Assembly (NCBI GenBank): GCA_016938015.1
Contig: JAFGVL010000043.1
Coordinates: 1-36,862 of the forward strand
Reading direction: 5' to 3'
DNA: 36,862 bases
Source of the DNA: Paludibacteraceae bacterium
GTDB lineage: Bacteria > Bacteroidota > Bacteroidia > Bacteroidales > Paludibacteraceae
Shown here one piece after another: positions 1 through 36,862 of this stretch; the first letter of the stretch is position 1; every line of letters starts with the position of its first letter. Below the pieces are notes generated by a model, which worked only from the letters and a program-made list of their open reading frames with translations, did no database searches and was not told where the DNA came from. Position numbers and translations under genes: made by a program.

Positions 1-3
1 ATA

Positions 4-86
4 TTTTTAAGATAAACACTTCTGAAAATTATAATCTGGCTGCATAAGACACAAAAAAAGAGCTGTCTTTTTGGACAGCCCCTTTT
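4..86 (-). repeat. Left copy of an 83-bp terminal inverted repeat, IS-end-like
   Basis: This stretch is the exact reverse complement of 36780-36862. Read on the minus strand it begins AAAAGGGGCTGTCC, forms a GCTGTC/GACAGC hairpin with loop CAAAAA, continues into a run of seven T, and then about 50 bp of shared sequence up to the contig end. It lies 17 bp past the gnd stop codon and probably acts as its terminator. The GGGGCTGTCC edge and the broken contig suggest the end of a multicopy insertion sequence. No transposase is visible, so the IS identity is inference. Confidence 0.75.
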
Positions 87-102
87 ATTGATTTATATCT
101 AA

Positions 103-1551
103 TTAAACTACATAAGTAGTAGCAAAAGTATTACCACCACGGCCGGTCCAGTTAGTATGGAAGAATTCGCCACGTGGTTTATCTAATCTTTCGTAAGTGT
201 GAGCACCAAAGTAGTCACGTTGAGCTTGCAATAAGTTAGCAGGAAGTCTTTCGGTTCTAAAGCCATCATAATAGCTAAGAGCTGAAGAGATAGTTGGTAC
301 AGGAATACCATTCATAGTAGCTGCTACTACAACGCGTCTCCATCCTTCTTGTGCTTTAAGAATTTTGTCTTTGAAGAATGGATCCATTAATAAGTTGCTT
401 AACTCAGGGTTTTTATCGAAAGCATCTTTGATATTACCTAAGAATGTAGAACGGATGATACATCCACCTCTCCACATAAGAGCAATACCACCATTGTTTA
501 ATGTCCAACCATATTCTTTAGCAGCTTCTTTCATTAATAAATAACCTTGTGCATAAGAAACTAATTTAGAAGCAAACAAAGCTTGTTTTAGATCTTCGAT
601 TAGTTGTTTTTTATCTCCTGAAAAAGTGATTTTTGGAGCCGGAAATTCTTTAGCCGCTTTAACGCGTTCGTCTTTTGCTGCAGATAAACAACGAGCAAAT
701 ACAGATTCGCCAATTAAAGTTAAAGGCACCCCTAAATCAAGAGCTGCGATTCCTGTCCATTTACCGGTACCTTTTTGTCCGGCAGTATCTAATATTTTGT
801 CAACGATTGGTTGACCATCTTCGTCTTTGTAAGCAAGAATATCACGAGTAATTTCAATTAAGTAACTTTCCATTTCTCCTTTGTTCCATTCTTTGAATAC
901 TTCGTGCATTTCATCGGCAGACATACCCAAAACATCTTTCATGATTTGGTATCCTTCGCAAATTAATTGCATATCACCGTATTCAATGCCGTTGTGTACC
1001 ATTTTTACAAAGTGACCGGCACCGTTAGGTCCAACCCAGTCGCAACAAGGATCGTTACCTGATTTTGCACAAATTGATTGGAAAATAGGTTTAACAGCAT
1101 TCCATGCAGCAGGAGAACCTCCGGGCATCATAGATGGACCGTTTAATGCTCCTTCTTCACCTCCCGAAACACCTGTTCCGATGTACAATAGACCTTTGCT
1201 TTCTACGTAAGCAGTACGTCTGTTTGTGTCAGGGTAGTGAGTATTACCACCATCAATAATAATATCGCCCGGTTCCAAATGAGGAATTACCATATCGATA
1301 AAATCGTCAACCGCTTTACCGGCTTTTACAAGCATCATTACTTTTCTTGGTTTTTCTAACGAAGCACAAAGTTCTTCGATTGAATGAGCTCCAATAAAGT
1401 TTTTACCTTTTCCGCGACCGTTGATAAAATCATCTACTTTAGATACTGTTCTGTTGAAAACGGCTACAGTAAAGCCTTTGCTTTCCATGTTTAATACTAG
1501 GTTTTCACCCATTACGGCCAACCCAATTAAACCGATATCTGCTTTTTTCAT
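103..1551 (-). CDS. gnd: 6-phosphogluconate dehydrogenase, decarboxylating
   Basis: The 482-aa protein oxidises and decarboxylates 6-phosphogluconate to ribulose 5-phosphate with reduction of NADP (cytosolic, oxidative pentose phosphate pathway). The N-terminal nucleotide-binding loop is at residues 7-18 (GLIGLAVMGENL). DGGNTH is at 100-105, the substrate loop GVSGGEEGA at 127-135, and the catalytic pair Lys183/Glu190 sits in KMVHNGIEYGDMQ, matching the classic numbering of the long family. The C-terminal tail (RGEFFHTNWTGRGG) is complete. It is the last gene of a six-gene minus-strand cluster, 44 bp after the LarA-like gene. No zwf or pgl lies beside it, so its placement in a hexuronate operon points to 6-phosphogluconate made from gluconate rather than glucose 6-phosphate. 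Family assignment is near certain; the operon role is inferred. Confidence 0.97.
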   Translation of the reverse strand: MKKADIGLIGLAVMGENLVLNMESKGFTVAVFNRTVSKVDDFINGRGKGKNFIGAHSIEELCASLEKPRKVMMLVKAGKAVDDFIDMVIPHLEPGDIIIDGGNTHYPDTNRRTAYVESKGLLYIGTGVSGGEEGALNGPSMMPGGSPAAWNAVKPIFQSICAKSGNDPCCDWVGPNGAGHFVKMVHNGIEYGDMQLICEGYQIMKDVLGMSADEMHEVFKEWNKGEMESYLIEITRDILAYKDEDGQPIVDKILDTAGQKGTGKWTGIAALDLGVPLTLIGESVFARCLSAAKDERVKAAKEFPAPKITFSGDKKQLIEDLKQALFASKLVSYAQGYLLMKEAAKEYGWTLNNGGIALMWRGGCIIRSTFLGNIKDAFDKNPELSNLLMDPFFKDKILKAQEGWRRVVVAATMNGIPVPTISSALSYYDGFRTERLPANLLQAQRDYFGAHTYERLDKPRGEFFHTNWTGRGGNTFATTYVV

Positions 1552-1595
1552 AATAAAAAAATGGTTTAAAAAATTATTAATTGTTTGTATTCGTT

Positions 1596-2885
1596 TTAAT
1601 GATTAAATCGTTCTTTATAAGCCCATAAGCCTAAGGCCGGATTTGATATATAGAAAATTTCTTCTCCGTCTGGCATTGTATTATAACCATCTTTTAACTT
1701 TTCAGGGTTATATTTGGAAGAAATTAAGTCGATATCTCCATATTTAAATCCAACACTTTCAATTTCTGCTTGGGTTAGGTTTTCTTTTTCTTTACCGGGA
1801 CAATAAGTAATACTAAACCTACCTTCAGATGATCCATGAATTAAATGTGCAGCAGCGCTTAAATTATTGCGTAATTCTTCATTTTCTTCACAAAATTTTA
1901 AAGTTGCAGGAGTTCCATGATATCCATATTTGCGTATTAAACGGTCAATTTCTTTGTCTTCGCCAAATTCTTTCAAAGCTGGAGCAATGACAATTAATTC
2001 TCCATTGTCATCTATGGCCATTCGAGTTCTGTATACGGATTTATTTCCCAACCAAGTGCTTTTAAATTCAGTTGGATCTAAATAAACGACTACTTTTTTA
2101 AGCGGTTTGTCAAGTAAATCAAAATTTACTTCTAGGGCTAATTTAGCTGCTTTTGTAAATACATCAAAATTATCTCCAACATATAAACCACGAGTTTTAA
2201 TTTTACCGTCTTTTTTGTCTAATCCTACTACAGTTTGAACATAAACGATAGGTAAATGGTTTGTAAAATTATCTGAAGCATAATTAAAAATACGACGCAC
2301 AGGTGTATCTGCATGTCCCATCATTCGTTCCATACCATATGCTGCACCCACAAAATGACTTTTATTGATTCCTTCTACACCGCCAGTTCCAACAAAAATA
2401 TTTTTGTTGTAGTTAGCCATACCAACTACTTCATGAGGCACTACCTGACCGAGTGAAAGTATTAAATCAAAATTACCTTCAATCAAAAGTTTATTAACTT
2501 GGGCAGGCCATGGAAAATCTACAGCTCCTTCCGAAACTTCTTTTACAAACTCCCCACTTACAGTGCCTACAGTTACTACATCATTTCTCCAATCGTGTTC
2601 ACGAATTAAAGATGCTGGCATTTTGCCAAACATATGTGTTATTTGATGATCTGTCATAGGTGTGTGAGTGCCTAAGGCAGGTAATACATCTGTTAATTTG
2701 TTGCCGTAATATTCCCATGTAAATTCAGTAAGTTCACCGGCACGACTAGGTAAACGGGTGTAATCTGGAGGAATAGCCAGCACTTTATTTTTCTTACCAA
2801 TCTTATCTAGAGCAGCGAAAAGGCCTTTTTTTAAATCTTCTGCTGTCAGTTCTAGTTCAGTTGAACCTATTTCGTAATATATCAT
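1596..2885 (-). CDS. LarA-superfamily nickel-pincer racemase/epimerase (hydroxy-acid epimerase)
   Basis: The 429-aa protein belongs to the LarA/DUF2088 family, whose members racemise or epimerise alpha-hydroxy acids with a nickel-pincer nucleotide cofactor. Signatures are DYTRLPS at 41-47 (LarA DxTRPxP), GTHTPMTDHQ at 72-81 (His74, like LarA His108), and VPHEVVGM with His151. Lys161 is 10 residues after His151 and His177 is 26 after it, exactly the spacing of LarA His174/Lys184/His200 (acid-base, cofactor link, nickel ligand). The site therefore looks intact. It lies 10 bp after a PfkB kinase gene and before gnd, in a hexuronate operon. A LarA-family D-gluconate 2-epimerase is known, and mannonate/gluconate interconversion would fit here, but the substrate is inferred. 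Cofactor genes larB, larC and larE are not in the window. Confidence 0.85.
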   Translation of the reverse strand: MIYYEIGSTELELTAEDLKKGLFAALDKIGKKNKVLAIPPDYTRLPSRAGELTEFTWEYYGNKLTDVLPALGTHTPMTDHQITHMFGKMPASLIREHDWRNDVVTVGTVSGEFVKEVSEGAVDFPWPAQVNKLLIEGNFDLILSLGQVVPHEVVGMANYNKNIFVGTGGVEGINKSHFVGAAYGMERMMGHADTPVRRIFNYASDNFTNHLPIVYVQTVVGLDKKDGKIKTRGLYVGDNFDVFTKAAKLALEVNFDLLDKPLKKVVVYLDPTEFKSTWLGNKSVYRTRMAIDDNGELIVIAPALKEFGEDKEIDRLIRKYGYHGTPATLKFCEENEELRNNLSAAAHLIHGSSEGRFSITYCPGKEKENLTQAEIESVGFKYGDIDLISSKYNPEKLKDGYNTMPDGEEIFYISNPALGLWAYKERFNH

Positions 2886-2895
2886 AATAATATTT

Positions 2896-3975
2896 TTATC
2901 TTTTTACTCTCGCATTACCTTTCCAGATACTCCAAACTTGATCTTCATCAGCAGGCATACCATAATCGGTAATAAAGGTAGTTGCTAGAGCACCGGTTGC
3001 CCAACCAAATTGAATCCATTTTTCTGGTTCCCATCCTTTAAGTACTCCGTAAAGCATACCACCTACGAAACCATCGCCACCACCAATACGGTCTTGTACG
3101 CCGATAGCACGAGGTTCAACCACATGCCAGTTGTTACCTTCTAACATGATACCACCCCACATGTGTGCGTTTGCACTTTCTACTTCGCGTAGGGTAGTAG
3201 CAAATACTTCTGCATTAGGGAATGCTTTTTTTACGTTTTGAATCATGCCTTTAAATCCGTCGATTTTAGCAGCGATACCTTTACCCCCTGCCTCAGGACC
3301 TTCGATACCTAAGCAAAGTTGAAAATCTTCTTCGTTACCGATTAAGATGTCAGATACACTGGCGATTTCTTTGAATATATTGTGCAATTCTTCTTCGCGA
3401 CCTTCCCAGAAAGAGGCTCTGTGGTTTAAGTCGAAAGAAATTTTAGTACCATATTTTTTAGCAGCTCTTGCAAGCTCCAAACAGAAATTTGATGTTTCTT
3501 TTGATAAAGCACCAATCAAACCTGATAAGTGAACGATTTGAACACCTTCTTTACCGAATAAACGGTCAAGGTCAAAGTCTTTTACGTTCAAGGTGCGACC
3601 AACTTCACCGGCACGGTCGTTCCATACGCGAGGACCGCGAGAACCGTAACCTGAGTCGGCAATGTTAATTTGGTGACGATATCCCCAAGGACCACCTTGT
3701 TCTACTTCCGGACCTTCGAATGCGAAGCCGCGAGATTTTAAGCTGTCTTTGATAAATTGAGAAATAGGAGAGCCTTTAACAAAAGTAGTTAATACTTTAG
3801 TAGGTAAACCTAAATATGCGGGTACGTTAGCCACGTTTGTTTCAGCTGAAGTAGCTTGCATAAACATGTTGCTGCTTGTATGAATTGGTTGTCCTGCTGG
3901 AGGAGTAATACGAAGTCCCATAGATGTTGGAACAACTAACGCCCATTGGCAATCTTTTTTTAATTGAATACTCAT
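2896..3975 (-). CDS. PfkB-family sugar (acid) kinase, divergent KdgK-like
   Basis: This 359-aa PfkB/ribokinase-fold kinase transfers phosphate from ATP to a sugar or sugar acid. Visible motifs are ETNVANVPAYLG (45-56, degenerate substrate-binding segment), NDRAGE (119-124), FDLNHRASFW (181-190), GNEEDF (213-218) and the anion-hole/catalytic-base motif DRIGGGDGFVGG (295-306, Asp301). The usual GAGD reads GGGD. The N-terminus lacks the normal GE start motif of KDG kinase, and the protein clearly differs from the standard KdgK at 8968. Two KDG-type kinases in one locus suggest different substrates. Between a mannonate oxidoreductase and a LarA-like epimerase plus gnd, a gluconate (or mannonate) kinase role is plausible but unproven; a second KDG kinase is the conservative alternative. 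Confidence 0.85.
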   Translation of the reverse strand: MSIQLKKDCQWALVVPTSMGLRITPPAGQPIHTSSNMFMQATSAETNVANVPAYLGLPTKVLTTFVKGSPISQFIKDSLKSRGFAFEGPEVEQGGPWGYRHQINIADSGYGSRGPRVWNDRAGEVGRTLNVKDFDLDRLFGKEGVQIVHLSGLIGALSKETSNFCLELARAAKKYGTKISFDLNHRASFWEGREEELHNIFKEIASVSDILIGNEEDFQLCLGIEGPEAGGKGIAAKIDGFKGMIQNVKKAFPNAEVFATTLREVESANAHMWGGIMLEGNNWHVVEPRAIGVQDRIGGGDGFVGGMLYGVLKGWEPEKWIQFGWATGALATTFITDYGMPADEDQVWSIWKGNARVKR

Positions 3976-3983
3976 TTTTTAAA

Positions 3984-4063
3984 ATGTTTATTTGTTTATT
4001 TGTTGAATTGTTTATTTTCAACTTGTTAACATATTAACATGTCAACAAGTTAACATGTTAGAT
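3984..4063. repeat. Degenerate 8-bp tandem array (about 10 units)
   Basis: Almost the whole 82-bp spacer between the SDR and kinase genes splits into ten successive octamers with consensus close to TTGTTNAN: for example ATGTTTAT, TTGTTTAT, TTGTTGAA, TGTTAACA, TATTAACA, TGTCAACA, AGTTAACA. The last unit overlaps the end of the SDR gene. The right half also folds: 4019-4032 pairs with 4039-4052 at 12 of 14 positions. It may act as an mRNA processing or attenuation element inside the operon; function unknown. Confidence 0.65.
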
Positions 4064-4876
4064 ACAGAATACGTCAAAACCGCCGTCAACTACCGTTAGT
4101 GTACCGGTAACGAATTTAGATGCATCGCTCGATAACCAATGCAATGTTCCGTATAATTCATCAGGTTCACCAAATCTTCCAAATGGAGTATGGGCAATAA
4201 TTGACTGTCCTCTAGGAGTTAAAGAGCCGTCAGGGTTAGTCATTAAAGCACGGTTTTGTTCTGTTAAGAAAAAGCCCGGAGCAATAGCATTACAACGTAA
4301 ACCCGGACCAAATTTAACAGCTAATTCTGTAGCCATATATTTAGTGAAGTTTGTAACAGCAGCTTTTGAAGCGCCATAACCAACAACACGAGTTAACGGA
4401 CGAATAGCCGATTCGGAAGAAATGTTAATTACGCTACCTTCTTTTTGTTCTACCATTAATTTGGCAAAAACCATAGTAGGGATAACGGTACCAAATAAAT
4501 TTAAATCTACTACTTTTTTGAAAGCATCAATTTCTAAATCGAAGAATGTTTTATCCGGAGCAACAGTTGCGCCTGCCATGTTACCACCGGCAGCATTTAC
4601 TAAAATATCGATACGACCGTAAGCCGCTTTGATATCTTTTGCATTTTGTTCCAATACTTCTTTGTTCATCACATCGGTATTCAAGTAAAGGGCTTCTCCG
4701 CCTTTTGCTTTGATGTCAGCAATTAATGCTTTTCCGGCTTCTTCTACTCTATCAAGAATTACTACTTTAGCTCCTTGTTCAGCCATGTATTCTGCCATTC
4801 CTTTTCCAAGAATTCCAGCTCCACCGGTGATAACTATCACCTTACCTTTTACATCAAATAAGTTTTTCATTTCCAA
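4058..4876 (-). CDS. SDR-family D-mannonate oxidoreductase (fructuronate reductase)
   Basis: A 272-aa short-chain dehydrogenase. The Rossmann motif TGGAGILGKG is at 17-26, NAAGGN at 94-99, and the catalytic triad is Ser154, Tyr167 and Lys171 (YGASK). The N-A-A-G-G-N segment resembles the SDR-type UxuB/YjmF enzymes of bacilli, which reduce D-fructuronate to D-mannonate with NAD(P)H, rather than the polyol-dehydrogenase UxuB of E. coli. The product of the epimerase gene immediately upstream (25 bp gap) would be its substrate. Gluconate 5-dehydrogenase is the main alternative annotation for this subfamily, but the hexuronate context favours mannonate oxidoreductase. The specific substrate is inferred from context. 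Confidence 0.85.
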   Translation of the reverse strand: MEMKNLFDVKGKVIVITGGAGILGKGMAEYMAEQGAKVVILDRVEEAGKALIADIKAKGGEALYLNTDVMNKEVLEQNAKDIKAAYGRIDILVNAAGGNMAGATVAPDKTFFDLEIDAFKKVVDLNLFGTVIPTMVFAKLMVEQKEGSVINISSESAIRPLTRVVGYGASKAAVTNFTKYMATELAVKFGPGLRCNAIAPGFFLTEQNRALMTNPDGSLTPRGQSIIAHTPFGRFGEPDELYGTLHWLSSDASKFVTGTLTVVDGGFDVFCI

Positions 4877-4901
4877 TATATTTTAAAATAAAGTTAATTT
4901 A

Positions 4902-6152
4902 TTACAAGTTAAACAATCTTTTTAAGTGACGGTCATAAATGTTTTCTTCAACACATTGACCCACCACATCGGCATGTTTTTCAATCATTTTGATGTATCT
5001 GTCACCCATTTCGTAAGCTACTTTGTAAGCTACGTGTACTAACTGACGGAAGTTTGCATTGTAATCCGGATGTCCCGGTATATGTGTTAGGGTATTTACA
5101 AATTTTTCGCTAGTCCAACCGTTTACTTCTTCAACTGAAGGTAGTTTAGAATTGTCTATTTCGATTACATCGGCATAAGGAGCGCATAATTCTTCGCTTC
5201 GGTTAAATGAGTGTGCATATACTTCTTTAGCAGCATCTAATCCGTCGCCACCGGCTTTAGCTAATCCGATAACTTCTTCTAACCAAGTTGTTCCGGCAGT
5301 TTTTAGGTGTAAGCCTTTGTCGTATTTTTTAATGATATCAGCCATTGGTTGGTAGATAGAAAATTTATCAGACCCTGAATGGATACTTAATTTTAATTCT
5401 TCCGGTAAACCGAATTCTTTAACGGCATAGTCAATAACCAATACATCTTCTTCAAATTCTTTGGCAAATTGAGCTACATCTCCTTTGTAATCAACACCTT
5501 TGTTGAAACGACCGGTGAATTTAGGAGCGATGGTTTGAGCAGGAACTTTTTTATCTGCCAACATTTTCAAAATGAATAACATTTCGATAGGAGTTTGAGG
5601 TGTTTCTACTTCGTCCATAGAAACTTCTGTTATAAAGTTGCCTTTTCCTTTTTTCTCCACCAAGAAATTATAAATGTCGGCTGCTTGTTGAGTTGCCGCT
5701 AAAAATTTGTTGGCAATTTGAACTAAAAATTCGTTGGTAACAACCAATGGGTAAGCAATACCCGGAATAGATAAATTTCCTACATATTTGCTACAGCCTG
5801 CTACAAAAGCATCAACATCGGCTTTAGCACTTTCTTTTCCAATAAAAGAAGCTACGTCTAAGGTAAAGAAATCTGATGAGTCAACAAAACCGGCCACATT
5901 GCTGAAGTTGATATGGTCGGCATCTACAAAATACTTTCCTTTATAGTTTAATGCTTTTACTGCAGCATCAGCTTCTTTGCGAGTATCAGCAGGCACAGTA
6001 TGTACGTATGTATGCTCACGGTTTGATTTGTTCCAAACAATGTTAATGTCTAAGCCCGATTTTTCATTGGCTCTCATAATAGCTCTAAGTTGAGCTTCGC
6101 CTTGGTGTGCAAAACGGTCGCCTGTACCAATACTGAATTTTCCTAATTTCAT
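4902..6152 (-). CDS. uxaE: Tagaturonate/fructuronate epimerase (UxaE family)
   Basis: The 416-aa protein matches the tagaturonate epimerase family, metal-dependent enzymes that interconvert D-tagaturonate and D-fructuronate so that galacturonate can use the glucuronate branch. Recognisable segments are GDRFAHQGEAQL (11-22), VDADHI (76-81), SIHSGSDKF (256-264) and LHLKTAGTTW (281-290). They are rich in Asp, His and Lys, as expected for a metal-dependent barrel enzyme, and the length is normal. It is the first enzyme gene of the minus-strand cluster, 39 bp after the LacI-like sensor gene. Together with UxaC it feeds the SDR reductase. This route replaces uxaB/uxaA and explains why no altronate enzymes are present. 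Confidence 0.9.
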   Translation of the reverse strand: MKLGKFSIGTGDRFAHQGEAQLRAIMRANEKSGLDINIVWNKSNREHTYVHTVPADTRKEADAAVKALNYKGKYFVDADHINFSNVAGFVDSSDFFTLDVASFIGKESAKADVDAFVAGCSKYVGNLSIPGIAYPLVVTNEFLVQIANKFLAATQQAADIYNFLVEKKGKGNFITEVSMDEVETPQTPIEMLFILKMLADKKVPAQTIAPKFTGRFNKGVDYKGDVAQFAKEFEEDVLVIDYAVKEFGLPEELKLSIHSGSDKFSIYQPMADIIKKYDKGLHLKTAGTTWLEEVIGLAKAGGDGLDAAKEVYAHSFNRSEELCAPYADVIEIDNSKLPSVEEVNGWTSEKFVNTLTHIPGHPDYNANFRQLVHVAYKVAYEMGDRYIKMIEKHADVVGQCVEENIYDRHLKRLFNL

Positions 6153-6191
6153 AATTCTTTTTTTAAGGTTAATTATATAGTTAATTTATTA

Positions 6192-7166
6192 TTAAATATT
6201 GTAGAAGTTTTTATAATCCTCGATATTTTCTTTAAATAAAATATCGATAGGCATATAGTTAGTTTGGTTGGGTGTGCGTTTTAATATTATTTTTCGGCAC
6301 ATATCTCTAACCGAATAATAGGCCTGTCTTTCGGGGCGTTGCGCTATTAAACAATAAATGACACCTCGTTTTAAGTAGCGCACGTTAAGGTCTAATAAAT
6401 CATATCCAATTATTCGAATATTTTTTCGGTTGAATGAAGCCAAGTGCATGGCCAGTCTGTTTACTTTTGAATTAAAAGTAATAGCGGCTTTAATATTATG
6501 GTAGGTGGCAAAGATTTGTTCCAGTAGTTTAAAATTATAATCTTCATCGTTTTCAATAAACTCAACATCAATATATTCCACATAACCGGTTAGTTTATTG
6601 TCTTTAATATATTGCATAAATCCGTCGTAGCGAGAAATGGTTTGAATAGCTTCAGTACCTTTTCTTTTAGTTCGAATTATCATTATTTGTGCATCTTCAG
6701 GCACATCATTAATTAGTAATTTACTTGCAATATAGCCGCTTTGAAAAGAATTTTGTCCGTAATAGGAAATAGGGTTGGTTTCAGGCAAGAAACTGTCTAT
6801 AAATGAATACGGAATATTTTTATTGTCTAGTTTTTTTAAAAGAGACAGTGTTTCTTCTTTAAAGATAGGAGCAATAATTACCGCATCGGGTTTTTCGTCA
6901 ATTATTTGCTCCGAAATTTGTAAAAAAGATTGTACATCGTATTGGTCGAAGTATTTTTTTTCGATAGTGATATTATAATGAGCAAAATCAGTAGCTGCTT
7001 GATTGAACCCATTATCAACACTTTCCCAATAATCTTTGGGTTGATAAGCGGGAAGAATGCAAACAAAATGTTGTGTCTTTTTTGATGCAAACTCTTGAAT
7101 TTCAGAAGATTTGATATTTTTCATATCTTCAGAAATCGAATCATTAAGAATGGATTCATTTCCCAT
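6192..7166 (-). CDS. LacI-type periplasmic-binding-like sensor without HTH domain
   Basis: The 324-aa protein is a sugar-binding, periplasmic-binding-protein-like domain of the LacI regulator type. FASKKTQHFVCILPAYQ (residues 26-42) matches the hinge and start of the core, followed by DYWESVDNGFNQAA, DAVIIAPIF, YIASKLL, IIRTKRKG and IIGYD. Only about 30 residues precede the hinge, and they do not form a LacI helix-turn-helix. There is also no signal peptide. Stops in all three frames of the upstream 300 bp leave no room for a missing N-terminal domain. It sits where the local regulator of a hexuronate locus would be, divergent from uxaC. It could be a truncated regulator, a dominant partner of another LacI protein, or a ligand sensor with a separate DNA-binding partner. 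Met15 is an alternative start. Confidence 0.8.
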   Translation of the reverse strand: MGNESILNDSISEDMKNIKSSEIQEFASKKTQHFVCILPAYQPKDYWESVDNGFNQAATDFAHYNITIEKKYFDQYDVQSFLQISEQIIDEKPDAVIIAPIFKEETLSLLKKLDNKNIPYSFIDSFLPETNPISYYGQNSFQSGYIASKLLINDVPEDAQIMIIRTKRKGTEAIQTISRYDGFMQYIKDNKLTGYVEYIDVEFIENDEDYNFKLLEQIFATYHNIKAAITFNSKVNRLAMHLASFNRKNIRIIGYDLLDLNVRYLKRGVIYCLIAQRPERQAYYSVRDMCRKIILKRTPNQTNYMPIDILFKENIEDYKNFYNI

Positions 7167-7477
7167 AAAAAGATGATACTTAATGTGTAAGTCTATTATT
7201 TGTTTTATGCAAAGTCACAAAAGTAATACTTATTTTGTGAATATAAAATATTTTGTATCTTCGTGGGCGTTCAAAAAGAAATTCCATTTTAAGTAAGGGT
7301 GTGTGTATCTTTTTGACTATAAGATGTTTTGAATTATTTTGCCCAAAAAAATTGGATATAATAATAGTGTGAAATGCTTTTTAAAAACATCTTTTTAGGG
7401 TTTTTTAGCTAACTGTGTATGCGTTGTTTTTTTCTTAAAAATTGCTAATTTATAATTTCAAAAATATATAAGTTCTT
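7167..7477. promoter_or_regulatory. Divergent regulatory region between the sensor gene and uxaC, with a long uxaC leader
   Basis: This 311-bp AT-rich stretch has no coding sequence. On the plus strand TTTG at 7234-7237 and TATCTTCG at 7256-7263 (18-bp spacer) resemble a Bacteroidota promoter; the spacer contains the palindrome AAAATATTTT (7245-7254), a possible operator. This gives a leader of about 200 nt before uxaC. On the minus strand TACTTTTG (7225-7218) matches the -7 consensus for the sensor operon. The leader has a perfect 10-bp inverted repeat, AAGATGTTTT (7321-7330) with AAAACATCTT (7384-7393), and a late T-rich run. Confidence 0.5.
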
Positions 7478-8884
7478 ATGAAAAATTTTTTAGATAAAAA
7501 TTTTCTGTTACAAACAGAAACAGCTCAAAAGCTTTATCATGAGCATGCAGCTAAAATGCCTATTATCGATTATCACTGTCACTTAATACCTTCGATGGTA
7601 GCGAATGATCACAAATTTAAAACATTAACTGAAATTTGGTTGGGTGGCGACCATTACAAATGGCGTGCAATGCGTACCAATGGAGTGGACGAAAAATACT
7701 GTACAGGAAAAGATACCAGCGATTGGGAAAAGTTTGAAAAATGGGCCGAAACAGTACCTCATACAATGCGTAATCCTTTGTATCATTGGACTCATTTAGA
7801 GTTAAAAACAGCTTTTGGTGTAGAAAAATTATTATCTCCGGCAACAGCTCGCGAAATTTATGACGAGTGTACCGCTAAATTACAAACTCCCGAATACTCT
7901 GCTCGTAACTTAATGCGTAAATATAAAGTGGAAGCTGTATGTACTACCGACGACCCTGTAGACACATTAGAACACCACATTAAAACTAAAGCTGATGGTT
8001 TTGAAATAAAAATGTTGCCCACATGGCGTCCTGATAAAGCTATGGCTGTAGAAGTGCCTGCTGAGTTCCGTGCTTATATGGAACAACTTTCTAAAGCTTC
8101 GGGTATTGCAATTTCTTCTTATTCAGATATGATAGCAGCACTTCGTAACCGTCATGATTTCTTTGCTTCTTTAGGATGCAAGTTGTCTGATCACGGTATT
8201 GAAGAATTCTATGCAGAAGACTATACTGATGCTGAAATCAACGCTATATTTAATAAAGTATATGGTGGAAAAACATTAACTCAACAAGAAATTCTTCAAT
8301 TCAAATCGGCCGTAATGGTTGAAGGTGCTATTATGGATTGGGAAAAAGGCTGGACACAACAATTTCATTATGGAGCAATTCGTAACAACAACAGTCGTTT
8401 GTATAGAAATTTAGGCCCTGATACAGGTTTTGATTCAATTGGAACATTTAGTACAGCTAAAGCGATGGCTAAATTTTTAAATCGATTGGATGATAACAAT
8501 CAATTAGCTAAAACCATTATTTATACGTTAAATCCATCCGACAACGAAGTAATAGCTACTATGATCGGCTGTTTTCAAGATGGTACGGTTGCCGGCAAAG
8601 TTCAATTTGGTTCTGGCTGGTGGTTCCTTGATCAAAAAGACGGTATGGAAAAACAAATGAACGCACTTTCTGTGTTAGGTTTGTTGAGTCGTTTTGTAGG
8701 AATGTTAACCGACTCTCGCAGTTTCCTTTCTTATCCTCGTCACGAATATTTCCGTCGCACCTTGTGTAACCTAATTGGCGATGATGTAGAACAAGGATTA
8801 TTGCCTCACCAAGAGTTGCCATTTATTGGTCAAATGGTTGAAAATATTTCATATAACAATGCCAAAAAATTCTTTAACTTTTAG
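7478..8884 (+). CDS. uxaC: Glucuronate/galacturonate isomerase
   Basis: The 468-aa protein isomerises D-glucuronate to D-fructuronate and D-galacturonate to D-tagaturonate, the first step of hexuronate breakdown in the cytosol. It is an amidohydrolase-fold enzyme: DYHCHL is at residues 31-36, followed by KTLTEIWLGGDHYKWRAM and a typical C-terminal region containing GSGWWFLDQKDGM and LTDSRSFLSYPRHEYFRR. Length is normal. It is the first gene of the plus-strand arm and is followed by a strong hairpin terminator or attenuator before kdgK. Its products feed the epimerase and SDR reductase encoded on the opposite strand. The assignment is secure. Confidence 0.96.
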   Translation: MKNFLDKNFLLQTETAQKLYHEHAAKMPIIDYHCHLIPSMVANDHKFKTLTEIWLGGDHYKWRAMRTNGVDEKYCTGKDTSDWEKFEKWAETVPHTMRNPLYHWTHLELKTAFGVEKLLSPATAREIYDECTAKLQTPEYSARNLMRKYKVEAVCTTDDPVDTLEHHIKTKADGFEIKMLPTWRPDKAMAVEVPAEFRAYMEQLSKASGIAISSYSDMIAALRNRHDFFASLGCKLSDHGIEEFYAEDYTDAEINAIFNKVYGGKTLTQQEILQFKSAVMVEGAIMDWEKGWTQQFHYGAIRNNNSRLYRNLGPDTGFDSIGTFSTAKAMAKFLNRLDDNNQLAKTIIYTLNPSDNEVIATMIGCFQDGTVAGKVQFGSGWWFLDQKDGMEKQMNALSVLGLLSRFVGMLTDSRSFLSYPRHEYFRRTLCNLIGDDVEQGLLPHQELPFIGQMVENISYNNAKKFFNF

Positions 8885-8901
8885 AAGAATGAAATAAAAT
8901 T

Positions 8902-8938
8902 AAATTAAAGTCGTTTTAATAAAGCGACTTTAATTTTT
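8902..8938 (+). terminator. Hairpin terminator/attenuator between uxaC and kdgK
   Basis: ATTAAAGTCG (8904-8913) pairs perfectly with CGACTTTAAT (8925-8934). The stem extends inward through TTT/AAA and outward through two more A-T pairs, and is followed by a T run. It should terminate or attenuate transcription after uxaC, so kdgK either depends on readthrough or has its own start. Confidence 0.75.
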
Positions 8939-8967
8939 GTGTTACCAATTAAAAACAAAAGGAAAAG

Positions 8968-10011
8968 ATGAGTAAAAAAGTTGTAACATTTGGAGAAATT
9001 ATGTTACGTTTAGCTACACCCGGTTTTGAACGTGTAAGTCAGTGTAGTCAGTTTAATGTAAATTATGGAGGAGGAGAGTCAAATGTAGCTGTTTCGTTAT
9101 CTAATTATGGTATTGAAACAGAATTTGTTACACGTCTTCCTAAAAATGATATTGCGGATGCTATTATTGGTACCTTGCGTAAATACAATGTAGGTACAAA
9201 AGAAATTTTAAGAGGAGGAAACAGAGTTGGTATTTATTTTTTAGAAACAGGTGCTGTTACTCGCTCAAGTAAAGTAATTTATGATAGAGCCGGTTCTGCT
9301 ATTGCCGAAATTAAACCGGGTATGGTTAATTGGCGCGAAGTGTTTAAAGATGCCGATTGGTTTCACTGGACGGGTATAACTCCGGCTCTTTCGCAAAGTT
9401 GTGCCGATGCTTGTTTAGAGGCTATAAAAATTGCCAACGAAATGGGCGTAACGGTATCTACCGACTTAAACTATCGTAAAAACTTGTGGAACTACGGAAA
9501 AACCGCTGCCGAAGTTATGCCTGCGTTGGTTGAAGGGTGCGATTTGATTTTAGGAAATGAAGAAGATGCCGAAATGGTTTTTGGTATTAAACCCGAAGGA
9601 TTTAATTCGCATATGACCAAAGGAGATATTAATCCAAAAGATTTTGAATCGGTTTGTAAACAATTGATGGAAAAATTTCCGCGTGCTAAAAAAGTGGTTA
9701 TTTCTATAAGAGGTTCTATTAACGCAAATAGAAATACTTGGAGAGGAGTTCTTTATTCAGAAGGCAGTTTGAAAATTTCGCACGATTACGATATCACTCA
9801 TATTGTAGATAGAGTAGGTGCAGGAGATTCGTTTATGGGTGGTTTAATTTATGGCTTGCTAACGTATGCACCCGATGACCAAAAAGCACTTGATTTTGGA
9901 GTAGCGGCTTCTTGTTTAAAACATACTATTTATGGTGATTTTAATTTAGTTACCGTACAAGAAGTGGAGAAACTAATGGGAGGAGATTCTTCCGGACGTG
10001 TTTCACGATAA
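8968..10011 (+). CDS. kdgK: 2-keto-3-deoxygluconate kinase
   Basis: This 347-aa PfkB-family kinase phosphorylates 2-keto-3-deoxygluconate (KDG) to KDPG. It shows the normal N-terminal GEIMLRL (9-15), GGGESNVAVSLSNYG (34-48), YDRAGSA (105-111) with the substrate arginine, STDLNYRKNLW (164-174), GNEEDAEMVF (196-205) and the canonical DRVGAGDSFMGG (281-292, catalytic Asp287). An AAAGGA ribosome-binding-like motif lies about 7 bp before the ATG. The next gene is the KDPG aldolase. KDG formation needs a mannonate or other dehydratase that is not in this window. Compare the divergent paralogue at 2896, which has GGGD in place of GAGD. Confidence 0.93.
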   Translation: MSKKVVTFGEIMLRLATPGFERVSQCSQFNVNYGGGESNVAVSLSNYGIETEFVTRLPKNDIADAIIGTLRKYNVGTKEILRGGNRVGIYFLETGAVTRSSKVIYDRAGSAIAEIKPGMVNWREVFKDADWFHWTGITPALSQSCADACLEAIKIANEMGVTVSTDLNYRKNLWNYGKTAAEVMPALVEGCDLILGNEEDAEMVFGIKPEGFNSHMTKGDINPKDFESVCKQLMEKFPRAKKVVISIRGSINANRNTWRGVLYSEGSLKISHDYDITHIVDRVGAGDSFMGGLIYGLLTYAPDDQKALDFGVAASCLKHTIYGDFNLVTVQEVEKLMGGDSSGRVSR

Positions 10012-10028
10012 ATAAAAATTAAAAATGT

Positions 10029-10097
10029 AAAGTTAAAATTGAAAGAAATAGTATTCTCCTTTCTTTCAACTTTTAACTTTTAACTTTAAACTTATAA
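10029..10097. repeat. Period-7 array forming a long intercistronic hairpin
   Basis: The spacer between kdgK and kdgA holds heptamers TTTCAAC, TTTTAAC, TTTTAAC, TTTAAAC on the right side. Segment 10029-10048 (starting AAAGTTAAAATTG) is complementary to 10060-10080 over about 20 bp with one bulge and an 11-nt loop. This should form a stable mRNA hairpin between the two coding regions, possibly setting the ratio of kinase to aldolase. Confidence 0.6.
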
Positions 10098-10099
10098 AA

Positions 10100-10768
10100 G
10101 TGGCTCGATTTAATAAAATTCAAGTAATTTCAAAAAGTGTAGAAACAGGCATAGTTCCTATTTTTTATCACAAAGATATTGAGGTAGCTAAACAAGTAGT
10201 AAAAGCATGTTATGAGGGTGGAATTCGTGTATTTGAGTTTACAAACCGTGGTGATTTTGCTTCCGAAGTTTTTGGCGAATTGGTTAAGTTTGCTCAAAAA
10301 GAATGTCCGGATATGATTATGGGTGTTGGTTCTATTGTGGATGCTCCAACAGCAGCTTTGTATATCCAATTAGGAGCTAATTTTATTGTAGCGCCATGCT
10401 TTAATGCTGAGGTTGTAAAACTAACCAATAGCCGATTAATTCCTTATATGCCCGGCTGTGGATCTATGACAGAAATTGCAACTGCACAACAAGCAGGATG
10501 CGATGTGTGCAAATTATTTCCGGCCGATGTGCTTGGAACATCATTTGTTAAGGCGGTAAAAGGTCCTATGCCTTGGACTAACTTAATGATTACAGGTGGA
10601 GTAAAACCTGAAGAAGCAAATATAAGAGGCTGGTTTCAAGCAGGAGCTTCTTGTGTGGGTATGGGTTCTAACCTTTTTCCCGGAGAGGTTTTAGCTGCAA
10701 AAGATTGGGCAAAAATTACCCAACTTTGTAAAGATGCATTGGCTATTGTAAAAGAAGTACGTAAATAA
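10100..10768 (+). CDS. kdgA: KDPG/KHG aldolase
   Basis: The 222-aa class I aldolase splits KDPG into pyruvate and glyceraldehyde 3-phosphate, finishing the Entner-Doudoroff end of hexuronate catabolism. The catalytic Glu46 lies in FEFTNRGD (45-52), the phosphate/active-site segment is PYMPGCGSMTEI (115-126), and the Schiff-base Lys138 is in VCKLFPA. GGVKPEE and GASCVGMGSNLF near the C-terminus complete the barrel. The start is GTG at 10100; no closer in-frame ATG precedes the conserved core. It follows kdgK after an 88-bp hairpin-forming spacer and precedes the transporter gene by 28 bp. Confidence 0.94.
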   Translation: MARFNKIQVISKSVETGIVPIFYHKDIEVAKQVVKACYEGGIRVFEFTNRGDFASEVFGELVKFAQKECPDMIMGVGSIVDAPTAALYIQLGANFIVAPCFNAEVVKLTNSRLIPYMPGCGSMTEIATAQQAGCDVCKLFPADVLGTSFVKAVKGPMPWTNLMITGGVKPEEANIRGWFQAGASCVGMGSNLFPGEVLAAKDWAKITQLCKDALAIVKEVRK

Positions 10769-10796
10769 ATTGATATATAACTTAAATTAAATTATT

Positions 10797-12332
10797 ATGG
10801 TAGAAACAATCAGAGAAAAAATGACGAAGTACAGATGGACCATCTGTTCGATGTTGTTTTTTGCTACAACAGTTAATTACTTGGACCGACAAGTACTTTC
10901 TTTAACATGGAAGGACTTTATTGCTCCGGAGTTCCATTGGACAGATGGAGATTATGGTAATATTACCGCTCTTTTTTCTATTTTTTATGCTATTAGTATG
11001 TTGTTTGCCGGAAAAGTTGTTGACTGGTTAGATACTAAAAAAGGCTTTTTATGGGCAATTGGAGTGTGGTCTCTTGGGGCTGTGCTTCATGCTTTTTGTG
11101 GAATTGCTACTTCGGGTATAGTTGCCGGAGAGTGGTTTGTTGGTTTTGAAGGTGCTAAAGAAGCTATTGGTGGAGTTGACAATGTGGCAATGGTTGTTAA
11201 TGTGAGTGTTACCTTGTTTATTTTTGCACGTTTTGTATTGGCGCTTGGTGAAGCCGGTAACTTCCCTGCAGCCATTAAAGCTACAGCCGAATACTTTCCG
11301 AAAAAAGACCGTGCTTTTGCAACTAGCGTATTTAACGCCGGTGCTACTGTTGGGGCTTTAGCTGCTCCTGTTACGGTTCCTGTTATTGCTCACCATTGGG
11401 GTTGGGAAATGGCATTTATTGTAATTGGTGCTTTAGGATTTATTTGGATGGGTATGTGGGTGTTTATTTATAAAAAACCGGATGTGCATCCAAAAGTAAA
11501 TAAAGCTGAATTAGAGTATATTAACCAAGATCATGCTGCCGAAATTGCAGCTAATGACGGAAAAGCATTGGTTAACAGAACCATGAGTTTCAAAGAAATA
11601 TTAAAATACAAACAATCATGGGCATTTATTTTTGGTAAATTTATGACTGATGGTGTGTGGTGGTTCTATTTATTCTGGACTCCTGCTTATTTAAGTTCAG
11701 TATACGGTTTGTCGTCAGATAATCCTCAAGCTCAATTGTTGTTGTTTGTGTTATATGCAATTACTTTATTATCAATTATTGGTGGTTGGTTGCCTACTTA
11801 TTTTGTAGATAAACAAAAAATGAATCCTTATGCAGGTAGAATGAAAGCGATGTTGATTTTCGCATTCTTCCCTCTATTGGCATTGTTTGCTCAACCTCTA
11901 GGTGCTTATTCATATTGGTTCCCTGTATTGATTATTGGTATTGCCGGAGCGGCACATCAATCATGGTCGGCTAATATTTTCTCTACGGTAAGTGATATGT
12001 TCCCTCGTACAGCCATTGCTACTGTAACAGGTATTGGTGGTTTGGCCGGTGGTATTGGTTCGTTTTTAATCAATAAAGGATCGGGTATGTTATTCGATTT
12101 TTCTAGAGGAACTACCTTGGTAAATGGCGAAGAAGTAATTATGACTGATGAGATGATTGCTGCCGGAGCAGAGTTTATTCGTCAGCCTCTAGCATTAGTT
12201 GGTTACGAAGGAATAAAAGCCGGTTATTTAGTTATCTTCAGCATTTGTGCGGTAGCTTATTTAATTGGTTGGGTAGTAATGAAAACATTGGTGCCTAAAT
12301 ACAAACCTATTACTCTTCAAGAAAAGAAATAG
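10797..12332 (+). CDS. exuT: Hexuronate transporter, MFS family (ExuT-like)
   Basis: A 511-aa major facilitator superfamily protein of the anion:cation symporter branch, expected to import glucuronate and galacturonate across the inner membrane. The start YRWTICSMLFFATTVNYLDR is characteristic of ExuT-like carriers, and GEAGNFPAAIKATAEYFP, ATVGALAAPV and GWEMAFIVIGALGF follow. About twelve hydrophobic helices are visible. It is longer than E. coli ExuT (about 430-470 residues) because of an extra loop around residues 100-130 and another near the C-terminus. It is the last gene of the uxaC-kdgK-kdgA arm and ends just before a strong terminator. Confidence 0.88.
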   Translation: MVETIREKMTKYRWTICSMLFFATTVNYLDRQVLSLTWKDFIAPEFHWTDGDYGNITALFSIFYAISMLFAGKVVDWLDTKKGFLWAIGVWSLGAVLHAFCGIATSGIVAGEWFVGFEGAKEAIGGVDNVAMVVNVSVTLFIFARFVLALGEAGNFPAAIKATAEYFPKKDRAFATSVFNAGATVGALAAPVTVPVIAHHWGWEMAFIVIGALGFIWMGMWVFIYKKPDVHPKVNKAELEYINQDHAAEIAANDGKALVNRTMSFKEILKYKQSWAFIFGKFMTDGVWWFYLFWTPAYLSSVYGLSSDNPQAQLLLFVLYAITLLSIIGGWLPTYFVDKQKMNPYAGRMKAMLIFAFFPLLALFAQPLGAYSYWFPVLIIGIAGAAHQSWSANIFSTVSDMFPRTAIATVTGIGGLAGGIGSFLINKGSGMLFDFSRGTTLVNGEEVIMTDEMIAAGAEFIRQPLALVGYEGIKAGYLVIFSICAVAYLIGWVVMKTLVPKYKPITLQEKK

Positions 12333-12357
12333 TAGTAGTTATAAAATAATAGAATAG

Positions 12358-12393
12358 AAAAACGCTTAATCCGAAAAGGTTAAGCGTTTTTTT
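12358..12393 (+). terminator. Intrinsic terminator after the transporter gene
   Basis: AAAAACGCTTAA (12358-12369) pairs with TTAAGCGTTTTT (from 12380), with a short loop containing CCGAAAAGG and a final run of seven T. It ends the uxaC arm and can also work for the convergent Kunitz gene. Confidence 0.92.
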
Positions 12394-12426
12394 ATTCAGA
12401 TGATAAACGCATCATCTCTACTGTCT

Positions 12427-12708
12427 TTATTCTTTATTCCTTTGTCTTTGTTCTATACTATCACACCCACAAACTTTTCTGCATTCTTCTAAAGTGATAA
12501 AAGGAACTACTCCTTGACATCCTCCCCAAATAAATTGCTTGCATTTCTTTTCGGTTTGGTCGTAGTAGTAACGTGGCTTTGCAGCGCGGCACATACCAGC
12601 ATCGGGTTTTTGTAAACAACGAGTATCTAAAGTTGTATTGCTTGCTTTTTTTGTACAATTACACCCGAGAAGGAATGCCGTAAGGCTAATGTAAATGAGT
12701 TGTTTCAT
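12427..12708 (-). CDS. Kunitz/BPTI-domain lipoprotein, putative serine protease inhibitor
   Basis: A 93-aa protein with a lipoprotein signal (lipobox LLGC, Cys16) followed by one Kunitz domain. Six cysteines at 31, 40, 56, 64, 76 and 80 give spacings 9-16-8-12-4, against 9-16-8-13-4 in BPTI, so the fold is well supported. The reactive-site region GMCRAAKPRYYYD puts Arg41 at the P1 position, as expected for inhibition of trypsin-like proteases; CKQFIWGGC matches the domain core. It is convergent with the sugar locus and has no operon partner. Kunitz domains are mainly animal proteins and uncommon in bacteria, so horizontal acquisition or a host- or predator-directed role is possible. Inhibitory activity is inferred. 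Confidence 0.9.
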   Translation of the reverse strand: MKQLIYISLTAFLLGCNCTKKASNTTLDTRCLQKPDAGMCRAAKPRYYYDQTEKKCKQFIWGGCQGVVPFITLEECRKVCGCDSIEQRQRNKE

Positions 12709-12963
12709 GCTTTTTTGTATTGCAAAGAATTATTATAGGTTGCCCTGCCCGACACGCATTGTATACAACAAAAATGCCCGAAGGCTGTGGTAGTTGTGAA
12801 ATGCGCAGTTTGTTAGGGGCATGTTTTTTTTGTTAAAAAATTAGCCTAAAGATACTATTTCTGAAATAAGTTATATTTGTTCCTGTAATTTTTTAAACAA
12901 AAAGTATCAAATTTCAAAATGTTTTTTAAATTTGCAAGAGTTTATAAATAATTCTGATAACGA

Positions 12964-13337
<374 letters not shown>

Positions 13338-13339
<2 letters not shown>

Positions 13340-13366
13340 GCGAATGGTTTCACTTTGGAGTAAAAG
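13338..13366 (+). repeat. FISUMP-flanking element, copy 1 (upstream)
   Basis: AAGCGAATGG, then TTTCACTTTGGAGTAAAAG, resembles copies at 14273-14300 and 15206-15233. The shared core is AAGYGARGG...T-ACTTTGGAGT. The three copies flank and separate the two tandem FISUMP genes. Confidence 0.55.
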
Positions 13367-13369
13367 TAC

Positions 13370-13389
13370 AGACACTATTAATAGTGTCT
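13370..13389. promoter_or_regulatory. Perfect 20-bp palindrome upstream of the first FISUMP gene
   Basis: The core GACACTATTAATAGTGTC (13371-13388) is extended by an A/T pair on each side. It ends 38 bp before the start codon at 13428, so it could be an operator for a dimeric regulator or a 5' hairpin. No exact second copy was noticed in the window. Confidence 0.55.
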
Positions 13390-13427
13390 CTAGCAAGGAA
13401 TATTTAACTATTTAGTTTATTAAAACA

Positions 13428-14228
13428 ATGAAACATTTAAAACAAATTACCTTTTGGATGCTGCTTGCCTTAGGCATAGGCACTACATCTGTAGTATTTA
13501 CTTCATGTAAAGAAGATGAGGAAGAACCAAAAAACACTACCGGAGAAACCACCGATGTCGGAGAAGATGGTACAACCCGCACCGTTACCGATATTGATGG
13601 TAATGTGTATCAAACTGTTACCATAGGCACCCAAACATGGATGGCCGAAAACCTAAAAGTAACCCATTACAACGACGGTATCGCTATACCCAACGTAACC
13701 GATAACATCGAATGGATAGCATCTACCTCCGGCGTATATTGTGACTATAATAACGATGCAGCTAATGGAATTAAATACGGACATTTATACAATTGGTATG
13801 CTGTAAACGTCGGCAAATTAGCCCCTGCCGGTTGGCATGTACCAACCGATGCCGAGTGGACTACTTTAGAGAATTACCTAATAACCAATGGCTATAATTA
13901 CAATGATACCATTACTGGCAATAAAATAGCCAAAGCTTTAGCCGCGAAAACCGATTGGACAACTTCAACTACAAAAGGAGCCATTGGTAACGATTTAAGC
14001 ACTAACAACCGCACCGGTTTTTTCGCTCTTCCGGGTGGAATCCGTAGCGGCTACAATGGACATTTTAACAACCTTGGTAACCGCGGCTACTGGTGGAGTG
14101 CTACCTACCACACGAATTACAGTACGGAAATCGCTTGGTATCGGGACTTGGACTACAACTTCGCCGCTATAGCAAGTGGTTCCGACAGCCAGCGAGGTGG
14201 CTTGTCGGTGCGTTGTGTGAAGGATTAG
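13428..14228 (+). CDS. FISUMP-domain lipoprotein (first of a tandem pair)
   Basis: A 266-aa surface or periplasmic lipoprotein: hydrophobic signal, lipobox FTSC with Cys27, then an acidic KEDEEE stretch typical of export to the Bacteroidota cell surface. Residues from about 50 to the end form a Fibrobacter succinogenes major paralogous domain. Visible motifs are GTQTWMAENLK, YGHLYNWYAV, APAGWHVPTDAEWTTLE, NRTGFFALPGGIR, GYWWSAT and C-terminal SVRCVKD. Function is unknown; the C-type-lectin-like fold suggests ligand binding. The neighbour at 14339 is a clear paralogue. The segment between GYWWSAT and SVRCVKD differs strongly from the paralogue and is richer in GC than the rest. Confidence 0.88.
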   Translation: MKHLKQITFWMLLALGIGTTSVVFTSCKEDEEEPKNTTGETTDVGEDGTTRTVTDIDGNVYQTVTIGTQTWMAENLKVTHYNDGIAIPNVTDNIEWIASTSGVYCDYNNDAANGIKYGHLYNWYAVNVGKLAPAGWHVPTDAEWTTLENYLITNGYNYNDTITGNKIAKALAAKTDWTTSTTKGAIGNDLSTNNRTGFFALPGGIRSGYNGHFNNLGNRGYWWSATYHTNYSTEIAWYRDLDYNFAAIASGSDSQRGGLSVRCVKD

Positions 14229-14272
14229 TTTATTTATCCAACACAGGCGGATTGAAATTTTTTGAATAATAC

Positions 14273-14300
14273 AAGCGAGGGCGTTACTTTGGAGTGATGC
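14273..14300 (+). repeat. FISUMP-flanking element, copy 2 (between the genes)
   Basis: AAGCGAGGGCGTTACTTTGG followed by AGTGATGC. It can form an imperfect hairpin (GGGCGTTACT against AGTGATGCTC) and matches the elements at 13338 and 15206. Confidence 0.55.
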
Positions 14301-14338
14301 TCTTATAAAACTAAATAACAATTTAATAAAAAACTTTT

Positions 14339-15121
14339 ATGAAAAATTTAAAAAAAATTACCTTTTGGCTACTGCTTATGCTAAGTAGTACAGCTGTAGT
14401 ATTTACTTCTTGTAAAGAAGATGAAGATGAAATAACAGAGACTACCGAAGTAAATTCAAATACCAAAATAAATGCTGATGGTAAAACCGGTACCTTAACT
14501 GATGTAGAAGGTAACAGCTATGCCATAGTAAAAATAGGCGACCAATGGTGGATGGCAAAAAATTTAAATACTACCAAATACAACGATGGTACAGCTATAC
14601 CTAATGTTACCGATGCTACCGCTTGGGGAGCTCTTACTACTGGAGCCTATTGCAGTTATGATAACGATGCAAGTAATGTAACAAAATACGGCTTGTTATA
14701 CAACTGGTATGCAGTAAACACAGGTAAACTTGCTCCTGAAGGCTGGCATGTAGCTACCGATGCGGAGTGGACTACTTTACAAACCTACCTGATAGCCAAC
14801 GGCTACAATTACGATGGTACTACTACCGATAATAAAATTGGTAAAGCTTTAGCAGCTAAAACTGACTGGCATATATCTGTTTACTCAGGTGAAATAGGTA
14901 ATGACATGAGCGTAAACAACCGCACCGGCTTTTCTGCTCTTCCGGGAGGCATTCGTAACGAAGCCACATTCGGAAGTTCATTCAACTATCTTGGCTCCTT
15001 CGGCTACTGGTGGAGTGCTACCGAGAGCCGTGCGGTCAATTTGTACTACAACCAAAAAGGACTGGACAGCTACTCCTACGGCAAGGAGTCCGGGTTTTCT
15101 GTTCGTTGTGTGAAGGATTAG
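14339..15121 (+). CDS. FISUMP-domain lipoprotein (second of a tandem pair)
   Basis: A 260-aa paralogue of the preceding protein with the same layout: signal peptide, lipobox FTSC with Cys25, acidic KEDEDE, then the FISUMP domain with GDQWWMAKNLN, YGLLYNWYAV, APEGWHVATDAEWTTLQ, NRTGFSALPGGIR, GYWWSAT and SVRCVKD. The two proteins align along almost their whole length except the stretch between GYWWSAT and SVRCVKD, where length and residues diverge. The last 20 or so coding bases and the start of the 3' flank are nearly identical again. Tandem duplication is evident. Whether the variable segment reflects targeted diversification is open; no reverse transcriptase is present here. Confidence 0.88.
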   Translation: MKNLKKITFWLLLMLSSTAVVFTSCKEDEDEITETTEVNSNTKINADGKTGTLTDVEGNSYAIVKIGDQWWMAKNLNTTKYNDGTAIPNVTDATAWGALTTGAYCSYDNDASNVTKYGLLYNWYAVNTGKLAPEGWHVATDAEWTTLQTYLIANGYNYDGTTTDNKIGKALAAKTDWHISVYSGEIGNDMSVNNRTGFSALPGGIRNEATFGSSFNYLGSFGYWWSATESRAVNLYYNQKGLDSYSYGKESGFSVRCVKD

Positions 15122-15136
15122 TTTAGTTGATTATTT

Positions 15137-15156
15137 ATCCCGATAGCTATCGGGAT
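15137..15156. terminator. Palindromic hairpin CCCGATAGCTATCGGG
   Basis: A perfect 20-bp palindrome, ATCCCGATAG followed by its complement, 16 bp after the second FISUMP stop. I recall this GATAGCTATC core as a common dispersed Bacteroidota palindrome. There is no T run, so terminator function is only probable. Confidence 0.6.
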
Positions 15157-15205
15157 TGAATTTATTCAGAGTAAACAGCTAACACCTACGATGACTTAAT
15201 TAGAT

Positions 15206-15239
15206 AAGTGAGGGCGTCACTTTAAGTGACACCCTCACT
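15206..15239. repeat. FISUMP-flanking element, copy 3 (strong hairpin)
   Basis: AGTGAGGGCGTCACTT (15207-15222) pairs with the following AAGTGACACCCTCACT arm with a single C-A mismatch, making the most complete hairpin of the three related elements around the FISUMP genes. Confidence 0.65.
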
Positions 15240-15244
15240 AAGAG

Positions 15245-15294
15245 ATAGAATAAATGCCTACAGTAAACTGCAGACATTTATAGCTTGATTCTAT
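15245..15294. other. Structured element between FISUMP2 and pheT
   Basis: ATAGAAT (15245-15251) pairs with ATTCTAT (15288-15294). Inside, AAATG (15252-15256) pairs with CATTT (15275-15279), and an inner CAGT/ACTG hairpin follows. It is the third hairpin in 160 bp and may terminate the convergent transcripts. Confidence 0.45.
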
Positions 15295-15309
15295 TCCGGA
15301 TTATTTGAG

Positions 15310-17769
15310 TTACCTTAGTTTTGCACCCAATTTTTCTTCCAAATTTTTCTGAATTTTACCCATAATAGCATCAATTTGCTTATCGGTAAGTGTTTTTTCT
15401 TTGTCTTGAAGAATAAAGCTCACTGCATACGATTTTTTGCCTGCTTCTAAATTTTTGCCTTCGTAAACATCAAATAAAGTAACCGATTTTAATAGTTTTC
15501 GTTCGCTTTCGTAAGCAAGTGTTTCAATAGCATTAAATTCTACTTCTTTATTTAGGAGTAAGGCTAAATCACGTTTAACTTCAGGGAATTTAGACATTTC
15601 AGAATACTTAACTTGATGATTCTGAATTAGTTTAAGTAAACTATTCCAGCTAATTTCTGCATAAAAAACTTCGTTGTCGATGTCGAATTGTTTTAATAGT
15701 TTTTTATTTACCAGTCCAAATTTCAATCCTATTTTTCCTTCATTGCTTTTGGCAAGTTGCCCTTCGGTTATCAATTCGTCATTGAAATTTTCTTTATGTA
15801 AATTAGTTGAATTGACACCTAAGCGGTCTAGTACATTATTTACATACCCTTTTAACTCAAATACGCTGCTTTTTTCTTCCGATCGTACCCACGTTTGAGC
15901 AAATTTATTTCCCGTAATCCACATGCCTAAGAAAAAATCTTCGCTATATGCGGCTAATGTTTCTCCTTGTTTTTTATTTTCAGTATTGAAATAATAGCAA
16001 TTACCGAATTCGTACAACTTCAAGTCTTGGTTTTTACGGTTGCTGTTGTATGCAATGCTTTCTAAACCACCAAAAAGCAGGGTTTGACGCATCACGTTTA
16101 GGTCGTTGCTCAGTGGGTTAAGTAGTTTAACGCAATTTTCAGCTTTATATGTTTTTAGGTTTTCGTAATAAGAGGCTTTGGTTAGCGAATTATTCAAAAT
16201 CTCGTTAAAACCGGATGCTGTAAGTTGTTCTGCAATAATGTTTTGTAATTTATGGCTATCGGGTTTTGAAGAAAAACTGATGCTTGATTTTACACTGCTT
16301 TCTATCGGTACATTGTTGTAACCATAAATACGGAGTATATCTTCAATCACATCCACATCACGTTCTACATCTACTCGATATGAAGGAATGCTAAGTACCA
16401 AATCTTGACTGGTTTCTCGCACAATTTCCATTTCCAGCGCATTTAAAATAGTTTTGATGGTTGCTTTATCTATCTCTTTACCAATTAAACTAGAAATTTT
16501 ATTGAAAGACAAAGCCATTTGTTTTGGAGCTATAGGAGTAGGGTAGATATCGGTAATTTCGCTAGAGATGGTTCCTCCCGCCACATTTTGTATTAATAAA
16601 GCGGCAAATTTTAAAATGTAAAGGGTATTGTTTGGGTCGCAACCACGTTCGTAACGGAAAGAAGCATCGGTATTCAAACCATGGCGACGAGCTGTTTTAC
16701 GAATACTAACGGGATTAAAATAAGCGCTTTCTAAGAAAATGCCGGTGGTACTTTCGGAAACACCCGATTCTAAACCACCGAACACACCACCAATACACAT
16801 ACCTCCTTTTTCATCGCAAATCATTAAATCGGAATTACTTAACTTACGCTCAGTGCCATCTAATGTGACAAAAGGAGTGCCTTCGGGCAAATTTTTTACA
16901 ATCACATGTTTTCCTTGTATTTTGGCGGCATCAAAGGCATGGATAGGTTGCCCCATGGCATGTAAAACAAAATTGGTAGCATCAACTACATTGTTGATTG
17001 GACGAATTCCTACGGCTCTAAAATAATTGAGCATCCAAGTAGGAGATTCTTTTATAGTGATATTGTTGATTGTAAGTGCTGAATATCGGGGACAAGCATC
17101 TGTGTTTTCAACCGTAACTTTTATTGGTAAACTGTTATCTTGAATTTTAAACGCATCAACAGGATATTTTTGAAGTTTGATTTCCGGTTGATATAAGGCA
17201 TAGTAAGCCGCCAAATCGCGGGCTACACCATAGTGCGAAGCTGCATCAATACGGTTGGGAGTAATATCAACTTCAATTACTGTATCGCTTTCTACTTGGA
17301 AATAATCTTTGGCAAGTGTACCCGGTTTTACATCAGCAGGCAATACAATTATACCGCTGTGGTCGGTACCAATACCCAGTTCTACTTCGCTACAAAGCAT
17401 TCCTTCCGATTCTTCGCCACGTATTTTGGATTTTTTGATGGTAAACGATTCTTCGCCACTATACAGCTTTGTGCCAATGGTAGCCACCACTACTTTTTGT
17501 CCTTTAGCTACATTGGGAGCGCCACACACTACTTTTAAAGTTTCAGGTTGACCAATATTAATAGTTGTTAGGTGTAAGTGGTCGGAATTCGGATGGGCAA
17601 TGCATGTAAGCACTTCGCCAATTACTAATCCTTCCAAACCGCCTTTAATGGTTTGAATTTGTTCTACGCTACCTACTTCGAGACCAATGGATGTGAGATT
17701 TTTGGCAACTTCATCGGCCGGTAAATTGCAATTGATGTATTGTTTGAGCCAGTTATAAGAAATATTCAT
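15310..17769 (-). CDS. pheT: Phenylalanyl-tRNA synthetase beta subunit
   Basis: The 819-aa beta chain of the alpha2-beta2 PheRS that charges tRNA-Phe. It starts MNISYNWLKQYI, followed by the EMAP-type tRNA-binding domain (about 40-150, GEVLTCIAHPNSDHLHL), the B3/B4 editing domain (about 210-390, with AMGQPIHAFDAAK), the B5 domain (about 415-485, SIPSYRVDVERDVDVIEDI), the catalytic-like core (GFNEILNNSL onward) and a C-terminal FDX-ACB domain (about 725-819, KFPEVKRDLALLL). Length is typical. A -7 box, TACCTTTG, lies 33 bp upstream. pheS is not adjacent, as in many Bacteroidota. The gene is convergent with the FISUMP pair. Confidence 0.97.
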   Translation of the reverse strand: MNISYNWLKQYINCNLPADEVAKNLTSIGLEVGSVEQIQTIKGGLEGLVIGEVLTCIAHPNSDHLHLTTINIGQPETLKVVCGAPNVAKGQKVVVATIGTKLYSGEESFTIKKSKIRGEESEGMLCSEVELGIGTDHSGIIVLPADVKPGTLAKDYFQVESDTVIEVDITPNRIDAASHYGVARDLAAYYALYQPEIKLQKYPVDAFKIQDNSLPIKVTVENTDACPRYSALTINNITIKESPTWMLNYFRAVGIRPINNVVDATNFVLHAMGQPIHAFDAAKIQGKHVIVKNLPEGTPFVTLDGTERKLSNSDLMICDEKGGMCIGGVFGGLESGVSESTTGIFLESAYFNPVSIRKTARRHGLNTDASFRYERGCDPNNTLYILKFAALLIQNVAGGTISSEITDIYPTPIAPKQMALSFNKISSLIGKEIDKATIKTILNALEMEIVRETSQDLVLSIPSYRVDVERDVDVIEDILRIYGYNNVPIESSVKSSISFSSKPDSHKLQNIIAEQLTASGFNEILNNSLTKASYYENLKTYKAENCVKLLNPLSNDLNVMRQTLLFGGLESIAYNSNRKNQDLKLYEFGNCYYFNTENKKQGETLAAYSEDFFLGMWITGNKFAQTWVRSEEKSSVFELKGYVNNVLDRLGVNSTNLHKENFNDELITEGQLAKSNEGKIGLKFGLVNKKLLKQFDIDNEVFYAEISWNSLLKLIQNHQVKYSEMSKFPEVKRDLALLLNKEVEFNAIETLAYESERKLLKSVTLFDVYEGKNLEAGKKSYAVSFILQDKEKTLTDKQIDAIMGKIQKNLEEKLGAKLR

Positions 17770-17801
17770 GCGGGTAATAAGTTAAAAAGTAAAAAGAGCT
17801 A

Positions 17802-17809
17802 CAAAGGTA
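17802..17809 (-). promoter_or_regulatory. pheT promoter -7 box
   Basis: TACCTTTG on the minus strand fits the TAnnTTTG consensus and would start a transcript about 26 nt before the pheT ATG. No clear -33 TTTG is seen. Confidence 0.55.
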
Positions 17810-17882
17810 GAAAAAAATGAAGAATGAAGAACGAAGAATCAGGTTTAATTCTACAATTTAGTTATAGTTAGCAAGGTTTCGT

Positions 17883-17930
17883 CACATAATTTGTAGAGAT
17901 ACAAATTGAAGTATCTCTACAAATTATGTG
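17883..17930. terminator. 20-bp perfect stem, 8-nt loop hairpin
   Basis: The arm 17883-17902 (CACATAATTTGTAGAGATAC) is perfectly complementary to 17911-17930 with loop AAATTGAA. It lies downstream of the greA remnant. It may be the terminator of the former gene or a small palindromic mobile repeat; the long perfect AT-rich stem is unusual. Confidence 0.65.
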
Positions 17931-17977
17931 GGTTGTGGAGTGTGTCTTTAAGTAAGATGGAATTTATATGTAAAGTT

Positions 17978-18151
17978 TTAACTTTCAAAATCTCCGGCAG
18001 CTTCCGGTTGATAAACAGTTTCGCTAATTTTTACACGCATCATACCTCCCGGAACAGCCCATTCTATTTCGTCGCCAACTTGGTACCCCAATAAGGCTGT
18101 AGCAATAGGCGAAAATATAGACATACGCTGTTTTTTTTGTAGTACTAAACA
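17978..18151 (-). pseudogene. 3' remnant of a GreA/GreB-family elongation factor gene
   Basis: An open stretch encodes about 48 C-terminal residues including ISIFSP-like MSIFSPIATALLGYQVGDEI, then EWAVPGGMMRVKI and YQPEAAGDFES before TAA at 17978. This is the C-terminal (FKBP-like) domain of Bacteroidota GreA/GreB-type proteins, which normally have a coiled-coil N-terminal domain. Here the frame ends at TGA (18152-18154) just beyond a run of eight T at 18131-18138, and nothing upstream resembles the missing half. The gene has therefore lost its 5' part, probably when the LRR-methyltransferase pair was placed beside it. A short product starting at ATG 18124 is possible but would not be a normal Gre factor. 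Confidence 0.72.
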
Positions 18152-18199
18152 TCAAATATATTCGGAAATATTATAATGAACAAATAGCAGTTTAGTATA

Positions 18200-19075
18200 T
18201 TAAAATTCAACAGTGACGCCTATTTCAATTAATTTATCAATCTGTTCTTTACGAATGTTGTTGTTGGTTACATCTACTAATTCAAGTTTATTAAGCTCAA
18301 ATAGAGGTGAAATATCTTCCAATAAATTAGTTGAAAGATACAGTTTTTTTAGGTTGATTAAATTGCTTAAGCTGTCGATGTCCGCAATTTCATTTTCAGA
18401 AAGGTTTAATTCTTCCAAATATCTCAATCCTGCTAGGGCAGAAAGGTCGGTTAGTTTATTGTCCGACAAATCCATTGTTTGGGCATGTATGCAAAATTGC
18501 ACCCCATCCAGGTCGTTGATTCTTGCCGAAGCCATTTCGAATTCGTCCATATCTTCCAAGTAATAAGAAGGAAACTCAATATCCGTATGTCCGTAGTTTC
18601 GTATTTTTATAGCATCATAAAAGTCGTAGTACACTTGTTTCTTTTTTTCTTTTAGCAAGGTGTCATTCTCGTTTTTGATGCTAAAGCCTTCGGTAGTTAT
18701 ATCCCAGTCGTAAACCGGAGAGTAATCAATGTCTTCGTAGGAGTTAAGCGAATTCGCAATTTCGTCAATGCGCTCCAATTTTAAAATATGGGTGTAAGTA
18801 AGTAGCTCATCGTACTTATTTTCTGATGCCAGTTTATTTATTTGGTTGATGTGAAAAGGAGCTTTGTCAGGATGATACAACATAATCAGCTTAGAAAATC
18901 CTTTCCCATCATTGCTTATGTTTATTTCCAAACAGTCGCTTAATAGTTCCGCAATTTTTTGTAATATGCTAAACTGTTGGTTCTTATACAAATTAATTAA
19001 GGTGAGAGAAATGTTGTTGAGCTTTGGGAGGGTGTATGCGTCCAACAGTTTGTGTTGTAGTTCGTTTATTTTCAT
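18200..19075 (-). CDS. Leucine-rich-repeat protein with a J-domain-like HPDK motif
   Basis: A 291-aa protein, probably cytoplasmic (no signal peptide). The N-terminal half contains GKGFSKLIMLYHPDKAPF, where HPDK (68-71) after a helix ending KLIMLYH resembles the helix II-loop of DnaJ J-domains, followed by a helix with EL/HIL residues. Residues about 195-291 form roughly four internalin-like leucine-rich repeats (MDLSDNKLTDLSALAGLRYL, then NLSENEIADIDSLSNL and YLSTNLLEDISPL). The gene overlaps the methyltransferase gene upstream by 4 bp, so the two are translationally coupled. Function is unknown. If the J-like region is real, it might recruit DnaK to a target recognised by the repeats; this is inference. 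Confidence 0.75.
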   Translation of the reverse strand: MKINELQHKLLDAYTLPKLNNISLTLINLYKNQQFSILQKIAELLSDCLEINISNDGKGFSKLIMLYHPDKAPFHINQINKLASENKYDELLTYTHILKLERIDEIANSLNSYEDIDYSPVYDWDITTEGFSIKNENDTLLKEKKKQVYYDFYDAIKIRNYGHTDIEFPSYYLEDMDEFEMASARINDLDGVQFCIHAQTMDLSDNKLTDLSALAGLRYLEELNLSENEIADIDSLSNLINLKKLYLSTNLLEDISPLFELNKLELVDVTNNNIRKEQIDKLIEIGVTVEF

Positions 19076-19998
19076 GGTTTTACAGATAACTCTAGTTGGT
19101 AGTATCCTAAATAGCCTGTTTTTAAAAAGTAAGCTCCAAATAGTCCGGCACTTATTTGCTTGATATATGCCAGAGAAATAAGTTTAGTTTTGAGTAGTAA
19201 TTTAAGTAATGTTGCAAAACGAATGGCTTTTAATGCACCTTTCTGAAAAGCAATGGCGTTAGGCAATACATTTTCGCTAAATTCTGTGAGAGTATCTATC
19301 TTTAGTTGGTCAAAATTTTGGGGATTAGTTACTACTCCCAGTTTTTGAAAAGTAGCTAAGGCAAATCCCCACGAGAGTAATTGATAAGCTTCTTTTTCAT
19401 ATTTATTTTCAAGTACAATGCCTTGTTTTATATATCCGTCAAAAAGAATTATTTTTCCGTTGTCGGTTAAATAATTCGGCAAATTATTCAATAATTTCAC
19501 TACATTTTTAGAGTGGCAAAGTGTTTCTATGGCAACAATCAAATCGAACTTTTTATCCGGAATATGCATCTTATCAAAGTTCATTTGATAAAACGAAACA
19601 TTGTTTAGGCCTTTTGATTTTTGTTGAGCAAATTGAATATTGCTGGGTGTTAGGTCGATGCCCACAAATTTGCAATTGGGGCTTTTTGACGCCATGTAAT
19701 TGCAGTTAAAACCCATGCCACAGCCAAGTTCTAAAACCTCGGAATAGTTGTTTTTGCGAATAACTTCGAGAATAGTTTCTGCTTGATAAAGTAGTTTCTG
19801 TTTGTGAGAAGTTTCTTCCGACAGTTTAACGGGAAAATGCATGGCTCCTTCTTTAGAATGAAAGGTTTTGTATAAGAAAGCCGACTTTGAATAGTAGTTA
19901 CTAACTACTTTGTTAGAAATAGTTTCGTTAATAATTGTTTTGTTTCCTACAATTTTATAAATGGTATGAACGTATTTTTCTAAATCATTGTAATTCAT
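19072..19998 (-). CDS. Class I SAM-dependent methyltransferase
   Basis: A 308-aa protein with a Rossmann-type methyltransferase core: motif I VLELGCGMGFNCNYM (about residues 88-102), acidic motif II VGIDLTPSNIQFAQ, then FDLIVAIETLCHS and a post-core KIILFDGYIK. The C-terminal third is hydrophobic and helix-rich. The pattern is similar to small-molecule (for example sterol/quinone-type) methyltransferases, but no specific substrate can be assigned. It overlaps the LRR gene by 4 bp (ATGA), forming a two-gene operon 42 bp downstream of glnN on the same strand. Function specificity unknown; family confident. Confidence 0.8.
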   Translation of the reverse strand: MNYNDLEKYVHTIYKIVGNKTIINETISNKVVSNYYSKSAFLYKTFHSKEGAMHFPVKLSEETSHKQKLLYQAETILEVIRKNNYSEVLELGCGMGFNCNYMASKSPNCKFVGIDLTPSNIQFAQQKSKGLNNVSFYQMNFDKMHIPDKKFDLIVAIETLCHSKNVVKLLNNLPNYLTDNGKIILFDGYIKQGIVLENKYEKEAYQLLSWGFALATFQKLGVVTNPQNFDQLKIDTLTEFSENVLPNAIAFQKGALKAIRFATLLKLLLKTKLISLAYIKQISAGLFGAYFLKTGYLGYYQLELSVKP

Positions 19999-20040
19999 CG
20001 TTTCTTTTACAATTCTATTTAAAGTAAAATGGAACCTTTT

Positions 20041-22236
20041 TTATCTGATAAACAACAATTCTCTGTATTTAGGTAAGGGCCACATTTCATCGTCGATAAT
20101 CAGTTCTAAATTATCTACCGCATTACGAATATCGTCGAAATAAGGAAGTACTTTATCATGATACGCACAGGCTTTATCCTTTTCCTGTTCAATGGCGTTG
20201 GCTTTTTTGCGAGCTTCTACCATGGCGTTAGTTTTTGTTTTGATAATAGAAATGTATTCGGCAATTTTTTCAATCATTTCCATGTCATCTGCTGTGAGTT
20301 TTTTTGCTTTTTCGGTAGGGAAAACTTGGTTTATTTTAGTAACATTATCAAGCAATAATCCTTGATAACGATTAGCTACCGGAATGATGTGGTTAATTGC
20401 TAAATCGCCTAAAATACGAGCTTCTATTTGAATTTTTTTAGTGTAAGTTTCCCATTTTACTTCGTTACGAGCGTGTAGTTCAATTTCGCTCATTACGCCG
20501 GTTTTTTTAAATAGTTCGGTGCTTTGTTTGGAAGTATATGCTTCGATAATATTAGGTACGCTTGTTTCACAGTCTAAGCCTCTTTTTGCAGCTTCAATTT
20601 TCCATTCTTCACTATATCCGTTGCCATCGAAACGGATAGGCTTAGATATTTTTATGTATGATTTTAGAACGTCGAAAATAGCTTTTTCTTTTGTACATCC
20701 CGAAGCTGTTTTTGCATCCACTTCCGCTTTAAATTCGTTTAATTGAGCAGCAACTACGGTGTTTAAAGCAGCCATAGCCGCCGAGCAATTGGCTGAAGAG
20801 CCTACGCCGCGAAACTCAAAACGATTGCCGGTAAAAGCAAAAGGAGAGGTACGGTTACGGTCGGTGTTATCTAAAAATACCTCAGGTAGATGGGCAATGC
20901 CTAAACTAAGCTTCTTTTTATCACTTACAATTATTGCTTCTTCGCTGTTGCTGTTTTCTAATTTGTCGAGAATATTGGTAAGTTGAGTGCCCAAAAAAGC
21001 TGACACTATAGCCGGTGGTGCCTCGTTTGCACCTAAACGATGTGCGTTTTGAGCTGTCATTATTGAGGCTTTAAGTAAGGCGTTGTTTTTATAAACAGCC
21101 ATTAAGGTGTTTACCAAAAAAGTAACAAACTGAAGGTTTTCTTCCGGAGTTTTTCCCGGAGTTAATAGTCCCACGCCGGTATCGGTGCCCAACGACCAAT
21201 TATTATGTTTACCCGAGCCATTTACCCCGGCAAAAGGTTTTTCGTGTAACAACAATCTAAAACCATGTCTTCGAGCAACCTTTTTCATGATACTCATCAT
21301 AAGTAGATTTTGATCTACCGATAAATTGCATTCTCCGTAAATAGGAGCCAACTCAAATTGATTTGGCGCAACTTCGTTATGGCGAGTTTTTAATGGAATA
21401 CCGTATTTATAGCCTTCATATTCAATATCTTTCATATATGCCGCTACACGAGTGGGTACAGCACCAAAATAATGGTCTTCCAACTGTTGGTTTTTTGCCG
21501 ATTCGTGTCCCATTAAAGTACGTCCGGTTAACAGTAAATCCGGACGGGTAGCGTACAAGCCCTCATCGATTAAAAAATATTCTTGTTCCCATCCTAAGTA
21601 GGAGATAACTTTTTTTACTTTTGGATCAAACAACTGACAAACAGCTGTTGCTGCTTTATCAATTGCATTTAAAGCTTTAAGTAAAGGTGCTTTGTAATCC
21701 AACGATTCTCCTGTAAAAGCAATAAAAATAGTAGGAATACACAAAGTATCATCCACAACAAAAGCCGGAGAAGATGGATCCCAAGCAGTGTAACCTCGAG
21801 CTTCAAACGTACTTCTGATACCTCCGTTTGGAAATGATGATGCATCGGGTTCTTGTTGTGCCAATAATTTGCCGGAAAAATTTTCAATAATTCGTTCTCC
21901 CGGACCGTTTTCATAATCAACAAACGAATCGTGCTTTTCGGCTGTGCCGTCAGTTAATGGTTGAAACCAGTGGGTGTAATGGGTTGCACCTAATTCCATA
22001 GCCCACATTTTCATGCCTTTAGCAACTTCATCGGCAATATTCAAGCTAAGTGTAGCTCCATTTTCGATGTTGCTTTTTAATACCTTCATTACTTCTTTAG
22101 AAAGATATTTGGCCATAGTTGATTGTGTGAAAACATATTTACCATAATAATCGGTGGTATATTTAGAAGGTGCACAAACAACTAATGCTTTTTTCTTAAA
22201 AGCTTCTTCTACGGCTTTAAATCTTAATGTTGACAT
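20041..22236 (-). CDS. glnN: Glutamine synthetase type III
   Basis: A 731-aa GSIII enzyme making glutamine from glutamate, ammonia and ATP. Signatures are NEVAPNQFELAPIYGECNL (metal/glutamate site), EKPFAGVNGSGKHNNWSLGT (ATP/glutamate loop, NGSGKHNNWS being diagnostic of GSIII) and NRTSPFAFTGNRFEFRGVGS. Length matches the about 730-residue type III family common in Bacteroidota. The start is placed at ATG 22236 (MSTLRFKAVEEAF). A longer in-frame start at 22275 would lie inside the -7 promoter box at 22273-22280 and adds an unconserved leader. Probably nitrogen-regulated, but no operator is evident. Confidence 0.95.
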   Translation of the reverse strand: MSTLRFKAVEEAFKKKALVVCAPSKYTTDYYGKYVFTQSTMAKYLSKEVMKVLKSNIENGATLSLNIADEVAKGMKMWAMELGATHYTHWFQPLTDGTAEKHDSFVDYENGPGERIIENFSGKLLAQQEPDASSFPNGGIRSTFEARGYTAWDPSSPAFVVDDTLCIPTIFIAFTGESLDYKAPLLKALNAIDKAATAVCQLFDPKVKKVISYLGWEQEYFLIDEGLYATRPDLLLTGRTLMGHESAKNQQLEDHYFGAVPTRVAAYMKDIEYEGYKYGIPLKTRHNEVAPNQFELAPIYGECNLSVDQNLLMMSIMKKVARRHGFRLLLHEKPFAGVNGSGKHNNWSLGTDTGVGLLTPGKTPEENLQFVTFLVNTLMAVYKNNALLKASIMTAQNAHRLGANEAPPAIVSAFLGTQLTNILDKLENSNSEEAIIVSDKKKLSLGIAHLPEVFLDNTDRNRTSPFAFTGNRFEFRGVGSSANCSAAMAALNTVVAAQLNEFKAEVDAKTASGCTKEKAIFDVLKSYIKISKPIRFDGNGYSEEWKIEAAKRGLDCETSVPNIIEAYTSKQSTELFKKTGVMSEIELHARNEVKWETYTKKIQIEARILGDLAINHIIPVANRYQGLLLDNVTKINQVFPTEKAKKLTADDMEMIEKIAEYISIIKTKTNAMVEARKKANAIEQEKDKACAYHDKVLPYFDDIRNAVDNLELIIDDEMWPLPKYRELLFIR

Positions 22237-22272
22237 AAAGAATGTTTTTAGGTATTGGTTGAATAACTGATA

Positions 22273-22280
22273 CAAATATA
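22273..22280 (-). promoter_or_regulatory. glnN promoter -7 box
   Basis: TATATTTG on the minus strand matches TAnnTTTG exactly. It fixes the likely transcription start near 22266 and supports translation from ATG 22236. Confidence 0.6.
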
Positions 22281-22324
22281 TGGGTGATTTTTAATTTATA
22301 TTAAAAAAACTACCCGTTAATAAT

Positions 22325-23560
22325 TTATTTTTTGAACAAGCTTTTTAATCTGCTCATGGCTTCGAGTGTGTCTTCTTTTTTACCAAAAGCAGTGAGTCGG
22401 AAATACCCTTCTCCACATGGTCCAAAGCCTACGCCGGGAGTTCCTACAACATTTACCTTGGTTAAAAGTAAATCGAAAAATTCCCAAGAACTCATGTTGT
22501 TGGGTGTTTTCAACCAGATATAAGGAGCATTTACGCCACCATAAATTTCAAATCCCATCTCAAGCAGACTTTCTCTGATAATTTTGGCGTTAGACATGTA
22601 ATAATTAATAGTTTCACGTACTTGTTTTTTGCCTTCTTCACTATAAATAGCTTCGGCTGCACGTTGTATTACATAAGGCACTCCGTTAAATTTAGTGGTG
22701 TGGCGTCTGTTCCACAGTTTATTTAAGGATACTATTTCACCTTTTTCGGTATAAGCTTCCAAATCTTTAGGGATAATGGTATAGGCACAACGGGTTCCTG
22801 TAAAGCCGGCTGTTTTTGAAAAACTACGAAACTCAATGGCTACTTTTTTTGCTCCTTCAATTTCGTAAATGCTATGAGGAACATCGTTTTCGGTAATGTA
22901 AGCTTCGTAGGCGGCATCAAACAAAATTAAACATTTGTTGGCAATAGCATAATCTACCCATACTTTTAGTTGGTCTTTTTTTAGAGTCGTTCCTGTTGGG
23001 TTATTTGGATAACATAAGTAAATAACATCCGGTTTTTCGGTTGGCAATTCAGGAACAAACTTATTTTCGCTTGTACAAGGTATATACACAATGTTGGTCC
23101 ATTTTCCGTTTTGTTGATATTCGCCTGCACGACCTGCCATTGCATTCGTATCAACATATACAGGATATACAGGATCGGTTACGGCTATTTTATTTTTTAC
23201 ACTCAATATATCGCCAATATTTCCGGTGTCGCTTTTAGAACCATCGCTTACAAATACTTCATCGTTTTGTATATCTAATCCTCTTGGAATAAGGTCGTTT
23301 TCAATAATTTTATCTACTAAAAATTGATAGCCTTGTTCCGGTCCGTATCCTCTAAAAGTGTTTGCTTGTGCCATTTCATCAACAGCCGAATGTAAAGCTT
23401 TGATAGAAGCTTCGGGTAGTGGACGGGTTACATCGCCAATACCCATGCGGATAATTTTGGCGTTAGGATTTGCTTTGCTGTATTCGGCTACTTTACGAGC
23501 TATCTCTGAAAATAAGTAACTACCGGGTAATTTGAGGTAGTTTTCGTTTGCTAATACCAT
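22325..23560 (-). CDS. dapL: LL-diaminopimelate aminotransferase
   Basis: A 411-aa PLP aminotransferase that converts tetrahydrodipicolinate directly to LL-diaminopimelate, bypassing DapD/C/E. The N-terminus [14 protein letters not shown] is characteristic of DapL. Further motifs are [16 protein letters not shown] (105-120), [10 protein letters not shown] (184-193) and the PLP lysine Lys249 in [13 protein letters not shown] (246-258). Length and motifs are typical. It lies 116 bp downstream of dapF on the same strand; DapL makes the substrate of DapF, so these are consecutive steps in lysine and peptidoglycan precursor synthesis. Well supported. Confidence 0.96.
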
Positions 23561-23637
23561 AAAAAATGAATTTTAATGAAAAGAATTAAAGTAATTAAAA
23601 AATGAAAGTAATAAATGGATGTTCCTTTGATTTTCTA

Positions 23638-23673
23638 TTATTTTAATCTCCTTAATTTGTTTAATTATTTTAA
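23638..23673. repeat. Period-9 tandem array between dapL and dapF
   Basis: Four nonamers, TTATTTTAA, TCTCCTTAA, TTTGTTTAA and TTATTTTAA, keep TTAA at 9-bp spacing. The left part of the same spacer (about 23583-23611) contains AATTAAAGT and AATTAAAAA, largely complementary, so the two halves may fold on each other. Confidence 0.55.
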
Positions 23674-23676
23674 TTT

Positions 23677-24549
23677 TTATTTTGCGAGTTCTCCTTCAAA
23701 AACCGTAGTGGCTCCTCCTGTCATAAACACATGATTGGTTTTCTCATCCCATTCAATTTCTAAATTCCCGCCCAATAATTGTAGGGTGGCTTTGCGGTCG
23801 CTATATCTGTTTAATACAGCGGCAACCAACGAAGCAGAAGCTCCGGTGCCACAAGCTAAGGTTTCTCCTGTACCTCGTTCCCATACCCTCATCTTTAGGG
23901 TCTTACGGTCTATTATTTCAATAAACTCGGTATTGGTGCGTTTAGGAAAAATAGGGTTGTTTTCAAACTTAGGTCCCAGTTCGGGTAAGTTAAGCTTGTC
24001 AATCCCTTTGGTAAAAATTACCGCATGAGGATTCCCCATGGAAACACAGGTAATATCATAGCTTGTATTGTTAATAGTAAGCGGAACACTCACTGCTTTA
24101 TCTCCCGGTAATGCAACCGGAATCAAAGCAGGTTGTAAAATAGGTTCGCCCATATCTACCGTTACCTTATCCACTTTTCCATTTACTACCTGCAATTTTA
24201 ATAGTTTAATGCCGGCACCTGTTTCGAGCTTAATTTCAGTTTTTGTGGTTAATCCTTTATCAAACACGTATTTTCCTACACAACGAGAAGCGTTGCCACA
24301 CATTTCAGACTCTGTGCCGTCCGAATTAAACATACGCATTCTAAAATCACCTTTATCCGAAGGTAAAATTAAAACTAATCCATCAGAGCCTACGCCGAAG
24401 TTTCGGTTGCTCAATTGGATGGCTAATTTGGCAGGGTTATCCACTTGTTCGGTAAAGCCGTTTATATAAATGTAATCGTTACCGGCACCATGCATTTTGG
24501 TAAATTTTAATGGGCTTTTTGCAGTTGTATTCATACTAAATTTATTCAA
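23677..24549 (-). CDS. dapF: Diaminopimelate epimerase
   Basis: A 290-aa cofactor-independent epimerase that converts LL- to meso-diaminopimelate for peptidoglycan and lysine. The N-terminal motif FTKMHGAGNDYIYI is at 16-29. The two catalytic cysteines are Cys84 (SEMCGNASRC) and Cys233 (LACGTGASAS), and MGNPHAVIF is at 171-179. Met1 (24549) or Met6 (24534) could start the protein; both precede the conserved core. It heads the dapF-dapL pair and is divergent from the GSCFA gene. The enzyme looks complete. Confidence 0.96.
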   Translation of the reverse strand: MNKFSMNTTAKSPLKFTKMHGAGNDYIYINGFTEQVDNPAKLAIQLSNRNFGVGSDGLVLILPSDKGDFRMRMFNSDGTESEMCGNASRCVGKYVFDKGLTTKTEIKLETGAGIKLLKLQVVNGKVDKVTVDMGEPILQPALIPVALPGDKAVSVPLTINNTSYDITCVSMGNPHAVIFTKGIDKLNLPELGPKFENNPIFPKRTNTEFIEIIDRKTLKMRVWERGTGETLACGTGASASLVAAVLNRYSDRKATLQLLGGNLEIEWDEKTNHVFMTGGATTVFEGELAK

Positions 24550-24619
24550 AAGATCATTGCAAAACGTGAAGCTTAAAACTTTACTATCGTTTTCTCGTTA
24601 CAAACTCAACTCTTATTTG

Positions 24620-24627
24620 TATTTTTG
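24620..24627 (+). promoter_or_regulatory. Promoter -7 box for the GSCFA-murF operon
   Basis: TATTTTTG matches TAnnTTTG exactly. Transcription would begin near 24634, which rules out the upstream TTG start at 24627 and supports the ATG at 24681. Confidence 0.6.
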
Positions 24628-24680
24628 TGTGCAAAGTTACTCAATATCTACGTTTATTTCAAGTTCTCTTTTTTGTATCT

Positions 24681-25664
24681 ATGGATTTTAGAACAATTAT
24701 ACCCGTAACGCCCTCTGCATATGCTTTGCAATACGCACATCAACTAACGATGATAGGTTCGTGTTTTACCGAAAGCATAGGCGAACGGTTGCAAAATGCA
24801 AAATTTAAGGTTGATGTGAATCCTTTCGGCATTTTGTACAATCCAATTTCGATAGCAAACTCATTGGATAAGTTGATAGATAAACAACTTTTCACCGAGA
24901 AAGAGTTGTTTCACAGCAATGACCAATACCACAGTTTTAGTCACCATAGCTGTTTTTCGGCTTCAACCCCTACTGCCTGTTTAAAAAGTATAAACGAACG
25001 ATTGAAACAATCGGCAAAGAACTTACAAGAAGCAGATTTTTTATTTATCACTTTTGGCACCGCTTGGGTGTATGAATTAAAAGAAACAGGGCAAATTGTT
25101 TCCAACTGTCACAAGATTCCTGATAGTAAATTTATTCGTAGACGCTTAACAGTTGAAGAAATAGTTAGTGTATACACCAAACTGATTCAACAAATCAACA
25201 AATCAACAAATCAACAAATCATCTTTACCGTTAGTCCCATTCGTCATTGGAAGGATGGAGCTCATGAAAATAACGTAAGCAAGTCGGTTCTTTTATTAGC
25301 TATAGAGGAGTTGAAACAGCAATTTGGCAGTATCAGCTATTTCCCTGCCTACGAATTGGTGTTGGATGATTTACGCGATTATCGCTTTTATGCCGAAGAT
25401 ATGTTTCACCCAAACGCTGTAGCAATTGATTATATTTGGGAAAAATTTGGGGCTTGCTATTTTTCAACCGAAACTCAACGTACGGCTAGCGAAATAGAGA
25501 AGCTAAAACGAGCGTTGGCGCATCGTCCGTTTAACAAAGCAGGTGAGGAGTACAAACAATTTTGCCAACAAACCTTGAATAAAATAAAACAGCTGGAATT
25601 AGTCTATCCGGATATAAATTTTGAAGACGAAAAGAAAAAATTAAAAGAGATAAACGAAAAATAA
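24681..25664 (+). CDS. GSCFA-domain protein (SGNH-hydrolase-like)
   Basis: A 327-aa protein of the GSCFA family. The naming motif is seen as MIGSCFTESIGERL near the N-terminus, followed by NPFGILYNPISIANSL, ITFGTAWVYE, TVSPIRHWKDG and EDMFHPNAVAIDYIWEKF. The GS and HPN segments resemble the Ser and Asp/His blocks of SGNH hydrolases, so an esterase-like activity on cell-surface polymers is possible; no biochemical role is established that I know of. The start is set at ATG 24681 (MDFRTIIPV). Seven bases separate it from the next gene, in an operon ending with murF-alr and a stress-like protein. Coding positions 25188-25219 are four perfect octamers. Confidence 0.85.
   Translation: MDFRTIIPVTPSAYALQYAHQLTMIGSCFTESIGERLQNAKFKVDVNPFGILYNPISIANSLDKLIDKQLFTEKELFHSNDQYHSFSHHSCFSASTPTACLKSINERLKQSAKNLQEADFLFITFGTAWVYELKETGQIVSNCHKIPDSKFIRRRLTVEEIVSVYTKLIQQINKSTNQQIIFTVSPIRHWKDGAHENNVSKSVLLLAIEELKQQFGSISYFPAYELVLDDLRDYRFYAEDMFHPNAVAIDYIWEKFGACYFSTETQRTASEIEKLKRALAHRPFNKAGEEYKQFCQQTLNKIKQLELVYPDINFEDEKKKLKEINEK
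25188..25219 (+). repeat. Four perfect CAACAAAT octamers inside the GSCFA gene
   Basis: The sequence encodes residues near TKLIQQINKSTNQQIIF. The unit is not a multiple of three, so gain or loss of one copy would shift the frame. The motif resembles the octamers of the intergenic array at 3984-4063. Confidence 0.9.
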
Positions 25665-25671
25665 TTAGATA

Positions 25672-26373
25672 ATGACAACACAAAAAACAAAAAAAGAAAA
25701 TCCTTTTTGGAGCTTAGCTTTTAACATCATTATACCCATTCTTGTACTTAATAAATTAGGTAAGTTTATAGAAGTAGGGCCTGTTGTCACGCTGTGTGTG
25801 GCTTTGGCGTTTCCTCTGATTTATGGTGTTTCCGATTGGTTTAAAAAGAAGAAAGCAAATTTTATCTCTATTTTAGGTTTTGCGGGTATTTTTCTAACCG
25901 GTATTATTGGGGTATTTGAATTGCCTACCGAATGGATTGCTTTTAAAGAAGCTTCTATTCCTTTTATTATTGGGGTAGCTATTTTGGTAACCATCAAGAC
26001 TCCTTTCCCGTTGGTAAAAAAGTTGTTGTACAGTCCGGAAATTATGGATGTAGAAAAAATCGACGCTATTTTAATTGAAAAAAATGCCAAAGAGCGTTTT
26101 GATAAAATATTGGTCAATTCATCGTATTTATTGTCTTTTTCATTTTTCTTATCGTCGGTGTTAAATTTTGTATTGGCAAGAATCATAATGCATAGTCCAT
26201 CAGGCACCCCTGCTTTTAATGATGAATACAGCAAAATGCTAGGATTAAGTTGGCCTGTAATTGTAGTTCCATCTATGATAGTGATGGCTTTTATTCTTTG
26301 GTATTTGTTTAGTTCGCTAACAAAAATTACCGGATTGAAGTTTGAGGAAATGTTTAATGTGGAAGATAAATAA
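25672..26373 (+). CDS. VC0807-like integral membrane protein
   Basis: A 233-aa inner-membrane protein with about six hydrophobic segments (for example LAFNIIIPILVL, VVTLCVALAFPLIYGVSDW, FISILGFAGIFLTGIIGVF, ASIPFIIGVAILVTI, LLSFSFFLSSVLNFVLARII, WPVIVVPSMIVMAFILWYL). The layout fits the VC0807-family of uncharacterised membrane proteins. It lies 7 bp after the GSCFA gene and 33 bp before murF-alr, which hints at an envelope role. No catalytic motif is visible. Confidence 0.7.
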   Translation: MTTQKTKKENPFWSLAFNIIIPILVLNKLGKFIEVGPVVTLCVALAFPLIYGVSDWFKKKKANFISILGFAGIFLTGIIGVFELPTEWIAFKEASIPFIIGVAILVTIKTPFPLVKKLLYSPEIMDVEKIDAILIEKNAKERFDKILVNSSYLLSFSFFLSSVLNFVLARIIMHSPSGTPAFNDEYSKMLGLSWPVIVVPSMIVMAFILWYLFSSLTKITGLKFEEMFNVEDK

Positions 26374-26406
26374 TTTACTTTACAGCGATTTTCAATTCAT
26401 ATTCAA

Positions 26407-28863
26407 ATGAAATATACTCTCCAACAAATAGCTCAAATTATTAATGCCAAATTGATTGGTAATCCCGACACTTCTGTAAGTTATTTGTTAACTGATAGTC
26501 GTGCAGTTTCTTTTCCTGAAGAAAGCTTGTTTGTGGCAATCAAAACTCCTCGCAACAATGGTCATAAATATATAGCCGACCTCTATGAAGCTAATGTGCG
26601 TAACTTCTTAGTAAGTGAAAAACCTGCGAATTCAAAAGATGCCAATTTTCTATTGGTGGATGATACGCTTAAAGCGATGCAAACCTTAGTGGCTTTTCAT
26701 CGCACACAATTTAAAGTTCCCGTGGTTGCTATTACCGGTAGCAATGGTAAAACCATTGTAAAAGAGTGGTTGTATCAATTGTTGCAAAAAGATGCTGTTA
26801 TTACGCGTTCGCCTCGTTCGTATAATTCGCAAATAGGAGTACCTCTTTCTGTTTGGGAAATGAATGCACAAACACAATTGGGTATTTTCGAAGCGGGTAT
26901 TTCGTTTCCGGGAGAGATGGATAAATTGACCCCTGTTATTGCACCAACTATTGGTATTTTTACTCATTTGGGGGAAGCACATCAAGAAAACTTCTCTTCG
27001 CTGAAAGAAAAATGCAACGAGAAATTGAAGCTTTTTAAGAACTCTGAAGTGCTTATTTATAGAAAAGACGATAAACTGGTAGATATTGCTTTTTCGCAAT
27101 CGGGTATTAAAGCTAAACCCTTTACTTGGGGAAAAAGTCAGGAGGCTGATGTTATTTTACAAGAAGTGAAAAAACAACATGGCAGCACAGCAATTTCTTA
27201 TACGTATAAAGGAAAAAATGATGAAATCACTATTCCTTTTAGCGATGAGGCTTCCATTGAAAATAGCTTGCATTGTTTAGCCTTGCTTTTATATTTGGGT
27301 AAGGATATACGTGTAATAGCCGAACGCATGCAACAACTCGAAGCCCTTGCTATGCGCCTCCAAGTAAAAGAAGGGTTGCGTAATTGCATCATCATCAATG
27401 ATTATTATAATTCTGACTTAAGCTCTTTGGCCATTGCACTCGATTTTCACCAAAGTCAAGCTCGTACCAAAGGTATGAAGCGTACGCTAATTTTGTCGGA
27501 TATTCTGCAAAGTGGACAAAAACCGGCAGAACTTTATAAAAGTGTGTCGGAATTAATTCAACATAAAACGATAGATAAATTGATAGCCATTGGTAGTGAA
27601 ATTTCTGCCAACCAAGAATTATTTGCCTTATCGGAACAATATTTCTTTCAAAACACAGAGGCTTTTTTACAATCACCTTTGTTAGGTGAACTGATGAATG
27701 AAGTCGTTTTATTGAAAGGTTCGCGTCAATTTAAGTTCGAAACCATTTCCGAAAAGTTGGAAGCCATTATGCACCAAACCACCTTGGAAGTGGATTTAAG
27801 TGCGTTGATTCATAATGTCAATTATTTCCGTTCATACCTGAACCCCGAAACCAAAATTATGAGTATGGTAAAAGCCTATGGGTATGGTAGCGGTGATATA
27901 GAAGTGGCGCGTACTTTACAACATCATAATTGTGATTATTTGGCTGTTGCTGTTGCTGATGAAGGTGCTGACTTGCGTAATGAAGGTATCCATATTCCTA
28001 TTGTGGTGATGAATCCTGAAATTGGTGCTTTTGGCAAAATATTCGAATACAGATTAGAACCGGAAATTTATAGCAACCGCTTGCTGGAAGCTTTCTTGAA
28101 AGAAGCCGAGAAACAAGGAGAAAGCAATTATCCGGTGCATATCAAAATAGATACAGGTATGAATCGTTTAGGATTTTTGCCTGTAGAGGTAGATCATTTA
28201 ATTGAGAAACTCAACGACCAAAAACAACTGATGGTACGCTCCGTATTTACCCATCTGGCAGGTACCGACGAAAGTGACTTGGATGCGTTTACGGAAGAAC
28301 AAATAAAACGTTATCAAGCCTGCGCTGAGAAGTTTGAAAAGGCATTTCCATATAAGATTATGCGCCATGCTTTGAATTCGGCAGGTGTAGAACGCTTCTC
28401 ACACTATCAATTTGATATGGTGCGTTTGGGTATAGGTCATTATGGTTTTAGTGCTATAGATTCTAAACTTTTGCAAGAAGTATGTACCCTTAAAACTACC
28501 ATCCTACAAATTAAAACTGTTTCTGCCAGTGAAACTGTAGGTTATAACCGCAAAGGTAAACTTACCCGCGATAGTATAATTGGAGTTATCCCAATCGGTT
28601 ATGCCGATGGCTACGACCGTAAGTTGGGTAATGGAGTAGGAAAGGTATTGGTAAATGGAAAGTTGGCTCCGGTTGTTGGCAATGTTTGTATGGATATTTG
28701 TATGATAGACCTTACAGGTATTTCTGCAAAAGAAGGCGATACTGTGGTGCTTTTTGGTCAAGGGAATTCCATTAACAAAATAGCTAATTCTCTACAAACT
28801 ATTCCTTATGAGGTGTTAACAGGTATTTCGCGAAGAGTGAAGAGAGTTTATTATAAAGAATAG
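26407..28863 (+). CDS. murF-alr: Bifunctional MurF ligase / alanine racemase
   Basis: An 818-aa fusion. Residues 1 to about 445 are a MurF-type ligase adding D-Ala-D-Ala to UDP-MurNAc-tripeptide: N-terminal LLTDSRAV, ATP loop GSNGKTIVKEW (111-121), FEAGISFPGEM. The residue after GKT is Ile where many family members have Thr. Residues about 448-818 are a PLP alanine racemase: LEVDLSALIHNVNYF, Lys489 in MVKAYGYGSG, HIKIDTGMNRLGF, and VGYNRKGKL with the catalytic tyrosine region, then GIGHYGF and GNVCMDICMIDLTG. It supplies D-Ala and uses the dipeptide in one chain. This fusion is a known Bacteroidota arrangement. Next gene starts 6 bp downstream. Confidence 0.94.
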   Translation: MKYTLQQIAQIINAKLIGNPDTSVSYLLTDSRAVSFPEESLFVAIKTPRNNGHKYIADLYEANVRNFLVSEKPANSKDANFLLVDDTLKAMQTLVAFHRTQFKVPVVAITGSNGKTIVKEWLYQLLQKDAVITRSPRSYNSQIGVPLSVWEMNAQTQLGIFEAGISFPGEMDKLTPVIAPTIGIFTHLGEAHQENFSSLKEKCNEKLKLFKNSEVLIYRKDDKLVDIAFSQSGIKAKPFTWGKSQEADVILQEVKKQHGSTAISYTYKGKNDEITIPFSDEASIENSLHCLALLLYLGKDIRVIAERMQQLEALAMRLQVKEGLRNCIIINDYYNSDLSSLAIALDFHQSQARTKGMKRTLILSDILQSGQKPAELYKSVSELIQHKTIDKLIAIGSEISANQELFALSEQYFFQNTEAFLQSPLLGELMNEVVLLKGSRQFKFETISEKLEAIMHQTTLEVDLSALIHNVNYFRSYLNPETKIMSMVKAYGYGSGDIEVARTLQHHNCDYLAVAVADEGADLRNEGIHIPIVVMNPEIGAFGKIFEYRLEPEIYSNRLLEAFLKEAEKQGESNYPVHIKIDTGMNRLGFLPVEVDHLIEKLNDQKQLMVRSVFTHLAGTDESDLDAFTEEQIKRYQACAEKFEKAFPYKIMRHALNSAGVERFSHYQFDMVRLGIGHYGFSAIDSKLLQEVCTLKTTILQIKTVSASETVGYNRKGKLTRDSIIGVIPIGYADGYDRKLGNGVGKVLVNGKLAPVVGNVCMDICMIDLTGISAKEGDTVVLFGQGNSINKIANSLQTIPYEVLTGISRRVKRVYYKE

Positions 28864-28869
28864 AAATTA

Positions 28870-29673
28870 ATGAGCACTTTTAAAGAGTATATATTCATTG
28901 TAACTACCCATGAAGCCTACCCAGAAAAGGCTGTAGATTTAGCCCTTCATCTATCCAAAGGATACGAAAAACCTATTTGTTTTGTTTCCTATTTAGATAA
29001 AAAAATAAAAGCGACTAAAGCCGATATAGAAGGCGTGCATCAAACTTGGATGAAGCAATTAAGTGAACACTGTAAAGAAGGCCTGGAAAGTCATGTGTTG
29101 GATAAGAAAGAAGATTTTCATGCCTTTATGGAAAAGGCAGAGGCTTCAATGGTTATTTTTCAATTGTCGGAGAATATAGGTTATAACAAGGTGCTAACTT
29201 TTCTGAAAATATCCCGTGAATTACGCGTACCCTATATTTTTGTAAAACCATATTTTGCTCCTGTAAAGTTGGATAAGGTATTGGTGCCCGTTACTTTTTT
29301 AATTGAAGACAGAGAAAAAGGGCCTTTTAGTAGTAGCTTGGGACGTTTTTTTGGTTCTGAATTACTTATGATGACGGCCAAAGATTATGGTAGTAAAGCC
29401 AAACAGCATACCAATGCCATTTGTACACTGTTGGATAAATTTAAGTTGAAATATCAATTTATTGAAGCCGAGAAAGATAGTTTTAAAGTCGAATTAGAAG
29501 CTGTTCTTCGTAGTGAAAAATTAGGAGCAGGGATGGTTATGATTTCTGCCTCTCGAGAATATGGATTAGATGATTTTTTGTTTGGACCTAAAGAATTAGA
29601 AAGCATTAATCAAGCATCGGTACCTATCATGCTTATTAATCCCCGAGCCGATTTATATGTGCTTTGTGGATAA
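28870..29673 (+). CDS. Universal-stress-protein-like tandem domain protein
   Basis: A 267-aa cytoplasmic protein that appears to be two alpha/beta nucleotide-binding-like halves. The first starts YIFIVTTHEAYPEKAVDLALHL, the second LDKVLVPVTFLIEDREKGPF and ends SVPIMLINPRADLYVLCG, resembling UspA-type domains ending in a PxxxI/V strand. The ATP-binding GxxGxxxxS motif of ATP-binding Usp proteins is not clear, so nucleotide binding is uncertain. It is the last gene of the GSCFA-VC0807-murF-alr operon, 6 bp after murF-alr, and is followed by a bidirectional hairpin. The assignment is by pattern only. Confidence 0.6.
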   Translation: MSTFKEYIFIVTTHEAYPEKAVDLALHLSKGYEKPICFVSYLDKKIKATKADIEGVHQTWMKQLSEHCKEGLESHVLDKKEDFHAFMEKAEASMVIFQLSENIGYNKVLTFLKISRELRVPYIFVKPYFAPVKLDKVLVPVTFLIEDREKGPFSSSLGRFFGSELLMMTAKDYGSKAKQHTNAICTLLDKFKLKYQFIEAEKDSFKVELEAVLRSEKLGAGMVMISASREYGLDDFLFGPKELESINQASVPIMLINPRADLYVLCG

Positions 29674-29676
29674 AAA

Positions 29677-29703
29677 AAGCCGATAGTAAAAAACTATCGG
29701 CTT
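29677..29703. terminator. Bidirectional intrinsic terminator (end of mini-transcript C and of the murF operon)
   Basis: AAGCCGATAGT (29677-29687) pairs perfectly with ACTATCGGCTT (29693-29703), flanked by A and T runs on both sides. On the minus strand the stem is followed by seven T, ending the small transcription unit that starts near 29748. On the plus strand it ends the operon finishing at 29673. Confidence 0.88.
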
Positions 29704-29753
29704 CAAAAAAAAAGTACTACTTTGTTACCAACCAAACGTAAACTTCATATATA

Positions 29754-29780
29754 AGATGCAATTATTTGGGATGGTTGCAG
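29754..29780 (-). promoter_or_regulatory. Putative ECF promoter, copy C
   Basis: CTGCAAC at 29780-29774, a 16-bp spacer, and ATCT at 29757-29754. The same bipartite pattern and spacing occur at 30789-30815 and 34184-34210, the last just upstream of the ECF sigma gene. Confidence 0.55.
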
Positions 29781-29811
29781 TTTAAATTATTAAAATAAGT
29801 TAATTGAGCAG

Positions 29812-30543
29812 TTATTTTATTTCATAGTACTCGACGACCAATTTTGGGTGTTTTGTTGCATCCGGATGGTCGCTTGAGGCAAAAATCAACGATCTATAAA
29901 CTTCTTCTTTTTGTAACATAATCATAAAACCAAAACTAGTGCTTTTATTATCAATAATATCTTGAACAAGAGCTGTTACATCAATATCAAGATAGTCTTG
30001 GGTTCCACTAGTACTTGCAGGTAATAAAACTTCATGAATAGTTGTAGTTGTAGGTTGAGTAGCCCATGTTATTGTATTTTCTTCCCAAGAGGAAATTATT
30101 CTTCTTAAATAAGCTCCATTATCTTTTCCTGAAGTATGTAAAGAGGCTGAAGAATGTAGTCCATCGCTCATTGTTCCAGTTGGATTGTGGAATAACGAAA
30201 GAAAAGCTTTTTTTATGATAGTACCATTAGCTATTGATGAAAAATCAAAATCAATCACACTTCTGTAATAACCAACCATAGAATTTCTTGTCCATGTTAA
30301 AATATCGAATTCAACATCGTTAGCTCTATTTATGTCGGCCCAGCTTCCTGTTGAAATATTTGCATCTTTACCTTCAGCTCCCGGTTGTAAAACCAATGTA
30401 TGATAGACTGTGTCGTTGGTATTTAAACTAACTTTTCTCATAAATACTTCATCGTTATCATCTAAGCAATAACAAGAATGTGTGAAGAATTGTATACAAA
30501 TAAATAATAGAATGTAGGTATAACGATTTTTTTTAGTTACCAT
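29812..30543 (-). CDS. DNRLRE-domain surface lipoprotein (short paralogue)
   Basis: A 243-aa lipoprotein: hydrophobic signal with Cys24 in THSC, then CYCLDDNDE, and from about residue 50 a DNRLRE-type beta-sandwich domain (LQPGAEGKDANI, RSVIDFDFSSI, AFLSLFHNP, SSWEENTITWATQPTT, DIDVTALVQDII, ASSDHPDATKHPKLVVEYY). DNRLRE domains occur in cell-surface proteins and are usually non-catalytic. It is a shorter paralogue of the protein at 30850, lacking the fibronectin-like repeats. Both mature N-termini carry CY..DDND. A TTTG-N20-TTCCTTTG promoter lies at 30614-30645. Probably surface-exposed; ligand unknown. Confidence 0.82.
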   Translation of the reverse strand: MVTKKNRYTYILLFICIQFFTHSCYCLDDNDEVFMRKVSLNTNDTVYHTLVLQPGAEGKDANISTGSWADINRANDVEFDILTWTRNSMVGYYRSVIDFDFSSIANGTIIKKAFLSLFHNPTGTMSDGLHSSASLHTSGKDNGAYLRRIISSWEENTITWATQPTTTTIHEVLLPASTSGTQDYLDIDVTALVQDIIDNKSTSFGFMIMLQKEEVYRSLIFASSDHPDATKHPKLVVEYYEIK

Positions 30544-30613
30544 AATTTAAGTGCAATTTTGGTTTTACAGGATACAATTAGGTTGTTTGTTAAAAGTGGA
30601 TCAAAATTTATTG

Positions 30614-30645
30614 CAAAGGAATTTAAAAAAAATGTTACAAACAAA
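30614..30645 (-). promoter_or_regulatory. Promoter for the short DNRLRE gene
   Basis: On the minus strand TTTG (30645-30642), a 20-bp spacer and TTCCTTTG (30621-30614), one mismatch from TAnnTTTG. The long leader of about 65 nt would precede the ATG at 30543. This is a housekeeping-type promoter, unlike the ECF-type sites nearby. Confidence 0.45.
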
Positions 30646-30710
30646 CTATTTGTTTGATTTGATGATTAAAAATTACTTATGCAATTTTTGAAAATTAAAT
30701 TATAAAATAA

Positions 30711-30815
30711 TGAAGCCGATAGCAAAAACTATCGGCTTCAAAAAGAAAGTACTACTTTGTTACCAACCAAACGTAAACTTCATATATAAGACACAATTTT
30801 TTAAAAAGGTTGCAG
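30711..30815 (-). ncRNA. Putative ECF-controlled mini-transcript, copy B (contains 7-codon ORF MKFTFGW)
   Basis: The order is the same as in copy C: CTGCAAC-N16-GTCT (30815-30789), TATAT, a 7-codon ORF MKFTFGW with TAA (30783-30760), CAAAGTAGTAC, and a hairpin whose arms TGAAGCCGATAG (30711-30722) and CTATCGGCTTCA (30729-30740) pair over 12 bp, followed by ATTATTTT. The region upstream of the promoter and outside the unit is not conserved with copy C, so the conserved block is the unit itself. It follows the long DNRLRE gene. Small RNA or peptide mRNA cannot be told apart from sequence alone. Confidence 0.55.
30789..30815 (-). promoter_or_regulatory. Putative ECF promoter, copy B
   Basis: CTGCAAC at 30815-30809, 16-bp spacer, GTCT at 30792-30789; same layout as the sites at 29754 and 34184. 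Confidence 0.55.
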
Positions 30816-30849
30816 TTGATGAATGTTAAAGAAAGCTAATTGTTGTTTT

Positions 30850-32133
30850 TTAATAGTAAACAACAACCAATTTTGGGTGTTTAGTACTATCAGGGTAGTC
30901 GCTCGAAGCAAAAATCAAACCTCTGTAATAGTCTTCTGTTTGAAGTATTAGCATCATACCGTAACTGCTTGTTTTATTGTTTATAATGCTCTGAATTACG
31001 GAAGTTATGTCGATACTTGGGTAGTCTTGATGTACATCTGTGCTTGGTGGAATTATTGCTTGACTTTCGTCAGTTGTTGCCGGTTGGGTATTCCATGTCA
31101 CAGTGTTTTCATCCCAATATTGAGTAATTCGTTTTACTAATACAGCATTATCTCCTCCGGTTGTTGGATAAGTGTTGGCATCCGAATGTTTACCGCTATT
31201 ATTTTGAGATGTAGGATTGTTGTATAAAGAAAGGGTGGCACTTTTTATCATGCTACCTTCTGGTATTGTTGAGAGATCAAAATCTAATAGCGATCGAGTT
31301 ATGAATTTAATTCCTGAGTATGTCCAGGCCATTATATCTATATCAGGACCACTTCCACTCGTAGCGTCGGGAACCCTACTGTTTATATATGCATCTTTTC
31401 CTTCTGTCGAAGGTTGAAGGCTTAAAACAGATAGCGTTTTAAAAGATACTTCATTTCCATAAATAACTTTACTTGCGTTTGTGGCATACGCTCTTACGTA
31501 ATATTTTGTACCACTTGTTAATCCGGTTAAAATAGCTTTAAAAGAACCGGAACCTTCTCCGGATGAAGATTTAAAATCATTAATGGTTGGATTTGGATTT
31601 GTACTCCAACACACCCCCTTATCTGTTATAAAAAAATCTGAGATGGAAGCAACCGTTCCTCCTAAAATTGCAGTTGTAATGTCAATGCTATCTGCAGCAG
31701 ATGTAGCTATTGAAGAAAATTCGCCCAAAGTAGTAAAAGATATAGTATTGCTATATCCAATTCCTTTTTTGTTAATAGCATAAGCTCTTACATAATAGGT
31801 TGTAAGCGGCTGTAAATTTTCAAGTTTTACCGCATAAAACGATGAATTGTTTAAATCAACTAGTTTTGAATCTGAAATAGTGGGCTCTTTTTGTGTATTC
31901 CAACAAATACCTCTTTCTTCAACTGGACTATCTCCATCGTCAACTAATTCTGCATGGATGGTTGCTGTAAAAATACTGATATTTAAACTGTTAGTTGTTT
32001 GTATGTTGGGAGTTTTGAGTAAAACAATATCGTTGTCGTCAAAAAATGAATAGCACGAATTCAATAAAAATGGGAGGGTAAAAACTAGGAGGTAAAAGCG
32101 TTTTTTTTTATTCTTTAAAAAAAAGATACTCAT
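30850..32133 (-). CDS. DNRLRE-domain surface lipoprotein with two fibronectin-III-like repeats
   Basis: A 427-aa lipoprotein: Cys27 in LLNSC, then CYSFFDDND. Residues about 48-136 and 141-234 are two Fn3-like repeats sharing GxCWxTxxxPTIxD and YYVRAYAxN. Residues 238-427 are a DNRLRE domain (LQPSTEGKDAYI, RSLLDFDLSTI, ATLSLYNNPT, QYWDENTVTWNTQPAT, SIDITSVIQSII, ASSDYPDSTKHPKLVVVYY), clearly paralogous to the protein at 29812. It lies downstream of the sigma factor and small envelope protein genes on the same strand, 92 bp after the latter. Likely an extended surface protein holding its DNRLRE domain away from the membrane; binding target unknown. Confidence 0.82.
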   Translation of the reverse strand: MSIFFLKNKKKRFYLLVFTLPFLLNSCYSFFDDNDIVLLKTPNIQTTNSLNISIFTATIHAELVDDGDSPVEERGICWNTQKEPTISDSKLVDLNNSSFYAVKLENLQPLTTYYVRAYAINKKGIGYSNTISFTTLGEFSSIATSAADSIDITTAILGGTVASISDFFITDKGVCWSTNPNPTINDFKSSSGEGSGSFKAILTGLTSGTKYYVRAYATNASKVIYGNEVSFKTLSVLSLQPSTEGKDAYINSRVPDATSGSGPDIDIMAWTYSGIKFITRSLLDFDLSTIPEGSMIKSATLSLYNNPTSQNNSGKHSDANTYPTTGGDNAVLVKRITQYWDENTVTWNTQPATTDESQAIIPPSTDVHQDYPSIDITSVIQSIINNKTSSYGMMLILQTEDYYRGLIFASSDYPDSTKHPKLVVVYY

Positions 32134-32225
32134 AAAGTGAAAAGGATTTGCATGATTTAACTATAAAACATAAAATGGGTTAAATTGTTTATGAGTAAAG
32201 TTGTTTTTTTTTGAACAATTACCTT

Positions 32226-32894
32226 CTAATTGGGTTTTCCAAATTTATAAATGATTTGTAAACTACATCCAATTCCTATATCAAAGGTTGAGTTGTAGGA
32301 AGTTTCTTCGGCATAGAAAGGTTTTATAGGACTAATAATGTGTATTATTTCATTGTATTCTTTGTTGCCGGCAACATTATTTCGCCAGCCACAATAAATG
32401 CTTGGAGCAATATTTATTGAGAAGCTTTTGTTAATAGAATATACAAATCCAAGTTTTAGATGGTTGTTGTTTTGTGGCGGATAATCTCTACCAAAAGGAA
32501 AATACCACATACTTGTTATTTCAGGAAATAGTGAGAATTGAGAAAATAATTTAATGTTTGAACCGAATCCTATTCCGCCAATCAAAGGTTGAGCTAAATT
32601 AAAGTTGGTTCCAACTGTAAGTGTTAAAAAATAAGATTTGTAGTTGATAGTTGATAAAACGCCAATGTTTTCGTAATCGGAAGTTATGATTGCTATTTCT
32701 TTAAAAAATTGAAAATCAGACTTTTTTTTGTCGTTTATTTTCTCAACAGCAGTTCTTTTGGGTATAGTTAATGTATCATACACTACAAGAGTGTCAGTTA
32801 TAAAAAGTGTATCTTGTAGGTTGTTGTTGCGCGAAAAACTAGTAACAAAGCATCCTAATAGTCCAATTGAAAGTATAAATAACTGTTTTATCAT
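32226..32894 (-). CDS. Small secreted or outer-membrane protein, possible beta-barrel
   Basis: A 222-aa protein with an N-terminal export signal (MIKQLFILSIGLLGCFVTS). The LLGC at 12-15 could also be a lipobox. After a short linker with repeated DT residues, the rest alternates hydrophobic and polar residues with many aromatic positions and strand-like segments such as SYFLTLTVGTNFNL, GFGSNIKLFSQFSLFPEI, LKLGFVYSINKSFSINIAPS and a final CSLQIIYKFG, typical of an outer-membrane barrel. I do not recognise a named family. It is 106 bp downstream of the ECF sigma gene and precedes the DNRLRE lipoproteins, so it is probably part of the same surface module. Confidence 0.6.
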   Translation of the reverse strand: MIKQLFILSIGLLGCFVTSFSRNNNLQDTLFITDTLVVYDTLTIPKRTAVEKINDKKKSDFQFFKEIAIITSDYENIGVLSTINYKSYFLTLTVGTNFNLAQPLIGGIGFGSNIKLFSQFSLFPEITSMWYFPFGRDYPPQNNNHLKLGFVYSINKSFSINIAPSIYCGWRNNVAGNKEYNEIIHIISPIKPFYAEETSYNSTFDIGIGCSLQIIYKFGKPN

Positions 32895-33000
32895 ATTTAT
32901 TTTTTACAAAGTGCAAAAATAGATAAAACATTGAGACTTTAAGTACTTGTTAATAAAAAAAGCTTTGTATCTACTTATATAAAAGCCTTAACAATTTTTT

Positions 33001-34167
33001 TTAGTTTTCATTTTCGTCAATTACAACTTGTTTTCTAACAACTACTTGTTTACGTATTACCACAGGTTCAGTTTTTTTACTACTGTCAATGGTTATAGGC
33101 TCATTGGTTTGTATAGGCTTATCTGTTGTTTGAATACTTGTTGAGTTGTTTTCTACGGGTTCTTGTTTACTAGTATTCTTAGTTATTGTAGATGCTGAAA
33201 GAGTTTGTTTTTCCTTTTGTGTTACTTCCTGTGTTATTGGTTTGCTAACTTTTTTATAATCAGATTGCGGCAAACTGTCTTCCTGTAAAATTGGCGTTGC
33301 ATTTTGTATTGGTGTTTCAATTGTTGGTTGAATGTGAATAGGTTCTTTTTTAGAGGAGTATTGTTGGTAGGCAATAATCCCTATTAAACTGGCACTTACA
33401 ATACCAATACCCCAATAAATAACTGAAGAAGATTGAAAAAAGCCAACTTTAGGCAGAGGAGTAGTTGTTTTATTGTTAGCAATCAATTTTTTTAATGTGC
33501 TAGATTGATTAGGAACAGCCAGTTTGAAATCGGAAAAAGATTTTTTATACAAACGATCAATATAGTTGGCTTTTGCTCCTGCTGTAAACAGAGGCAAACC
33601 AAGTAATATTTTCTTACGTTTATCTTTTTCTTTTTTCATTTCCAGTGTTTTTTCAACCAATAGCGCCTGAATTTTTTTTCGAGCTCTAGATAAATGTGAT
33701 TTTGAGGTGTTTTCTTCAATATCCAGCACTTCGCTTATTTGTTTGTGAGAATAACCCTCAATGACATATAAATTAAAAACTGTTTTGTGATGTAGTGGAA
33801 TTAAATCAATAACTTCCAATAAATCTTGTTGTGAAAAATGGGCGTTAGTAATCAATGCTTGTGCCGAACTATCAGTAGTTTCAGGAGTTATTTCATCGGT
33901 AATAAATACTTCATCAACATCGGTAAAGCTATTTTTTTTACTGTTTCGAATATATTCCAGTACATTATTTAGCACTACCTTTTTAAGCCAACCTTCTAAT
34001 GAGCCGTGTCCATTAAAAGTGTGGGCGTTTTCTATGGCTTTAATAAATCCATCGTGAAGCAAGTCTTCAGCAAGTTGACTGTCGTGTACATATCTTCTGC
34101 AAATACCTAATAATTGACCAGCTTGTTGTTTGTATATTTTATTCCAATCAAAGTTATTTTTGCTCAT
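33001..34167 (-). CDS. ECF-type sigma factor fused to a transmembrane helix and extracytoplasmic tail
   Basis: A 388-aa protein. Residues 1-75 hold sigma region 2 (QLAEDLLHDGFIKAIENAHTF, then GWLKKVVLNNVLEYIR). Residues about 112-175 hold region 4 (DLIPLHHKTVFNLYVIEGYS, HKQISEVLDIEENTSKSHLSR, RKKIQALL). Usual ECF factors stop near here. This one continues with a basic linker, a single membrane helix at about 248-268 (VIYWGIGIVSASLIGIIAYQ) and a 118-residue Thr/Ser/Gln/Pro-rich tail ending in repeated VVRKQVV. Predicted topology: sigma domains cytoplasmic, tail in the periplasm, as if an anti-sigma-like anchor were built in. A CTGCAAC-N16-ATCT site 17 bp upstream of the start suggests autoregulation. 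Release by proteolysis is a hypothesis. Confidence 0.85.
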   Translation of the reverse strand: MSKNNFDWNKIYKQQAGQLLGICRRYVHDSQLAEDLLHDGFIKAIENAHTFNGHGSLEGWLKKVVLNNVLEYIRNSKKNSFTDVDEVFITDEITPETTDSSAQALITNAHFSQQDLLEVIDLIPLHHKTVFNLYVIEGYSHKQISEVLDIEENTSKSHLSRARKKIQALLVEKTLEMKKEKDKRKKILLGLPLFTAGAKANYIDRLYKKSFSDFKLAVPNQSSTLKKLIANNKTTTPLPKVGFFQSSSVIYWGIGIVSASLIGIIAYQQYSSKKEPIHIQPTIETPIQNATPILQEDSLPQSDYKKVSKPITQEVTQKEKQTLSASTITKNTSKQEPVENNSTSIQTTDKPIQTNEPITIDSSKKTEPVVIRKQVVVRKQVVIDENEN

Positions 34168-34183
34168 CCCTTTACTATTTGTT

Positions 34184-34210
34184 AGATGTATTTTTTTTAA
34201 AAAGTTGCAG
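34184..34210 (-). promoter_or_regulatory. Putative autoregulated ECF promoter of the sigma gene
   Basis: CTGCAAC at 34210-34204, a 16-bp spacer that is T/A-rich, and ATCT at 34187-34184, followed by the ATG at 34167. Spacing and both elements match the sites in front of the two mini-transcripts. Confidence 0.55.
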
Positions 34211-34281
34211 TTGTGGTTAAACTATTTTTAAATAGCTCTAATTATTTTTTATTTTTCTCTAAAACAGGCAGATGTAAAAAA

Positions 34282-34818
34282 CTATTCTTCTTCTGCCAAG
34301 TCCAAATTTACTAAACCTTTGGGCAAAATCATATGAATAATTTGGTTTTTTTCATCAATAGACGAAATAAAATCATCGGTAGCAGGTATGAGTAACTCTT
34401 TTCCGTCAAAATCTAGTATAAAAAGTGTATTTTCTGTGCCAGTATCAACTTCTATAATTTTACCTAACGAACCAAGCTTTTGTTCTTGCACTTCGAATCC
34501 CACAAAATAATTTATCTCCAATTCTTGCTCCGTTTCTTTGAGTGCAAATTGTTGGTGTATGTAAATGGTTTTATTGCATAGTTCGCGAGCTTGTTCGTCG
34601 GAGTTTATCCCTTCTAGTTTAACCAGTGCAGAACTAGTTGTTTTGTACCTGAAGTTTTCAATAAAAAAAGGTACTAAAAGACCCTCAATTTCAAAAATGA
34701 AGTAAGGCATATTTTCTTCATCAAAGTTGTTCCTCGAAAAAATAAAAGAAATTTCGCCTTTTACCCCATGAGGTTTGACAGTTTTACCTACTTCAACTAC
34801 TTCGTTTTTTGTAATCAT
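34282..34818 (-). CDS. rimM: 16S rRNA processing protein RimM
   Basis: A 178-aa ribosome maturation factor acting on the 30S head with protein S19. The N-terminal domain begins EVGKTVKPHGVKGEISFIF (VGKTxxPHGxxGE), and the C-terminal PRC-barrel includes GSLGKIIEVDTGTENTLFIL, then LLIPATDDFI and MILPKGL. The start is set at ATG 34818 (MITKNEVVEVG). A 52-residue upstream in-frame extension lacks family similarity and would overlap the rpsF promoter. It is divergent from rpsF-rpsR-rplI, grouping ribosome-related functions. rpsP is not adjacent. Confidence 0.93.
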   Translation of the reverse strand: MITKNEVVEVGKTVKPHGVKGEISFIFSRNNFDEENMPYFIFEIEGLLVPFFIENFRYKTTSSALVKLEGINSDEQARELCNKTIYIHQQFALKETEQELEINYFVGFEVQEQKLGSLGKIIEVDTGTENTLFILDFDGKELLIPATDDFISSIDEKNQIIHMILPKGLVNLDLAEEE

Positions 34819-34918
34819 TATGGTGCTTGGTTTATACCTACAATTTGACATCAAAGATACTTTATTCATTATTTTAAAGCAAATAGCGTATAAAAATGAT
34901 TTTGTTGCAAATAGATTA

Positions 34919-34949
34919 TTGTATATTGAAAAAAATAATTCTATCTTTG
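34919..34949 (+). promoter_or_regulatory. Promoter of rpsF-rpsR-rplI
   Basis: TTG at 34919-34921, a 20-bp spacer and TATCTTTG at 34942-34949, a perfect TAnnTTTG box. The leader of about 50 nt contains a small GCTTTT/AAAAGC hairpin, possibly used for ribosomal-protein autoregulation. Confidence 0.7.
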
Positions 34950-35006
34950 TGCCCCGCTTTTGAGATAAAAGCATTATTTAATTAACAAATTTAATTGTAA
35001 GAGTTT

Positions 35007-35363
35007 ATGTTAAAAAACTATGAAACCGTTTTCATTTTAACTCCCGTTTTGTCTGACGCTCAGATGAAGGAAACGGTCGCAAAATTTAAAGATCTCCTTG
35101 TAAAAGAGGGAGCGGAGATTGTAAATGAAGAAAACTGGGGATTAAAAAAGATGGCTTATCCTATCGGTAAAAAATCAACAGGTTTTTATTCGTTACTTCA
35201 GTTTAATGCAGAACCAACTGTTGTTGCAAAGTTGGAAACACAATATCGTCGTGATGAGCGCGTTATTCGGTTCTTAACTTTTGCGTTAGACAAGTATGCC
35301 GCAGAATATGCTGCTAAAAGAAAGAGTGTTAAATCAACTAAAGAAGTAGTGAAGGAGAGCTAA
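35007..35363 (+). CDS. rpsF: 30S ribosomal protein S6
   Basis: A 118-aa ribosomal protein that binds S18 on the 30S platform. It starts [17 protein letters not shown] and shows [20 protein letters not shown] and [19 protein letters not shown], all typical. It has a short lysine-rich C-terminal extension. First gene of rpsF-rpsR-rplI, 3 bp before rpsR, with a clear promoter at 34919-34949. Confidence 0.97.
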
Positions 35364-35366
35364 ATT

Positions 35367-35636
35367 ATGAGTACAAATAATTCTGAAATTCGTTATTTAA
35401 CACCTCCATCTGTTGAGGTGAAGAAGAAAAAATACTGTCGTTTTGAAAAGAGCGGTATTAAATACATTGATTACAAAGACCCTGAGTTTTTGAAAAAGTT
35501 TTTGAATGAGCAAGGTAAAATCCTTCCTCGTCGTCTTACCGGTACTTCGTTGAAATATCAACGTAAAGTAGCGCAAGCAGTTAAAAGAGCGCGTCATTTG
35601 GCGTTGCTCCCTTATGTAACCGATATGATGAAATAA
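35367..35636 (+). CDS. rpsR: 30S ribosomal protein S18
   Basis: An 89-aa S18. The conserved core is [36 protein letters not shown], and [20 protein letters not shown], with the usual DPEFLKKF between. It has a somewhat extended N-terminus ([18 protein letters not shown]), common in Bacteroidota. It lies between rpsF and rplI; S6 and S18 form a heterodimer in the ribosome, so the order is functional. Confidence 0.97.
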
Positions 35637-35651
35637 AAAGGAGGAAAAGAT

Positions 35652-36095
35652 ATGGAAATTATATTAAAAGAAAATGTAGAATTTGTTGGATACAAAGACG
35701 ATGTAGTAACTGTTAAAGACGGTTATGCTCGTAACTATTTAATTCCACAAAAAAAGGCCATTTTGGCAACTGCATCGGCAAAGAAAATGTTAGCTGAAGA
35801 TTTGAAACAACGTGCTCATAAATTAGAGAAAATCAAAGCTGAAGCAACTGAATTAGCTGAAAAATTGAACGGATTAACTGTTACCTTAGGTGTAAAAGCC
35901 AGTTCGAACGGTAAAATATTTGGATCGGTTACTACCATTCAAATAGCTGAAGCTATCGAAAAAGCAGGATACGTGGTTGACAGAAAATTAATTACTCTTA
36001 AAGAGGCTATCAAAGAAGTAGGTGCTTATAAAGCTATTTTAAAATTACATAAAGAAGTTACGGCTGAAGTAGCTTTGAATGTTGTTGTAGAATAA
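35652..36095 (+). CDS. rplI: 50S ribosomal protein L9
   Basis: A 147-aa L9: N-terminal RNA-binding domain MEIILKENVEFVGYKDDVVTV, DGYARNYLIPQKKAILAT, a central helix rich in Lys/Glu, and the C-terminal domain (LGVKASSNGKIFGSVTTIQI, LHKEVTAEVALNVVVE). Length is normal. AGGAGGAAAAG about 7 bp before the ATG is a stronger Shine-Dalgarno-like sequence than most genes here show. Last gene of the ribosomal operon, before a strong terminator. Confidence 0.97.
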   Translation: MEIILKENVEFVGYKDDVVTVKDGYARNYLIPQKKAILATASAKKMLAEDLKQRAHKLEKIKAEATELAEKLNGLTVTLGVKASSNGKIFGSVTTIQIAEAIEKAGYVVDRKLITLKEAIKEVGAYKAILKLHKEVTAEVALNVVVE

Positions 36096-36114
36096 AACAA
36101 AACATAACTATTTT

Positions 36115-36145
36115 AAAAACCGACATACTAATGTCGGTTTTTTTT
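36115..36145 (+). terminator. Intrinsic terminator after rplI
   Basis: AAAAACCGACAT (36115-36126) pairs perfectly with ATGTCGGTTTTT (36131-36142) around loop ACTA, followed by more T. Confidence 0.93.
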
Positions 36146-36177
36146 TGTTTATACAGTAAATAATACTATAAAAAATA

Positions 36178-36185
36178 TATCTTTG
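36178..36185 (+). promoter_or_regulatory. Promoter -7 box of the small secreted protein gene
   Basis: TATCTTTG matches TAnnTTTG exactly, 27 bp before the ATG at 36213. No -33 TTTG at the usual distance. Confidence 0.55.
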
Positions 36186-36212
36186 GGATGACCTAAATTT
36201 AAATTTATACCA

Positions 36213-36776
36213 ATGAAAAAATTAGTTCTTTTATTTTTATGCATTGTTCCATTTCTTCTTTACAGTCAGAGTGTTACGGTTTACCGAAGTTTTGAAGAAT
36301 ACCAAAACAAAAAGGGATTGAAGTTTGAGGCGTATCAAAAAATGGTTCATACACCTTCCGGAAAATATCGTTTGGTGGTTCGAAAAGCTGGTAAAAATAT
36401 AAAGGTGAAATGTGAAAAATTATGGGGATTTGTATTGGCTAAAGAGCTTTACAGAACTTATGGAACGGGTCAATATGTAAAGCTTGTTAGTGAAGATAAA
36501 CTGTATTATTTCGAAAATGGAGAAGCTTATTTAAATAAAGGTACATTTATAGTAGGGCATTATAATTTTGTGGCTAAAACGATAGATGGAGAACTAGTGC
36601 CTATGCCTAATCCGGATTCGAAACCGGAAATTATTCAGCAATACGAACAATTTAAAGAAGTAAACCCTCAGTATAAAAAGTTTTTCGATTGCTTTGATAA
36701 AAGTCATGATTTAGAAATTTGCAGAGACTGTATTGATAGGTTTAATTATCCGGATAAAATTAGACCTTTTCAATAA
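36213..36776 (+). CDS. Small secreted hypothetical protein
   Basis: A 187-aa protein with a clear signal peptide (MKKLVLLFLCIVPFLLYSQS, likely cleavage near residue 18-20). The mature part is mostly hydrophilic, with aromatic strand-like segments and three to four cysteines near the C-terminus (FFDCFDKSHDLEICRDCIDR), possibly one or two disulfides in the periplasm. I recognise no family. It has its own -7 box upstream and follows the ribosomal operon terminator. Its stop codon is only a few bases from the 83-bp inverted repeat at the window end, whose hairpin would terminate it. Confidence 0.8.
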   Translation: MKKLVLLFLCIVPFLLYSQSVTVYRSFEEYQNKKGLKFEAYQKMVHTPSGKYRLVVRKAGKNIKVKCEKLWGFVLAKELYRTYGTGQYVKLVSEDKLYYFENGEAYLNKGTFIVGHYNFVAKTIDGELVPMPNPDSKPEIIQQYEQFKEVNPQYKKFFDCFDKSHDLEICRDCIDRFNYPDKIRPFQ

Positions 36777-36779
36777 TAA

Positions 36780-36862
36780 AAAAGGGGCTGTCCAAAAAGA
36801 CAGCTCTTTTTTTGTGTCTTATGCAGCCAGATTATAATTTTCAGAAGTGTTTATCTTAAAAA
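36780..36862 (+). repeat. Right copy of the 83-bp terminal inverted repeat
   Basis: An exact reverse complement of 4-86: AAAAGGGGCTGTCC, a GCTGTC/GACAGC hairpin, T7, then shared sequence to the window end. It lies right after the secreted-protein gene, as the left copy lies after gnd. Consistent with two oppositely oriented copies of one IS or dispersed repeat at the contig boundaries. Confidence 0.75.

What the first reader, a model, noticed from the sequence alone, without database searches (positions are those of the whole stretch)
29677..30815. Duplicated mini-transcript unit with a 7-codon ORF (MKFTFGW) and terminator
Two units share 62 bp with one mismatch, each with promoter boxes, ATG...TAA encoding MKFTFGW directly at the predicted start, and an intrinsic terminator. 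Each follows a DNRLRE lipoprotein gene. They could be ECF-controlled small RNAs or leaderless peptide mRNAs, possibly ligands or signals for the surface lipoproteins or the membrane-bound sigma. I do not recognise this as a known RNA family.
Basis: partly seen in the sequence, partly recalled or inferred. Interest (0 to 1): 0.75.

Follow-up and report, generated by a model that had tools for sequence, protein, structure and literature searches.

The report
Twin envelope-stress small RNA genes
Two nearly identical, roughly 75-nucleotide genes sit beside the gene for a membrane-linked stress regulator and carry the same kind of switch as that regulator; they most likely make a small regulatory RNA rather than a seven-residue peptide, and a separate bacterial family has an equivalent RNA gene at the end of its own regulator operon.

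Summary
On the minus strand, 29672-29783 and 30706-30818 each hold a promoter, a core that is identical at 67 of 68 positions, and an intrinsic terminator. The DNRLRE lipoprotein genes before them are only 46% identical in protein, and their 4-fold sites are saturated (10/33). The promoter is of ECF type (TGCAACC-N16-TCTTATA). The same boxes at the same spacing lie upstream of the linked ECF sigma gene (34182-34209) and of exported-protein genes elsewhere in the genome. 13 of 29 related sigma genes from other Bacteroidales carry TGCAAC-N17-19-TCT upstream (control mean 0.08). The MKFTFGW reading is weak: the predicted start of transcription falls on or just after the ATG, and conservation continues unchanged past the stop codon. 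No homologue of this RNA was found in about 500 related genomes or Rfam, nor its peptide in 84,980 species genomes. The arrangement recurs, however: in another Bacteroidales family a different ECF-promoter, terminator-ended, ORF-less unit lies directly after the sigma/OMP operon in 7 of 9 genomes, with invariant promoter boxes and a nearly invariant RNA core. Best reading: an ECF-sigma-dependent small RNA encoded in its own sigma gene cluster. Targets and expression are untested.

The parts
29773..29779 (-). Unit 1, -35 box TGCAACC of the ECF-type promoter
29750..29756 (-). Unit 1, -10 box TCTTATA; the spacer to the -35 box matches unit 2 at only 9 of 16 positions while both boxes are identical
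29672..29748 (-). Unit 1, predicted RNA (about 70-77 nt; start within about 3 nt of the ATG, not mapped), ending in the terminator
   Evidence: start position inferred from ECF promoter geometry
29725..29748 (-). Unit 1, mini-ORF MKFTFGW-stop (translation doubtful)
29676..29704 (-). Unit 1, intrinsic terminator hairpin followed by T-tract
30808..30814 (-). Unit 2, -35 box TGCAACC
30785..30791 (-). Unit 2, -10 box TCTTATA
30706..30783 (-). Unit 2, predicted RNA (about 70-78 nt), ending in the terminator
30760..30783 (-). Unit 2, mini-ORF MKFTFGW-stop (translation doubtful)
30711..30740 (-). Unit 2, terminator hairpin with an imperfect T-tract
34182..34209 (-). Promoter of the sigma gene, same class (TGCAAC-N17-TCTAA): predicted autoregulation
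   Evidence: repeat family D3 joins it with the two unit promoters
33001..34167 (-). ECF sigma factor (regions 2 and 4) with a C-terminal extension that holds one probable membrane span; the likely regulator of the units
   Evidence: membrane span by reading the sequence
32226..32894 (-). Exported protein of 222 aa, perhaps an outer-membrane barrel partner of the sigma (no family hit; inferred from position and look)
30850..32133 (-). DNRLRE-domain lipoprotein 2, upstream of unit 2
29812..30543 (-). DNRLRE-domain lipoprotein 1, between unit 2 and unit 1

Best explanation
Each unit is a free-standing gene for a small regulatory RNA of about 70-77 nt. It is transcribed by RNA polymerase carrying the ECF sigma encoded 3-4 kb upstream in the same gene cluster, and ends at its own intrinsic terminator. 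When the membrane-linked sigma is released by an envelope signal it would transcribe its own gene, a few exported-protein genes and both copies of the RNA. The RNA (5' arm AAGUUUACGUUUGGUUGGUAAC, with a GGUUGGUA loop open) would then tune envelope-protein mRNAs by base pairing, without Hfq. Shown from sequence: the promoter boxes, the terminators, the constraint on the unit, the shared promoter class of sigma gene and units, and a recurrent sigma-operon plus ECF-promoter RNA unit in another family. Inferred: that this sigma drives the units, that the transcript exists, and that it acts by base pairing. The targets are unknown.
For: (1) The boxes CTGCAACC and TCTTATA occur together three times in the 2.0 Mb genome against 0 for the reversed pattern. 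The relaxed TGCAAC-N17-TCTWA occurs 11 times against 0, including the sigma gene, both units, a lipoprotein-like gene on C37 and an exported protein on C72. C106 has one more copy (GCGTCTATA) before an exported-protein gene. (2) 13 of 29 homologous sigma genes carry TGCAAC-N17-19-TCT upstream; 179 permuted hexamers average 0.08. (3) Between the two units the boxes and the whole core are fixed while the promoter spacer (9/16) and the flanking genes (4-fold sites 10/33) have diverged. (4) Constraint runs evenly through the mini-ORF and about 14 nt past its stop codon up to the T-run. (5) A search of about 640 kb around related sigma genes for ECF-promoter to terminator units without ORFs gave 2, against a control mean of 0.095. 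One of them is syntenic in 7 of 9 genomes of its family, directly after the sigma/OMP operon, with invariant TGCAAC and CATC and a core of about 35 nt that is nearly invariant, while the OMP protein is only 32-53% identical. (6) Precedents: F. psychrophilum ECF motif SM6 drives the sRNA Rfp11 and an ECF sigma/anti-sigma pair (PMC9723704); sigmaE-dependent sRNAs FoxI and FoxJ in F. nucleatum (PMC11005410).
Against: There are no expression data. The RNA itself was found in one genome only, so base-pair covariation cannot be tested; the 5' hairpin alone is not significant (z about -1.2 to -1.7). A search for extended complementary targets gave 29 sites against 38 for the control, none near a credible start codon. 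Duplex energies with regulon mRNAs are unremarkable, p 0.025 at best for a regulon gene among 30 start regions tested. Hfq was not found. Gene conversion between the copies could account for part of the identity.
Confidence: 0.66

Rival explanations
1. Leaderless mRNA for a functional heptapeptide MKFTFGW (signal, ligand or regulatory peptide).
For: The ORF is intact in both copies. The ATG lies close to the expected transcription start. In one related genome an ATG in frame with the sigma gene has the same position relative to an ECF -10 box (TCTTATTAATGAAAG, L041).
Against: By E. coli sigmaE geometry (own knowledge) transcription would start 3 nt after the A of the ATG, so the start codon may not be transcribed. 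Conservation is equally complete after the stop. Peptide-only constraint would leave all five synonymous codons unchanged with p about 0.05. The peptide pattern in 84,980 species genomes gave 8 hits, about the number I estimate by chance. Leaderless mRNAs make up about 4-5% in this phylum (PMC7366714, PMC9723704). The analogous RNA of the other family shows no long ORF.
Confidence: 0.1
2. 5' leader/attenuator: the terminator of unit 2 is a conditional stop before lipoprotein 1, with the mini-ORF as leader peptide.
For: Unit 2 lies upstream of lipoprotein 1 on the same strand (about 165 nt to its ATG), with an imperfect T-tract.
Against: Unit 1, equally conserved, has no gene downstream on its strand; the neighbour is convergent. 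No antiterminator alternative was seen in the folds.
Confidence: 0.1
3. No function of the RNA itself: recent gene conversion or spread of a promoter-terminator cassette, or a mere 3' end/insulator of the lipoprotein genes.
For: Only one genome has it; two tandem paralogous blocks offer a route for conversion.
Against: A conversion tract would not leave both boxes intact and the spacer between them diverged (9/16). A 3' end needs no ECF promoter. An analogous unit is conserved in seven genomes elsewhere.
Confidence: 0.14

Closest known systems
sigmaE-dependent sRNAs of Enterobacteria (RybB, MicA; own knowledge) and FoxI/FoxJ of Fusobacterium nucleatum (PMC11005410)
   Same: ECF-sigma promoter, short independent transcript, own terminator, linked to an envelope-stress-type sigma.
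   Different: No sequence relation tested or known; here two copies lie inside the sigma gene's own cluster; no Hfq found; targets unknown; no expression data.
Rfp11 and the SM6 (ECF) regulon of Flavobacterium psychrophilum (PMC9723704)
   Same: Same phylum; an ECF promoter class shared by an sRNA and an ECF sigma/anti-sigma pair.
   Different: From the table positions Rfp11 is not next to that sigma gene; a conserved CGT box is described for its -10 region; no sequence comparison was made.
Unnamed ECF-promoter RNA unit at the end of the sigma/OMP operon in family f22 (L198-L204, found here)
   Same: TGCAAC...TCT promoter class, no long ORF, terminator-ended, immediately 3' of the ECF sigma operon.
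   Different: Different RNA sequence, spacing 19 instead of 17, about 120 nt, single copy, anti-sigma-like and barrel parts apparently fused in one protein.
sroB/ChiX (RF00368)
   Same: Sub-threshold full-length match of both copies (22.8 and 22.5 bits); similar outline: short 5' part and strong terminator.
   Different: Well below the gathering score of 44, E about 4: chance-level.

Membership tests
ECF-sigma-dependent small RNA | ECF-type promoter directly upstream | tested here: met
   TGCAACC-N16-TCTTATA at both units; same class upstream of the linked sigma gene and of 13 of 29 homologous sigma genes
ECF-sigma-dependent small RNA | Short unit with its own terminator | tested here: met
   Promoter and terminator about 75 nt apart in sequence; the transcript itself was not observed
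ECF-sigma-dependent small RNA | Expression depends on the sigma | not testable with these tools
   No RNA data or mutants for this organism
ECF-sigma-dependent small RNA | Non-coding | tested here: inconclusive
   A 7-codon ORF exists; position, codon and post-stop conservation argue against a peptide
ECF-sigma-dependent small RNA | Base-pairs with envelope-protein mRNAs | tested here: inconclusive
   No excess of complementary sites over control
Any Rfam family (4227 models) | Score at or above gathering threshold | tested here: not met
   No match in the window; best sub-threshold sroB 22.8 of 44 bits
Leader-peptide attenuator | Regulated gene downstream on the same strand | tested here: not met
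   True for unit 2 only; unit 1 faces a convergent gene
Leaderless micropeptide mRNA | Constraint on codons beyond constraint on flanking untranslated bases | tested here: not met
   Identity is equally complete before, inside and after the ORF

The most novel reading that the evidence does not exclude
Bacteroidales ECF sigma/outer-membrane-sensor operons commonly carry a self-encoded regulatory RNA at their end, driven by the operon's own sigma and evolving quickly between families: a built-in noncoding arm of one-locus envelope sensors, here in a genome in which no Hfq was found.
Probability: 0.35. Interest if true: 0.75.

Novelty: new variant of a known kind. Interest (0 to 1): 0.56.

Why it matters
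Noncoding arms of ECF envelope responses are known from Proteobacteria and Fusobacterium. In Bacteroidota, whose ECF regulons are mostly unmapped, only scattered candidates are on record in the papers read here. A small RNA encoded in the sigma gene's own locus, seen here as twin copies and in another family as a syntenic unit in 7 of 9 genomes, gives a concrete sequence signature (TGCAAC-N17-19-TCT followed by a terminator and no ORF) with which such RNAs could be found and tested across the phylum.

Tried and rejected
DNA search for the unit in 61 relatives and 393 genomes of the order: nothing beyond chance. Covariance model in 393 genomes of the order and 120 of the family: only unrelated terminators. 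Peptide pattern in 84,980 species genomes: 8 hits; the Fulvivirga hit (L070) looked similar at RNA level but has a stop at codon 4 and no ECF promoter, so it was taken as chance. Viral contigs and plasmids: none. Rfam: none. Antisense-target search in the own genome: no excess; duplex energies with start regions of regulon genes and control genes: no clear signal. In one search minus-strand loci were read in the wrong orientation; the corrected run is. The G096 unit (L161, 7825-7725 minus) is a weaker second analogue whose conservation could not be tested.

Full report
What is there. Both units lie on the minus strand. Unit 2 (30706-30818) follows DNRLRE lipoprotein gene 2 (30850-32133). Unit 1 (29672-29783) follows DNRLRE lipoprotein gene 1 (29812-30543) and ends against the convergent gene 28870-29673. 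In order each has CTGCAACC, a 16-nt spacer, TCTTATATATGAAG, the stretch TTTACGTTTGGTTGGTAACAAAGTAGTACTTT, a T-rich linker and a hairpin GAAGCCGATAG/CTATCGGCTTC (the outer pair differs in unit 1). From TCTTATATATG the copies agree at 67 of 68 positions.

More than chance. The two lipoprotein domains are 46% identical in protein and 56% in DNA, and only 10 of 33 fourfold-degenerate sites agree, so the duplicated block is old. Unless conversion is at work, the unit is under strong constraint. Conversion alone fits poorly: both promoter boxes are identical while the spacer between them agrees at 9 of 16 positions, and the sequence after the terminator is unrelated.

The promoter. It is not the phylum's primary type (TAnnTTTG). 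Its boxes fit ECF promoters, and the same boxes at the same 17-nt TGCAAC-to-TCT distance lie just upstream of the ECF sigma gene in the same cluster (34182-34209, gene start 34167); the repeat finder groups the three promoters by itself (family D3). Genome-wide the relaxed pattern occurs 11 times against 0 for the reversed control. Context is convincing at the sigma gene, the two units, C37 (402-aa lipoprotein-like gene) and C72 (422-aa exported protein), and a variant precedes an exported-protein gene on C106. At least two of the other hits lie inside genes, and the context of four was not resolved. In other Bacteroidales, 13 of 29 homologous sigma genes have TGCAAC-N17-19-TCT upstream; permuted hexamers average 0.08, and the highest values (4 and 3) come from hexamers that overlap the real motif by a shift. 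So this sigma subfamily probably recognises this promoter and controls its own gene.

RNA or peptide. The ORF MKFTFGW is real on paper. In E. coli sigmaE promoters the C of the -10 element sits at about -10 (own knowledge); this would put the start at 29745, just past the ATG, with an uncertainty of about 3 nt. Conservation is total through the ORF and for about 14 nt after its stop, up to the T-run that holds the single mismatch. If only the peptide were under selection, the five codons with synonyms would all stay unchanged with probability about 0.05, given the codon divergence of the neighbouring genes. Leaderless mRNAs are about 4% in B. thetaiotaomicron (5' UTRs under 10 nt; PMC7366714) and 5.5% in F. 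psychrophilum (PMC9723704). One point for the peptide: in L041 an ATG in frame with the sigma gene sits equally close to the -10 box. I rate the peptide at 0.1.

Search for relatives. The RNA was not found in 61 relatives, 393 genomes of the order, 120 of the family, Rfam, viral contigs or plasmids, nor as a peptide pattern in 84,980 species genomes beyond chance. Three other species of the same genus lack it, and the one with a sigma hit has only a distant one. Covariation therefore cannot be tested, and the function rests on the two copies and on analogy.

Analogy found here. I fetched up to 20 kb around 40 related sigma genes, plus one earlier 14-kb locus (about 640 kb in all), and looked for TGCAAC-N16-20-TCT followed within 200 nt by a terminator and no ORF of 45 aa or more. 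Two were found; 179 permuted hexamers average 0.095, with 2 of 179 reaching two. The real motif is also commoner than the permuted ones (41 sites against a mean of 12), so part of this excess follows from that. One, in G057 (L173: 11193-11340), lies directly after the sigma gene and a gene that looks like a fused anti-sigma/outer-membrane protein. Its RNA is present in 7 of 9 genomes of that family. In all seven TGCAAC and CATC are invariant, a core CAGTAACAAC(n)AAACCTTTTATTATTGATGTTT is nearly invariant, and the OMP gene ends 123-250 nt upstream of the core although its protein is only 32-53% identical. The terminator hairpin keeps pairing through a few double changes (2 of 32 pairs), which is weak covariation, and one of the seven copies (L204) shows no clear terminator. 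No long ORF was seen in the reference copy. This shows independently that Bacteroidales sigma operons can end in an ECF-promoter RNA gene, and it is the main reason for preferring the RNA reading for the window units.

How it probably works. A membrane-linked sigma (388 aa; sigma regions 2 and 4, then an extension with one probable membrane span) senses the envelope, perhaps with the exported protein 32226-32894. When active it raises its own transcription, several exported proteins and both RNA copies. The RNA has an open GGUUGGUA loop and could pair with C-rich mRNA starts. I found no convincing target: complementary sites 29 against 38 in the control, none at credible gene starts, duplex energies unremarkable. 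Hfq was not found, so pairing would need another helper or none.

Known kinds. It works like sigmaE-dependent sRNAs (RybB and MicA, own knowledge; FoxI and FoxJ in F. nucleatum, PMC11005410). In the same phylum the ECF motif SM6 of F. psychrophilum drives sRNA Rfp11 and an ECF sigma/anti-sigma pair (PMC9723704). What differs is that the RNA gene is built into the sigma gene's own cluster and is duplicated. Sigma dependence and target pairing, two defining features, could not be shown here.

Verdict. A new variant of a known kind, of moderate interest, with a clear test.

Noticed in passing
L173:11193-11340 (+) and L198-L204: A different RNA gene with an ECF promoter and terminator lies directly after the sigma/OMP operon in 7 of 9 genomes of another Bacteroidales family; nearly invariant core, no long ORF, no Rfam match.
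   Followed up: yes
window 33001-34167 and 32226-32894; L095:3603-4826 and 2488-3603; L173:9303-9854 and 9866-11020: The sigma factor appears fused to a membrane-spanning, anti-sigma-like extension and is followed by a probable outer-membrane barrel. G091 has the same fusion; in G057 the anti-sigma-like part is instead fused to the barrel. Domain shuffling among sigma, anti-sigma and sensor is suggested by eye only.
   Followed up: partly
L161:7825-7725 (-): A second possible ECF-promoter to terminator mini-unit, divergent from a related sigma gene in G096; conservation untested.
   Followed up: no
L041, minus strand near 1405-1350: An ATG in frame with a related sigma gene sits right behind its ECF -10 box (TCTTATTAATGAAAG), so this sigma mRNA may be leaderless.
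   Followed up: no
L083 (C37), L086 (C72), L093 (C106): Further members of the predicted ECF regulon in the same genome: three genes for exported or lipoprotein-like proteins of unknown function.
   Followed up: partly
window 26407-28863 (+): One 818-aa ORF joins MurF-like and alanine-racemase-like parts (by reading the sequence only; not searched).
   Followed up: no

Follow-up and report, generated by a model that had tools for sequence, protein, structure and literature searches.

A sigma factor and a degenerate anti-sigma segment in one chain, predicted to be membrane-tethered, beside a conserved gene for a protein with a complementary strand motif in Paludibacteraceae

How might a sigma factor that appears to carry its own membrane anchor be held in check, and how might it be let go? 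The question is raised by a reading frame in a 36,862-nucleotide stretch of DNA from a Paludibacteraceae bacterium (assembly GCA_016938015.1, contig JAFGVL010000043.1; hereafter the window). It had been proposed from the letters of this stretch that complete sigma regions 2 and 4 are followed by one transmembrane helix (residues 248-268) and a periplasmic tail of 118 residues, merging sigma and anti-sigma-like tethering in one chain. We analysed the protein, P0001, together with its neighbours and relatives. Its parts are as follows.

33001-34167, minus strand: fused sigma/anti-sigma reading frame (P0001), 388 amino acids, ATG to TAA; from the reading frame list, Pfam and TIGR02937
33937-34134, minus strand: sigma region 2, residues 12-77; Pfam, above cut-off
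33670-33828, minus strand: sigma region 4, residues 114-166; Pfam, above cut-off
33490-33576, minus strand: degenerate anti-sigma domain beginning YIDRLYKKSFSDF, residues 198-226; HMM score and alignment with the relative L117
33370-33426, minus strand: predicted transmembrane helix, residues 248-266; hydropathy
33004-33363, minus strand: presumed extracytoplasmic tail, residues 269-388, low complexity
33019-33066, minus strand: basic C-terminal strand PVVIRKQVVVRKQVVI, residues 368-383; summed alignment with 13 relatives

Both sigma regions exceeded their Pfam cut-offs, and P0001 scored 86.6 bits against TIGR02937 (sigma70-ECF; cut-off 42.9), which places it among the ECF sigma factors. In an AlphaFold2 model built from 41 rows, most of the sigma part, up to about residue 190, had a pLDDT above 90, a helix at residues 200-212 reached about 66, and the transmembrane helix and most of the tail stayed below 50; the topology of P0001 therefore rests on hydropathy and homology. 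The best Foldseek matches of the model were ECF sigma factors, several of them in structures solved with anti-sigma factors. Hydropathy identified a single hydrophobic helix, with the best 19-residue window at residues 248-266 (mean 1.95), a value matched in 24 of 2000 shuffles of residues 173-388. By itself this helix is only moderately above chance, and a helix at the same position recurs in relatives. We thus confirmed that the reading frame encodes a full ECF sigma factor, one predicted transmembrane helix and a tail, as in the original prediction, with the tail running for 120 residues after residue 268 rather than 118.

The architecture was also found in relatives. Matches at E-values up to 1e-27 were present in 246 of 393 genomes of the order, several of them running past the sigma part in one reading frame. 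Among 20 neighbourhoods retrieved from genomes of the same order, 17 contained a fused reading frame, one a helix-less form of 249 residues, and two split pairs; by our hydropathy threshold, 12 of the fused reading frames first obtained have the helix, and L074 (the same gene as L117) and L162 fell short of it. A search of the phylum at a strict threshold of 1e-36 was passed by 5 of 395 genomes, namely the window's own and those of four species of one genus from another order of the same class, which have single-reading-frame relatives and one of whose genomes is a single contig. The fused form is present, too, in the isolate Runella sp. MFBS21, there without the DT partner described below. 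The draft genome that contains the window is in 130 contigs, and metagenome assembly could in principle have joined two genes by mistake. Uninterrupted reading frames with this layout recur in many other genomes, including one assembled as a single contig, and this recurrence rules an artefact out for practical purposes, leaving it a vanishingly small probability.

Fused forms were found alongside many stand-alone sigma genes. The best 80 genome-contig loci comprised 66 with a stand-alone sigma, six with a fused form, one with a long form that has no helix by the threshold, and seven in which no sigma reading frame was called. A single-protein query over genome contigs returned no relatives, whereas an alignment query did recover them. 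Within the window's family, 87 of 300 genomes matched, and among the matches listed the query never aligned past residue 107 of 227, save in the window's own genome. Some same-frame sigma/anti-sigma pairs have long apparent open frames; at the four loci that we read, these proved to be split genes parted by a stop, not fusions. The other close system in the window's own genome (G000 C12, L134 1872-3115) is a split sigma/anti-sigma pair with a 4-base overlap and an anti-sigma of 210 amino acids, and no partner gene, of the kind described below, adjoins it.

In most relatives the sigma stops at about 185 amino acids and is followed by a separate gene encoding a juxtamembrane domain, a helix and a tail; to judge by sequence, these adjacent sigma and transmembrane anti-sigma genes are of the Das/Dma (ECF21) kind. 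A scan of 61 loci in the window's family gave 46 distinct downstream reading frames that start with an anti-sigma-like segment followed by a helix, after leaving out two copies of the window, one unrelated short reading frame, two picks in the wrong frame, five refetched or near-identical loci, and five loci without a downstream reading frame in reach. Scored against an HMM of separate anti-sigma N-termini, the post-sigma segments of the fused relatives L124-L126 reached 19 to 21 bits, that of P0001 reached 8.8 bits (best of 1000 shuffles, 8.1), and several fused relatives were near or below zero. Residues 173-245 of P0001, which exclude the helix, align with the fused L117 (z 10.9); the juxtamembrane part gave no significant alignment with flavobacterial L262 or L263 (z 0.9 and 1.3). 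One anti-sigma-like gene that stands apart from its sigma, P0002 (L144), matches the fused L129 of the same sigma clade over its length, from the start as far as the tail (E = 8e-11), and its first 75 amino acids alone align with L129 at z 15.3. Because the post-sigma piece of the fused proteins is homologous to separate anti-sigma factors, P0001 is a sigma/anti-sigma fusion. The proposed merging of the two functions in one chain is thus upheld by homology, with the qualification that the sigma-binding segment of P0001 is degenerate, and inhibition of the sigma may therefore come from tethering alone.

In a quick tree of 78 sigma domains, P0001 fell within a 22-row group (SH-aLRT 99) of 18 fused and four unfused rows. 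Eight of the fused rows have other periplasmic parts, mostly WG repeats. Two of the unfused rows, L137 and L144, have the anti-sigma as a later gene; the other two, L123 and L146 (249 and 245 amino acids), have no helix. Orthologues of this last kind had been expected to tell against a tethered sigma, and the two inside the clade do so in part, but they look like truncated side forms. Chains consisting of a sigma, a transmembrane helix and a barrel (8 rows, support 100) lie far from the P0001 group, beside ordinary split rows, and fusion therefore arose at least twice; fused genes may also have split again.

The sigma-helix-barrel reading frames (L062, L063, L100-L103, L106, L107) have the helix right after region 4, followed by a linker and a C-terminal barrel-like part. 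They are probably chains of the type of Dma3 from Bacteroides thetaiotaomicron, with which they are equated by layout only, and they have a different upstream motif (TGCAGTCTTTT, by eye). A further set of fused sigmas (L115, L118, L130, L131, L157, L159, L162) has a WG-repeat-like extracytoplasmic part and lacks the tail strand; ten WG repeats were found by Pfam in L118, and those in the other loci were recognised by eye.

The main new observation is a link between the end of the tail, a basic strand of beta type, and the adjacent gene on the same strand, which in the window has the following features.

32226-32894, minus strand: partner gene, 222 amino acids, with a signal peptide and an acidic DT strand; its C-terminal part is homologous to those of the partners in L114 and L117
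32769-32813, minus strand: acidic strand motif of the partner, DTLFITDTLVVYDTL, residues 28-42; motif pattern

Tail-bearing fused members end like PVVIKKQIIKRKTVVIRDTV, and the corresponding strand of P0001, PVVIRKQVVVRKQVVI, is without the final DT of its relatives. Local alignment of the window's tail with that of L117 scored 56 (1 of 500 shuffles as good), and the scores summed over 13 relatives came to 496, which none of 500 shuffles reached. With a leave-one-out tail HMM, nine of 14 members beat all 1000 shuffles; the number of shuffles as good was 58 for P0001, 27 for L124, 19 for L120, 239 for L128 and 832 for L122. The HMM result is thus not significant for P0001, whose tail pairwise alignment does support. 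The partner motif, which resembles DTVYVYEDVIVYDTV ("DTVYVYxxVxVYDTV"), lies in a signal-peptide protein encoded by the next same-strand gene. A single regular expression detected it in the next gene of 16 of 17 tail-bearing members, in none of five others (four WG-type members and the helix-less L123), and in 1 of 1008 background reading frames taken from the fetched loci with known partner-holding loci excluded. The seventeenth tail-bearing member, L125, has a differently spaced DT motif, and L128, where the contig ends, was left uncounted. In the split L132 and L144, an anti-sigma with a similar tail is encoded beside a DT-partner gene. We infer from this link that the basic tail strand pairs with the acidic strand of the partner.

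The window's partner aligned with the partners in L117 and L114 at 49.6 and 45.6 bits, respectively (best of 200 shuffles, 10.1). When nine partners were compared with the outer-membrane barrel family PF13568, L119 scored over the cut-off and L124 and L126 just under it. The window's own partner had no Pfam match, a BLAST search of 197 further genomes from the order found no relative of it, and a single-sequence AlphaFold2 model of it was uninformative; its description as an outer-membrane barrel therefore comes from homology to the other partners, and it most likely sits in the outer membrane.

The partner might instead be an ordinary outer-membrane protein that is co-transcribed with the sigma and whose acidic strands bind something else, in which case the sigma would sense through its own tail. 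Consistent with this, the barrel parts of the partners diverge widely, and WG-repeat relatives do without both the tail strand and the DT partner (four were checked for the partner), a finding that we also count against a clasp between tail and partner. However, almost every tail-bearing member has the DT motif next to it, none of the tested members lacking that tail does, and the motif is very rare elsewhere; we regard an ordinary partner as quite improbable. As for the combination of a basic tail strand with a separate DT partner, no description was found in the literature covered on sigma/anti-sigma fusions, Dma/ECF21 and ECF240; the original Dma1 paper and the 2021 ECF classification lay outside that scope.

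The operon also appears to have a promoter of its own.

34184-34209, minus strand: sigma-type promoter TGCAAC-N15-CATCT, 5' of the sigma gene; pattern searches

CTGCAAC sites had been put forward as targets of the sigma. The heptamer alone occurs at chance frequency (4 in the window, against a mean of 2.96 in shuffles), whereas the full two-block promoter is above chance. A relaxed form of the promoter was found 5' of 11/15 fused, 3/8 WG-type, 6/46 split and 0/8 Dma3-type genes, with a background of 0.75% of 4000 random stretches; the match in L121 falls just after a start that is probably mis-called. The strict pattern occurs at six sites in the window's genome (reversed control, 0), of which three are in the P0001 locus, two are 5' of genes for secreted proteins (C72, C106) and one is inside a reading frame (C33). 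In the four flavobacterial species (L261-L264, one genus of another order), the promoter heads a conserved operon of a secreted protein, the fused sigma and the DT partner. We infer that these promoters are read by the P0001 sigma.

A sigma-type promoter was also seen within the coding sequence of 5 of 12 partner genes (L114 3941, L117 1600, L119 3615, L121 3993, L129 3511), 29-44 nt 5' of an in-frame ATG that is followed by a signal-peptide-like stretch. Codon-shuffle controls contained such a promoter in 1-12% of cases per gene, and wherever both promoters are visible, base variants of the internal one track those of the promoter 5' of the sigma gene.

The degenerate anti-sigma domain and imperfect tail motif of P0001 could point to a decayed system, in which the sigma, left with only a relic of an anti-sigma, is constitutively membrane-bound or inactive. 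Against this, the sigma domain is intact with a confident fold, the promoter is conserved, and the architecture has lasted across orders; we consider decay highly improbable.

A tethered sigma/anti-sigma layout is itself already known, because IutY and Dma3 are earlier fusions. Like IutY of Pseudomonas putida (ECF243), P0001 combines an ECF sigma, one transmembrane segment (by hydropathy only in P0001) and an anti-sigma-derived extracytoplasmic part in a single chain. The two belong to different phyla, and the tail of P0001 ends in a basic strand. IutY pairs with the TonB-dependent receptor IutA, whereas the neighbour of P0001 is a small secreted DT-strand protein, probably a barrel, and no reading frame of receptor size lies between 28870 and 36776. 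Within the Bacteroidota, PMC13088901 describes Das/Dma proteins of B. thetaiotaomicron as an N-terminal anti-sigma domain, a helix, a disordered tether and a C-terminal barrel, encoded beside an ECF21 sigma, and Dma3 as having an N-terminal sigma domain. P0001 resembles Dma3 in joining an ECF21-type sigma to a transmembrane anti-sigma, and resembles the Das/Dma pairs in its homologous sigma and in the order of anti-sigma domain, helix and tether. It has the transmembrane helix and a low-complexity tail, with the anti-sigma domain degenerate. By contrast, the pairs are two genes with the barrel inside the anti-sigma, and the barrel of the Dma family is C-terminal on the same chain, whereas P0001 ends in a basic strand and the barrel-like part is the next gene. 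P0001 also falls in a clade separate from the Dma3-type rows, which were picked by layout. A review covers further ECF groups with extensions, and its Table 2 puts ECF240, represented by Chryseobacterium scophthalmum SIO28919.1, in the mechanism class 'Others' (PMC8999054); members of ECF240 are listed as sigma factors with regulatory extensions, a trait that P0001 shares, and flavobacterial L261-L264 may belong to the group. The same review assigns zinc-finger anti-sigma domains to ECF48, ECF52 and ECF53 of Actinobacteria (PMC8999054). These three groups share with P0001 a C-terminal fusion with a transmembrane, anti-sigma-like part. They are not known to have a comparable outer-membrane partner. 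What appears to be new here is a partner that carries its strand in a gene of its own, together with the basic end of the tail, an anti-sigma segment that is degenerate, and the RNA-like elements described below.

The explanation that we favour, with modest confidence, is a sigma and anti-sigma in one chain whose tail is clasped by an outer-membrane partner, loss of the clasp leading to proteolytic release. The sigma domain would be cytoplasmic and held at the inner membrane by one helix, and the tail would extend flexibly into the periplasm. In the resting state the partner's acidic DT strand would hold the C-terminal basic strand of the tail and so shield the tail end. Disturbance of the partner, or binding of a signal, would expose the tail, and proteases of the Prc/CtpA and RseP kinds would trim it and free the sigma domain. 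The freed sigma would then act at TGCAAC-N15-CATCT promoters to transcribe the operon in which it lies, further genes whose products are secreted and, in this genome, the two short RNA-like elements. The release step is modelled on IutY, which is freed by Prc and RseP (PMC5411451), and the protective clasp on FoxA, whose signalling domain binds the C-terminal domain of FoxR and guards it against proteolysis (PMC11637429). The window's genome contains a fragment of a site-2 protease (RseP-like), which is partial, lies at a contig end and scores under the cut-off.

A switch without proteolysis would have the chain stay intact: as the partner pulled on the tail or slackened it, the juxtamembrane segment would allow the still membrane-bound sigma domain to engage polymerase. 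In Dma anti-sigmas a disordered tether bridges the distance between the cytosol and the outer membrane (PMC13088901), and P0001 with its partner has that layout in two pieces. Since the layout alone is silent on the mode of release, and IutY, the best studied sigma/anti-sigma hybrid, is released by proteolysis, we think an intact-chain switch rather unlikely. The fused protein, encoded in many related bacteria beside a probable outer-membrane partner, points to a compact signalling line that would connect the cell surface with the DNA. Experimental work on natural sigma/anti-sigma hybrids covers very few cases. The P0001 family is conserved over two orders or more, and its partner, promoter and tail motif can all be recognised, so that sigma release from one tethered chain becomes testable. 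The family would also show how the same signalling line can be built when the transmembrane anti-sigma and the outer-membrane sensor are divided or combined differently, and could tie a Bacteroidota envelope response to small RNAs.

Downstream of the partner gene are two putative lipoprotein genes and two RNA-like elements.

30850-32133, minus strand: putative lipoprotein with FN3-like and DNRLRE/CBM96 domains; domain search, lipobox by eye
30711-30814, minus strand: putative small RNA, copy 1; sigma-type promoter at 30789-30814, terminator hairpin at 30711-30740
29812-30543, minus strand: second putative lipoprotein, with a DNRLRE/CBM96 domain; domain search, lipobox by eye
29676-29779, minus strand: putative small RNA, copy 2; sigma-type promoter at 29754-29779, terminator hairpin at 29676-29704

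The two elements are 91% identical over 94 nt. In each, the promoter is followed by some 40 bases that hardly vary and then by a terminator hairpin that folds strongly (fold z of -7.3 and -5.6). Rfam gave no match over 28800-34400, and no convincing copies were found among 60 relatives. Judged from these features, the elements are likely to be sigma-dependent small RNAs, or to encode a leaderless 7-residue peptide, MKFTFGW. More broadly, and as a speculation that we put forward tentatively and with considerable doubt, the locus may represent a widespread trans-envelope switch in two pieces. A sigma covalently tethered to its degenerate anti-sigma would be held across the periplasm through its basic C-terminal strand, which would pair with an acidic strand in the outer-membrane partner. 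The targets of that sigma would include the operon that encodes it, a promoter inside the partner gene that in some species yields a clasp-free partner and, in this genome, the twin small RNAs. The Bacteroidota would then have their own equivalent of the envelope-stress sigma regulons that include small RNAs.

One RNA-like element lies after each of the two related lipoprotein genes (29812-30543 and 30850-32133), an arrangement that would fit duplication of gene and element together. Elsewhere in the window, positions 103-12332 hold a likely hexuronate-use cluster, recognised from translations read by eye.
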